From positions 1 through 52,028 of the forward strand of contig JAIPCU010000004.1 of NCBI GenBank assembly GCA_021738045.1: DNA of 52,028 bases, read 5' to 3'. Shown piece after piece: positions 1 through 52,028 of this stretch (position 1 is its first letter; every line of letters begins with the position of its first letter). The notes under the pieces are model-generated. The model was not told the origin of the DNA. It worked only from the letters and a program-made list of their open reading frames with translations, and ran no database searches. The position numbers were made by a program, and so were the translations under genes. This DNA comes from Candidatus Methylopumilus sp. (GTDB lineage: Bacteria > Pseudomonadota > Gammaproteobacteria > Burkholderiales > Burkholderiaceae_B).

Positions 1-2
1 CA

Positions 3-194
3 ACTGAGTGTTTAAAACGAGTACCACTTGATCAAAGGATTCGTCTGCTTGGAGTGCGTGCTGGAAGCCTACGACCGGTACAGGCGGCCGAGTACGTCGA
101 TCGGGCAGTGCAGCCAAGTCTGCCTTTTGAGTTTGAGTGGCGTAACGGCTCACAGCACCGGACAAAACAGCGATATATTCTCATTTGGATATAA
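3..194 (+). CDS. dinB: Y-family DNA polymerase (Pol IV-like), C-terminal fragment
   Basis: The reading frame is open from the window edge (codons starting at base 3) to a TAA at 192-194, so only the last 63 codons are present. The motif IRLLGVRAGSL resembles the RLLGVRVSxL strand near the end of the little-finger domain of DinB/Pol IV. It is followed by a short tail containing LPFEF, similar to the LPLF beta-clamp-binding tail of these enzymes. By family, the protein would carry out low-fidelity translesion synthesis. The catalytic palm lies outside the window, so ImuB or UmuC relatives cannot be fully excluded, although the RLLGVR motif favours Pol IV. The call rests on a short stretch of recognised sequence. 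Confidence 0.55.
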   Translation, partial: TECLKRVPLDQRIRLLGVRAGSLRPVQAAEYVDRAVQPSLPFEFEWRNGSQHRTKQRYILIWI

Positions 195-266
195 GTCAGT
201 GAGTTATCACTAAAATACTCCGCGTAAACTGAGTTGAGTGTATTAACATCATTCGTTATGCCCTAC

Positions 267-306
267 CGTTTTCAAGCGATCGTTTTCAAGCGGTCGTTTT
301 TCAGAC
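267..306. repeat. 14-bp tandem direct repeats upstream of the amidase gene
   Basis: Two adjacent copies of CGTTTTCAAGCG(A/G)T lie at 267-280 and 281-294, followed by a partial copy CGTTTTTCAGAC at 295-306. They end 15 bases before the amidase start codon, so they could be a regulator-binding site or simply slipped-strand duplication. The repeats are seen directly; the function is unknown. Confidence 0.6.
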
Positions 307-321
307 TCAAGGATATTAAAC

Positions 322-1731
322 ATGACCAATTTTGCAGATTTAGATCTGGTGGGTGTTGCTCAAGGCATTGCCGCTAAAAAATTTAGCTCGCAAGAGATTA
401 CGGCTTGGTCCTTAAAGCGCCTTGACACCATCGGTCGCACCTTCAACGCAGTCTTTCGTATTGACCACGAGCAAGCGCTGGCACGCGCAAAAGCGCTAGA
501 CACGCAGCAGGCGCGAGGTGATACACTCGCCCCTTTGCACGGCGTACCACTTGCCCATAAAGATTTGCTTGAAGTGGCTGGCCTTGAAATGCATGTGGGC
601 TCAAAGATTCTGCAAGGCAATATCGCCACAAATAATGCATGGGCGATCGACACGCTTAACACCGCAGGGCAGGTCAATTTAGGTGCACTGCATATGGCCG
701 AGTTCGCCATGAGCCCCACTGGCTTTAACGCGCACTATGGCCACGGGCTAAACCCTTGGAACCCGGCGTACGCCTGCGGCGGATCATCGAGCGGTTCGGG
801 GATTGCGGTGGCTGCTCGCTTGATCTTTGGTTCACTCGGTAGCGACACCGGAGGCTCGATCAGGAACCCTGCTGCAATGTGCGGCGTCACCGGCATCAAA
901 CCCACTGCAGGGCGTGTCAGCTTTGCTGGAGTATTTCCGTTATCGCACACGCTGGATTGCGTCGGCCCCTTAGCACAAACGGCACAAGACTGTGCTCGCC
1001 TCCTGACGCACATCAGCAGCCCAAACGCCGCTGATCCGTGGTGCACGCAACGTGCGAATGAAGATTACGAAGCGACCTTAGATGGCAACATCAAAGGTCT
1101 GCGCATCGGCGTGCCCCAGTCCTATTACCGCGAAAATCTTGACCCTGAGGTCGCACAGGCTTTGCAAGCTAGCCTAGATGTTTTAAAGGCACGAGGCGCG
1201 GTGCTAGTCGATGTTCAGGTACCCGATATGGCAAGCATCCATAAGATGGCAGCGATCGTTCTCACCGTTGAAGCGGCCACAGTGCATCACCGTTGGATGC
1301 AAACGCGCCGCGACGAATACGGTTCACAAGTACTCGCACGCACAGCCCCGGGCTTCACGCACAGTGGGATCACCTATCGCGAAGCACTTGACGCTCGGCA
1401 GGGCTTGATTCAAGCCTATCTTGACACCTGCTTTGCGAACTGTGATGTTGTGCATATCCCCACGTTAATGGTGCAAACACCCTCGATCGCAGCCACCACA
1501 ACCGGCACGCTTGACGAGGTTTTGCAATCCATCAGTGGGTTCACTTACTCGAGTCGTGCCATTAATTATTTAGGGTTTCCGTCAATGAGCGTGCCAGCTG
1601 GGCTTTCAAGTACCAACATGCCACTGGCGTTTCAATTGGTGGGTCGCCACTTTGAAGAAGCTAAACTGCTTAAAGTTGCGGATGCCTTTCAACGAGATAC
1701 CGCTTGGCATCGCCAACAGCCCGCAAAATGA
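322..1731 (+). CDS. Amidase, amidase-signature family (GatA-like)
   Basis: This 469-residue protein has the amidase-signature catalytic set. Lys80 sits in VPLAHKDLLEVAG, the serine-rich loop GGSSSGSG is at 153-160 (cis-Ser near 155), and the nucleophile Ser179 is in SDTGGSIR. The family hydrolyses carboxamides to an acid and ammonia through a Ser-cisSer-Lys triad. No gatB or gatC lies nearby, so it is probably a stand-alone catabolic amidase rather than part of the tRNA amidotransferase. The start ATG has an AAGGA-like site about 8 bases upstream. The TGA stop overlaps the next gene in an ATGA, so the two are probably translationally coupled and may act in one degradation pathway. The substrate cannot be read from sequence. 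Confidence 0.9.
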   Translation: MTNFADLDLVGVAQGIAAKKFSSQEITAWSLKRLDTIGRTFNAVFRIDHEQALARAKALDTQQARGDTLAPLHGVPLAHKDLLEVAGLEMHVGSKILQGNIATNNAWAIDTLNTAGQVNLGALHMAEFAMSPTGFNAHYGHGLNPWNPAYACGGSSSGSGIAVAARLIFGSLGSDTGGSIRNPAAMCGVTGIKPTAGRVSFAGVFPLSHTLDCVGPLAQTAQDCARLLTHISSPNAADPWCTQRANEDYEATLDGNIKGLRIGVPQSYYRENLDPEVAQALQASLDVLKARGAVLVDVQVPDMASIHKMAAIVLTVEAATVHHRWMQTRRDEYGSQVLARTAPGFTHSGITYREALDARQGLIQAYLDTCFANCDVVHIPTLMVQTPSIAATTTGTLDEVLQSISGFTYSSRAINYLGFPSMSVPAGLSSTNMPLAFQLVGRHFEEAKLLKVADAFQRDTAWHRQQPAK

Positions 1732-2633
1732 AAATCATTCCTACAGAGCACATACTCGGTGCACAAGTGCAAGGGCTAGAGCTCAGCCGTACACTCACCG
1801 ATACCGAATTTAATACCTTGGTACTTGCGCTTGGCAATCACGGTGTTTTAGAATTTCCGAAGCAAACACTGACGACTGCACAACTCAAAGCCTTTAGCCA
1901 ACGCTTTGGCGAACTGTATATCAGCCCAGGCGGGCGCGCGCAGGCCGAGGGGTTTCCTGAGGTCATGATCTTGTCGAACATGATGCAAGACGGCAAACCT
2001 TTGGGCCTGAGTGACGCAGGGCAATCGTGGCACACTGATATGTCTTACTCAAACATGATCGCGTTTGCTAATGTGTTGCACGGCACCGTTATCCCGCAAC
2101 GCGAGGGCAAGCCTTTAGGTGCCACACAGTTTCGCAATACCCAAGCCGTATACAACGATATCCCCCAAGAGTTGAAAGAACGACTCGCCCACACAACGAT
2201 CACCCATGACTTCAATAAGTTTTGGGACATGATGCGCACTCGCCCAAGTAGCACCCGCCCTGCGCTCAGTGACGAAGAAAAAAGCAAACGCCCTCCGGCC
2301 ACCCACCCCACTTTCTTAACCCACCCGATCTCGCAAAAAAAAGTGCTGTACGCCAATCCCGGCTATGCCATGAAAATCAACGAACTCAGCGAGCAAGAGA
2401 GTGGCGAGATTCTCAACTATCTTTTTGAATTGCAAATGCAAGACAAGTATCTTTACACCTACCGCTGGAAGAAAGATTCGCTGTTGATGTGGGATAACAT
2501 CGGCACGATGCACAATGCGGTCGCCGACTACGGCCCCGACGAACACCGTTACATCAGACGCTGTCAGGTCATGGCCACGCATTTTTATGGCGAGCAAGGT
2601 ACGGGCGCACCAATATTTTTCAAGGCAGCCTGA
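1728..2633 (+). CDS. TauD/TfdA-family Fe(II)/2-oxoglutarate dioxygenase
   Basis: The protein is 301 residues long if started at the ATG that overlaps the amidase stop codon; an in-frame start at 1704 would add eight residues and deepen the overlap. The facial triad is visible as His102-x-Asp104 in SWHTDMSYS and His262 in TMHNAVADYG, with 2-oxoglutarate-binding arginines in RYIRRC (274-278). Members couple 2-oxoglutarate decarboxylation to hydroxylation of a substrate carbon, often next to a sulfonate, ether or carboxylate. The tight overlap with the amidase suggests a shared substrate pathway, while the binding-protein gene downstream could supply uptake. Family assignment is firm; the substrate is unknown. 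Confidence 0.9.
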   Translation: MKIIPTEHILGAQVQGLELSRTLTDTEFNTLVLALGNHGVLEFPKQTLTTAQLKAFSQRFGELYISPGGRAQAEGFPEVMILSNMMQDGKPLGLSDAGQSWHTDMSYSNMIAFANVLHGTVIPQREGKPLGATQFRNTQAVYNDIPQELKERLAHTTITHDFNKFWDMMRTRPSSTRPALSDEEKSKRPPATHPTFLTHPISQKKVLYANPGYAMKINELSEQESGEILNYLFELQMQDKYLYTYRWKKDSLLMWDNIGTMHNAVADYGPDEHRYIRRCQVMATHFYGEQGTGAPIFFKAA

Positions 2634-2790
2634 TCTCGAAAAAACGCTAGAAGCGCACTCGTTGCATTTTGTGGATGGCCTTCTTAAAAGATGCCTCTAA
2701 AGCTTAGCCCCCGGTACGAACTGCCGGTCAGATCAAACAATCTTTTTATCGACTGTTGAACGCTTAACTCATTTTTACCTTGGATCGCGC

Positions 2791-3780
2791 ATGCCCCTTT
2801 CACTGATTGCAAGACAGGTTACGTCTTGTCTGATCCTAAGCCTCTTGGCTGTGCCCTGCTTTGCCCAAACGACAACCACCGCGAACTACCCCACGCGGGC
2901 GTTGCGTTTGCTCATCGCTTACACCCCGGGTGGTGCTACCGACATTGTTGGGCGCTTGCTTGCACAAGAACTTTCGCTACAACTTGGGCAAACAGTCGTC
3001 GTTGAAAATCGTGCGGGTGGTGGCACGCTCTTGGCGACCGAGGCGTTGCGCAAAGCAGCACCCGATGGGTATACCCTTCTGTTTGGCACGAACGCGTTCG
3101 TGATCACACCACTGCTACACGACACCCCAACGTACGATCCCGTCAAAGATTTTGAGCCGATTGCTTTGACAACAATCCAGCCTTTGGGGTTGTTAGTGGC
3201 TCCGCAAACACAACTCAACACCACTGAAAAGTTGATTGCTTACGCGAAGCAACATCCAGACAAAATTAACTTTGCCTCGTCTGGCAACGGTACTGCACAA
3301 CATCTTGCCGGCGAAGCATTTCGAGTTGCTGCCAATATTGACATCATGCACGTCGCCTACAAAGGGGCGAGCCCTGCCCTCATCGATTTGCTAGCGGGTC
3401 GCGTCGACATGATGTTTACGTCGTTGGTCGGCAATATGGATCACGTCAAAGACGGCCGACTGCTATTGCTCGCTACGACCGGCAGCAAACCCACACAAGC
3501 CACACCCACGATACCCACTGTGGCGCAGGCTGGCTTGACGGGGTTTGAAGCCTACACCTGGCAGGGCGTGATCGCACCGGGCGGCACGCCTGCGCCAATC
3601 ACTGCGCGACTTAATAGCGCAGTGCTGAAAGCGGCACAAGCGCCCAAGATTGTCGAAACCCTGGCGGCGCAAGGCATGGAGGTCAAAACCTCAACGCCCG
3701 AGGAGATGCGAGCACTGTGGGTGAATTATACGGCGCGATACAAAACTCTTTTGCAACGCACCAAAACCAATCTTCAATAG
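2791..3780 (+). CDS. Bug-family tripartite tricarboxylate transporter binding protein
   Basis: A 329-residue periplasmic protein with a signal peptide of about 25 residues ending in PCFAQ. The mature start YPTRALRLLIAYTPGGATDIVGRLLAQEL carries the typical Bug pattern in which a PGG-x-TD loop contacts a carboxylate ligand. Internal strands such as VAYKGASPALIDLLAGRVDMMF match the second lobe of the family. Bug proteins are greatly expanded in Burkholderiales and mostly lack linked TctA/TctB membrane genes, as is the case here. The probable ligand is an organic acid or amide related to the upstream amidase and dioxygenase, but this is inference from position only. Confidence 0.9.
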   Translation: MPLSLIARQVTSCLILSLLAVPCFAQTTTTANYPTRALRLLIAYTPGGATDIVGRLLAQELSLQLGQTVVVENRAGGGTLLATEALRKAAPDGYTLLFGTNAFVITPLLHDTPTYDPVKDFEPIALTTIQPLGLLVAPQTQLNTTEKLIAYAKQHPDKINFASSGNGTAQHLAGEAFRVAANIDIMHVAYKGASPALIDLLAGRVDMMFTSLVGNMDHVKDGRLLLLATTGSKPTQATPTIPTVAQAGLTGFEAYTWQGVIAPGGTPAPITARLNSAVLKAAQAPKIVETLAAQGMEVKTSTPEEMRALWVNYTARYKTLLQRTKTNLQ

Positions 3781-3835
3781 GCAAACATTGGCATAAGTTT
3801 TTAGCCTATGATTGCTGCACCTACACGGAGACCAT

Positions 3836-4417
3836 ATGGCAACCTTTACTTCAAAACGTTTTACTCAGCTCACCATCGATACTGTTGCGCCCGAAGCGCG
3901 CGACCTCGCGGGTGACATCTTAAAGATTTCGAGCGTTGGGCTCGCCGGCCCCTACAACGTCATGTTGCGCAGCCCAGTGTTTGCCGATCGCATGAAAAAA
4001 ATGCTCGACTATCTGCGCTGGAACTCTTCAATCCCAATGCGCTTAAGCGAGTTGGCGATTTTGATTCAAGCCCGTATCTGGACCTCACAAGTTGAATGGC
4101 ATGCCCATTACCCTATCGCCTTGCGCGAAGGCTTGCCAGCACATGTTGCCGACGATATCAAAGCAGGGATTCGTCCGCGTAACATGCAACCAGACGAAGC
4201 TGCTGTCTACGACGTTTGCACCACCATGACAAAGAATCATGAAATCAGCGATGAGCTGTTTAACAGTGCGAAAGCCATCTTAGGTGAACAGCAAATCGTA
4301 GACGTGATTGCCGTGACCGGTACCTATGTCACCATCGCAATGCTGCTCAGCTTAGGCGAAGAGCCCGTACCTGTCGGCAAGCCTTTACCCTTCCCTGAAA
4401 AAGCGCGTTCGGCTTAA
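3836..4417 (+). CDS. Carboxymuconolactone decarboxylase-like (AhpD-fold) protein
   Basis: A 193-residue protein, starting at an ATG preceded by CGGAG with 5-base spacing; an upstream in-frame ATG at 3812 has no comparable site. The segment ELAILIQARIWTSQVEWHAHYPIALREGL matches the central helix pair of the carboxymuconolactone decarboxylase/AhpD family. The redox CxxC of AhpD is absent: the position before the conserved E-W-x-x-H is not cysteine. It is therefore more like the non-thiol decarboxylase/hydrolase branch seen in aromatic or lactone degradation operons. It lies 55 bases after the Bug gene and faces the racemase-like gene, so a catabolic role is likely, but the substrate is unknown. 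Confidence 0.8.
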   Translation: MATFTSKRFTQLTIDTVAPEARDLAGDILKISSVGLAGPYNVMLRSPVFADRMKKMLDYLRWNSSIPMRLSELAILIQARIWTSQVEWHAHYPIALREGLPAHVADDIKAGIRPRNMQPDEAAVYDVCTTMTKNHEISDELFNSAKAILGEQQIVDVIAVTGTYVTIAMLLSLGEEPVPVGKPLPFPEKARSA

Positions 4418-4447
4418 CCCGAACAAGCACGGATTGCAGCATAACCG

Positions 4448-4471
4448 GCCAAGACAAAGAACCGTCTTGGC
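4448..4471. terminator. Inverted repeat between convergent genes, possible bidirectional terminator
   Basis: GCCAAGAC and GTCTTGGC form a perfect 8-bp stem around an 8-base loop. It lies in the 157-base gap between the converging decarboxylase-like and racemase-like genes, where a shared terminator would be expected. There is no T-run on either side, so it is not a canonical intrinsic terminator. Confidence 0.4.
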
Positions 4472-4574
4472 TGACCGTGTGCCAAACCGAGTCATACACC
4501 TTGTGTATTTACCTTGATCGAAAACGAGATGGCGCGGTGATCAAAGCCTGTCGAAGCAAGGGCGACTGACTCGA

Positions 4575-5666
4575 CTAATACGCGTATTTTTTAACCTGCG
4601 CCTCGTCCCAGTCAATTCCTGAACCGGGTTCGTTGCGCAGCACGGCTTGGCCCGCCACAATCTCAAGCGGGGTTTTTAAAATTGGGTTAGCCCAATCGAC
4701 ATATTCAAGCCAATGCGCAGTGGGTGTCACACACATTAGGTGTGCGCTAACCTCTGGAAACAAATGAGTCGACATCGGTAAGGCTGCAGCGTCAGCGATT
4801 GCAGCGGCCCGCAGCCAGCCTGATACTCCACCAATGCGCTCTAGGTCAGGCATGACATAGTCACTTGCCTGTGCAGCGATGGCACGCGACATATCGCGCG
4901 AGCCCCAGTAATTTTCACCAATCTGCACTGGAGTTTTCAACGCAGCCGCCACGCGCGCGCAACCTGCGTGATCATCCGCCCGCACGGGCTCTTCGATCCA
5001 GGTTAAACCCAAGTCATCTAGCGCATGACCTCGACGAATCGCCTCAGAGGGGTCTAAGCCTTGGTTGTAATCGGTCATCAGCCGAACGCCAACCGGCAAG
5101 GCACTTTGCACCGCTTTGACGGCCGCGACATCATCGTTTAAGTCAGCGTAACCCAATCGCAACTTCATGCCAGTGAAGCCACCTGCGAGTAATTCGTTCG
5201 ACTCGCGCGCCAAGGCTGCTAACTCAGCGCGTTGCCCCGTCAGCCCTAAACCGCAACTGTTGTAGGCAGTCACAGGCTTGAGTTGCCCGCCTAACAGGCA
5301 AGCCAAGGGTTGGTTGGCCTGGATGGCAAGTGCATCCCAAACCGCCATGTCGATCCCTGAGATGGCCATACCGACTAAGCCGACCGCTCCGAGCAGCGTG
5401 AAGCGCTGCGTCAGCAGACGTTCTATTTCGAACGGCACCAAGGGTTGCCCCACCAGCAGGCTCGCCATATCGTCAATTAGAGCAACTTGTGCCTTGAGTG
5501 CAAGTGGCGTAACGGCAAACAAATAACTACGCCCCACCACCCCCTCAGAGGTTGTGAGGTCAAGCAACACCATCGGCGCTTGACTGACGGCTCCGGTCGA
5601 GGTTTGCAATGGCCGTTTGATGGGCGCAAAGACTGCTCGTGCCGTGAGTGAATGAATAGTCGTCAT
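4575..5666 (-). CDS. Mandelate racemase/muconate lactonizing enzyme family protein (enolase superfamily)
   Basis: This 363-residue protein aligns with Pseudomonas mandelate racemase (numbering recalled from memory) with a constant offset of four residues through the barrel. Metal ligands are Asp199, Glu225 and Glu251, in MTDYNQG, IEEP and QIGEN. The His-Asp dyad is His301 (STHLF) and Asp274 (MPDLERIGG), and Glu321 is in HWLEY. Lys168 matches Lys164, but the S-specific base Lys166 is replaced by Arg170 (KLR instead of KTK). It should abstract the alpha-proton of a carboxylate substrate, giving racemisation, epimerisation or dehydration. The Lys-x-Arg change argues against simply copying the mandelate reaction. 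The NIPSNAP gene lies 29 bases upstream, probably in the same transcript. Confidence 0.88.
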   Translation of the reverse strand: MTTIHSLTARAVFAPIKRPLQTSTGAVSQAPMVLLDLTTSEGVVGRSYLFAVTPLALKAQVALIDDMASLLVGQPLVPFEIERLLTQRFTLLGAVGLVGMAISGIDMAVWDALAIQANQPLACLLGGQLKPVTAYNSCGLGLTGQRAELAALARESNELLAGGFTGMKLRLGYADLNDDVAAVKAVQSALPVGVRLMTDYNQGLDPSEAIRRGHALDDLGLTWIEEPVRADDHAGCARVAAALKTPVQIGENYWGSRDMSRAIAAQASDYVMPDLERIGGVSGWLRAAAIADAAALPMSTHLFPEVSAHLMCVTPTAHWLEYVDWANPILKTPLEIVAGQAVLRNEPGSGIDWDEAQVKKYAY

Positions 5667-5695
5667 TGCTTCGCCTCCGATGGAAAGACTGCAGA

Positions 5696-6022
5696 TTATT
5701 TCAGTTTTGAAAACTCAGTGGGTTTCAAAATTGTGCGCGAAACACCTGCAAGCAAAGCGCCATCTTTTTCAGATGCGGCGCGTGCAGCCAACCACTTTGG
5801 ATCCGCCATAAACGTCGCCGAGGCGCGATCTCGATGGTTCATGTCGTCCCATTCAAGCATGTAATAAAAGTCATTAGTGTTCTCGCCAATATCGACGGTC
5901 CAGAAGCCCACAGGACGAAAGTCGTGGGTTTTCCAGATTGGCACCGTGTGATTAGCAAACCGCTCAATCAAGGCGGGCAATTTACCTGGGGCGGCGTGAT
6001 AGACGCGAAGTTCATAAATCAT
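5696..6022 (-). CDS. NIPSNAP family protein
   Basis: A 108-residue protein with the NIPSNAP ferredoxin-like alpha/beta barrel signature: MIYELRVYHAAPGK at the start, then WTVDIGENTNDFYYMLEWDDMNHRDRA, then a final segment containing ILKPTEFS. Bacterial NIPSNAP proteins are small dimeric barrels of uncertain function, often found in operons for degradation of carboxylic or aromatic acids. An AGGAG sits 8 bases before the start codon. The gene is immediately upstream of the racemase-like gene on the same strand, so co-expression is likely. No biochemical role can be derived from the sequence. Confidence 0.85.
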   Translation of the reverse strand: MIYELRVYHAAPGKLPALIERFANHTVPIWKTHDFRPVGFWTVDIGENTNDFYYMLEWDDMNHRDRASATFMADPKWLAARAASEKDGALLAGVSRTILKPTEFSKLK

Positions 6023-6169
6023 GGGGTTGTCTCCTGATGGTAGGTATTTTTTATGAATACTAAGAACTTAGCTCTGATCATAACCAGAACTGCCGCCTCA
6101 TGAACGAGAATATACTATTGGTCTGATCTTGGGTCTGTCACCCAGTCTGTCTACAAAAGGTAACCTAAA

Positions 6170-6517
6170 GTGACTACATTGCAAAAAATTGATACAACGC
6201 TGGGCACTGGTGCAGAAGCAGTCCCAGGTAAACACGTGTCGGTACACTACACCGGCTGGCTCTTTGACGCTGCCGCTGCAGACCAAAAAGGTACCAAGTT
6301 TGATAGCTCGCTCGATCGCGGTCAATTGTTTGACTTCCCGCTCGCCGCTGGCCACGTCATTAAAGGTTGGGATGAAGGCGTTGCTGGCATGAAGGTCGGT
6401 GGCAAGCGCACGCTGATTATCCCGTCAGAGATGGGCTATGGTGCACGCGGCGCGGGCGGCGTGATTCCTCCTAATGCGGTCTTAGTGTTTGATGTCGAAC
6501 TTCATGGCGTCGAGTAA
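6170..6517 (+). CDS. FKBP-type peptidyl-prolyl cis-trans isomerase
   Basis: A 115-residue single-domain FKBP with a GTG start preceded by AAAAGG. The core motifs [76 protein letters not shown] give the aromatic FK506-binding pocket, including the central Trp and Tyr. It has no signal peptide and should catalyse proline cis-trans isomerisation in the cytoplasm. Length matches stand-alone FKBP12-like bacterial isomerases. It stands alone between a minus-strand operon and a small putative reading frame, and is probably transcribed from its own promoter; a TATACT hexamer lies at 6111-6116. Confidence 0.95.
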
Positions 6518-6554
6518 CGCGCAATAGGTCATCGCGCGGCGGGGTATCGCAGTT

Positions 6555-6683
6555 ATGTTTTTTATATTAAAGTCGACTAGATTTTTCATAACATTACTCG
6601 CACTGGTAGCCATGCAAACACTCATTATTCGCAACACTGCCGTTGAGCGCGACGGACGCCCTTTGGGGCGGTCATTGTCGTGA
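6555..6683 (+). CDS. Possible small hydrophobic protein overlapping the next gene
   Basis: A 42-codon frame, starting ATG TTT TTT ATA, encodes a short peptide with one hydrophobic stretch (FFITLLALVAMQTLII). It ends in TGA overlapping the GTG start of the following Bug gene as GTGA. That arrangement would allow translational coupling. There is no clear ribosome binding site and no recognised family, so it may be a chance reading frame or a short upstream peptide. Confidence 0.2.
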   Translation: MFFILKSTRFFITLLALVAMQTLIIRNTAVERDGRPLGRSLS

Positions 6684-7633
6684 AGCAAATTCTTGCAGGC
6701 TTGAGCCTCCTGCTGTGCCATGCGCTCGCGCAAGCGCAGCCCTCTGTCATACGCTTGATGGTTGGGTTTCCAGCCGGTGGCGGGACCGACGCGATCGCCC
6801 GCATGCTTAGCGAGCAACTCGGCCCGGCCTTAGGCGCAAACGTGATTGTCGAAAACAAAGCTGGCGCTGGTGGGCAAATCGCGGCTCAGGCGCTTAAAGC
6901 CGCGGCCAAAGATGGTTCGGTGCTGTTTTTATCGCATGACCACACGATTTCAATTTTGCCCTTGGTGCTTAAAAATCCTGGCTTTCAACCACAACAAGAT
7001 TTCACCCCAGTCGCGGGCTTTGCCTCGTTCGCCAATGGCTTGGCGGTTTCGCCTGGCACACCAGCCACCTCGTACGCACAATATCTTGACTGGCTTCGCT
7101 CGACAGATCGCGCACGGTTATCTGTCGGGATCCCAGCACCGGCTTCCGTGCCTGAATTTTTAGTCAAAGCCTTAGCGACGCAAGCCAAGCTCGATTTGCA
7201 ACCGGTGCCCTACCGCGGTAGCGCACCGATGTTGATCGACATGCTGGGCAATCAGATCCCGGCAGGCGTTGCCTCGGTGCCAGACTTTATCGAATACATC
7301 AAGGCCGGTAAGGTTCGAATGTTGGCTGTACTAGGTACGCATCGACAAGCCTTGTTGCCAGACGTGCCCACGCTCGCCGAACTCGGGCTGACAGGCTTTA
7401 ACGACTTACCCTATTACGGTATTTTTGCACCTGCCGGCACACCACCGCAAGTGACGGCACGCTATGCAGTAGCTATCGAAAAAGTGTTGCAACAACCGCA
7501 GCTACGCGAACGCCTGCAAGGTTTAGGTCTAACGGTTGAATTCATGTCCTCGCTCGCGTTAGCCGAGCGCGAGCGTACCTACTCACAAAGTTGGGCCCGC
7601 TTGATTCAAAGCAATGGGTTTATTCCACAGTAA
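6680..7633 (+). CDS. Bug-family tripartite tricarboxylate transporter binding protein
   Basis: A 317-residue periplasmic binding protein starting at GTG. The signal peptide is about 20 residues (QILAGLSLLLCHALAQA, cut before QP). The family motif IRLMVGFPAGGGTDAIARMLSEQL opens the mature protein, and the second-lobe segment VPYRGSAPMLIDMLGNQIPAGVAS matches Bug proteins. It is a second, clearly different copy from the gene at 2791-3780; the two share only family-level similarity by eye. No transporter membrane subunits lie nearby. The ligand is unknown, and Bug proteins may also act as ligand sensors. Confidence 0.9.
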   Translation: MKQILAGLSLLLCHALAQAQPSVIRLMVGFPAGGGTDAIARMLSEQLGPALGANVIVENKAGAGGQIAAQALKAAAKDGSVLFLSHDHTISILPLVLKNPGFQPQQDFTPVAGFASFANGLAVSPGTPATSYAQYLDWLRSTDRARLSVGIPAPASVPEFLVKALATQAKLDLQPVPYRGSAPMLIDMLGNQIPAGVASVPDFIEYIKAGKVRMLAVLGTHRQALLPDVPTLAELGLTGFNDLPYYGIFAPAGTPPQVTARYAVAIEKVLQQPQLRERLQGLGLTVEFMSSLALAERERTYSQSWARLIQSNGFIPQ

Positions 7634-7699
7634 AATATCAATTCATCGTCCTGCCAAAATCCTGGCATCGCCCTCGGTTGCACTGAATCACCTAAACTC

Positions 7700-9187
7700 A
7701 TGTCAAAGTCTTCACTAGCACCTCGAGTCAACCAACAGCTCTTGCGTGCAATCGGTGACACGCTCGATGGCGTTAAGACAGCCATCTGCGTCTTTGATGA
7801 TCAGGATCGCACCATCTTCTGGAACCGTTCTTTTTTAGAGGTGTTTCCAGAGCACGCCGGTAAGGTGTACGAAGGTGAACCCTATCGCGAAAATTTACAT
7901 CGGTTTTATCTAGCCCGTTTAAGCGCCGCTGATTTGCCTAATATTGAGCAATTCATTTCAATGGGCATTGATCGGCATCACTCACAAATGCGTCCCTACA
8001 GCTTTGATCACCGCGATCAGCGTGTGCATGTATCTTCACTCCCGCTTCCAGGTGGCCAGCGCGCACGCGTATGGAACGCTGAGAAACTTCATCACGGCAA
8101 ACTGCCCAACAGAGTGCTAGCCACAAACGCAGTGGTTTCAGACGAAACGGCAGCACTACTTGATCGCATACCCGATGGCGTCATGATCTGCGACCACGAC
8201 GGCATGCTGAAATGGGTCAACCAGGCCTTTGTTGAGATGTATGCTTGTCGCGATAAACAAGAATGCCTGAATCATTCTTTTTTTTATATCTATGAAAAAG
8301 CCTGGCAGCAAACGCAAACAACCAACCCGCACACAGCAAAAAAAACAATAGCAGACCTGACCGAACAGTTCAATTTTTCGGGCGCGCCTTTTGACATTAC
8401 ATTGCCTCACCAGCGCACAGTTCGTATCATCACGCAAAAAAACATACACCAAGATACGATTTACACGCATGTGGATGTCTCTGAGCTCGTCTTACAAAAA
8501 ACTTTGTTACTGCACGCGCAAGCTCAATTAACTGAACTCGCGAATCAAAAATCGGCTTATCTCGAAGAGCAAATGCTGTCTACGCTCAATGCCATTGCAT
8601 TGGCTCGAGATAACGAAACGGGTCAACACATCTTGCGGACCCAGCACTACGTCAAAACGATTGCGCTTCGGCTTCGTGCGCTTGGTCACTATCTCGAAGA
8701 ATTAAACGATACTGACATCGAGACCATGTTTAAAGCGGCTCCGCTGCACGATATTGGCAAAGTCGGGATCCCTGACAATATTTTGTTGAAGCCGGGGCGC
8801 TTGACCGATAGTGAGTGGGCAATCATGAAAACTCATGCACTCATCGGCGAAAATACTCTTGCCGCCACTAAGCACGACAAAGAGCATAGCCGCCTGCTGA
8901 CGGTTGCACAAAATATCGCTGGAGGACACCATGAATACTGGAACGGCGAAGGCTATCCGAGGGGTTTGCAAGGGCAGCAAATTCCCTTAGAGGCGCGCAT
9001 CATGGCGCTGGCCGATGTCTACGACGCCTTGGTATCAGAAAGAGTCTACAAAAAGAACTGGTCACACGAGAGAGCAGTGCAATTCATTATTGAGAAAAAA
9101 GACAGTCAGTTCGACCCACTCGTAGTCGAAGCTTTTTTATGTGACGCAGACGTCTTCAATGAAATTGCGCAAGCGTTCAAAGACTGA
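7700..9187 (+). CDS. PAS-domain HD-GYP phosphodiesterase
   Basis: A 495-residue cytoplasmic signalling protein without membrane segments. Two PAS-like sensor regions occupy roughly residues 15-110 (AICVFDDQDRTIFWNRSFLEVFP) and 150-265 (GVMICDHDGMLKWVNQAFVEMY). A helical linker leads into an HD-GYP domain from about residue 290. The metal-binding HD pair is His350-Asp351 (LHDIGKVGIP), and the second signature is HHEYWNGEGYP at 410-420, with the complete GYP. Intact HD-GYP domains hydrolyse cyclic di-GMP, so this is probably an active turnover enzyme controlled by an internal signal. It sits just before the convergent YchJ gene and shows no operon partner. Confidence 0.92.
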   Translation: MSKSSLAPRVNQQLLRAIGDTLDGVKTAICVFDDQDRTIFWNRSFLEVFPEHAGKVYEGEPYRENLHRFYLARLSAADLPNIEQFISMGIDRHHSQMRPYSFDHRDQRVHVSSLPLPGGQRARVWNAEKLHHGKLPNRVLATNAVVSDETAALLDRIPDGVMICDHDGMLKWVNQAFVEMYACRDKQECLNHSFFYIYEKAWQQTQTTNPHTAKKTIADLTEQFNFSGAPFDITLPHQRTVRIITQKNIHQDTIYTHVDVSELVLQKTLLLHAQAQLTELANQKSAYLEEQMLSTLNAIALARDNETGQHILRTQHYVKTIALRLRALGHYLEELNDTDIETMFKAAPLHDIGKVGIPDNILLKPGRLTDSEWAIMKTHALIGENTLAATKHDKEHSRLLTVAQNIAGGHHEYWNGEGYPRGLQGQQIPLEARIMALADVYDALVSERVYKKNWSHERAVQFIIEKKDSQFDPLVVEAFLCDADVFNEIAQAFKD

Positions 9188-9212
9188 AGACTGTAGGGTA
9201 CTCGCACCTCAG

Positions 9213-9626
9213 TTACCGCAAAATCCCATCTACATAAAACCAGCGCCCGTCTTCTTTGACAAAACGACTCACCTCATGCAAACGGGTTGGCACGCCTTTA
9301 AGGCGACTGCGTGCCACGAACTCTACCTCTGCCTGGGTAGGCCCTGTCATACGGTATGCCCTCACTTCAAGACCAAGCCATTTAACGCCTGGCTCGAAAC
9401 TCAGATCGTTGGGGCGCTGCGCACTGAACCACGTTTGCTGAAGATAAGAACCACACTCAAGCACGAACGCGCAGTAACGTGAACGCATCAAACTCTCAGG
9501 GTCTGGCGCAGGCCTGGTATCAAAGTGCTCAAGGTAACGGCCACAGCAGTGGCCATACGGCAAGATTTTATTTTTACCCGTACTACGGCCACAAAAACAC
9601 GGTTGAAGATCGAGTCGCACTATCAC
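9213..9626 (-). CDS. YchJ family protein (UPF0225) with N-terminal SEC-C-type zinc motif
   Basis: A 137-residue protein of the YchJ family. The N-terminal cysteine cluster PCFCGR followed by YGHCCGRYL forms the SEC-C-like zinc-binding motif. It is followed by the family segment PESLMRSRYCAFVLECGSYLQQTW and the C-terminal NTF2-like part VEFVARSRLKGVPTRLHEVSRFVKEDGRWFYVDG. Function is unknown in the family. Its start codon overlaps the stop of the TRIC channel gene by four bases, so it is co-translated with that gene. Slightly shorter than the typical length of about 150 residues but apparently complete. Confidence 0.9.
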   Translation of the reverse strand: MIVRLDLQPCFCGRSTGKNKILPYGHCCGRYLEHFDTRPAPDPESLMRSRYCAFVLECGSYLQQTWFSAQRPNDLSFEPGVKWLGLEVRAYRMTGPTQAEVEFVARSRLKGVPTRLHEVSRFVKEDGRWFYVDGILR

Positions 9627-10264
9627 CCAGTTTTAGAATGCGTCACCAAAAATGCTGGCACCTTCAAATCCCAATGAATCGCCGCTGCCCGCATCAAGAA
9701 CGTGATAACCGTGCAAGCGATCAGCATTTCAACCGCTTCTTGAGGGTAAAAATGTAAACCAACCATCAATAGCAAACAGCCCAACGCCACCGGAATGGCA
9801 TAGAGCTCGGTTGTCATTAACAAGTTTTTTCGACCCGCGATCACGTCACGTAAAATTCCACCGCCAATTGCGGTGATGATACCTAAAATCACTGGTGCCA
9901 AAGGCCAGCCAAAATTCATTTCGTAGGTTTTCATGGCGCCTTGAATACCGAAGAGGGCTGCGCCTAACCCATCAAGATAAAGCATCAAGGTAAACACCTG
10001 CGGCTGGGTAAACAATGAACGTGCAACAAAGGCCACGAGGCTAGCAGCAATAGCCACGCGAATAAACACCAAATCAGCCACCCAAAACGGCTGTACGTTC
10101 AAGATGAGATCACGCACCGTGCCGCCGCCCACTGCAGTCATCACCCCCAACACCATGACGCCAAAAATATCGACACCACGATCGGCAATCGCCAACACCG
10201 CAGTCACAGCAAACGCCATCGTGGCGATGATTGCCAACCAATAGGTGGCTGAGGTCATCGTCAA
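9623..10264 (-). CDS. Trimeric intracellular cation (TRIC) channel family membrane protein
   Basis: A 213-residue membrane protein with about seven hydrophobic segments and the internal duplication typical of UPF0126/TRIC proteins. The repeated signature appears as VMTAVGGGTVRDLIL in the first half and IITAIGGGILRDVIAG in the second. Prokaryotic TRIC homologues form trimeric cation channels in the inner membrane. The start overlaps the permease stop upstream by four bases, and its own stop overlaps the YchJ start, placing it inside a tightly coupled four-gene chain with two ABC-permease-like proteins. Whether that reflects function or simply compact gene order cannot be decided from sequence. 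Confidence 0.9.
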   Translation of the reverse strand: MTMTSATYWLAIIATMAFAVTAVLAIADRGVDIFGVMVLGVMTAVGGGTVRDLILNVQPFWVADLVFIRVAIAASLVAFVARSLFTQPQVFTLMLYLDGLGAALFGIQGAMKTYEMNFGWPLAPVILGIITAIGGGILRDVIAGRKNLLMTTELYAIPVALGCLLLMVGLHFYPQEAVEMLIACTVITFLMRAAAIHWDLKVPAFLVTHSKTG

Positions 10265-10896
10265 GGCTGCACGTTCCTATGTTGAAGCCGACGTAGGATC
10301 ACTTCACTCAGCATTAACACAATCTTTTTACAAAGAGATTGAAAAACTGCGAAAAAAATCGTAACGGCTAACACCAACAAAAACCGATCTAATCTTTCTG
10401 GAAAACGCTCATAGACGCGAATGGTGTATGACACCGCTTCAGGGACCCCAATCGCGGCACCAACGCTCGAAGAAATCAACAACGTCGTGAAGATCCGAAA
10501 AATATTTGGCACGATTAAAAATGCCTCAGCTATCTGACCTTTTGCCAACTGAACCAACATCACAAGGGTGAGATCACAAATTGCAGCCAGGGCGTACACA
10601 GACAACGCCAGGATAATCGCCGCTGTTCGAAGGGTGTCGTCATTAAATGCTTTTAAAAGCGTATCCGTACTTAAGCTCGTCAATAGCGCGAACATCAAAA
10701 TATAAATTGGAAGCCCTCGGCAAAAAAACAGAACGACATTGATCATCCGACTCAACCACTTATTATTTTTATTCAGTAGCCAAGCCAATGGCATTCCAAT
10801 TAACAGCCCACCTATTAATGAGAAGGTGCCAATCTTAATATTCGTCAAAAAATAACTCAAAAAATTCAAGATAAATTCATTTAGGCTAAAACTCAC
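10261..10896 (-). CDS. Polar-amino-acid-type ABC transporter permease, divergent
   Basis: A 211-residue protein with about five hydrophobic helices, ordered like the membrane subunit of polar amino acid importers (FLTNIKIGTFSLIGGLLIGMPLAWLL at the start, GLPIYILMFALL in the second helix). The cytoplasmic EAA loop, which normally reads E-A-A-x3-G and contacts the ATPase, is eroded to KGQIAEAFLIVPNIFR. It overlaps the upstream fused binding-protein/permease gene by four bases, so the two probably form the heterodimeric channel. No ATPase gene is found in the cluster or elsewhere in the window. The substrate is not predictable. Confidence 0.75.
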   Translation of the reverse strand: MSFSLNEFILNFLSYFLTNIKIGTFSLIGGLLIGMPLAWLLNKNNKWLSRMINVVLFFCRGLPIYILMFALLTSLSTDTLLKAFNDDTLRTAAIILALSVYALAAICDLTLVMLVQLAKGQIAEAFLIVPNIFRIFTTLLISSSVGAAIGVPEAVSYTIRVYERFPERLDRFLLVLAVTIFFAVFQSLCKKIVLMLSEVILRRLQHRNVQP

Positions 10897-12533
10897 GGTT
10901 GCGCACTCCTTGCAACAAAAAACTGCGTGGTTTTAGTCACGCTCACCATCACAAGTTGAATCAGAAACAGGTAAACAATCGTTAACACAAGAAAAGTGGT
11001 CAACTGCTCACCGGAGTAGGCTGTCACATCGTTTAAGGTTGCTAACAGATCAGAGACACCAATAAACCCTGCCACAGGCGTGGCCTTGGCAGCATTAATC
11101 AGTGCAGCACGAAGCGGCACCATCGTGGTTCTTAACGTGGCACCTAACGACTGGCTCTTGCCAGAGGTGAGCCACACTTCATACAACGAGGCTGCGAGAT
11201 TGGCACCATTATTGAGGCCAATGACAATGACTGCACTTAGGATCGACACGGGGATCGTATAAGCCCAAATCATACTGACCGCTAAATAGCCAAGAATCAG
11301 TAGCAGAATCACCGGACTATTCTGAAAAAAGACGAGCATCAATCTGCTGCTAAAACGAATCACCAACAGCTTAGATCGCAGCAACATCAACCACACGACT
11401 CCCAGACTCAGTGTTGCCAGAAGTGCGCCAGCGACTAGTATGAGCGTCACGTTTAAACCCTGGAGAAACCACCCAAGGGCACTGTCACCAGTAAACATCG
11501 GAAACTTAACTGGCTTAACTGAATACTTGACCAACAACTCGTTAAATGCCTGAAATCCTGCAGAGATCGGACTTGGACGGTCGGTGTTATCTCCGGCAGG
11601 TATCAGACACGTATTGTCAAACACGGTCAAAGACCGACAAGGCTCTTGTGACCAGAGCTTATTTTGTTCAAGCAGAAATTCATTATGAACGCCGTGCTTG
11701 GTCGCTAACTGCAAAAATAGGCCGGATTGGTGCATATCTGCAGAGGTCAACTCCAGCCATCGTCCTAAAGACGCGCCAGCCTGCTTGGTCACCGCGATTC
11801 CCCAAGGAATCTCAAAAAAAGATACTTTTTCGTCAAAGCGTGCCAGAGTTTCTGCAGGCGCTTGTGGACCCGTCAAATACGCTCGCACAAAGGTTTGATC
11901 ATGCGCGATCAACGAACACGCACCAAACAAAAGTGCTTGAGTTAACCGTGTGGGATCGCTGTAAATCATGACCCGCTGGCCTTTGCGTTTGGCAAACTCT
12001 ATGTTAGAAAAGTTTGCCATTGGAACGCAAACCACGCTTCCGGTCAGGTCATCCCAACCTCGGATAATTTTTGCTTTATCGCCAACAATCGTTGTCGGCG
12101 CGGCGTAGTATTGAGGCCGCACAAAATAGACAATGCCGTCGCGGTCCACGGTATGTCCCATCGTTGCCAACACCATATCGATCTCGCCCGCCAAGAGACG
12201 GCGTATGCGGTCTGCACCCGTCACCTGTACAAGCTTAGCTCGGACCCCTAGTCGCTCGGCAAGTACCTTGGCGATATCGATCTCGTACCCGGTGTAAGTG
12301 CCGGCATTTAACTCCCCAAAAAAACGGTAATCACCCTTCACGCCGATTTCAATTTCACCCTTACATAAAATGGCTTGTAAGGCAGATAACGCCGAGTCCT
12401 TTGAACAATTCACCTGCCGGGCTTGCTCAACTTGCGCTTGCGCCAACGCACCCTGAACACCCGCTTGGACGTTTACGCCGAGCAGGATACCCACAATGCC
12501 ACAAAGCAACAGAAGCTTACGAAGGAGAGCCAT
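10893..12533 (-). CDS. Fused family-3 solute-binding protein and ABC permease
   Basis: A 546-residue fusion. A signal peptide (LLRKLLLLCGIVGILLGV) is followed by a family-3 periplasmic binding domain at about residues 55-290: IEIGVKGDYRFFGELNAGTYTGYEIDIAKVLAERLG, then LLAGEIDMVLATMGHTVDRDGIVYF. The C-terminal half (from about residue 345) is an amino-acid-type permease with about five helices. The cytoplasmic coupling loop lacks the E-A-A pattern, reading SGKSQSLGATLRTTMVPLRAAL. I chose the ATG at 12533, which has AAGGG nine bases upstream, over a TTG at 12557. Such fusions tether the binding protein to the membrane. The missing ATPase makes import activity uncertain. Confidence 0.82.
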   Translation of the reverse strand: MALLRKLLLLCGIVGILLGVNVQAGVQGALAQAQVEQARQVNCSKDSALSALQAILCKGEIEIGVKGDYRFFGELNAGTYTGYEIDIAKVLAERLGVRAKLVQVTGADRIRRLLAGEIDMVLATMGHTVDRDGIVYFVRPQYYAAPTTIVGDKAKIIRGWDDLTGSVVCVPMANFSNIEFAKRKGQRVMIYSDPTRLTQALLFGACSLIAHDQTFVRAYLTGPQAPAETLARFDEKVSFFEIPWGIAVTKQAGASLGRWLELTSADMHQSGLFLQLATKHGVHNEFLLEQNKLWSQEPCRSLTVFDNTCLIPAGDNTDRPSPISAGFQAFNELLVKYSVKPVKFPMFTGDSALGWFLQGLNVTLILVAGALLATLSLGVVWLMLLRSKLLVIRFSSRLMLVFFQNSPVILLLILGYLAVSMIWAYTIPVSILSAVIVIGLNNGANLAASLYEVWLTSGKSQSLGATLRTTMVPLRAALINAAKATPVAGFIGVSDLLATLNDVTAYSGEQLTTFLVLTIVYLFLIQLVMVSVTKTTQFFVARSAQP

Positions 12534-12711
12534 CCGCTTGTACCCTTGTTCAATCAACGTTGTCTCGGTCAGCTATTTGTCAAAAACTTGGTCACAAGCC
12601 TGACTCAGCAACCACTTCGGAATAAAACGCATTTTTAAGCGGGTTATCGTGGCTGTGCTGTACGCTTTGAGGACGAAACGTAGAGCGTCAAATACACGCT
12701 TTCAAGCTTAA

Positions 12712-12742
12712 AAATGCAAACTAGCCCTTGAAGGGCTAGTTT
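12712..12742 (-). terminator. Intrinsic terminator of the minus-strand accessory operon
   Basis: Read on the minus strand, AAACTAGCCC and GGGCTAGTTT pair across a short TTCAA-type loop and are followed by GCATTTTTAAG, which supplies the U-tract. It sits about 25 bases beyond the stop of the lipoprotein gene, in the expected place for the operon end. The stem is perfect and uninterrupted. Confidence 0.85.
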
Positions 12743-12766
12743 ACCTGCAACTACGCTAAATGATAC

Positions 12767-14029
12767 TTATTTAATCAAGACGGCAGGAGACACAGGAATT
12801 GAGCCAGGTACCTTAGTGAGGGTCAACATTTGTGACAACAGCACTAGGACTTGGTTTGTGTAGCTCGCATCGCCATCATCTTTAGGCACGTAGTAATTTG
12901 TACCTTGATACTTAACTGACATCAACGCGTTGCCAGAATCAACACCTTTTTTCACGAGGAACAAGGGCTTCGCCTGTGCCATGATCTCTGACATGCTGCT
13001 GTTAGCAGTGACTCTTGACGAATCAACAATCTTAACGACACGCGGCTCCGCGCTGTTTTGAATGTTAACAAGCGCACCCAAAAATTCAAATACGTTGCGC
13101 ACTGAACGTAATTTAATGATCAAGGTGACCTCTTGTTTGCCGCCAGCAGCTTGGGCACCCGAAGCAGAAGAGCTTTTGCAATAGGCTGCGCTCGACACTC
13201 TGAATGACAAGGCATCATCCGCAGCCTTTTCTTGCAGACAGATTCGTGCCTCAGGTGGCATCATTCTCATGACTTGAAAGCCATTCCCCCCGCCTGGCAA
13301 CTTAACAGGCATAAGTCCAGTCATGGGAACGGCAGTGGCAGTGGCAATCCCCTGCAGATTACGATTGACAGCCTCAGCATCCATCGGTGCCGAAATTGGC
13401 ATCATTTTCTCGACTTGCTCGACAGTGATACCGGCACGAACTAAGTTGAACAGCGTTTTTTGGAAATCTGTGAACTTAGGCGTGTAAGGATCGTTGACAA
13501 CTTTCATCAACGTTACACCTTTCGCGTCTTGCACTTCGACCGACTCAATGGCCAAGGAGTACAACACATCTCGTGTAGCAAGTTGGCTATTACTTAAACT
13601 CGCGATCACACTTGGCTTCATGTCAGACAGAAATGACACCATAAAACTCGAGTTATCAAGTGAAGACTGTGTGAAGTTAAAGCTATTGTTGACGCCAAGC
13701 GTGACGCCGGCGGCGTAACTCGATTGTGCAGCGGGGGTAAAGAAGCCGGCCACCGATGAGCCAGGTGCTACGCCATAAATTGTTGGGCCAAACTGCACCT
13801 GATTCGAAACCGCACCCGAGCCCATCACAGAAGGCATATCCAAGAAACTCACGGGCATGGATTGCGAAGACCGAACGATATTCAAAAGAATATTGTCATT
13901 TGAATACTGCTCTAACACATCGCGATACGCCGAAGACATTTCGCGAAAACTTGTCGAGTTTGTCAGGCCACCGCAGCCCGCTAACAACGAAACCAATAAT
14001 AGTGGAACTGCTCTTAAAAGACGTTGCAT
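12767..14029 (-). CDS. Uncharacterised outer-membrane lipoprotein (LLNIVRxxxxxPxxFLD family)
   Basis: A 420-residue protein with a clear lipoprotein signal: LLVSLLAGC places the lipidated cysteine at 19, and Gly at +2 suggests outer-membrane sorting. The early motif SNDNILLNIVRSSQSMPVSFLDMPSV and the ending QVLVLLSQMLTLTKVPGSIPVSPAVLI recall a large group of proteobacterial lipoproteins with LLNIVxxRYxDPPxFLDV near the front and a leucine-rich end. To my knowledge these have no known function; the resemblance is from memory, not a search. It is the last gene before the terminator of the minus-strand array that includes the peptide exporter, so it may be an outer-membrane part of the same export or surface system. 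Confidence 0.7.
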   Translation of the reverse strand: MQRLLRAVPLLLVSLLAGCGGLTNSTSFREMSSAYRDVLEQYSNDNILLNIVRSSQSMPVSFLDMPSVMGSGAVSNQVQFGPTIYGVAPGSSVAGFFTPAAQSSYAAGVTLGVNNSFNFTQSSLDNSSFMVSFLSDMKPSVIASLSNSQLATRDVLYSLAIESVEVQDAKGVTLMKVVNDPYTPKFTDFQKTLFNLVRAGITVEQVEKMMPISAPMDAEAVNRNLQGIATATAVPMTGLMPVKLPGGGNGFQVMRMMPPEARICLQEKAADDALSFRVSSAAYCKSSSASGAQAAGGKQEVTLIIKLRSVRNVFEFLGALVNIQNSAEPRVVKIVDSSRVTANSSMSEIMAQAKPLFLVKKGVDSGNALMSVKYQGTNYYVPKDDGDASYTNQVLVLLSQMLTLTKVPGSIPVSPAVLIK

Positions 14030-14123
14030 AGAGACCTCATCAAAAGATTGAACGTTTATTAATTATTAGAAACTCAAAAACAGATTACCAACATAAATGA
14101 CTAGCACTACAGCAGCTTGGTTC

Positions 14124-14342
14124 TCAGCTTTGTGCATTCTTCGTTACCCACCAACGCTTTTTGGGCGCATTGGGTGCCTTCACCGAAACCTCAGCGGGTC
14201 GCAGGCTCATCAAACCGTAAAAAAGTAGCACTGGTGTCAGTACCACCGAAAATAAAAGGACGCCCCAAAAACCGATCCGACAATTTCTTCCGTAAATGGC
14301 GACAACCAAACAGGCACTAAGGTACGCAATCGTAAATTCCAC
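14124..14342 (-). CDS. Small membrane protein of unknown function
   Basis: A 72-residue protein with two predicted membrane helices: EFTIAYLSACLVVAIYG, then FWGVLLFSVVLTPVLLFYGLMSL. A short basic cytoplasmic-type tail ends in KKRWWVTKNAQS. It lies 52 bases after the SPFH gene and about 95 before the lipoprotein gene, on the same strand, and is probably co-transcribed with them. I do not recognise a family. Short two-helix proteins next to SPFH proteins are often partners or subunits, but this is inference from position. Confidence 0.65.
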   Translation of the reverse strand: MEFTIAYLSACLVVAIYGRNCRIGFWGVLLFSVVLTPVLLFYGLMSLRPAEVSVKAPNAPKKRWWVTKNAQS

Positions 14343-14394
14343 AAAGATCTCCTAAACCGTTATTCGCGAGCAATCAATATAGCCAGTCAAGTCT

Positions 14395-15657
14395 CTATTT
14401 CTGTGCAGGGGCAGCAGCAGGAGCTTGCCCATTACCACTATTCGGCGGGCCCCCAGTCGCTGAGCCTCCTCCAGGCGGACCAGCGTTAGGTGGTCCGGCA
14501 TTAGGCGGGCCGGCGTTAGGCGGGCCAGCGTTAGGCGGGCCGGCGTTAGGCGGGCCACCATTCGGTGGTCTGACTCCGGGAGGCGGGCCACCGTTTGGTG
14601 AACCTCCAGGTGGTCTCGCTCCTGGAGGTGGCCCGCCGTTTGGTGGACCTCCAGGTGGTCTGGCACCAGGAGGCGGACCACCCGCCGCCGATGCAGAGGC
14701 TTGTGGGGTGGTAGGACTGGTGCTGTCACCACTTAAGACAATTGGCAATCCATTCGGCGAAGAACCGAAAATAACGACTTTCGAGTTATTGGACTCAGCC
14801 AACTTGAGGGTCGCCTCGATCCCACGAATCTTCAAGTAGTTATCCGTTAAACCTGCGTTCACAATATCTTGATATTTTTTAATACCACCCGCTTCGACCT
14901 CTTTGCGCTCTGCCTCAAGGCGAGCAGCCTGCACTTTAAACACATAGGCTTCAGCAGCTTGGGATTCTGCAATTTTGCTACGAATCGCTGCCTGAATTTC
15001 TTCAGGAAACTCCATTGACTCAAGCTGCACCGCCGTAATTCGCACTAGCCTGACGTAATCCAAACCCGGAGGGCCAAGTTTTTCTAGAATCACCTGATCA
15101 GACATGATCGCGATTTCGTTTACAACCCTTTCGAGTTGTTTCGTAAACGCCTCTTGCGACGTTAACTCCGCAAACATCACTCGTGTCTTACCCGTGACTT
15201 CGGGCAAGATAACTTTTGTTAAGTAATCAGGCCCAACAAACTTATGCAGCAAGGGCAACGCAAACTTGTTCACTTGAAATTGAAACGAGACTTTAATCTC
15301 TGACCTCAATTGATCCTTGGTCAGAACCTCCATCTGAATTTGCTTCATTTGCACTCGAGCATCATACTCGGTCACCGTGTTCAACGGGAACACAAAATTA
15401 ACCCCTTCGCCCAAAATCTGATTCATATCAACACCGCCAAGCATCGGTCTATAGATCACACCCGTAAAACCCGCCGGAATAATAATGACGACACGCTTCC
15501 ACAACACGATCACGGACAGCACAAGCAGAACCACAAAAAACGTCAGGCCGATATAATTGCTCGACACCCAGTTAGCGACGACACGCACGGGCCAAATCAC
15601 TGGAAAAAACAGAAAGCCCAATATTCTCTTGAATATGTTTAGTAATCGACTCAGCAT
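14395..15657 (-). CDS. SPFH/prohibitin-type membrane protein with Gly-Pro-Asn-rich repeat tail
   Basis: A 420-residue protein. One membrane helix (IGLTFFVVLLVLSVIVLW, about residues 32-50) leads straight into an SPFH/band-7 domain (VIIIPAGFTGVIYRPMLGGVDMNQILGEGVNFVFP), followed by a coiled-coil-like segment rich in Ala, Glu and Gln (about residues 215-265). From residue 326 to about 406 the tail is a low-complexity array of GGPPPGARPP and NAGPP units, unusual for the family. SPFH proteins form large ring or cage assemblies that organise membrane microdomains and control proteases or transporters. It starts nine bases after the cyclic-peptide exporter gene, so it may scaffold that exporter. 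The tail could be a flexible or phase-forming linker. Confidence 0.85.
   Translation of the reverse strand: MLSRLLNIFKRILGFLFFPVIWPVRVVANWVSSNYIGLTFFVVLLVLSVIVLWKRVVIIIPAGFTGVIYRPMLGGVDMNQILGEGVNFVFPLNTVTEYDARVQMKQIQMEVLTKDQLRSEIKVSFQFQVNKFALPLLHKFVGPDYLTKVILPEVTGKTRVMFAELTSQEAFTKQLERVVNEIAIMSDQVILEKLGPPGLDYVRLVRITAVQLESMEFPEEIQAAIRSKIAESQAAEAYVFKVQAARLEAERKEVEAGGIKKYQDIVNAGLTDNYLKIRGIEATLKLAESNNSKVVIFGSSPNGLPIVLSGDSTSPTTPQASASAAGGPPPGARPPGGPPNGGPPPGARPPGGSPNGGPPPGVRPPNGGPPNAGPPNAGPPNAGPPNAGPPNAGPPGGGSATGGPPNSGNGQAPAAAPAQK
14440..14682 (-). repeat. Coding repeats in the SPFH protein tail (GGPPPGARPP and NAGPP units)
   Basis: This encodes about 80 residues built from Gly, Pro, Asn and Arg. 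Five in-frame NAGPP units (15 bp each) lie at 14473-14547, next to three degenerate GGPPPG(A/V)RPP units. The near-identical DNA units imply recent expansion and probable copy-number variation between strains. It is a coding repeat, not a CRISPR array, because there are no spacers. Confidence 0.85.
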
Positions 15658-15666
15658 AATGTAATC

Positions 15667-17304
15667 TTAATGTTTCGCATGAATGGGTTGGCCGTTTTCC
15701 AAGTAGATGACCTGATCCGCTAACTCGTAGTACTGATCATCATGTGTAATCGCGATCACAGTCTTGCCGAGCGCGCGCAACTTCGGAATAATTTGCTGAT
15801 AAAACTCTTGTCTAAACTCTGGATCTTGGTCGGCAGCCCACTCATCCAGAACAATAATTTTTTTCTTCTCTAACAGGGCCACAAGAAGTGCCAACCGCTT
15901 TCGCTGCCCAGTCGAAAAATTCAAATCCGAAAAAACACCATCAGACACAGAAACTTTGTTTTGCATCTGAAACAAAGCAAGCAAGTCGTCAAGCTCTCGA
16001 TCGTCGATCGCACCCACGCCGTACAACTTCTTAAACAGAAAAAAGTCGCTAAATACCACAGCAAACAAGTCTCGATACGCGGCATTCACTGGCTCTGCGA
16101 CAGGCTCGCCATTGATGAGCAGCCGACCCGATTGAGCTTGATACAACCCAAGCATCACGCGCATCAAAGTCGTTTTACCCGAGCCGTTATTACCCCGAAT
16201 GAAATAGACCTTCCCCGCCTCAAACTCATAGCTGATCGGCCCTAACTTGAACGGAAGCTTCCCCCCATCGTTGCTGTGAACGTACGAAATGTCTTCTAAC
16301 GTCAGTGTTCGAACCTCAGGATATGTGGTGATCCCGGGCGCCTCTCGTGCGCTCGTTTCAACTGACAGTTTTTCACCGAGTTCGCGTAAATTTCTTGCCG
16401 CCACGTTTGCAATAGAGAGGTTCGGTATGTTGACAATCGTTGCAGACACTGAGCTCGCTAAAAATAAGGCGGTGGTCGATGCCACCATCACGTGCGTAGA
16501 AAAGTCGGAGGAAAACAGCGGCACAATAAAAATCATTAGACCAACCACGACATACATCAACATCTGTAAATACGTGAAAAATAGCGTAATGTTTTGAATC
16601 AATTCTGTTTTTTCTGCGTTGACCGCTTTGGCATCAGCAATCATCTCGCGCGTCAAATCAAGCGCACGCCGCGAATTCATTTTGATTTCTTTGTAGCCGC
16701 TTAAAAACGATCCATAGAGTGCGTTGACTTCGGCCTCTTTGACCGATACCGACCTCATCGAATCGGTTAGCTTGACGAGCTCGAGGCACCCGACAACAAA
16801 CACCGCCACGGCCGCACACAAAATGATCAAACAGGCCGTCATCGAGACAGTGGCCATATAAATCGTCAAGAAAAACACGGTTGAAAAAGATTGAAACACG
16901 GCCAACAATGAGTTCACCGACTGCGACACCAACTGCGTGTCTCGGCTTAAGACCTCAAGGATATAGTCGCGACCCACCCTGTCGACCCTTAGCAAATTCG
17001 ATCTAAACGCATCACTCATAATGCGAATCTTGAAGCGATAGATAAACTCGTTGGCGTTTTTAATATTCTCTTCGTTAGCCCGTCTGGTGCAGAGTAAAAA
17101 GATTCCTAATAAGATCACATAGCCAAAAAACTCTAGCGTCACTGTTTCATTTTTTGCGACGTCCGCTGCTGCGATATTAATCACACCAATCAATAGCGTG
17201 TTGATAATGCCAACGAGCCCCGACAAAGCGCCCATTTTCCTCAATTGCTGCGGGCTTGAATTCGTCAAGAAATTTACAAGCTCGGTTTTAATAGGATTTT
17301 GCAT
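15667..17304 (-). CDS. Cyclic-peptide export ABC transporter (SyrD/PvdE type)
   Basis: A 545-residue half-transporter with six membrane helices in the first about 300 residues and an ATPase domain after. Walker A is GNNGSGKTT (around residue 370), the signature loop is FSTGQRKRLALL (around 463) and Walker B is KKIIVLDEWAADQDP (around 484). The STGQRKRLALL signature is characteristic of SyrD, PvdE and related exporters of nonribosomal lipopeptides and siderophores. There is no N-terminal C39 peptidase domain, so it cannot itself cleave a Gly-Gly leader. It is the probable exporter of the PKS/NRPS product encoded about 5 kb away on the other strand. Confidence 0.9.
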   Translation of the reverse strand: MQNPIKTELVNFLTNSSPQQLRKMGALSGLVGIINTLLIGVINIAAADVAKNETVTLEFFGYVILLGIFLLCTRRANEENIKNANEFIYRFKIRIMSDAFRSNLLRVDRVGRDYILEVLSRDTQLVSQSVNSLLAVFQSFSTVFFLTIYMATVSMTACLIILCAAVAVFVVGCLELVKLTDSMRSVSVKEAEVNALYGSFLSGYKEIKMNSRRALDLTREMIADAKAVNAEKTELIQNITLFFTYLQMLMYVVVGLMIFIVPLFSSDFSTHVMVASTTALFLASSVSATIVNIPNLSIANVAARNLRELGEKLSVETSAREAPGITTYPEVRTLTLEDISYVHSNDGGKLPFKLGPISYEFEAGKVYFIRGNNGSGKTTLMRVMLGLYQAQSGRLLINGEPVAEPVNAAYRDLFAVVFSDFFLFKKLYGVGAIDDRELDDLLALFQMQNKVSVSDGVFSDLNFSTGQRKRLALLVALLEKKKIIVLDEWAADQDPEFRQEFYQQIIPKLRALGKTVIAITHDDQYYELADQVIYLENGQPIHAKH

Positions 17305-17354
17305 CTTAAGGTTTATGAGTGAAAAGGGTAAAAGTCCGCTCGCGCCGAGCGATC

Positions 17355-18566
17355 TCAGACAGGCGCTGGCTTGGCTTTCGTGTCAAACATCGATTTACGT
17401 TTGTTTATTTGTTCCGCCAGGTACTGATTAATTGTTGCAGGATTAAAATCATGAAGCCTTCCATCGGCCTCAAAATGACTGATAAATGCTAAGCCCAATG
17501 CATAGGTGGTCGCATACGAAATGACAGGCTCTATCGCAAACATAAAGAACGTTCCGACGCCGGGCATGGTGCGCAATATTTGCTTGGCTAACACACTCGC
17601 GATCGTTTGAACTGCAGCACCACCCGTGACACCGGACGCAATTGCAATGGCTGTCTTATGCTCAAAATCGACCTCGTAGTGCTTGCATAACGCGAAGATC
17701 ATCTTGACTTGCACGCCCGAAATCGCTGCCATGTCAACAAACGGCGCGGGGATGACACTCGCCGCGACTGACCATCTGGCCCAACGCGTGACAATTTTCA
17801 CGGCTTCGACACGAGACCGACTCATTTCTTGCTTAATCTCGACTCGAGCGCGGGTCAGTTCAGTTTGAAAAACATCTTCGGCGGTCAAGAACTGAGAATC
17901 GATCACTCCACCTCCTGCATTTGAGTGCCTCTGTGCCGTACCCGGTTGATCTAGCACTTTGACCGGCGTGCAGGGATGCCCGACGAGTTCTTCTTCTCTG
18001 TTGATGACCTGAGACCCAGTCTGGGCAAGCTCGGCTGCCATCAATTGTTCGGCTGTCTGTTCCGCACCCAACTTGCTGGCTGTCTTGCCAGCATCTGTTA
18101 GCCCCGTGTCTTTCGCTGCAACTCGAGTTGAATCGGCTCGCACAGGAGGTACAGAGGGACTAGCGTCTGACTTAATTTTTCGGGCCTCAGGCTTGGTCTT
18201 TGCAGTCGGTGTTGAAACTGGGCTGCTCTCAGCCTGTATAACCTTCTTAGATGTCAGGGGACTCTGGGTTTTTGTCGCCTTTTTAAGCGCAGAGGGTTTC
18301 TCGGTCTTTACCGCTTTCTTAGCCGCAGAGGGACTCTCAGTCTTTGCCGCTTTCTTAGCCACAGAGGGAGTCTCAGTCTTTGCCGCTTTCTTTGGCGCAG
18401 AAGGGGTCTCAGTCTTTGCCTTTTTTGTAGACTCGACATCAACTGGCCTTGCCTTTGACACACGCACAGCTTTCTCGGGAGCTGGACTCTTCGCAACAGG
18501 CTTTACCCTAGTCGAAATTTCGTCTAAGGGGTTCTTTAACATTGTTTTGCGGGATCGTGTAACCAT
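17355..18566 (-). CDS. DUF697 (YcjF-like) membrane protein with lysine-rich N-terminal repeats
   Basis: A 403-residue protein. Residues about 20-140 are rich in Lys, Ala, Ser, Thr and Pro and include six 12-residue units of the type KKAAKTETPSVA (48-118), resembling histone-H1-like tails. A linker follows, then a DUF697-type domain from about residue 235, with hydrophobic segments WSVAASVIPAPFVDMAAISGVQVKMIFALC, SGVTGGAAVQTIAS and TFFMFAIEPVISYATTYALGL. DUF697 proteins are usually inner-membrane proteins linked to GTPases or stress responses. The gene begins six bases after the ParA gene and precedes the exporter, so it is a candidate ParA partner: a basic tail for DNA or phosphoprotein contact, and a membrane domain. 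That role is inference. Confidence 0.75.
   Translation of the reverse strand: MVTRSRKTMLKNPLDEISTRVKPVAKSPAPEKAVRVSKARPVDVESTKKAKTETPSAPKKAAKTETPSVAKKAAKTESPSAAKKAVKTEKPSALKKATKTQSPLTSKKVIQAESSPVSTPTAKTKPEARKIKSDASPSVPPVRADSTRVAAKDTGLTDAGKTASKLGAEQTAEQLMAAELAQTGSQVINREEELVGHPCTPVKVLDQPGTAQRHSNAGGGVIDSQFLTAEDVFQTELTRARVEIKQEMSRSRVEAVKIVTRWARWSVAASVIPAPFVDMAAISGVQVKMIFALCKHYEVDFEHKTAIAIASGVTGGAAVQTIASVLAKQILRTMPGVGTFFMFAIEPVISYATTYALGLAFISHFEADGRLHDFNPATINQYLAEQINKRKSMFDTKAKPAPV
18213..18425 (-). repeat. 36-bp coding repeats (six units of the type KKAAKTETPSVA)
   Basis: Six consecutive 11-12-residue units begin with KK and carry K-T-E/Q-x-P-S. The central four are nearly identical at the DNA level on the minus strand, and the flanking units are diverged. 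The pattern matches H1-like or AlgP-like lysine-rich tails and is likely to vary in copy number between relatives. Confidence 0.8.
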
Positions 18567-18572
18567 TGCTGT

Positions 18573-19337
18573 CTACCTTGCCTGATGTGAAATCACTTCT
18601 CGCGCGAGTTCGCGAAAATCTTGTGCAACGGACGAACTGGGTTGGTACTGCAGTATACTTTTCCTGAATGAAGGAGCCTCTGCTAGGCGAATATTTTCTC
18701 GAATACGAGCCACCAACACTTTCTCGGCAAAGCGATCGATCAAGGCCTCAATAATGTCTTTCGAGTGGCGGGTTCTTTGGTCAACACGACAAGGCAACAA
18801 CCCTAACAGCGACAACTCCGGGTTCAGCACCTCTTTCACATCCTCAAACGTCTGCATCAACTGAGCCACACCCGACAAAGTCATCACGTGCGTGGTGACG
18901 GGTATCAAAACCTGCTGTGCCATACACAACGCATTTAAGGTCATGAGCCCCAAGGTAGGCGGCGTGTCGATCACAATATAATCAAACGCCAAAGCACTCA
19001 GCGAGGCCATTCTCCTTTTTAACCGGGTCTCTACGGCCAACTCACCGGCTAGCGACTTTTCAATACTTGCCAAACTTCTGCTACCGGCTAGCAGACTCAG
19101 CCCTGGTGTGTTCGTGTCTAACAACAAACCAGAGGCGGCAATTTTTGTCGTAAACAACTCAAAAACTCCGGGCGCGTCAGTCTCAGCGCCCAGCCAAGCA
19201 CTGGCATTTGCCTGAGGGTCAAGATCCACCAGCAGAACCTTTTGCTCAAGTTCTGCTAAGGCAGCCGCCAAATTAACTGAGGTCGTTGTTTTGGCGCAAC
19301 CACCCTTCTGGTTAGCAATCGCGATTGTTATCGTCAT
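18573..19337 (-). CDS. ParA/Soj-family ATPase
   Basis: A 254-residue ParA ATPase with a deviant Walker A, KGGCAKTT (residues 11-18), carrying both signature lysines. Walker A' appears as LLVDLDPQANAS and Walker B as FDYIVIDTPPTLG. The rest matches ParA, including ITTHVMTLSGVAQL-type and LPCRVDQRTRHSKDIIEAL segments. It lacks an N-terminal DNA-binding extension, so it is a small ParA of the kind that positions plasmids, chromosomes or protein cargo on the nucleoid. No ParB gene or parS-like array is visible nearby. It overlaps the methyltransferase gene by four bases and is followed by the DUF697 protein and the peptide exporter, suggesting cargo positioning rather than chromosome partition. 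Confidence 0.9.
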   Translation of the reverse strand: MTITIAIANQKGGCAKTTTSVNLAAALAELEQKVLLVDLDPQANASAWLGAETDAPGVFELFTTKIAASGLLLDTNTPGLSLLAGSRSLASIEKSLAGELAVETRLKRRMASLSALAFDYIVIDTPPTLGLMTLNALCMAQQVLIPVTTHVMTLSGVAQLMQTFEDVKEVLNPELSLLGLLPCRVDQRTRHSKDIIEALIDRFAEKVLVARIRENIRLAEAPSFRKSILQYQPSSSVAQDFRELAREVISHQAR

Positions 19338-20038
19338 TGTGACAGCTTCGTAGTTTTTTTAATCTTCAATATTCTAGAATGAAGAAAGTGGTAACCGCCA
19401 TAGGACCGTAAGGAAGACACTTCTTCCCTGACCCAATTGTCTTTGAGGGAACGCATTCGTTCTTGAGTCTCGGCCGCCGTCCAAGTAAAGACAATTTCAA
19501 ACTCAAGGTTCAATTTTTCTATCCGGCTAAAAATATTTTGCGCGCCGACGATATCGCTCAAGGTCATGTACGCAACCCCTGAGTCGCTCAGATAATTTGG
19601 CAGACCATCCAAATACCTTAAGAGCAACTCACTGCCAGCGCCCGACCAACTCTGGGGACGACCATCTCCGACAGTCACCGCACTCGGAAAATGTGGTAGA
19701 TTTGCAACAATCACGTCAAAACGCTGATCTGTCGCAACCCCCACCCACATATCACCTTCCCTGACGCTGATCTTGCAATCAGGAGCCACGTATGAGAGCA
19801 GAGTCGTGCTCGCCATCACTGCCTCCGGATTAATGTCGACGCCGTGCAACTCTTTTGCCCCCAATCGTGCCAGCGCTGCTAAAAATATGCCCGCGCCAAC
19901 GCCGACATCCATGACTCGATCAAGTCGCACACCTACGCAATCTTCCTCAAGGACATGAATCATCGCGGCCGTGTACTCACTCGGCCGAAAGCCGTTGAAG
20001 TAAGGAGCCTCAGAAATTGGTACGTCGGCTTTCGACAT
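19334..20038 (-). CDS. Class I SAM-dependent methyltransferase (HemK/PrmC-like motif)
   Basis: A 234-residue protein with SAM-binding motif I VMDVGVGAGIFLAALARLGA and acidic residue LHGVDINPEAV after strand 2. Motif IV is FDVIVANLPHFP, similar to the N-P-P-Y catalytic motif of N-methyltransferases such as HemK/PrmC or RlmG, here N-L-P-H. It would transfer a methyl group from SAM, perhaps to a protein or base amide nitrogen. The ATGA overlap with the ParA gene suggests coupled expression. It could tailor the natural product or modify one of the membrane proteins. No substrate-binding domain is recognisable, so the target is unknown. Confidence 0.78.
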   Translation of the reverse strand: MSKADVPISEAPYFNGFRPSEYTAAMIHVLEEDCVGVRLDRVMDVGVGAGIFLAALARLGAKELHGVDINPEAVMASTTLLSYVAPDCKISVREGDMWVGVATDQRFDVIVANLPHFPSAVTVGDGRPQSWSGAGSELLLRYLDGLPNYLSDSGVAYMTLSDIVGAQNIFSRIEKLNLEFEIVFTWTAAETQERMRSLKDNWVREEVSSLRSYGGYHFLHSRILKIKKTTKLSQ

Positions 20039-20118
20039 AAAGGTCTATTAAAATATTGGTCGGGACTGATAACCGAGCGCCTGTTGTACATTGCTCAGTC
20101 ACGGTAACGTACCCAGCC

Positions 20119-20913
20119 CTACTTTTGAGGCCTGGTCAAAGATTCGTTAAACACCTCTCGGTAACGTTTCAACAAATTTGTATAAGTGTGGGCTTGGTTC
20201 GCCAACGCGACTTGCTCTGCAAACCGATTCCGCATCTCGTAATTACACTTTGATCTTTTCGAGAACGCGATAAAGGTTTCGGCTCGGGTGGGATAAGTGG
20301 TCAGGTTTTGCACCTTGGTTGACAGATTTCTGCTAAGCAATTGACCGTAGGCTGCGTTCTCATAAGCAAAAATGAAATCGACTTTGCCGTCAATCAATAA
20401 ATCAAACACTGCACTTAAATTTGGCGAACGTTGGAGCTTCAAATCTTTCGCAACAAACTGACCAAACGCGCCGTCCCCGTAGGTCTCGCCTTGAGTGGCC
20501 GCCCCACTTCTATTCAAAAGATCTTCAAATTTTTGAAAGCGAAAAGCCTCACCACGCCTCACCAGCACATACAAAAATTGACTGGCGAAACTAGGCCGCA
20601 CGAAGTCAAGGTAGCGGGCACGCTCTTCAGACCAGCCCGCCGAAAAAATCATGTCAACCTCACCGTTGTAAGTTGCGGTAAGCGCCTCTGCCCAAGACGA
20701 AAACACGCGAACCTCAACCTTCTTGGCCCCGGATTTATAGGCGATGTTTTCAACTAACTCAACGGCCGCACCAATCAGCTTACCTTCGCTCACCCACGAT
20801 GACGGAGCGCCCGCGGGCGGACCCGTCATGACCATCGTCGAGCACCCTTGAGCTTGGGACAGACCACTCGACAAGCATAATATCGCTGCCAAGATCGGCC
20901 ACAGTTTCTTCAT
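20119..20913 (-). CDS. Family-3 periplasmic solute-binding protein
   Basis: A secreted protein of about 264 residues if begun at the ATG at 20913, which gives a clean signal peptide (MKKLWPILAAILCLSSGLSQAQ). An open frame reaches back to 21036 but has no obvious signal before that Met, and no strong ribosome binding site is visible. The family-3 folding pattern is present: AAVELVENIAYKSGAKKVEVRVFSSWAEALTATYNGEVDMIFSAGWSEERARYLDFVRPSF. It resembles amino-acid-binding or sensor-type binding domains. It leads the minus-strand array containing ParA and the peptide exporter. No permease or ATPase gene is adjacent, so it may sense or scavenge rather than import. Confidence 0.82.
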   Translation of the reverse strand: MKKLWPILAAILCLSSGLSQAQGCSTMVMTGPPAGAPSSWVSEGKLIGAAVELVENIAYKSGAKKVEVRVFSSWAEALTATYNGEVDMIFSAGWSEERARYLDFVRPSFASQFLYVLVRRGEAFRFQKFEDLLNRSGAATQGETYGDGAFGQFVAKDLKLQRSPNLSAVFDLLIDGKVDFIFAYENAAYGQLLSRNLSTKVQNLTTYPTRAETFIAFSKRSKCNYEMRNRFAEQVALANQAHTYTNLLKRYREVFNESLTRPQK

Positions 20914-21127
20914 TTTTTTCACGACTTGGATGATGTTAAGTTTAAGCACTGATACAAAAACACTCTTTTGCAGTATAGATTCAAGGCGCGATTCTCCGCG
21001 AACAAAACACCCGCCGATGCTGTCAAAACCTCTCATTTGAGTGACTATGGTCGATGGGTGTAACGGGAAACCGTATACTGACGTTGTTCGCTCTTTTAGA
21101 CGTCCTCCTTTAGTTCTAAACGTTAAT

Positions 21128-22027
21128 ATGAAACGCTTTTTTGCGCCCGTCTTGCAGGCATTGTTCTTGACCGTCTGGTGCCAAGTATCGCTCGGCCAAC
21201 CCGCTCAAAACGCTGCGCCTCCAGGCGCACCAACTCGACAAAATTCTCAAACAACACAAGTCGCCCCCCCCCCAGGGATGGGTGCTGCAGGCCCGAATCA
21301 GGCCGCCGAGGGCCTAAAGCTTTCTGAAGACCCTTTGAAGGAAAAAATCAGTACGATGGCTGTGGTCAAGCCAGATAATTGGCAATGCCTACTATACGCA
21401 ACGTATTTAAACATTTGGCGTCTCGAAGTTGTTATCACTCCGTTATCAACTTATCACTTACAAAACTGCTCGCCAACTGGTATGGATAAGCTGTCCGTTG
21501 CCTCTGCTACGGCGCAGCTTCGAACGGTCGCAAATTTCGACACTATCATCAAGGGTGGGGCACATCAACAGATCATGTCGGTCAACTTGACCCCGCTCTC
21601 TAATGAGTACTATTTGGTGAGCAACCTTAAGTTTTCCCCCATGGGTACGTCTCGAGTGAGCCTCAGAGCACTCTGGAAGCAAACGAAATTATCCGGGGTC
21701 GCGAACTTAACGGGATCCAACTATCGCCCTTTTCCACTTGAAGGCAAGTTCTATTTCATCTGGAATATCGGAACGTTGGCGCACCGCTTAGTCTCACCTA
21801 CTGGTGACAAATATTTAATGTCGAGCTACACGGTCGAAGTCGCACCAAATTTGACGCGTGATAGTTTGGTCGACTTAGCCACACAGCTGGATTTACCCGC
21901 AGGTTGGACATATGAAAGTTATTTTCTAGACAAAACCATTACCGTTCGCGCGGGGCCAAGTAACAACAATACGATCACGACGTTGTTTGACGACCTACAT
22001 AACAACTACGTTTTATACAACGACTAA
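21128..22027 (+). CDS. Secreted protein of unknown function
   Basis: A 299-residue protein when started at the ATG at 21128, which yields a signal peptide (KRFFAPVLQALFLTVWCQVSLG). The open frame extends to 21041 without a better start. The mature front is low in complexity, rich in Pro, Gly, Gln and Ala. The remainder looks like a beta-rich soluble domain (LYATYLNIWRLEVVITPLS, YYLVSNLKFSPMGTSRVSLRALW). I recognise no family. It is transcribed away from the minus-strand array and lies just before the PKS operon with a 186-base gap, so it may be linked to either. It should be exported, and no catalytic motif is seen. Confidence 0.65.
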   Translation: MKRFFAPVLQALFLTVWCQVSLGQPAQNAAPPGAPTRQNSQTTQVAPPPGMGAAGPNQAAEGLKLSEDPLKEKISTMAVVKPDNWQCLLYATYLNIWRLEVVITPLSTYHLQNCSPTGMDKLSVASATAQLRTVANFDTIIKGGAHQQIMSVNLTPLSNEYYLVSNLKFSPMGTSRVSLRALWKQTKLSGVANLTGSNYRPFPLEGKFYFIWNIGTLAHRLVSPTGDKYLMSSYTVEVAPNLTRDSLVDLATQLDLPAGWTYESYFLDKTITVRAGPSNNNTITTLFDDLHNNYVLYND

Positions 22028-22152
22028 GCGAAATCACCACTCGAATCTAGCGCTGAATTGATCGACATCAAGCGGTCAGAAGATATGGCGTAGAGAGTTT
22101 GAAAAAAGCGTAGATCCATACTCACTGCAAGCATGCAATTGACGGCTTTTGT

Positions 22153-22188
22153 GAGGTTAAAACCTAGTGGCGCAGTAAAATAAAACCT
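22153..22188 (+). promoter_or_regulatory. Candidate promoter region of the PKS/NRPS operon with TAAAACCT direct repeats
   Basis: The 186-base gap before the first PKS gene contains a TAAAAT hexamer at 22176-22181. The octamer TAAAACCT occurs twice, at 22158-22165 and 22181-22188, 23 bases apart, roughly two helical turns. The -35 element is weak and no operator is proven. It is offered as the likely location of regulation only. Confidence 0.25.
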
Positions 22189-22213
22189 GTCTTTTTACTT
22201 GGCAACTCTCCCT

Positions 22214-25200
22214 ATGAGCACTCTTGCGGCGATTCAACATGGCGCTGTGCTGCCCAGTCAAGCCGTTGAACTTCAAAATTTGTCTAATGCGTTACTGAGA
22301 GTCCACTCAGAGACGCCCGTCATTTTTATCGATAGCCAGGGCACCGAAAACCATTCGAGTTACGGCCACTTGGTCGAATCAGCCAAGCGTATGGCGAACG
22401 GACTGCGAGCGCAGGGCTTAAAGCCCGGCGACAAGGTGTTGCTACAGTTGGCGTTGAGTGAAGATATTTTGCCGCTGTTTTGGGGTTGTCTGTTTGCTGG
22501 CCTTGCACCCATCGTCGTCCCGATTCCCGTCAGCTACAACCTCGCGAGCCGTGCGCTCGAACAACTGGATCACATCTGGAAGCTACTTGGGCGCCCGCTT
22601 ATTTGTACGACTGCAGCGCTTGAACCCGCTCTGAGAGGTTCGACTTGTCTGCCTGAATTTCAGCAGGCGCGCCTCGCGAGTCTTGAAAATCTCCGTCAAC
22701 AGGAACCGATCGAGAGCGTGCATCAAGCTAAGTTTGACGACGTCGCCTTCTATGTTCTGTCATCGGGTAGCACCGGCCTTTCAAAAGCTGTTGAACTGAC
22801 TCACGGCAATCTTTTATCCCGTGGAATCGGCACAAATATACTTTGCGGCAACAAGCAAAGCGATGTCATTCTAAGCTGGTTGCCCTTTGATCACATTGGT
22901 AATATTTCTGCTTATCACATCAGCCCGGTTTTAGAAGGTAGCAAGCTGGTCTACGCGCAAAAAGAATTTGTGTTGGCGCGCCCGTTGCGCTGGCTCGACC
23001 TTATTCATCAGCATCGCGTCACCCATGGCTGGGCACCTAATTTCGCCTTTGCTTTGATTAGTAAAGCGCTCAAGGCGCAGCACGACGCTCACTGGGATTT
23101 ATCGTGCGTCAAAGGCCTGTTAAGTGCGGGCGAACTGATCGCCTATTCGACTGTGACCGAATTTCTCGAGGTCACTCGCCCCTTCGGCCTGCGCTCTGAC
23201 AGTTTGATCTCGGCGTTTGGCATGGCTGAGACTTGCTCAGGAGTGACTTATCACTTGCCGGCCGCGGGTGAATCAATCAAGTTTGTGCATATTGACCGTC
23301 ATCATATTAGCGGCGCGATCCGACACGTTTCTCCCGAGGATCCTGCCTGCATCTCGTTTGCGAGTTTGGGTCCGGTGATTGCAGGGATGTCAATGCGCAT
23401 CGTTGACGAGCATAACCAAGTGGTGAGCGAAGATACGGCGGGTAGGTTTCAACTTCGGGGCGCTGGGTTAATGCCGGGTTATTTTCAAAACCCCCAGGCC
23501 AACCAAGCCTTTGTGCAAGACGGCTGGTTTGATACAGGCGACGCCGCGTTCATTACTCAAGGCGAACTGGTGATGCTGGGCCGCGTTGGGATGGGCATTA
23601 TCGTCAACGGCGCCAATCTTTCAAACACCGAAATCGAATCGGCGGCCGAACAAATTGAGGGCGTAGAGCCTTCGTTCACGGCCGCGTGCGCTGCGTTTGC
23701 GCCTGGTACCGACCGTTTGCACCTTGTGGTGTTTTTTCATACTAAACAAACTGATGACAAAGCGCTGGCTGATCTCATCAAACAGATTCAGTCCAAGCTC
23801 ACTCAACATGTCGGTATCAAAGCTGATTTCCTGATCCCGCTTGATGCCGATGCAATCCCTAAAACTGCAATCGGTAAGATTCAACACAAACAACTCACCG
23901 CGCGTTTTCAACAAGGCGAATTCACAGCTGTCATCGCTCGCGTAGAGGCCTTGCGTGCTCAGTACCAAGAGGCGCCGAGCGCCTCGGCACTTCCTGCCTC
24001 AGAAATCGAACAACAAATCGCATCTATTTGGCAAGAGGTTCTGGGCCTATCGCAGATTGGCGTTCAAGACAACTTCTTTGAACTGGGCGGTGATTCTTTA
24101 TCTTTGGTGCAGTCGCACGAACGACTCATGGAGGTCTTCGGTCCAAGTTTGACGCTAGTTGATTTGTTCACCGCGCCTACGATTGAAATGCTGGCCAAAC
24201 AGCTGTCTGGGGGCAGCACCAAAGAAAGCCCCACAGAAAGGGGTCAGGCACGCGCAAACGCGCGTTACGCCCATCAGGCTGCGGGCGCGTCTAGGGATGT
24301 AGCAGTCATCGGCATGGCCTGTCGGTTTCCGGGCGCCGACGATATCGAAACGTTCTGGAAAAACCTAGCCAATGGTGTTGAGTCAATCACCTTTTTTGAC
24401 GACAAAGATCTCATTAAAAGCGGATTTTCACCTGAAGTCTTTGATCGACCCGATTATGTAAAAGCGAGCCCGTTAATCTCGGATGCGCGAGGCTTTGACG
24501 CCGAGTTTTTTGGTTACTCGGCGCGCGATGCTGAACTGATGGACCCGCAGCAGCGCTTGTTTCTTGAGTGTTCGTGGGAGGCGTTTGAGGTGGCCGGCTA
24601 CGATCCAACCACTTACCCTGGTGTGACGGGCGTGTACGCCGGTGCAGCAATGAACACCTATCTGCTCAACAACGTCCTTCCGAATCGCAGCACGCTCGAT
24701 TCACAAGACGATCTAAATGTTGCGACCCTCGACTCGATGGGTGGCTTCATGTTGATGGTCGCTAACGATAAAGACTATCTCACCACTCGAGTCTCTTACA
24801 AACTGAATTTAGGCGGACCCAGCATTAACGTACAGACAGCCTGTTCGACCGGACTTGTCACGGTGCACATGGCTTGTCAGTCATTGTTATCGGGCGAAAC
24901 CGATCTGTTTTTAACAGGCGGTGCGTCGGTGCAGTCCCCTGAACATGCGGGGCATCTCTATCAACCTGGCATGATTGTCACGCCTGATGGGCACGTTCGA
25001 TCATTTGACGAGCAAGCCCGCGGAACAATCTTTGGCAGCGGAGTCGGTGCCATCCTGCTGAAAAGGTTAGATGACGCGGTGCGCGACGGCGATCATATCT
25101 TTGCCGTTGTAAAAGGCTCTGCAGTCAATAACGACGCGGGCGCCAAAGTCGGCTACATGGCGCCGAGTAGTGATGGTCAAGCGGTTGCCGTGGCTGAAGC

Positions 25201-28200
25201 GATTGCCGTCGCCAATGTGTTACCCGAAACGATTGGCTTTGTTGAGGCGCACGGCACAGGCACCGAGATCGGCGACCCAATTGAACACGATGGCTTGGCA
25301 CAAGTGTTTCGCACGCAAACGCAGGCCACGGGCTTTTGCGCCTTGGGCTCAGTGAAAACGAACGTCGGACACCTACAAATTACCTCAGGCACTGCGGGGT
25401 TTATCAAAACTGCATTGGCCTTACACCACAAACTGATCCCGCCCCTTCTGAACTTTACAACGCCGAATCCGGCCTTGAAACTCGAGCAGAGTCCGTTTTT
25501 TATCAATACCGAAGCCTGTGAATGGAAGACCAGGGGCACGCCGCGACGAGCAGGTGTGAATTCGCTGGGCATCGGTGGCACAAACGCGCATGCCATTTTA
25601 GAAGAAGCCCCAGAAGTCATCAGAGTGGCGAACGTAACAAAACGCCCTGCGCATGTGCTGATGCTGACTGCCCGAAACGAAGTCGCTGTGCGTCAATACG
25701 CTGGGCGTTTTGCGCGTTATTTCACTGAGCACCCAACGGCGAATTTGGCCGACGTCTGTTTTACCGCGAACACCGGACGTAAGATTTTTGACCATCGCGT
25801 TGCCGTTGTTGGCAGCAACACCGAGGATTTCATCGCTCAGTTAACAGCGATTGAAAATAGTCAACCTTGCGTGACTGCTTTTGAACACAACTCGAAGACT
25901 GCGGCAAAAAACAAAATTGGATTTTTGTTCACCGGGCAAGGCTCTCAATATCCTGATATGGGACGCGCGTTATTTGACAGCGAGCCCGTATTTCGTGAAC
26001 AGCTAAACATTTGCGCCGAGTTGTTTGCGCCCTTGCTTGAACAACCCTTGCTTGACGTGATGTTTCACCACTCGACGGGTGAGGCGCTCATCCATCAAAC
26101 TGGCTACGCTCAGCCAGCGTTGTTCTCGATTGAGTATGCGTTAGCCAAATTATGGCAAACACTTGGCGTGACGCCCGATGTAGTGATGGGTCATAGCCTT
26201 GGCGAATATGCTGCGGCCTGTATCGCGGGAGTCATGAGCCTTCCAGATGCTGTGCGTCTTGTGGCGAGCCGTGCAACCCTGATGCAAGCGCTTGAGCAAT
26301 CTGGCGAAATGTGGGCGGTGTTTGCTGGTGCCTCAACAGTTCGGCCTTTGCTTGCCGCGGCTGGTAAAGATGTGTCAATTGCTGCTGAGAACAGCCCAGA
26401 AAATACCGTGCTATCTGGCTGCAGCGAACCTCTGGCTCAGATAGTCAAACAGCTGACCGAGCTTGGGATTCGTACCCAAAAACTCAATACCTCCCATGCG
26501 TTTCATTCGAGACTCATGGAGCCCATGCTCGACGCCTTCGAGAAGGTTGCAGCGAGTATTGAGTTTCATACGCCGAGCATCACCTTAATCTCGAACTTAA
26601 CGGGCACTGCCGCCTCAGATGAGGTCACTATGCCTCAGTACTGGCGGCGACACATCCGTCAGTCAGTGAAATTTCGGGCTGGTATCGAGCACATGGCTTC
26701 ACTCGGCTGCTCAGTGTTTGTAGAGATTGGACCCCGACCCACGCTGACCGGACTCGGCACGCAGTGCCTGAGTGATACACCGCTTTGGCTGACAAGCATG
26801 AAGCCCAGCGAAGACAATTGGACGACGCTGCTCAACAGCCTGGCACAGTTAGCAGTTCTTGGGCGGGCCGATTTAAAAGGACTAGACCTTGGGCAACAGC
26901 GTTTACGCTTGCCTCTCCCGACTTATCCTTTTCAACATGTTCGTTACTGGATCGAGCGGCCTAGTTCGCAACAAACAGTCGCTGGTCAAACGCACGCGCA
27001 AAGTTTACTCGGCCGTAAGTTGAGTATGCCTACCCTTGCCAGCACGATCTTTGAGAATAACTTTAACGTCGAAAGTTGGCCCTTTCTTAAAGACCATCTC
27101 ATCCACGGCGAGACAGTTGCCTCGGGCGCCTGTCATGTCACCATGCTGCTCGATGCTGCGAGAGACCTACTAAAAGACAAACCTTTTGCGCTGAATAATA
27201 TCCACTTTCCTGAGCCGCTCGTGATTGAACAGGGGCAAACGCGCACGGTACAAGTGATCGTCGGAAATAGTGTTCAAGGTTCTCGTGAAGCCCAGTTAAT
27301 TAGTTTTGAATCAAACGCCTCGAACGATTCTCTTGTTGCGAATCAACATGCTCAAGCCGATATCGTCGAGACAGCGGCACCATTGCTTGAAAAAGTCGCG
27401 ATCGCGGATCTGCGCTCTAAGCTGTCCCAAACCGTTAATGTCGAAGGTTTTTTGCAAGAACTTGCAGAAAGAAAGATTGGACTCGGACCCAGTTACCGCT
27501 GGGTGAAAAGCATTCAACGCAATGACCGGGAAGCGCTCGGCGTCATGACCGAGCCAACGACTCGGTCTGGACTGTCAGCCCAACAACGGCATCCTGGCAT
27601 GCTTGATGCAGGTTTTACGTTACTTTTGGCAATGGGTATGCATCAGTCAGCAACCACATGGTTGCCCTTTGCGATCGAATCCGTTCGTGTACTGACCCAA
27701 AGTCGAGAGGTACCAACTTACGCCTACTTAGCGCTTCGAGATGGCAGTAATAACGAACACGCTATCGCAGATGTCAAACTCTGCGATGCGGCTGGAAACG
27801 TCTTGATCGAATTGAGCGGTCTGCAAGCGCGTCAAGCTGACTTGAGCGCACTGAACCGGAGCGCACAGCGCCGAGTCGCCGCACTGACCCATGAAATTGT
27901 CTGGGATCCGATCGATCTGAAGGCGCTGACAAATCTTGATGCAGCTAGCAAGGCACCGTGGCTCGTGTTTGCAGACCACAAGGGTGTTGGTCAACGACTT
28001 GTTCAACGCCTAGAAGCGTCAGGACAAGCATGTATTGTGGTTCAGGCACAAGGCGATGCAATCATTCAAGCAAGTCGCCCCGTGCATACGATTGATTCGC
28101 ACGATGCCCACGCCATGACAGCGTTAATTAAGTCACTTGGCGTCAATCCGAGTCTCGCAGGCGTCGTGAACCTATGGCCCTTGAACGCGTCGAGCCATGC

Positions 28201-29797
28201 CCCTGCTGACAGTAACGATATTCAACAGCAAATTGCATCGAGTGCCAGTGCCCTGCATCTGATTCAAGCTTGCATCAGCCTAAATGTCTCGGTGCATCAT
28301 CGTTTTTGCCTAGTCACCGAGCGCGCGCAGTCGTTGGCGGGTGACACCTTGCCCTTGAATATGGCTCAATCAGTGGTGTGGGGCATTGGCATGACCGCGA
28401 CGCTTGAGCATCCTGAATTGAAGACGACCTGCATTGATCTACCATCGCTTGAGGTTGAGGGCGCCGTCGAGCACCTTTGGCATGCCATGTACCTTAAGCA
28501 AGATGAGTGGCGACTTGCATACAGAGGTAATCAAGGGTTCGCCGCCCGCATGAGCCGTACGCGTGAAGCCAGTACCGTCGAGCAAACTGCCCTCACGCTG
28601 TCTGAGCAAGTGACTTATGTTGTCACGGGTGCCACCGGTGGGCTCGGGCTCGCCACAGCGTCTTGGTTGGTTGAACACGGTGCGCGTCATCTGCTGTTAC
28701 TTAGCCGCAATCCGCTGTCGGCTGACGCCCAACACTCGATCAATTTACTGGCCGAACAGGGTGCATTGATTGCACATCAGATGGTCGACGTTGCCGATCG
28801 GGAGGCATTGAAACACGTTCTGCAGGCGACTCAAAATGAAGGGGCTCGTAAATTAGGCATTGTTCACTGTGCGGGAGTGCTAGACGACCATCTACTCATT
28901 GATCTCGAGTGGAAACATTTTGAATCCTCCAACGCTTCAAAAGTACTCGGCACGCTGAACCTGCACGAACTGACGCAAGAGTTTGAGCTTGACTGTTTTA
29001 TCATGTTCTCGTCTGCCGCATCGCTTTTGGGTAATCGCGGCCAAGCAAACTACGCCGCAGCGAATTGCTTTATGGACGCAATGGCACAGCAACGACGGCT
29101 GGCGGGTCTGCCCGCGCTCAGCATTAACTGGGGGCCTTGGGGCGCAGTGGGGATGGCTCAGTCTGACTCTCGCATTACCAAACAACTAGCGGCGCAAGGA
29201 TTGATTGCCCTAGAGCCGCCGTTGGCTTTTCAGGCGTTGAAAGCCTGTTGGCTTGGTGAGCGAACACAAGTTGGCGTCATTGACTGCCAATGGGAGCAGT
29301 ACCTTCAGTCAGCTGATCATCTTCAATCATTTTTGAGTCAGGTGGTGACCCGTCCGCTCGGCTCACCCAAAGAGCAACAACAGAAAGACGCTCAGCTGGT
29401 GCTCATTGAGCAGCTCAGTGCGGCAACGTCTGCGCTGCGTCTAAAGCTTTTGACCAATCTAGTCGATACACAGGTCCGTAAAATTCTAGGCTTACCAGAA
29501 ACAATGCCGGTGCCTCAGGACCAACCTCTGACCGATCAAGGCTTTGACTCTTTGATGGCAGTGCAATTGACCAATGCAGTCGGCCGATTGCTCGGGCAAC
29601 GCTTGCCGGTTAGTCTGGTGTTTAATTACCCCTCGCCCAAAGCACTCTCTCAGCACCTGTTTGAGTTAGTCAATACTCAACTGGTCAAAAATGAGAACGG
29701 TGATGGGGAGTCTTCTGTCAAAATTGCGTCGGCAAACTCGAGCGATCAAGCACGTTCTTTACTCGATGATCTCGACAAGCTGCTTGAGCAAACATGA
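22214..29797 (+). CDS. Type I PKS: acid-ligase loading module plus KS-AT-DH-KR-ACP
   Basis: About 2527 residues. Domains in order (approximate): an AMP-dependent ligase (1-580, SSGSTGLSKAVELTHGN and SWLPFDHI) that activates a starter acid; ACP1 (Ser628 in GGDSL); KS (690-1115, Cys877 in QTACSTG, with both HGTGT and NVGH histidines); AT (1235-1550, Ser1328 in GHSLGEY, with HAFHS indicating malonyl-CoA); DH (1600-1880, His1628 in HLIHG, Asp in HPGMLDA); KR (2130-2310, TGATGGLGL, LDD motif, Tyr2280); ACP2 (Ser2446). It should load an acid and extend it once to a trans-enoyl product. The C-terminal tail LLDDLDKLLEQT looks like a docking element. A TTG at 22199 is an alternative start; neither start has a clear ribosome binding site. 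Confidence 0.93.
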   Translation: MSTLAAIQHGAVLPSQAVELQNLSNALLRVHSETPVIFIDSQGTENHSSYGHLVESAKRMANGLRAQGLKPGDKVLLQLALSEDILPLFWGCLFAGLAPIVVPIPVSYNLASRALEQLDHIWKLLGRPLICTTAALEPALRGSTCLPEFQQARLASLENLRQQEPIESVHQAKFDDVAFYVLSSGSTGLSKAVELTHGNLLSRGIGTNILCGNKQSDVILSWLPFDHIGNISAYHISPVLEGSKLVYAQKEFVLARPLRWLDLIHQHRVTHGWAPNFAFALISKALKAQHDAHWDLSCVKGLLSAGELIAYSTVTEFLEVTRPFGLRSDSLISAFGMAETCSGVTYHLPAAGESIKFVHIDRHHISGAIRHVSPEDPACISFASLGPVIAGMSMRIVDEHNQVVSEDTAGRFQLRGAGLMPGYFQNPQANQAFVQDGWFDTGDAAFITQGELVMLGRVGMGIIVNGANLSNTEIESAAEQIEGVEPSFTAACAAFAPGTDRLHLVVFFHTKQTDDKALADLIKQIQSKLTQHVGIKADFLIPLDADAIPKTAIGKIQHKQLTARFQQGEFTAVIARVEALRAQYQEAPSASALPASEIEQQIASIWQEVLGLSQIGVQDNFFELGGDSLSLVQSHERLMEVFGPSLTLVDLFTAPTIEMLAKQLSGGSTKESPTERGQARANARYAHQAAGASRDVAVIGMACRFPGADDIETFWKNLANGVESITFFDDKDLIKSGFSPEVFDRPDYVKASPLISDARGFDAEFFGYSARDAELMDPQQRLFLECSWEAFEVAGYDPTTYPGVTGVYAGAAMNTYLLNNVLPNRSTLDSQDDLNVATLDSMGGFMLMVANDKDYLTTRVSYKLNLGGPSINVQTACSTGLVTVHMACQSLLSGETDLFLTGGASVQSPEHAGHLYQPGMIVTPDGHVRSFDEQARGTIFGSGVGAILLKRLDDAVRDGDHIFAVVKGSAVNNDAGAKVGYMAPSSDGQAVAVAEAIAVANVLPETIGFVEAHGTGTEIGDPIEHDGLAQVFRTQTQATGFCALGSVKTNVGHLQITSGTAGFIKTALALHHKLIPPLLNFTTPNPALKLEQSPFFINTEACEWKTRGTPRRAGVNSLGIGGTNAHAILEEAPEVIRVANVTKRPAHVLMLTARNEVAVRQYAGRFARYFTEHPTANLADVCFTANTGRKIFDHRVAVVGSNTEDFIAQLTAIENSQPCVTAFEHNSKTAAKNKIGFLFTGQGSQYPDMGRALFDSEPVFREQLNICAELFAPLLEQPLLDVMFHHSTGEALIHQTGYAQPALFSIEYALAKLWQTLGVTPDVVMGHSLGEYAAACIAGVMSLPDAVRLVASRATLMQALEQSGEMWAVFAGASTVRPLLAAAGKDVSIAAENSPENTVLSGCSEPLAQIVKQLTELGIRTQKLNTSHAFHSRLMEPMLDAFEKVAASIEFHTPSITLISNLTGTAASDEVTMPQYWRRHIRQSVKFRAGIEHMASLGCSVFVEIGPRPTLTGLGTQCLSDTPLWLTSMKPSEDNWTTLLNSLAQLAVLGRADLKGLDLGQQRLRLPLPTYPFQHVRYWIERPSSQQTVAGQTHAQSLLGRKLSMPTLASTIFENNFNVESWPFLKDHLIHGETVASGACHVTMLLDAARDLLKDKPFALNNIHFPEPLVIEQGQTRTVQVIVGNSVQGSREAQLISFESNASNDSLVANQHAQADIVETAAPLLEKVAIADLRSKLSQTVNVEGFLQELAERKIGLGPSYRWVKSIQRNDREALGVMTEPTTRSGLSAQQRHPGMLDAGFTLLLAMGMHQSATTWLPFAIESVRVLTQSREVPTYAYLALRDGSNNEHAIADVKLCDAAGNVLIELSGLQARQADLSALNRSAQRRVAALTHEIVWDPIDLKALTNLDAASKAPWLVFADHKGVGQRLVQRLEASGQACIVVQAQGDAIIQASRPVHTIDSHDAHAMTALIKSLGVNPSLAGVVNLWPLNASSHAPADSNDIQQQIASSASALHLIQACISLNVSVHHRFCLVTERAQSLAGDTLPLNMAQSVVWGIGMTATLEHPELKTTCIDLPSLEVEGAVEHLWHAMYLKQDEWRLAYRGNQGFAARMSRTREASTVEQTALTLSEQVTYVVTGATGGLGLATASWLVEHGARHLLLLSRNPLSADAQHSINLLAEQGALIAHQMVDVADREALKHVLQATQNEGARKLGIVHCAGVLDDHLLIDLEWKHFESSNASKVLGTLNLHELTQEFELDCFIMFSSAASLLGNRGQANYAAANCFMDAMAQQRRLAGLPALSINWGPWGAVGMAQSDSRITKQLAAQGLIALEPPLAFQALKACWLGERTQVGVIDCQWEQYLQSADHLQSFLSQVVTRPLGSPKEQQQKDAQLVLIEQLSAATSALRLKLLTNLVDTQVRKILGLPETMPVPQDQPLTDQGFDSLMAVQLTNAVGRLLGQRLPVSLVFNYPSPKALSQHLFELVNTQLVKNENGDGESSVKIASANSSDQARSLLDDLDKLLEQT

Positions 29798-30573
29798 GCA
29801 CAAAATTCAATCAGTGGGTCACTTGCCCTTACCCTCAACCGGATGCCACGTTGCGCTTATTCTGCCTGCCCTTTGCCGGCGGCGGCGCATCGATCTACCG
29901 GAGTTGGGGCAAGCTGTTGGGCCCATCGATTGAGGTGTGCCCAATTCAATTGCCCGGCAGAGAGAACCGCTTTAGCGAACCCGCGTTTAAAAATGCTCAG
30001 GCTCTCGCGCAGGCACTTGCCAATCAACTGCAACTGTATTCGAACAAGCCTTTTGCCATCTATGGTCACAGCATGGGTGCGCTGCTCGCCTTTGAACTAA
30101 CGCGCGCTCTGCAGGCTAACGGCCTGGAGATGCCGGAGGTCCTGATGCTCGGCGCACATCGTGCCGCCCATCTGCCCCGCACCCGAGAGACCCTCTATAC
30201 CTTAGACGACAAAACATTTATTGAACGCCTACAACGGTTTGGTGGCTTTCCTGAAGAGGTACTGGCGAGCGAAGAGCTATTGCAATTTCTACTGCCAACA
30301 TTGAAGGCAGACTTTACATTGTGCGACACCTACACCCATACAGACGACTTGGCGCTGAACTGCCCCATTCATGTGTTTGCTGGCGACTCGGATCCTGAGG
30401 CACCGCCCGCAGTCATGGATTCTTGGCGTCAACACTCTAGTGTCGAAACGCAGATGCATGTTTTTCAAGCCGGTCATTTTTTTATTCGTACCGATCTTGA
30501 GAAAGTCATTCAAACGTTGAAAACTATCCCACAGTTTTCGCTCGCTAACCTGACCGGCAGCGAGCATGTCTAA
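29794..30573 (+). CDS. Type II thioesterase of the PKS/NRPS assembly line
   Basis: A 259-residue alpha/beta hydrolase with the opening CLPFAGGGASIYRSWG, typical of stand-alone TEII enzymes. The nucleophile Ser93 is in YGHSMGALLAFEL, the acid is in the VFAGDSDPEA loop and the His in AGHFFI. Type II thioesterases remove stalled or wrong acyl groups from carrier proteins and so keep the assembly line working. The start overlaps the upstream PKS stop in ATGA, and its end overlaps the next PKS gene by eight bases, so all three are coupled. It is not the chain-releasing thioesterase, which would be fused to the last NRPS module outside the window. Confidence 0.95.
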   Translation: MSTKFNQWVTCPYPQPDATLRLFCLPFAGGGASIYRSWGKLLGPSIEVCPIQLPGRENRFSEPAFKNAQALAQALANQLQLYSNKPFAIYGHSMGALLAFELTRALQANGLEMPEVLMLGAHRAAHLPRTRETLYTLDDKTFIERLQRFGGFPEEVLASEELLQFLLPTLKADFTLCDTYTHTDDLALNCPIHVFAGDSDPEAPPAVMDSWRQHSSVETQMHVFQAGHFFIRTDLEKVIQTLKTIPQFSLANLTGSEHV

Positions 30574-33500
30574 AGAACAATCTGCTGGGCAAGACCCGCT
30601 TTCAGCGCGCGAAGAGTCCTATCGCCAGGCTTTACAAAAAGCGACCCAGACGATTCGGCAGTTGCTTGCAGAGAATGCCGCCTTGCAAAAAAAAGAGCCA
30701 ATCGCGATCATCGGGATGGCTTGTCGTTTTCCTGCGGGTGCCAATAGTCCAGAGCAATACTGGAACTTATTAGATCAAGGCGTTGACGGCGTCACCGAAG
30801 CGCCGGAGACGCGCTGGAAGATCTCAGATTATCTATCGAGCGACAAGCTTGCCCCCGGAAAAATGTACACAGCGCGGGGCGGTTTTATCGATCAGCCAGT
30901 GGATGAGTTTGACGCTCGCTTCTTTGGCATATCGCCTAGAGAGGCGAACGGCCTAGACCCACAGCAACGACTTCTTCTTGAGGTGAGCTGGGAAGCTCTT
31001 GAAGATGCTGGCATATTGCCTGCAACACTGAAACATAGCCGTACCGGTGTCTATGTTGGGCTCTCGGGCGATGACTACGCGCGCTGTCACAGACACTCGG
31101 GCGCACCCCACACGATTGACGCTTACTCATTAACCGGAACGACACCAAGCACTGCAGCCGGCAGAATTTCTTACACCTTGGGCCTTCAAGGCCCAAGCAT
31201 GGCGCTCGACACAGCCTGCTCTTCATCACTGGTCGCCCTCCACTTGGCGACTCGAAGCCTGCGAAGCGGTGAAACCGATATGGCTTTGGTCGGCGGAGTC
31301 AACTTAATCCTGTCACCAGAAAACCACATCGCCTTTTCCAAACTTCAGGCAATATCGCCTGATGGTCAGTGTCGCAGCTTCGACGCGAAAGCTAACGGCT
31401 ACGTGCGCAGTGAAGGGTGTGCCATGGTGCTGCTCAAACGTGAGTCAGATGCCCTACGCGATGGTGACAAGGTGCTAGCAGTTATTCGCGGCACTGCAAT
31501 TAATCAAGATGGTAAGACGAACGGCTTGGCCGCGCCAAACGGACAAGCGCAACAAGCAGTCATACAGGAAGCATTTAAAGATGCTGGCGTGACGCCTGCC
31601 CAAATTGAGTACCTCGAAGCGCACGGCACCGGCACATTACTGGGCGATCCAATTGAACTTGAGGCCATTGGGCAGGTCATGAGTGGGCATCGTGATAGCC
31701 GCCTGCCCGTTGGCTCGTCAAAGTCCAACATCGGTCACATGGAGCCGGTTGCTGGCCTCGGTGGCTTAATTAAAATCGTCTTGTCACTGCAACACGATTC
31801 GATACCCGCCAACTTACATTTCAATCAAGCCAATCCGCATGTTGACTGGACTGAATTACCGCTGGATATCGTGGATCAGCCTCGCGACTGGCCTAAACAT
31901 TCCAGTGCCCGGATTGCGAGTTTAAGTTCCTTTGGCTTTAGTGGTACCAATGCGCACGTCGTGATCTCTGATTCGACCGAGACTAGAGCGCTTTCGCCAG
32001 ACGCGCAGACGCCTTCAGTTCCAACAGCAGAACGACCTCTTCACGTGTTGAGTTTGAGCGCGCTGAATGAAAAAAGCCTCGAGACCTTGGCTCGTGCCTA
32101 TCTACAAAAGCTTGAGCACTTAGCCACTCACCTGTTGGCAGATTTATGTTTTTCGGCGAACACCACCCGCACTGCTTTTGGTCAGAGGATGGCACTCGTT
32201 GCCTCTGATCGTGACAGTTTGATGCAGGGGCTGCAACGTTTTCTGGCTAAAGCCACCACGCCGAATCTGCATTGCGGCCAACTAGACTTAAAGACAGCCT
32301 CGCACCGTATGGCTTGGCTCATGACCGGACAAGGGTCGCAGTATGCCGGAATGGGCGCTGAACTCTATGGCCGCGAGCCAGCCTTCACAAAAGCGATTGA
32401 TCGCTGTGCCGTGCAGCTAGACTCATATTTGGATGCCCCGCTCACGACGGTGTTGTTTGACACCAATTACGCCAAGCTCAACCAAACCGGTTATACGCAG
32501 CCCGCGCTCTTTGCGCTCGAGTACGCTTTGGCGCAAACTTGGCTCTCTTGGGGCATACAACCCGACCTGCTGGCTGGGCACAGTGTGGGCGAATATGTTG
32601 CGGCTTGCCTGGCCGGTGTGTTTAGCCTAGAAGATGGTTTAAAGCTAATTGTTGCGCGTGCAAGCTTGATGCAAGCTCTGCCTGCGGGCGGCACGATGGC
32701 TGCGATCTTTGCCGACGAGTCAACAGTTCTTAGCGCCTTGACTCTGCTAGATCTACATCAAGACTGCGACATTGCTGCAATCAATAGTTCGAGTGAAACC
32801 GTGATTGCAGGTCGTCAAGCTGCCGTTACAAAACTGATTAGTCACTTTCAAGCAGGCAAGATTCAAACGCGTGAGCTTAAAGTTTCACACGCCTTTCACT
32901 CGACTCTGATGGAACCCATCCTGAAAGAGTTTGAGGCTGTGGCGCAAGACGTAGCATTTAAGCCTGCAACCATACCGCTCATTTCGAATGTGACTGGCAA
33001 ACTCGCGGGCACTGAAATTCTTACCCCCGCTTACTGGGCTTCTCATATTCGCTTACCTGTTCGCTTTGCTGAGACGCTCAAAGCGCTGCGTGAGCAAGGT
33101 GCTAGAAATTTCCTTGAAATTGGGCCTCATCCTGTGCTGACCAGCATGGCAAAAGGTCAGCTTCAAGCTGACGAAGACGCATACTTTGCGTCAAGCCTGC
33201 AAAAAGGACGCTCGGCTTGGGAGACGATGACAAACAGCTTAGCGGGGCTATCTGTTCAAGGCGTGTCGGTTGACTGGGACGGCTTCGATCGGCCCTTTAA
33301 CCGCTCGCGGCAGTCTGTACCGACCTATCCATTTGATCGTCAGCGCTACTGGAGCGATGATGGTGAAGCCTTTGCCAAGCAACAGAGCATGGCCGATGTG
33401 CGGCCTACCAGCGATACCGTTGCGCCCCTTTTCTACCAAACTGTCTGGAAATCCCTACCCAGAACGCAGCCTCAAACGAGCTCTGCACAGAGCAAGGTCG

Positions 33501-35323
33501 AAGCTGGAACTTGGTTAGTGTTGAGTGAGCAATCGCAACAGATCACAGACGTTGAACTCGCCACGGCGCTGACACAGGCTGGGCAAACCGTTGTGTCAGC
33601 CGTGTTATCTGACGAGCGCGTTGAGCGCGACATCGCGATCGAACAGGCGTTTGAAAATCATTCCTCAGTGAGTGGCATTGTTTTTACCTTTGCTCAGTGT
33701 ACTGAAGCTTCGCCTCTGACTGCGCTGTCAAAACGCTTTGAGGTGCTTGCGAGGTTGGCCCAGCTTGCTGCGGCACAAACAACGCCACCTAAGCTATGGC
33801 TGCTGGTGACTGAGCAGAGTCACACCAAGCTACTGGATCCGAGTGAGCCTGTCGGCGTGGCGTTGCAAAGCATGGCGCGCTCATTATTTTTAGAGTTTCC
33901 CACACTGCGCGGTGGCATCATCGATTGCCTGAGTGCCAATTACGCAGCGGTGACTAAAGACTTGCTCGCGCCCGATGGCGAAGACCTCCTGAAATGGGTT
34001 CAAGACGTACGACATGTTGCAAGACTTGAAAGTACCGCTGTAGTGGTCGATCCGGTCAACGCTTTGAAGGCCCAGGCCAGTTATTTGATTACCGGGGGCT
34101 TGGGTGGACTCGGGCTTCGAACTGCGCAGCGACTCGCTGAGCGCGGTGCCGGACAGTTGATCTTACTCGGGCGCTCCAAGCCGTCGCCTGCCGCCCTGCT
34201 GACAATTGAACACCTCAGAGCCCTCGGCGCAAAGGTTCAAACGTTGACGCTAGATGTCACCGATGAGGCAGCCGTTCAACGCTTGATCCAAGACTTGCAA
34301 GCGTCTGAGTTTCCCTTGCGTGGCCTGATTCACGCGGCCGGGATCATGAAACCGACGCCACTTGTGCAAACAGACACAAATACCGTGCATGATGTTCTTG
34401 AGGCGAAGGTCTCTGGTGCCTGGGTGTTGCATCGTCAAACTCAAGCACTCGATCTCGATTTCTTTATTATGTTTGGTTCGATTTCGTCACAGCTCGGCAC
34501 CGCTGATTTCAGCGCTTATACAAGCGCAAACGGTTTCTTAGCGGGCTTGGCCCAGCTGCGCCGCCGACACAATCTTCCGGCGCTTTGTATCGACTGGGGT
34601 GTCTGGCAAGAAGGTGGCATGGTGAGCGCGGATGCACTCCGAGCCTCAGAGCGCAGTGGCTTTAAAGCCTTGGCTTTTGATCGAGGCTTGAATGCACTTG
34701 AGCAGCTACTCGGTGCGTCGGCTACTCAGGTCGCGGTTGTCGATGCTGATTGGCGAACCATCAAATCAGTCTTTGGTACTCGGCGAGCCGTCAGCTTGTT
34801 GAATAATCTGGGGGATGTTGCAGTCGCAAGCGAACCCAGCCACTCACCCACAACTCCGACCAATGTCTTTTTAAAAGAGCTCAAGCAAACCCCTGCGCGA
34901 GAAAAACTCTCTTTCATTCGACAGCAACTACAACTGTGTCTGGCCAAGGTTCTCCGTTTTTCAGAGGACCAACTCCCTGCTGTGGATTGGGGCTTTTTCG
35001 ATATGGGCATGGATTCAATTTCTGCGGTTGAGTTTAGATTAGCCATTGAAGCGTTGACGCAACTTGAGTTGAATCAGTCTGTGGTGTTTGACTATCCTAA
35101 TACTCAGGCGCTCGCCACTTATTTATCCTCGCTGCTAAGCCCAACCACAGCGGCGACTCAGCTTCCAGACAGTACCCCTAGTACGTCTTCATCCAGTGCC
35201 TTGAACCAGGGTGAGACATTGCAGTCGGACCTTGAAGATATTAGTCAATTGTCGGATGAACAACTGGCGGCCCTCATTGATGGCGAACTTGACGCACTTA
35301 CGCAGGCGGACAATAAAAGATGA
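30566..35323 (+). CDS. Type I PKS module: KS-AT-KR-ACP
   Basis: A 1585-residue single extension module. An N-terminal coiled-coil docking segment (ALQKATQTIRQLLAENAALQ) precedes the KS (45-470; Cys218 in DTACSSS). The AT (580-880; Ser673 in GHSVGEY; HAFHS) should use malonyl-CoA. The KR (1170-1340) has an intact nucleotide loop TGGLGGLG and Tyr1318 and Asn of SAYTSAN, but lacks the LDD motif, suggesting an A-type ketoreductase and an L-configured alcohol. The ACP serine is 1484 in MGMDSIS, and an acidic tail probably docks onto the next protein. With no DH, the module should leave a beta-hydroxyl, which becomes C5 of the final amino acid. The stop overlaps the next start by four bases. Confidence 0.94.
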   Translation: MSKEQSAGQDPLSAREESYRQALQKATQTIRQLLAENAALQKKEPIAIIGMACRFPAGANSPEQYWNLLDQGVDGVTEAPETRWKISDYLSSDKLAPGKMYTARGGFIDQPVDEFDARFFGISPREANGLDPQQRLLLEVSWEALEDAGILPATLKHSRTGVYVGLSGDDYARCHRHSGAPHTIDAYSLTGTTPSTAAGRISYTLGLQGPSMALDTACSSSLVALHLATRSLRSGETDMALVGGVNLILSPENHIAFSKLQAISPDGQCRSFDAKANGYVRSEGCAMVLLKRESDALRDGDKVLAVIRGTAINQDGKTNGLAAPNGQAQQAVIQEAFKDAGVTPAQIEYLEAHGTGTLLGDPIELEAIGQVMSGHRDSRLPVGSSKSNIGHMEPVAGLGGLIKIVLSLQHDSIPANLHFNQANPHVDWTELPLDIVDQPRDWPKHSSARIASLSSFGFSGTNAHVVISDSTETRALSPDAQTPSVPTAERPLHVLSLSALNEKSLETLARAYLQKLEHLATHLLADLCFSANTTRTAFGQRMALVASDRDSLMQGLQRFLAKATTPNLHCGQLDLKTASHRMAWLMTGQGSQYAGMGAELYGREPAFTKAIDRCAVQLDSYLDAPLTTVLFDTNYAKLNQTGYTQPALFALEYALAQTWLSWGIQPDLLAGHSVGEYVAACLAGVFSLEDGLKLIVARASLMQALPAGGTMAAIFADESTVLSALTLLDLHQDCDIAAINSSSETVIAGRQAAVTKLISHFQAGKIQTRELKVSHAFHSTLMEPILKEFEAVAQDVAFKPATIPLISNVTGKLAGTEILTPAYWASHIRLPVRFAETLKALREQGARNFLEIGPHPVLTSMAKGQLQADEDAYFASSLQKGRSAWETMTNSLAGLSVQGVSVDWDGFDRPFNRSRQSVPTYPFDRQRYWSDDGEAFAKQQSMADVRPTSDTVAPLFYQTVWKSLPRTQPQTSSAQSKVEAGTWLVLSEQSQQITDVELATALTQAGQTVVSAVLSDERVERDIAIEQAFENHSSVSGIVFTFAQCTEASPLTALSKRFEVLARLAQLAAAQTTPPKLWLLVTEQSHTKLLDPSEPVGVALQSMARSLFLEFPTLRGGIIDCLSANYAAVTKDLLAPDGEDLLKWVQDVRHVARLESTAVVVDPVNALKAQASYLITGGLGGLGLRTAQRLAERGAGQLILLGRSKPSPAALLTIEHLRALGAKVQTLTLDVTDEAAVQRLIQDLQASEFPLRGLIHAAGIMKPTPLVQTDTNTVHDVLEAKVSGAWVLHRQTQALDLDFFIMFGSISSQLGTADFSAYTSANGFLAGLAQLRRRHNLPALCIDWGVWQEGGMVSADALRASERSGFKALAFDRGLNALEQLLGASATQVAVVDADWRTIKSVFGTRRAVSLLNNLGDVAVASEPSHSPTTPTNVFLKELKQTPAREKLSFIRQQLQLCLAKVLRFSEDQLPAVDWGFFDMGMDSISAVEFRLAIEALTQLELNQSVVFDYPNTQALATYLSSLLSPTTAATQLPDSTPSTSSSSALNQGETLQSDLEDISQLSDEQLAALIDGELDALTQADNKR

Positions 35324-38300
35324 GTGACATGACGTCTGCAACCACGTTAACGCCTCTGCAAAAAGCTTATGCGGCGATTACTCAGCTTCGCCAAAAAGTT
35401 GCTCAGCTTGAGAAATCCGCGCACGAGCCAATTGCCATTGTCGGTCTGAGTTGCCGTGCGCCAGGAGCCAATACACCAGAGCAATTGTGGTCGTTGATTC
35501 GCGATGGCAAAGATGCAATTACCGAAATCCCCGCAGAGCGCTGGGACGCACAGCGCTATTTCGATCCAAAGCCTGGACAGCCGGGTAAGTCATACACCCG
35601 CCGTGGCGGGTTCATTGAAGGTGCCGATCAGTTTGATCCTGCCTTTTTTAACATCTCGGCAAGAGAAGCCGAGGGCATGGATCCACAACAGCGCATTTTG
35701 CTTGAGGTTGCCTGGGAGGCACTTGAACGCGCCGGTATCGCTGCAAACACATTAGCTGGGACCGCGACGGGGGTCTTTATCGGCGTCACAGCGAGCGACT
35801 ATGGCCTGCTACAAGCCATGGACACCTCTTCACAGGAAGTCAACCCTTACTTTAATACCGGTACGCCATTGAATGGCTGCGCTGGTAGATTGTCGTATGT
35901 CATGGGGCTGCAAGGGCCCTGCATGGCGATCGACACCGCGTGCTCTTCGTCCTTGACCGCTATTCATTTAGCCTGCTCAGCGCTGCGCGCGAAAGAGTGC
36001 GACGCGGCGTTGGCAGGTGGTGTGAACCTCACTCTGTCGCCCCTGCTCTACGTCACCCTCTCCGCGGCCGGGATGATGGCGCCAGACGGACAATGCAAAA
36101 GTTTTGATGAGGCGGCAAACGGCTACGTACGTGGCGAAGGCTGCGGCATTGTCGTACTTAAACGCTATTCCGATGCGCTTGCCAACGGCGATCAAATTCT
36201 TGGCCTGATTCGGGGCAGTGGTGTCAATCAAGATGGCGCAAGTAGTGGTTTTACCGTTCCAAACGGCGTTGCGCAGCAAAATCTAATTCGCCAGACACTT
36301 GAGCGGGCCGGCGTCGCACCACAAGATATTGATTATGTTGAAGCACATGGAACTGGCACGCCGCTTGGAGATCCCATCGAGGCGCAGGCTCTAGGCAATG
36401 TGCTTGGGCAGTCACCAACACGCGTGCAACCCCTGATGGTGGGATCGATCAAATCCAACATCGGACACCTTGAGTCGGCCGCGGGCGTCATGGGTTTGAT
36501 CAAGTTGGTCCTGGCCATGCAAAACGAGCTTATTCCTCGAACGCTACATTTGCACCGACCCAATACCCGCATTGACTGGAAAGGCCTGAATATTCAGCCT
36601 CTACACGAACCTGTTGTGTGGCCGCGCACTGAAGCCAAGACACGCTTTGCGTCGGTGAGCGCGTTTGGTGCCAGCGGCAGCAACGCTCATCTCGTACTGG
36701 AAGAAGCGCCTGCGCCAACAGCCCAGCCGACTGGTATCCGTTCACGCAGCGCGCAAGTGTTAGCGCTCTCAGGCAAAACAGACACTGCCTTGAAAGACCT
36801 TGCCAAACAACTGCGCGCTCACCTCGCTACGCACACCGAGCTCTCGTTTGAGCAACTATGCTTCAATCAAAATACGGGTCGCAACCAGTTTAATCATCGG
36901 CTTGCACTGATAGCCAATCACCGCCAGCAGGCGCTTGACGCTTTGGTTGCTTTCGCTGAAAACCGCCCATCAGAGGCTATCCAGCTCGGACGTCAAGTTG
37001 CAGGAAAAGTACCTAGCCCAGTTTTTTTGTTTACCGGTCAGGGTGGCGTCTATGCAGGCATGGGGCACGAGCTGTATGAGACGCAGCCTGTTTATCAGCA
37101 GGCGATTGATCGCTGCGCGCAAGAGCTTGAAACACTGAGTGACGTTCCGCTGTTATCTGTCTTGAGCCCGGATAGCGCGCTGTCAGGTAACTACCTCTCG
37201 CAGGCGCGGTATGCCCAACCTGCACTCTTTGCTGTGCAGTATGCGCTGGCAAGTTTGTGGCGCTCGTTTGGCACTGAACCTGCTGCGGTACTTGGGCATA
37301 GCATCGGCGAATACGCCGCGGCCTGTGTTGCGGGCGCGCTTTCGTTGAGCGATTCTTTGAAACTCGTTGTTAAACGTGCTGTTTTGATGCAAACGCTTGA
37401 GACTGCGGGCGGTATGACTGCCGTGTTTGCAGACGAGCAAACCGTTCGACAGGCGATCAGTCCTTATCTTGCAGAAATCGACCTAGGCGTCGTCAACAGT
37501 CAAAATAACGTGGTGGTATCCGGAAGCCCGTCTATCATCAAACTTGCTCTGGCACCATTGGTGGCCTCTGGCGTTCAAACGATTGATCTGACCGTCACAC
37601 ACGCGTTTCATTCGCCGCAAATGCAATTGATTCTTGAGCCCTTCGAGCAGTTTGCAAAAGGGATCGAGGCCAAAGAACCCGAAGTGCTTTATGTCTCGAG
37701 CGTGACTGGCAAGGTATTGACCAACGAGCAGGCGCTTGATGCGCAATATTGGCGCCGTCACTGCCGAGACACCGTTCAGTTTTCTTCGGGGTTAAAGACC
37801 TTGATTGACCGGGGCCACACACTGTTTATCGAGATTGGGCCTGGACAAGTCTTGAGCAATCTTGGGAAACAAGTCCAACCGGAGGCGCAGTTCCTGCCCT
37901 CAATCACCCACAAACAAACCGACTGGAAAACGCTCTCTCAGTCAGTGGCGAAGGCTTTCGTTGTGGGCGCTCAAATCGACTGGTCTGGCTTTGAAGCTGG
38001 CCATTCAACGCAAAAAATCACTCTACCCTCTTACTCGTTTCAACGTAAACGCTATTGGATTACTCAAAAGGATTCAGCAATGATTACCCCAAGCAACAAC
38101 GGTGCTACAGCAACTGTTGTCAAACCGGAAGTCGTACGTCATCAACACGTACTAACTAAGTTGTGTGAACTGTTTTCTGTGTTGCTGCGCATTGCTCCTG
38201 CTGACATTGACGTACACGCTCAACTCGTTGAGATGGGCGCAGACTCGCTTGTGCTAGTTTCGGGCGTGAGCGTGATTGAAGACAATTTCGGCGTCAAGCT

Positions 38301-41300
38301 AGAAATTCGCCAATTCTTCGAAGAAATTACAAGTCTGGATGCGATCGCGGCTTACCTTGCCCAACACTCGATACTTGAGTTCGGTCAACCAGCGCCCGCC
38401 GCTGCGCATGCAGCTGCGCCCGTCGTTGCAGCGACGACACCAACGCTGACTGCGCCTCAGCTCGCGACGCCTCAGGTAGTCGTGCCCCAAGCCGTTGCAC
38501 CACAAGTTGTTGCACCCACTTTTGCCATGCAACCAATGCCCGCCACACAGCCGATGGTGACAAGCTATGCCCAACCGGTTTCGGCGGAGCACATGAATGC
38601 GATGCAGCAAATCGTCATGGCGCAAACACAACTCATGTCGCAACAGCTGGCGATCTTGACCGGCAGCGCGAGTGCGATACAAGCCGTGCAAACAGCACCA
38701 GCGGCTCAACCGCTGAGCCCCACGCTGCCTGCGGGCGTCGTACAGCATACAAGTGTTACGTCGCATACGAGCGCACAGACTCAAACTGCTGCACACGTGG
38801 TGGCTCAACCTCAAGCGACCAAGGCCGTGCCTGCTCCGGTGGCTCCGGTAGCAGACGCTGACGATCGCTCGTCTCCCCTGAGGGCGCTGAACAGCCCCAT
38901 TGTGCCCAATAACTCAGGCATGACCCCACAACAAAGCGCGCACTTGGCCGCACTGGTCGAGCGCTACCAAGCCAGAACAGCTAAGTCAAAAGCGTTAGCC
39001 CAAGCCGCTCGCCCCAAGTTATCAGACAGCCGTGCAAGCGTTGGCTTTCGTTTTTCAACCAAAGAAATTCTATATCCCATCACTGGTGTTGAATCGACCG
39101 GTTCGCGCTTACGCGATATCGACGGTAATGAATATGTCGATTTGACGATGGGCTTTGGGGTGCTGCTGTTTGGCAGCCGCCCTGACCACATGAAAGGTGT
39201 GCTTGAAGCTGAGATTCAGCAGGGCTTTCAGCTCGGCCCGCGCTCAGAGCATATGCAAGAGATCGCTCAACTCTTCACTGAAATTACCGGTCATGAGCGC
39301 GTCGGCTTCACCAACTCAGGGACAGAAGCGATCATGATCGCGCTGCGTTTGGCGCGCGCAGCAACAGGGCGTGACAAGATTGTCATTTTTGACCGGGCCT
39401 ATAACGGTCATTCTGACGGCACGCTGGCAAAGACTGTTCGCTCGTTGAGCGGTGAACTGAACTCAGAGCCTGTGGCGCCGGGCATTCCATTGAATGTCGC
39501 TAAGGATGTTCTCGTCTTGGACTACGGCAATCCAGAATCGCTTGAGATTATTCGCAAGCACGCGCACGAGCTGGCGGCAGTGTTGGTTGAACCGGTTCAG
39601 AGCCGGCGACTCGATTTGCAACCAGTTGAATTTTTACGCGAGTTGCGCTCGCTGACCAAAGAACACGACGTCACGTTGATTTTTGACGAAATGGTCAGCG
39701 GCTTTAGAGCCCATCCCGCCGGCTTTCAAGGCCTGTTTGGTATTAAAGCGGATCTTGCCACATACGGCAAAATTGTTGGCGGAGGCACACCCGTTGGTGC
39801 AGTCGCTGGCGACGCTCGGTTCATGGACGGAATTGATGGCGGAATGTGGCAGTACGGAGATGCCTCGTACCCGACCGCAAAGCGTACCTATTTCGGCGGA
39901 ACGTTTAATCAACACCCCTTCTCGATGGCTGCGACCTTAGCCACGCTCAGACATCTCAAGGCCTGTGGGCCTGCCTTACAAGACAACCTGAATCGCCGTA
40001 CCGCTGCTTTTGCGCAACGCCTGAATACTTTTTTTGAAGAAGAAGAGTTGTCGATTCGAGTTGTTCATTTTGCCTCGACCTTTGGGTTCAAGTTTTCGGG
40101 CAATATCGAGATGTTCTTCTACCATTTGCTTGAAAAAGGCGTCTACATCTGGGAGTGGCGTGCCTGCTTTTTATCAACGGTTCACACGGACGAGGACCTT
40201 GATTTCGTCGTCAAGGCAATCAAAGAAGCGATCCAAGAAATGCGCAACGGTGGATTTTTGCCTCCGCGTGGTGGCGGGATCCCTTTAACAAAAAAGACTG
40301 AACCTGTGTCTTTGGCTCTAGCCACAGGTCCAAGCAAGAGCGCGAAGGCCTCAAAGCCTGCGCTTGCAACAGCGAGCCACTCGGCACCCAAAGCCCTTAA
40401 CTTTGGACTGTATTTTTTTGGCAATTATGATGCAGCGTTTTCAAACGATAAATATGATTTGCTCATGCAAGGCACCCGCTATGGCGACAAAAATGGCTTT
40501 AATGCCATTTGGCTGCCTGAACGGCATTTTGATAAGTTTGGTGGATTTTCACCCAACCCCTCAGTGCTTGCCGCGGCACTAGCACGTGAAACCGACACGA
40601 TTCAGTTACGTGCGGGTAGCGTTGTCATGCCGTTGCACCACCCTCTACGGGTGGCAGAAGAGTGGGCACTGGTCGACAATCTGTCGAATGGCAGAGCTGG
40701 CATCAGTTTCGCCTCTGGTTGGCACCCCAACGATTTTGCCCTCGCACCAGAAAAATTCTCAAACAACCGTGAATTTACTTTTGATGGGATCACCACGGTC
40801 AAGCGCTTGTGGTCCGGCGAGAGCGCTCAGTTTATGGGTGGCGACAACAAAGAGGTCACGCTCAGCATTTATCCCAGGCCAAAACAGCAATCCTTACCGG
40901 CTTGGCTGACGGTTGTTGGTAACCCCGATACCTACCGTAAAGCGGGCGAGATGGGCTTGGGGATTTTGACCAATCTGCTCGGACAATCGCTTGAAGAGCT
41001 AGAAAAAAATATTGCCATTTACAAACAAGCGTTGACCGACCATGGGCATCCCCCAGAGATTGGTAATGTGGTCGTATTGATCCACACTTTTATTTGTGAA
41101 GATCACACAACCGCAGTCGAAACTGCGCGTGCGCCAATGTGCGACTATTTATTGTCGAGCCTCTCTTTATTTCAAAAGATGGCCGAAAGCTTGCCCGCGC
41201 ATCTACGCGATGTCAACCGGGCCAGTGAAGCAGACAAAGCATTTATCGTGGCCAAGGCTTACGAGCGTTACATCGCGGATCGCGCCCTGATTGGTTCACC

Positions 41301-44300
41301 TGAACACTGTCAGCCTATGCTTGAGCGCATGTCTCGCATGGGTGTGAACGAAGTCGCTTGTTTTCTGGACTTTGGTGTTGATGCCGCATCGGTCATGGCG
41401 AATCTACCCAACCTGACTCGCCTAAAGAGCACCTACGCAGACTCACTCATCGCTGGGCAACAAATCAGTGATCAGCCGGCAAACAGTTTTGCCTTAAGTG
41501 AAGCACAGCACCAGTTGTGGCTGCTCGCGCGGATGGATCCAGACGGCAACAAAGCGTATAACGACCCAGCGTCACTTGTGCTAACCGGTGCACTCAAGGT
41601 CAATCTTCTTGAGCAATCCTTGCAGAGCATTGTCGAACGCCATGAATCACTTCGAACTCGGATTGAGGCTGACTCCGGTCAATGGCAAGTCGTCGAACCC
41701 GTGACACAGGTCGTACTGGATATCGTTGATTTATCTGCACAGACCGACCCGCACCAGGCCGCACGTGAATGGATGCTTACCAAGTCTGGCGCCTTAGTGA
41801 ACTTTTCACTAGACAAACTTTTTCATCCAACGTTACTTAAACTTGCCCCTGACCAACACATCCTTGTATTGAGCGCGCACCACATTATTAGCGATGGTCC
41901 TTCAATGGGCCTCGTGATTCAAGAAACGCTAGCACTGTACGAATCAGCTTGCAAAGGTGAGGTCGTGAAGCTGCCCACGGCGCCACGTTACGCCGATTTC
42001 GTGAACTGGCATGCGCAGCAAGCGCGAGCGCCACACATGCAAACGCATGAATTGTACTGGCTCAAGCAATTTGCACAGCCGATTGAACCTTTAGCGCTTG
42101 CCTGCGATTATGTACGACCTGAAGTTAAAACATTTAACGGCACGCGGCTTCGACACGTCATGGCCAAGACGCTCGCGTCAGATCTCAAAGTATTGGCGAG
42201 CCGTAATGGTTGCACGCTCTACATGCTGTTGATTGCTGCGTATTCCGCTTTACTTCATCGGCTGACGGAGCAACAAAAACTGGTGGTCGGTGCGCCTTAC
42301 GCGGGACGCGGCATCGATGGCACGCAAGGACTCGTCGGCTACTGTATCCACATGCTTCCAATTTTGAGCGAATTACCACCTGGTGCGAGCTTTAGCGCTC
42401 ATTTGGCGACGATCAAGCAAACGCTACTAGAGGCCTATGAGCATCAAGACTATCCGTTCGCCAGACTGATCGACAAACTAAACCTTAAGCGCGACCCGAG
42501 TCGCTCAGCGTTGGTGTCGACGATTTTCAATCTTGAACGCTTACCCAAAGACATCTCAGTCGCAGAATTAGTCGCTGCGCCCTATCCGCAACCCATTCGC
42601 TATACGCGCGTCGATCTAACGTTCACCTTGAATTTGATTGGCGATGATATTGTTCTTGAAGCCGATTACAACACCGACCTCTTTCAAGCATCGTCAATCG
42701 AAAGAATGGTGCAGCAATATGAATCTGTGCTTGAAGCCATCTGCTTGAACATCGACTCACCCGTTGCGCATATTTCTCTGCTGAGCCAAGACAAGCGTGA
42801 AGCGCTGCTAGCCAGTTGGAAAACACGCGCACCTGCAGCACCGGCCACTTGCTTTCATACGCTTTTTGAACAAGTTGCAAGCACTCATGCGGACAGCAAT
42901 GCTGTGCTTCATCATCCAGCCACCTGCCCAGCAATCACTTACGATGCCCTCAATCGACAAGCCAACCAGCTCGCACGACGCTTGCGCAGCTTAGGTGTTG
43001 GGCCTGACCAGCGTGTTGGTGTCTGCCTGCCGCGTTCAACTGACTTAATCGTGGCGATGCTGGCAACAATGAAGGCCGGTGGTGCATATCTGCCGATGGA
43101 TCCGTCGTACCCAGCAAACCGTTTGAATTACCTGCAGCACGACGCAAAGGTCAGCGTGCTGATCACCACGACGGCCATTGCCGAGCAAATTGAATTTTCT
43201 ACGGCGCAACTGTTTTGTATTGACCAACAACGCGGGACGACCGAGCTTGAGATTGATACGAATTTATCACTGAACACTGATCCCTCAAACTTGGCTTACG
43301 TAATTTACACGTCGGGCTCAACAGGTCAACCCAAGGGCGCGCTGATGACGCACGCCGGTATGACTAACTATCTGCAATGGGCGGCTCACGCTTACGAGGC
43401 CTCTGAGGGCGATGGCTCACCGGTGCTAGGGTCAATTGGCTTTGACGCCACAATCACCAGTATCTTTGTCCCCCTCGTCGCTGGTAATCAAGTCATTTTG
43501 TTGCCAGAGGGTGTTGAGTTTGAAGCAATACAAGCTTTAGTGAACTCGCCTTTTGAGTACAGCTTTATCAAGCTGACGCCAGCGCATCTCGAAGTTTTGA
43601 ATACCTTACGCGCAAAAAATCCGACGGCTGATGCGAGGCTAGCAAAATATTTGATCCTTGGTGGTGAGGCGCTAGCAGGAGCGAGTCTTGACCCGTGGTT
43701 CGAACATACCTCAACGTTGGGCATCAACGAATACGGCCCCACCGAGACGGTGGTGGGATGCTGCACGTTTGTGGCAACTCAACCGACGGGTGGCTCAGTA
43801 CCAATCGGACAGGCAATTCAAGGGACACGACTCTACGTGCTAGACGCTTACCTTGAGCCTGTGGCACTTGGTATGGAAGGCGAACTGTACATCGGAGGTG
43901 CAGGACTCGCCCGCGGCTATCATGACCGACCCGGTCAAACGGCGAGCGTGTTTGTTCCCGATCCGTTCTGTGGCGAATTAGGTGCCGCGGGTGATCGCTT
44001 ATACAAAACGGGCGATCGCGTGAAATATCGCGAAGACGGCTGCCTAATCTTTTTAGGTCGTATGGATAATCAAATTAAACTCAATGGCTTCAGAATAGAA
44101 CCCGGAGAAATCGAAGCCGCCTTGGTGGATCTGGCTACCGTTCGCGAAGCGGCCGTCGTGGTTCGTGAAGACCAGCCTGGCCAAAAGCGCCTGGTGGCCT
44201 ACATCACCCTTGACCATAACGCCCCGACCCAAACCACAGCGCATCTGAGACAACAGCTTTTGAAGGTGTTGCCCGCACACATGGTGCCCGGGGTCTTTGT

Positions 44301-44757
44301 CACCTTGACTGAGATGCCGCTTACCTCCCACGCGAAGATTGATCGGCAACAGTTACCCGCGCCGTCCTCTGAACAAACAGCGCCCGCTGGCGATTTGACC
44401 TTACCTTCGACTGAGCGCGAACAACAGATCGCCGCCGCTTGGTGCGAAGCTTTATCTTTAACCAAAGTCGGCGTGCATGAGAACTTCTTTGACATTGGTG
44501 GCAATTCGCTGTTATTGCTACAAATCTTCAAAAAAATCGAACCACTTCTTCCGGCTCATTTCTTAATTGTTGATCTGTTTCGCTATCCAACGATCGCGAG
44601 CCTCTCAGAGCAATTAGGTCGACAAGAGTCTACACAAACCACCAATATCAGCGAGATTCAACAACGGGCGGCGCTACAAAAGTCAGCCGCGACGGAGCAG
44701 GCTAAGCGCCAACGCGCCGCTAAAAGTGTTGTCAAGAGTCGTCGTCAAACCGCATAG
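35320..44757 (+). CDS. Hybrid PKS-NRPS: KS-AT-ACP-aminotransferase-monooxygenase-C-A-PCP
   Basis: A 3145-residue multienzyme. Approximate order: docking helix; KS (37-460, Cys208); malonyl AT (Ser661, GHSIGEY, HAFHS); ACP (Ser976); Ala/Pro/Gln-rich linker (1020-1225); class III aminotransferase (1240-1650, PLP Lys1484 in TYGKIVGGG); luciferase-like FMN monooxygenase (1690-2040, LYFFGNYD and ISFASGWHPNDFAL); C (2058-2480, HHIISDG at 2187); A (2513-3011); PCP (Ser3063 in GGNSLL). The AMT turns the beta-ketone into an amine, and the oxygenase, of the MupA/microginin type, should hydroxylate the alpha carbon. Reading the A-domain pocket by hand gives DATKIGEV-K, closest to the Asn code DLTKLGEV. 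The gene starts in an ATGA overlap with the previous module. Confidence 0.94.
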   Translation: MSDMTSATTLTPLQKAYAAITQLRQKVAQLEKSAHEPIAIVGLSCRAPGANTPEQLWSLIRDGKDAITEIPAERWDAQRYFDPKPGQPGKSYTRRGGFIEGADQFDPAFFNISAREAEGMDPQQRILLEVAWEALERAGIAANTLAGTATGVFIGVTASDYGLLQAMDTSSQEVNPYFNTGTPLNGCAGRLSYVMGLQGPCMAIDTACSSSLTAIHLACSALRAKECDAALAGGVNLTLSPLLYVTLSAAGMMAPDGQCKSFDEAANGYVRGEGCGIVVLKRYSDALANGDQILGLIRGSGVNQDGASSGFTVPNGVAQQNLIRQTLERAGVAPQDIDYVEAHGTGTPLGDPIEAQALGNVLGQSPTRVQPLMVGSIKSNIGHLESAAGVMGLIKLVLAMQNELIPRTLHLHRPNTRIDWKGLNIQPLHEPVVWPRTEAKTRFASVSAFGASGSNAHLVLEEAPAPTAQPTGIRSRSAQVLALSGKTDTALKDLAKQLRAHLATHTELSFEQLCFNQNTGRNQFNHRLALIANHRQQALDALVAFAENRPSEAIQLGRQVAGKVPSPVFLFTGQGGVYAGMGHELYETQPVYQQAIDRCAQELETLSDVPLLSVLSPDSALSGNYLSQARYAQPALFAVQYALASLWRSFGTEPAAVLGHSIGEYAAACVAGALSLSDSLKLVVKRAVLMQTLETAGGMTAVFADEQTVRQAISPYLAEIDLGVVNSQNNVVVSGSPSIIKLALAPLVASGVQTIDLTVTHAFHSPQMQLILEPFEQFAKGIEAKEPEVLYVSSVTGKVLTNEQALDAQYWRRHCRDTVQFSSGLKTLIDRGHTLFIEIGPGQVLSNLGKQVQPEAQFLPSITHKQTDWKTLSQSVAKAFVVGAQIDWSGFEAGHSTQKITLPSYSFQRKRYWITQKDSAMITPSNNGATATVVKPEVVRHQHVLTKLCELFSVLLRIAPADIDVHAQLVEMGADSLVLVSGVSVIEDNFGVKLEIRQFFEEITSLDAIAAYLAQHSILEFGQPAPAAAHAAAPVVAATTPTLTAPQLATPQVVVPQAVAPQVVAPTFAMQPMPATQPMVTSYAQPVSAEHMNAMQQIVMAQTQLMSQQLAILTGSASAIQAVQTAPAAQPLSPTLPAGVVQHTSVTSHTSAQTQTAAHVVAQPQATKAVPAPVAPVADADDRSSPLRALNSPIVPNNSGMTPQQSAHLAALVERYQARTAKSKALAQAARPKLSDSRASVGFRFSTKEILYPITGVESTGSRLRDIDGNEYVDLTMGFGVLLFGSRPDHMKGVLEAEIQQGFQLGPRSEHMQEIAQLFTEITGHERVGFTNSGTEAIMIALRLARAATGRDKIVIFDRAYNGHSDGTLAKTVRSLSGELNSEPVAPGIPLNVAKDVLVLDYGNPESLEIIRKHAHELAAVLVEPVQSRRLDLQPVEFLRELRSLTKEHDVTLIFDEMVSGFRAHPAGFQGLFGIKADLATYGKIVGGGTPVGAVAGDARFMDGIDGGMWQYGDASYPTAKRTYFGGTFNQHPFSMAATLATLRHLKACGPALQDNLNRRTAAFAQRLNTFFEEEELSIRVVHFASTFGFKFSGNIEMFFYHLLEKGVYIWEWRACFLSTVHTDEDLDFVVKAIKEAIQEMRNGGFLPPRGGGIPLTKKTEPVSLALATGPSKSAKASKPALATASHSAPKALNFGLYFFGNYDAAFSNDKYDLLMQGTRYGDKNGFNAIWLPERHFDKFGGFSPNPSVLAAALARETDTIQLRAGSVVMPLHHPLRVAEEWALVDNLSNGRAGISFASGWHPNDFALAPEKFSNNREFTFDGITTVKRLWSGESAQFMGGDNKEVTLSIYPRPKQQSLPAWLTVVGNPDTYRKAGEMGLGILTNLLGQSLEELEKNIAIYKQALTDHGHPPEIGNVVVLIHTFICEDHTTAVETARAPMCDYLLSSLSLFQKMAESLPAHLRDVNRASEADKAFIVAKAYERYIADRALIGSPEHCQPMLERMSRMGVNEVACFLDFGVDAASVMANLPNLTRLKSTYADSLIAGQQISDQPANSFALSEAQHQLWLLARMDPDGNKAYNDPASLVLTGALKVNLLEQSLQSIVERHESLRTRIEADSGQWQVVEPVTQVVLDIVDLSAQTDPHQAAREWMLTKSGALVNFSLDKLFHPTLLKLAPDQHILVLSAHHIISDGPSMGLVIQETLALYESACKGEVVKLPTAPRYADFVNWHAQQARAPHMQTHELYWLKQFAQPIEPLALACDYVRPEVKTFNGTRLRHVMAKTLASDLKVLASRNGCTLYMLLIAAYSALLHRLTEQQKLVVGAPYAGRGIDGTQGLVGYCIHMLPILSELPPGASFSAHLATIKQTLLEAYEHQDYPFARLIDKLNLKRDPSRSALVSTIFNLERLPKDISVAELVAAPYPQPIRYTRVDLTFTLNLIGDDIVLEADYNTDLFQASSIERMVQQYESVLEAICLNIDSPVAHISLLSQDKREALLASWKTRAPAAPATCFHTLFEQVASTHADSNAVLHHPATCPAITYDALNRQANQLARRLRSLGVGPDQRVGVCLPRSTDLIVAMLATMKAGGAYLPMDPSYPANRLNYLQHDAKVSVLITTTAIAEQIEFSTAQLFCIDQQRGTTELEIDTNLSLNTDPSNLAYVIYTSGSTGQPKGALMTHAGMTNYLQWAAHAYEASEGDGSPVLGSIGFDATITSIFVPLVAGNQVILLPEGVEFEAIQALVNSPFEYSFIKLTPAHLEVLNTLRAKNPTADARLAKYLILGGEALAGASLDPWFEHTSTLGINEYGPTETVVGCCTFVATQPTGGSVPIGQAIQGTRLYVLDAYLEPVALGMEGELYIGGAGLARGYHDRPGQTASVFVPDPFCGELGAAGDRLYKTGDRVKYREDGCLIFLGRMDNQIKLNGFRIEPGEIEAALVDLATVREAAVVVREDQPGQKRLVAYITLDHNAPTQTTAHLRQQLLKVLPAHMVPGVFVTLTEMPLTSHAKIDRQQLPAPSSEQTAPAGDLTLPSTEREQQIAAAWCEALSLTKVGVHENFFDIGGNSLLLLQIFKKIEPLLPAHFLIVDLFRYPTIASLSEQLGRQESTQTTNISEIQQRAALQKSAATEQAKRQRAAKSVVKSRRQTA

Positions 44758-44762
44758 TTGTT

Positions 44763-47700
44763 ATGGAAGCGCTGCCCGTGAATCAAGAAGTCGAGAACAC
44801 AGAACTTGGAGATGTCATTGCCATTATCGGCATGGCAACCCGCCTGCCAGGAGCACCCAACCTGCAGGCCTACTGGGAACTCCTTCGAGAAGGTAAAGAA
44901 GGCATTGTGCATTTTTCGAAAGAAGAATTGCTTGCCGCTGGCGTTCCTGAAGACGTGATTGAGGATCCCGCTTTTCGGAGTGCAAAAGGCTACCTCGCTG
45001 ATGTGGATATGTTTGACGCCGCTTTTTTTGGCATCTCTCCGCGTGAAGCGGAGTTGATGGACCCACAACACCGCGTCATGATGGAGTGTGCCTGGGAAGC
45101 CATGGAACACGCCGGCTACGAGCCGTCGTCTTACCCAGGACGCGTGGCGATTTTCACCAGCGCTGGAATGAACACCTATCTGGCATTCAATATCATGACT
45201 CACCCAGGTCTGATTGAAGACGTGGGCGGTTTTCAGTTGTCGATGTACAACGACAAGGACTTCGTTCCAACACGTATTGCCTACAGCATGAACACTCACG
45301 GGCCTGCGATCGATATCGGTACGGCCTGTTCATCATCGCTGGTTGGCATCCATATGGGGTGTCAACATTTATTGTCTTATCAGTCCGACATGGTGCTCGT
45401 GGGTGGGGTCACGGTACACTTTCCGCAACAGACCGGCTACATACACGAGGCGGGCTCGGCGTATTCTCCAGATGGCCATTGCAGACCGTTTGACGCGACC
45501 GTCAGCGGCCTGGTGGATGGCAATGGCGCCACCGCCGTGATTCTGAAGCGCCTGAGTGACGCTATTGCAGATGGTGATCACATTCATGCCATCGTTCGCG
45601 GCAGTGCCATTAACAACGACGGCTCAGACAAGATTGGCTACTCGGCGCCCAGCATTGATGGTCAAGCCGAAGTCATTCTTGAAGCACAAGCTGCAGCAAG
45701 CGTGCATCCTGACGACATTAGCTATGTTGAAGCACACGGAACCGCCACCCCTCTGGGGGATCCGATCGAGGTTGCAGCACTCACTCAGGCCTTTCGCTCT
45801 GGCACAGAGCGTAAGGCCTACTGCGGCTTAGGGTCGGTCAAGTCTAATATTGGCCACGTCGATAAAGCTGCAGGGATGGCGGGCCTTATCAAGATTGTTT
45901 TGTCCCTACAAAATGAACAACTTGCACCAAGTCTGAGGTTCGAGTCGCCGAATCCCAAGCTCAATTTACCCAATACGCCTTTTTACGTTGTCAATAAACT
46001 GCAGGCGTGGCCCCGTGTCGAGGGTACGCCACGTATCGCTAGTATCAGCTCGTTCGGTGTTGGCGGTACAAATTCGCACGCCATTTTGCAAGAAGCCCCG
46101 CCACAAGCTGCTGGAAGCGAATCGCGTTTAAGTCAGTTGTTAGTCCTCTCAGCTAAGACTGAGTCAGCGCTGACCGCGCAGGCTAATCAACTCGCGCGCT
46201 TCCTCTCTGAACACCCCACTGTCAGCTTGCCAGACGTAGCGGCGACGCTGCAACGGGGACGAAAGCGGTTTGCGCACAGGCTCGCCATCGTATGCTCAAG
46301 CGTCCAAGATGCTGTGAGTCGCCTCGAACACGCCGCACACACACACACGGATCGCAGTTCAACTGGTCGCGTGACCTTCATGTTTACCGGACAAGGCAGT
46401 CAATACGCCACCATGGGTAAGGCACTGTACCGAGCCGAGTCCGAATTCAAGACACACTTGGATCAATGCGCAGATATTCTTTTACCCCTACTGGGCAGAG
46501 ATATTAGAAGCGTCCTTCTGTGCGAGGACGCTGAACGGGAACAGGCTCAAGAGTGGTTGCGACAAACAGAATTGGCACAACCCACTTTATTCTCGATTGA
46601 ATATGCGCTTGCCAAGTTGTGGATGAGTTGGGGCGTTGAGCCTAATGCAATGATCGGCCATAGCCTAGGCGAGTATGTCGCGGCTTGCCTCGCTGGCGTA
46701 TTTAGTCTTGAGGATGGCCTGAAGCTCGTCAGCGCGCGTAGTCGACTGATGCAGAGCATGCCAGCCGGAAGCATGCTGGCAGTCAGCCTCTCCGAAGCCC
46801 GCGTTCGTGAAACGCTAGTGAGCGCACAATCAAAATTAGACATTGCAGCAGTCAATGCCACGAACCTGTGCGTCGTGTCTGGCCCAACTGAGGAAATTCA
46901 GGCCTATCAAACGTCCTTGCAAGCCCAGAACATTCAAACGCGACCACTGCACACCTCGCATGCTTTTCACTCAGCCATGATGGAGCCCATGCTCGACGCG
47001 TTCGCAGCCATTCTGAAGACTGTGACGCTGCGGCAACCCTCAATTCGTTACGTCTCAAATGTCACGGGCACCTGGGTGACAGATGCCCAGGCGACTAGCG
47101 CTCAATACTGGCTTGATCATATCCGCCAAGGCGTGAAATTTCACGCTGGTCTGCAAGCCGTGCTAGAGAAGTTTCCAACCGATGTCCTGTTAGAGGTCGG
47201 TCCGGGACGCACTCTGACCAGTTTGGCACGGATGACACCAGTCTCAAGTGGTGAACCTCCAGTTTGCATACCAAGCCTTCCACCGGCCGAGGCCTCGAGC
47301 CCCGCTGATCAGTTCATACTCAATAGTCTCGGTCAACTTTGGATGTCGAACTGTGACATTGATTGGGACGGCTTTTACGCCAATGAGCAACGGCTTCGAC
47401 TGCCATTGCCGACCTACCCCTTCGAACGAGCAAAGTTTTGGATTGAGCCACGACTCAGTCAAAACGTCGATCAGGTATCTCTGGAAAGTGCTGCCCGCCG
47501 TACTCAACCAAAGGAATGGTTTTACGCGCCTGATTGGAAAACCACCGCAGCGCTCAATTCAGACACCACACAAAGCGCACGACGCTGTGCCATTGTTCAC
47601 TCGTCCTGCGCCTTGAGCGCAGCGCTTGAGCAATCGCTTGTTGCAAAGGGCCACGCGGTCACAATGCACGCTGTAGAGTCGCTTTCGGCCGCTTCGTTTG

Positions 47701-49361
47701 ACTCAAGCGACATTGTGTTTATCATCGATGTAGACGCTGACACTTTGAGTGACACCTCAGAAAAGCGCGTTCAAGAGCGTGAAACAATCCCTTTGCACCC
47801 AGTGCTCTCTGTTGTTCGCGCGTTGGCGGCCACGGGGGCAGAGTCCTTGGTCACGCTCTGCCTCGTGTCGCAACGAGCCTTGAGTCTAAGCGCCGATAGT
47901 CACCTTAATCCCGTGCGTGCTGCCTTGACGGGGTTGCTCAAGACAATTCCTTACGAACACACTGACATTCGTACGCAGTTCATAGATGTCACTCGGCCCA
48001 AACAGTCGAGTCAGCTCAATCGTGTCGCTCAAGCTATTTGCCACGAAGCACTGGCACTCCAGCCCGCTGAAATGGTTGTTTTGCGTCAAGGGGCCAGATC
48101 AGTTCCTCAACTCAGGGCATTCACAGTACCCAGCACAACGAACGAACTCGCCTCAGACCCACATGAACAATCGGCCTTGGTACATAAGAACGGTGGTTAC
48201 CTCATCCTGGACGGTCTGACCGATATCGGTATGGTCTTCGCTCAAAGCCTTGCGCAGTTCGGTGTAGCGAAATTGGTGCTGACAACCAGTCAAACACTGA
48301 CTCCCGCACTGTCAGACAAGTACCAGGCAGGATTGGCAGTGTTGGCAGAAAAAGGCGTGCAAGTGACCCTCAAAGAGGTCAACGCCAATTCTCTTCAAGA
48401 GCTTGAACAACTGACAACGCAAACACTCGCGGCCTGGGGGCACCTGGACGGCATCGTTGACGCCTCAGACATGCATGCCAACAAACCAAACGGCGTTTGC
48501 GCCACGATTGAGTGGTCAGACGTCGAAGCTTATCTGCAACAACAGCAACAACGTATACAGGCACTTGAACAGGCGACAGAAAAGCTCTCACTCGATTTTT
48601 GTATGTTGATGTCATCATTGAGCGCCCAAATCGGAGCCTTGGGCCAGGCGCCGCACAGCATCGCCAGCGCGTATCTTCAAGCCTGCGTGCATCAACTCAA
48701 CCGACGTAGTGCGTTTCCATGGATGATTGTTCAATGGGACGCGTGGAAAGCTGGCGAGACTTCAAGCGTTGCGTCTGAGCGGGCCAAAGACTTCACGATT
48801 TCGCCCTCTGAAGGCGCGCTGGCCTTTAGTCAGTTGTTGAAGCTTGGCGCAGTGCAGTGCGTCATCATCGCCACGAACCCACCCATGTTGCGTCGGGCAG
48901 GCATTTTGAAGCAAACCGATGCCAGCATCCCTGAGCAGGCGAGCGCCGAACGTCGCTACGACCGGCCAAATATCTCGAGCGCCTTTGTTGCCCCGCGCAA
49001 TGAACACGAGCAGAGTGTTGCCCAAAGTTGGCAGAAATTTTTGGCCATTCATCAAGTTGGCGTTGAAGATAACTTTTTCGATCTGGGCGGCCACTCGTTG
49101 TTAGGCGCTCAATTGACCATGGAGCTTCAGCAGAAATTTGGTGTTCTGGTAGACATAGGTTTGCTCTTTGCACATCCAACAATCGCCCAACTCAGTGCAG
49201 TGCTGATTGAGAGGCAAGTGGCACAAACAAATGAAGCGCAGCTTTTAGCGCAGTTAGACAAACTGGAAACCATGACTGACGAGGAAGTCCAGGCACTATT
49301 GGCACGAGATGACTTGCCACCCGAGCTCGCACGAGCACTTGGCCTCGATTCTGAAACCTAA
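44763..49361 (+). CDS. Type I PKS module: KS-AT-(inactive KR)-ACP
   Basis: A 1532-residue module starting five bases after the previous stop. KS spans about 19-440 (Cys189 in GTACSSS; VEAHGTATPLGDP). AT (545-850; Ser634 in GHSLGEY; HAFHS) should select malonyl-CoA. A KR-like region (1140-1330) is degenerate: the nucleotide loop is LDGLTDIG instead of TGGxGxxG, and the catalytic Tyr and Asn are replaced by His1298 and Ser in QAPHSIASAY. It should therefore not reduce. The carrier (Ser1445 in GGHSLLG) resembles a PCP, which fits transfer to the next NRPS. The C-terminal acidic tail is a probable docking region. The module should add a C2 unit to the aminoacyl chain and leave a beta-ketone. Confidence 0.93.
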   Translation: MEALPVNQEVENTELGDVIAIIGMATRLPGAPNLQAYWELLREGKEGIVHFSKEELLAAGVPEDVIEDPAFRSAKGYLADVDMFDAAFFGISPREAELMDPQHRVMMECAWEAMEHAGYEPSSYPGRVAIFTSAGMNTYLAFNIMTHPGLIEDVGGFQLSMYNDKDFVPTRIAYSMNTHGPAIDIGTACSSSLVGIHMGCQHLLSYQSDMVLVGGVTVHFPQQTGYIHEAGSAYSPDGHCRPFDATVSGLVDGNGATAVILKRLSDAIADGDHIHAIVRGSAINNDGSDKIGYSAPSIDGQAEVILEAQAAASVHPDDISYVEAHGTATPLGDPIEVAALTQAFRSGTERKAYCGLGSVKSNIGHVDKAAGMAGLIKIVLSLQNEQLAPSLRFESPNPKLNLPNTPFYVVNKLQAWPRVEGTPRIASISSFGVGGTNSHAILQEAPPQAAGSESRLSQLLVLSAKTESALTAQANQLARFLSEHPTVSLPDVAATLQRGRKRFAHRLAIVCSSVQDAVSRLEHAAHTHTDRSSTGRVTFMFTGQGSQYATMGKALYRAESEFKTHLDQCADILLPLLGRDIRSVLLCEDAEREQAQEWLRQTELAQPTLFSIEYALAKLWMSWGVEPNAMIGHSLGEYVAACLAGVFSLEDGLKLVSARSRLMQSMPAGSMLAVSLSEARVRETLVSAQSKLDIAAVNATNLCVVSGPTEEIQAYQTSLQAQNIQTRPLHTSHAFHSAMMEPMLDAFAAILKTVTLRQPSIRYVSNVTGTWVTDAQATSAQYWLDHIRQGVKFHAGLQAVLEKFPTDVLLEVGPGRTLTSLARMTPVSSGEPPVCIPSLPPAEASSPADQFILNSLGQLWMSNCDIDWDGFYANEQRLRLPLPTYPFERAKFWIEPRLSQNVDQVSLESAARRTQPKEWFYAPDWKTTAALNSDTTQSARRCAIVHSSCALSAALEQSLVAKGHAVTMHAVESLSAASFDSSDIVFIIDVDADTLSDTSEKRVQERETIPLHPVLSVVRALAATGAESLVTLCLVSQRALSLSADSHLNPVRAALTGLLKTIPYEHTDIRTQFIDVTRPKQSSQLNRVAQAICHEALALQPAEMVVLRQGARSVPQLRAFTVPSTTNELASDPHEQSALVHKNGGYLILDGLTDIGMVFAQSLAQFGVAKLVLTTSQTLTPALSDKYQAGLAVLAEKGVQVTLKEVNANSLQELEQLTTQTLAAWGHLDGIVDASDMHANKPNGVCATIEWSDVEAYLQQQQQRIQALEQATEKLSLDFCMLMSSLSAQIGALGQAPHSIASAYLQACVHQLNRRSAFPWMIVQWDAWKAGETSSVASERAKDFTISPSEGALAFSQLLKLGAVQCVIIATNPPMLRRAGILKQTDASIPEQASAERRYDRPNISSAFVAPRNEHEQSVAQSWQKFLAIHQVGVEDNFFDLGGHSLLGAQLTMELQQKFGVLVDIGLLFAHPTIAQLSAVLIERQVAQTNEAQLLAQLDKLETMTDEEVQALLARDDLPPELARALGLDSET

Positions 49362-49386
49362 TACTCAACTCAAAGCGGAGTTTGCA

Positions 49387-49599
49387 ATGACAACTGAACA
49401 AACTGAAACACAATACATTGTGGTGATCAACCATGAAGAGCAATATTCAATTTGGCCTGACTTCAAAGAGATCCCTCTAGGCTGGAAAGATGCGAATTTT
49501 CGTGGGGCAAAGGCGGCCTGCCTTGAACATATCAACACCGTATGGACGGACATGCGACCCCTGAGCTTACGTTTGAAAATGAATGCCACAACAGCGTAA
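49387..49599 (+). CDS. MbtH-like protein
   Basis: A 70-residue MbtH-family protein. The start ATG follows a GGAG with seven-base spacing; an in-frame extension to 49309 overlaps the PKS end and lacks a site. The family motif appears as VVINHEEQYSIWPDFKEIPLGW, followed by TVWTDMRPLSLR, carrying the conserved tryptophans. MbtH proteins bind NRPS adenylation domains and help them fold or become active. Its place in the operon predicts that at least one adenylation domain here, probably the downstream one, depends on it. Length is typical. Confidence 0.97.
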   Translation: MTTEQTETQYIVVINHEEQYSIWPDFKEIPLGWKDANFRGAKAACLEHINTVWTDMRPLSLRLKMNATTA

Positions 49600-49636
49600 C
49601 GAATTCTGCATCTCAACTTAACCGACAGGTAACCCG

Positions 49637-49930
49637 ATGAATCATCAAAAACCCTACGAGGCCGTTATTCGCAAATGCTGGGCCGATCCAGCTTTTAAGG
49701 CACGCCTACTCGCTGATCCAATGACTGTCATGAAAGAAGAAGGTATGTCAGTGCCGATCGGAGTCACCAGCGTTGCCGCGATTGAAAATGGGCCGTCGCA
49801 GTTGACCTTGATGATTCCTCCTAATCCTGACGACCTGACAGAAGAACAAAAGGCTGGGATCGTTGCGGGTGGCTATTTCATATTTTCGCGAGGCGGTTTC
49901 TCTTGCGACTTTGTCGTTCACAATCGATAA
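49637..49930 (+). CDS. NHLP-type (nitrile-hydratase-like leader) peptide or precursor
   Basis: A 97-residue protein. Residues 7-35 (EAVIRKCWADPAFKARLLADP then VMKEEG) resemble the start of nitrile hydratase alpha subunit, and the middle (VAAIENGPSQLTLMIPPNPDDLTEEQKAGIVAGG) matches the NHLP leader pattern ending in Gly-Gly at 78-79. The remaining 18 residues, YFIFSRGGFSCDFVVHNR, look like a core peptide with one Cys and two Ser. NHLP leaders normally belong to ribosomal peptide precursors cut by peptidase-containing transporters. Here the gene sits 37 bases after MbtH and 10 before the NRPS. It may be a precursor, or an accessory protein reusing the NHLP fold. An AGGT lies about seven bases before the start. 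The metal-binding CxxCSC loop of nitrile hydratase is absent. Confidence 0.8.
   Translation: MNHQKPYEAVIRKCWADPAFKARLLADPMTVMKEEGMSVPIGVTSVAAIENGPSQLTLMIPPNPDDLTEEQKAGIVAGGYFIFSRGGFSCDFVVHNR
49874..49927 (+). other. Putative core peptide after the Gly-Gly site of the NHLP-type protein
   Basis: The 18 codons after the VAGG site encode YFIFSRGGFSCDFVVHNR. The content is mostly aromatic and hydrophobic with a single cysteine. It also contains an internal Gly-Gly, so a shorter core starting at FSCDF is possible. Cleavage is inferred from leader similarity only; no peptidase is encoded in the window. Confidence 0.4.
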
Positions 49931-49940
49931 GCATCAACCA

Positions 49941-52028
49941 ATGACGTCTTTAGCCAATCGACTGGCGGGTCTTTCTCCCGCTAAGCGAGCGTTGCTTCAA
50001 AGAGTAACCGCCTTAGCCGATGGAAAGGCAGGTGAACTTGAGCCCATTGCCCCTCGAGCGGCGGATGCTGCGCCCCCCCCGCTTTCGTTTGCTCAGCAGC
50101 GTCTTTGGTTTCTCGATCAGCTTGAGGGGGCGAGTGCCACCTACAACATGCCGGTCACGGTCAGGCTAGAGGGTCCGCTTAATCTTCGCGCGCTCGAACA
50201 AGTTTTTAAAGAGATCGTCAGGCGTCACGAATCTTTACGATCAAATTTTCTTGCTGAAAACGGTCAGTCACGACTCGTGATTCATGACTCGATGGATGTC
50301 CAGACTCGATTGATCGATATCAGCGATGGTGCTCCAGAGCAGCAAGAAGAGCGCATGATGGCGCTGGCCGTTCAAGAGGCTCAGACGCCCTTTGACCTGG
50401 CGCGCGACCAGCTACTACGAACCACGTTAATTAAGCTTAACGAGCAACACCACATTCTATTGCTGACGATTCATCATATCGTTTCTGATGGTTGGTCGAT
50501 TGGTAACGTACTGTTGCACGAAATCACCACGCTTTATGTCGACTACTCAGAGGGCCGCGATTCGACCCTCGAGCCTCTGCCCTTGCAATACGGTGACTTT
50601 GCACTTTGGCAGCGCGAGTGGCTAAGCGGTGCCCGTCTTGAGGCGCAGGTTGAATACTGGAAAACACAGCTTAGGGGCGTGCCCACTCTGCTTGAACTTC
50701 CCACGGATCATCCTCGCCCAGCGATACAAAGTTTTGTTGGACAGACTTACAATTTTTCATTAAACAAAAATTTATTAGTCGCACTGAAGACGCTCAGTCA
50801 AGCGTCAGGCACCACGCTGTTCATGACGCTTTTGGCGGGCTTTTCGGCGCTGTTGGCGCGTTACAGCAGACAAGAAGACGTCGTTGTTGGTTCGCCCGTC
50901 GCGAATCGCACACGTAAAGAACTCGAGCCATTAGTCGGATTCTTTGTCAATGCCTTAGTCTTTCGCAGTACGTTTACCGAGAATATGACCGGTATCGAAT
51001 TGCTCAAACAGATTCGCCAGACCTGTTTAGATGCCTACAAACATCAAGATGTGCCCTTTGAACGACTCGTCGAGGCGATCAAGCCCGAACGTAATGCGAG
51101 CTTCAGCCCGCTGTTTCAAGTCATGTTTATTTTGCAAACGCAAAATCAAGAGCGCACCGGCTTGAAAGCAGGCGAACTCACCATGACCAGCCTGCCAATG
51201 GATGCGGGCACTTCGATGTTTGATTTGACGCTGAAGCTAGAAGAGCAAGGTGGTGAAATTCAAGGTGAGTTCGAGTACAGCACTGCGTTATTTGAAACCG
51301 CCACGATCAAGCGCTTTATCGAGCACTATTTGCAATTGCTTGAGGGCCTGGTGATGCACCCAGAAGAGCGCCTCTCAAGCCTCCCACTCATGCTCGCGCC
51401 TGAACGCAAGACCGTTCTACTGGATTGGAATTCAACCACCTGTGCCGTAGATGCTGAACAAAGCATTTGTAGTCTTTTTGAACAGCGCGTTCAACAGCAT
51501 CCAAACAAAATAGCGTTGCGCTTTGATGGCCAAGCGCTAACGTATGCAGAACTTAATCAGCAGGCGACTCAACTCGCAGCGTATTTGCGTACGCAAGGCG
51601 CGACAACTGAAACACTTGTCGGGCTATGCCTCAATCGCTCAAGCGAACTGGTCATCGGTGCGCTCGCTATTTTAAAGACCGGGGCCGCTTACGTACCTCT
51701 TGATCCAGCCTACCCGCTCGATCGCTTGTCTGGGATGATCGAAAGTTCGGGTTTGCAGTTGATTCTTTGTGAACGTGCGACGATCGAAGCCCTACCGAAG
51801 AACATTGGCCAACATGTCCTGATCGATCAAGACAAAGTGACGATCGCGGCATGTGAACATCGCTTCACGCGCCAGACCCTCGCTGACAGCTTGGCTTACG
51901 TGATCTACACCTCTGGCTCAACCGGCAAACCCAAAGGGGTGCAGATCTCCCATCGTGCCTTGCTGAATTTTTTGCTCACCATGCAGCAAAAGCCTGGTTT
52001 CAGCGAAAGTGAGACGCTATTAGCCGTC
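49941..52028 (+). CDS. Nonribosomal peptide synthetase, C-A start (partial, runs off the window)
   Basis: The frame opens at ATG 49941 and is still open at the window end, giving 696 codons. Residues about 48-490 form a condensation domain (PLSFAQQRLWFLDQLE; HHIVSDGWSIG at 178; VGFFVNALVFR), with the look of an LCL type that joins two L-residues. From about residue 510 an adenylation domain begins (ALTYAELNQQA, LKTGAAYVPLDPAYP, and the P-loop AYVIYTSGSTGKPKGV at about 652). The specificity pocket lies beyond the cut, so the amino acid cannot be predicted. It should take the ketide-extended chain from the carrier of the preceding PKS, through the C domain. The remaining modules and the release thioesterase are presumably downstream. 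Confidence 0.95.
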   Translation, partial: MTSLANRLAGLSPAKRALLQRVTALADGKAGELEPIAPRAADAAPPPLSFAQQRLWFLDQLEGASATYNMPVTVRLEGPLNLRALEQVFKEIVRRHESLRSNFLAENGQSRLVIHDSMDVQTRLIDISDGAPEQQEERMMALAVQEAQTPFDLARDQLLRTTLIKLNEQHHILLLTIHHIVSDGWSIGNVLLHEITTLYVDYSEGRDSTLEPLPLQYGDFALWQREWLSGARLEAQVEYWKTQLRGVPTLLELPTDHPRPAIQSFVGQTYNFSLNKNLLVALKTLSQASGTTLFMTLLAGFSALLARYSRQEDVVVGSPVANRTRKELEPLVGFFVNALVFRSTFTENMTGIELLKQIRQTCLDAYKHQDVPFERLVEAIKPERNASFSPLFQVMFILQTQNQERTGLKAGELTMTSLPMDAGTSMFDLTLKLEEQGGEIQGEFEYSTALFETATIKRFIEHYLQLLEGLVMHPEERLSSLPLMLAPERKTVLLDWNSTTCAVDAEQSICSLFEQRVQQHPNKIALRFDGQALTYAELNQQATQLAAYLRTQGATTETLVGLCLNRSSELVIGALAILKTGAAYVPLDPAYPLDRLSGMIESSGLQLILCERATIEALPKNIGQHVLIDQDKVTIAACEHRFTRQTLADSLAYVIYTSGSTGKPKGVQISHRALLNFLLTMQQKPGFSESETLLAV

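Follow-up and report, generated by a model that had tools for sequence, protein, structure and literature searches.

The window, by which we mean the whole 52,028-nucleotide stretch of DNA analysed, is contig 122 of a 2.96 Mb genome (G000) that is 82% complete. An open reading frame on its plus strand (49637-49930) begins with ATG and encodes a 97-residue protein; the gene for an MbtH-like protein (49387-49599) ends 37 bases upstream, and the ATG of an NRPS gene (49941) follows 10 bases downstream. Both gaps agree with those given in an earlier note on this DNA, which had placed the gene between mbtH and the NRPS gene. Read along the plus strand, the order is loading protein-PKS, type II thioesterase, PKS, PKS-aminotransferase-C-A-T, PKS, mbtH, the gene under study and NRPS:

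15667..17304, minus strand, cyclic-peptide-type ABC exporter without a C39 domain (TIGR01194, 302 bits, cut-off 286.2)
22199..29797, plus strand, AMP-binding loading protein fused to a PKS (PF00501 in the first 633 residues)
29794..30573, plus strand, type II thioesterase (PF00975, E 3e-49)
30566..35323, plus strand, PKS with KS-AT-KR-ACP (domain search)
35320..44757, plus strand, PKS with class-III aminotransferase, then C-A-T (PF00202, E 3e-41; domain order from motifs)
44763..49361, plus strand, PKS with KS-AT-KR-ACP, directly 5' of mbtH (domain search)
49387..49599, plus strand, MbtH-like protein (PF03621, E 8e-21)
49637..49930, plus strand, NHLP-family protein of 97 residues (TIGR03793, 58.1 bits; orthologues at the same place in three other genomes)
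49637..49873, plus strand, NHLP leader-like body, residues 1-79, ending in Gly78-Gly79 (TIGR03793 match to residues 7-79; α1-3 and β1-2 in the AF2 model)
49874..49927, plus strand, tail of 18 residues, YFIFSRGGFSCDFVVHNR, most of a β-hairpin in the AF2 model (conserved in G018, S. amnicola and G022; AF2 strands)
49941..52028, plus strand, NRPS beginning C-A and running off the contig end (PF00668, PF00501)

By its profile match, the 97-residue protein is a member of the NHLP family. The TIGR03793 leader_NHLP model, the search that the earlier note had proposed, exceeded its cut-off of 50.9 bits (E 6e-16) and aligned residues 7-79 with profile positions 6-77 of 77, the profile end coinciding with the Gly-Gly, after which only the tail remains. 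The best PDB profile match was the NHLP leader chimera 8TB1 (E 1.6e-14). The observation in the earlier note, an NHLP gene with a leader ending in Gly-Gly and an 18-residue tail in the mbtH-NRPS slot, thus holds, and the two outcomes named there as speaking against it (no score to the NHLP or nitrile hydratase models; a tail from a different, known accessory family) did not occur. The nitrile hydratase α-like front described in the same place stands in part: the N-terminal helices are alike, while the score against Pfam NHase_alpha (PF02979) of 26.5 bits lies just below the cut-off of 27.2. The protein differs from nitrile hydratase α in having no metal-binding CxxCSC segment, and enzyme activity is not expected.

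The layout of the cluster would be of the beta-amino-acyl lipopeptide type, because it combines a loading enzyme, probably FAAL-like given its position, with an aminotransferase. The Sheuella amnicola orthologue of the loading protein has an additional KS-AT-DH-KR-ACP. Besides the exporter, positions 15667-21036 of the window hold genes for a DUF697 protein, a ParA-like ATPase, a methyltransferase and a solute-binding protein. Genes of the ParA-like and DUF697 kinds recur close to the clusters of S. amnicola and G022 and, judged by eye, beside mbtH elsewhere in the genus. A 328-residue protein encoded at 21041-22027 matched nothing in Pfam or NCBIfam (E up to 1) and shares 40% identity with a protein encoded upstream of the loading gene in S. 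amnicola.

Among 32 genomes of the genus that were searched, four carry the tail-bearing gene: the window genome, the MAG B02.bin.46 (G018; JARXAG010000156.1), S. amnicola NBD-18 (G023; NZ_JAAGRN010000005.1) and G022. The G018 protein is identical to that of the window, with four nucleotide differences in the gene, and the two are counted as one allele, leaving three distinct, independent sequences. A scan of contigs with just two N-terminal patterns returned MAG B02.bin.46 and S. amnicola. All four carriers have the order PKS-mbtH-NHLP-NRPS, the gene being co-operonic with the synthetase in each, which is the conservation looked for in an assembly-line accessory. Across the 32 genomes, 23 contained a total of 27 mbtH-like places; the gene was present in the flanking DNA (at most about 1.5 kb, less where a contig ended) of these four only, whose mbtH genes are also the four best mbtH matches (78-100%). 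Profile searches found no tail outside the four carriers in 399 genomes of the order, 369 of the class and 268 of the family, and a profile of the tail, run against stop-to-stop ORFs of 118 sources, recovered the known copies, with the next match at E 0.2. TIGR03793, at E <= 1e-12 across 398 genomes of the phylum, matched the window genome only; the genomes of order, class and phylum were sampled from larger groups. A scan of viral sequences for the NHLP gene gave no match.

The three alleles differ most in the leader. The S. amnicola protein, 95 residues long, is 62% identical overall to that of the window and scores above the TIGR03793 cut-off (55.0 bits), and its tail, FFVFTRGGFSCDFIVHNR, agrees at 14 of 18 positions. 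The G022 allele, 61 residues long from its likely ATG, lacks about 36 residues of the body and keeps both ends; it matches TIGR03793 below cut-off (27.3 bits), in the N-terminal part only, and its NHLP fold can hardly be intact. Its tail, YFIFSRGGFSFDFVIHNR, nevertheless shares 16 of 18 residues with the window tail and 12 of 18 with that of S. amnicola; the G018 tail is identical to YFIFSRGGFSCDFVVHNR. The Gly-Gly lies exactly 18 residues from the C-terminus in all three alleles, and every allele has retained its N-terminal helices (KPYE..KCW.D..FK.RLL.D) and its tail. Because Cys90 is replaced by Phe in G022, no cysteine chemistry is conserved. In the G022 cluster (L048:15835-16077), the type II thioesterase gene is cut down to an 80-residue ORF; having lost most of this gene, the cluster may be decaying.

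Most nucleotide changes in the tail hit the third position of an NHLP codon, and this, together with the orthologues occupying the same slot in three other genomes, rules out a chance ORF. Nei-Gojobori estimates of dN for the tail were 0.102, 0.049 and 0.157 in the three allele pairs with pS of at least 0.74, compared with 0.337 for the leader (window versus S. amnicola) and 0.26 and 0.34 for the N-terminal helices versus G022; synonymous sites are near saturation. These rates are rough, as the tail offers 18 codons in three alleles. As judged from these comparisons, the tail is under purifying selection and is the slowest-changing part of the gene. In known NHLPs, according to PMC2887384, conservation stops at the Gly-Gly and the tails, or cores, are hypervariable. 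The tail studied here is not a hypervariable core rich in modifiable residues, being conserved and not keeping its cysteine.

Two other origins of the tail conservation were considered and rejected. An overlapping NRPS frame does not account for it: that frame is open across the tail in the window genome and G018, but stop codons precede the NRPS start in S. amnicola and G022, and the tail changes sit mostly at NHLP third positions. A copy of a segment of a synthetase domain was likewise not found, short blastp searches against the ORFs of the window and of the S. amnicola cluster giving, apart from the NHLP gene, only matches of 4-10 residues at E 2.8 or worse.

The gene might also be a hitch-hiker or relic of a former RiPP cluster that is functionless today, which we consider improbable. 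Some features would fit a relic, among them the loss of the body in G022 and the lack of any tail-bearing homologue outside the genus among the genomes searched. In addition, a second NRPS of the window genome on contig 94 (L091:2-8788), open for 2929 residues to the contig end, is preceded by a truncated mbtH; the NHLP gene and the mbtH end are absent from this copy, which resembles a G022-like cluster after a deletion; not every such NRPS therefore requires an NHLP in cis. Moreover, an orphan NHLP above cut-off (61.6 bits; L028:9496-9786) occurs in another genome of the genus, G028; it lacks Gly-Gly and tail, and no NRPS or PKS was recognised by eye in the surrounding 20 kb, indicating that stray NHLPs persist in the genus for other reasons. 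However, the reading frame is open in all four genomes, and dN is far below dS in both tail and leader, so that the selection data speak against a relic. The position of the gene has also stayed fixed while its PKS and NRPS neighbours are only 53-59% identical (PKS before mbtH, 55-56%; NRPS N-terminus, 53-59%; loading PKS, 59%); corresponding values are 68% for the type II thioesterase, 41% for the methyltransferase, 51% for the exporter and 78-81% for MbtH.

Peptidase_C39 matched in none of the four carrier genomes, the same search matching 8 of 14 control genomes. LANC_like matched in one carrier (the window genome) and YcaO in another (G022), such that no LanC-like or YcaO enzyme is common to the four genomes. 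SPASM matched in all four, with two open frames of 380-428 residues each in the window genome, G018 and G022; in S. amnicola the match is only the C-terminal part of PqqE, beside the cluster (TIGR02109, 212 bits, cut-off 381). As two of the carriers are incomplete (82% and 86%), it is chiefly S. amnicola (98% complete) and G018 (93%) that speak for the absence of these enzymes. For the types searched, which among radical-SAM enzymes were those with a SPASM domain, the earlier statement that RiPP machinery is missing is borne out.

On contig 84, the window genome encodes a LanM of 1074 residues (TIGR03897, 750 bits), and just downstream (L063:11528-11662) lies what, by eye, is a candidate precursor of 44 residues ending in Cys; the two genes together span L063:8211-11662. 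This LanM was rejected as a general answer for the modifying enzyme, since it has its own candidate precursor and the other three carriers show no LanC-like match.

The context of the Gly-Gly has changed as well. Modifying enzymes bind an LX4L motif at positions -12/-7, according to PMC10858898 and PMC12455567. The three alleles have T/A, D/K and L/S at these positions, LX4L thus being lost in all of them. Of eight other NHLPs submitted to a script, seven could be scored, six with L/L and G051 with V/L; the eighth, from Thiodictyon, reads L/F by eye. Also by eye, G1320, G033 and a further Spirosoma copy read L/L, and Gly-Gly is missing from one Spirosoma copy and from G028. Within the same family, by contrast, an NHLP of G1320 (74.7 bits) and an NHLP-like ORF of G033 (32.3 bits, below cut-off) each lie less than 6 kb from a C39 exporter of the NHLP type (TIGR03796, PF03412).

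The main rival reading, unlikely in our estimation, holds that an unlinked protease cuts after the Gly-Gly and that an 18-mer with little or no modification is exported as a partner of the lipopeptide or as a signal, perhaps through the cyclic-peptide exporter encoded in the window. The exact spacing of the Gly-Gly from the end in all alleles would suit such a cut, as would strong selection on the tail even where G022 has lost the leader body. Three NHLPs on plasmid pTM2 of Tistrella mobilis (L026:11998-13067; L057) provide a parallel. They adjoin the cyclic-peptide exporter in a siderophore NRPS cluster, and neither the roughly 12 kb inspected to one side nor the 28 kb to the other contains an annotated RiPP enzyme, in a gene table that is incomplete. 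Against cleavage stand the missing C39 peptidase, the missing leucine pair at -12/-7, the absence of a shared LanC-like or YcaO enzyme with no more than a SPASM fragment in S. amnicola, and a tail that is conserved, unlike the known cores described in PMC2887384. The pTM2 NHLPs also differ from the window protein in having three different tails, LX4L intact in all three and no place between mbtH and an NRPS gene. They belong to ten plasmid records matching NHLPs, of which seven (H1, H2, H3, H5, H6, H8 and H9; two unannotated) had regions inspected, H4, H7 and H10 lying outside this set.

The ends of the assembly lines bear on a further alternative. Goadvionins and lipolanthines are examples of PKS-RiPP conjugates, and the assembly line could release its acyl-peptide onto the ribosomal tail, with which it shares an operon. 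The G022 NRPS ends after a carrier domain without a thioesterase domain, leaving release there unexplained. The S. amnicola NRPS, however, starts with a C-A-MT-T module, continues with more modules and ends, in its last protein, in a thioesterase domain; no conjugating acyltransferase or ligase was seen among the window proteins scanned (part of the window ORFs), and the tail contains neither Lys nor a conserved Cys. We regard a conjugate of this kind as highly improbable.

The earlier note had left two options side by side, a ribosomal peptide and recruitment of the NHLP fold to the assembly line. The evidence leans toward recruitment over a RiPP, given the absence of C39, LanC-like and YcaO matches confined to single carriers, only a SPASM fragment in S. 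amnicola, the loss of LX4L and the frozen tail; since G022 keeps the two ends of the protein and has lost most of the body, recruitment may have concerned the N-terminal helices and the tail, not the fold itself. An AF2 model of the window protein (mean pLDDT 71.4; alignment of three rows, two of them identical) predicts helices at 6-16, 18-26 and 28-34, strands at 47-52 and 55-60, a short helix, and a hairpin of strands 75-84 and 87-96, the hairpin being of low confidence (block mean pLDDT 57, 69 and 50). With the same low confidence, the model places the Gly-Gly inside the first strand of this C-terminal hairpin.

We tentatively favour the reading that the protein is a domesticated NHLP acting as an accessory subunit, its hairpin-like tail serving the assembly line without being cleaved off. 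This accessory reading fits best with the fixed core, the lost docking motif, the lack of a cleaving exporter and the retained place between mbtH and NRPS. The gene would descend from a RiPP precursor leader that has given up its precursor role and would now encode a small, probably uncleaved accessory of a PKS-NRPS lipopeptide line, made together with MbtH and the NRPS. Its working surfaces may be the N-terminal helices and the hairpin-like tail, with the Gly-Gly in the first strand and an Arg-Gly-Gly at the turn, and it might dock on a domain of the synthetase close to where PKS and NRPS meet. The lack of cleavage, the binding to the synthetase and the effect of that binding are steps we infer. 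The more specific picture, of a RiPP leader-core precursor turned into a resident PKS-NRPS subunit with its former core as a fixed docking hairpin, is one we put forward as possible, though still short of an even chance.

MbtH-like proteins offer an organisational parallel, being likewise small and encoded in the NRPS operon beside the synthetase, here as the direct neighbour; MbtH binds A domains, and the NHLP protein has no MbtH match. In leader sequence and terminal Gly-Gly, the protein resembles NHLP/proteusin leaders (TIGR03793; MprE7, SrpE, PDB 8TB1), and its predicted α1-3/β1-2 order matches theirs. It departs from NHLP/proteusin precursors in lacking a C39 exporter and any LanC-like or YcaO enzyme common to the carriers, in the lost LX4L, in a tail that is frozen instead of hypervariable, and in its place in an NRPS operon.

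As far as these searches show, this would be the first proteusin-type precursor reused as a non-ribosomal accessory. A full-text literature search, with most subscription journals outside its coverage, returned no title or abstract opening describing an NHLP gene in an NRPS operon, and NHLP combined with MbtH gave no match. If the accessory reading is true, precursor peptides can be domesticated, and the protein provides a small new handle on the PKS-to-NRPS hand-over. Genome mining treats NHLPs as markers for RiPP clusters (an example is PMC4558948), and the accessory reading, if true, would advise caution against automatic RiPP calls from NHLPs. S. amnicola NBD-18 is a named isolate that carries the gene, which makes the case testable.
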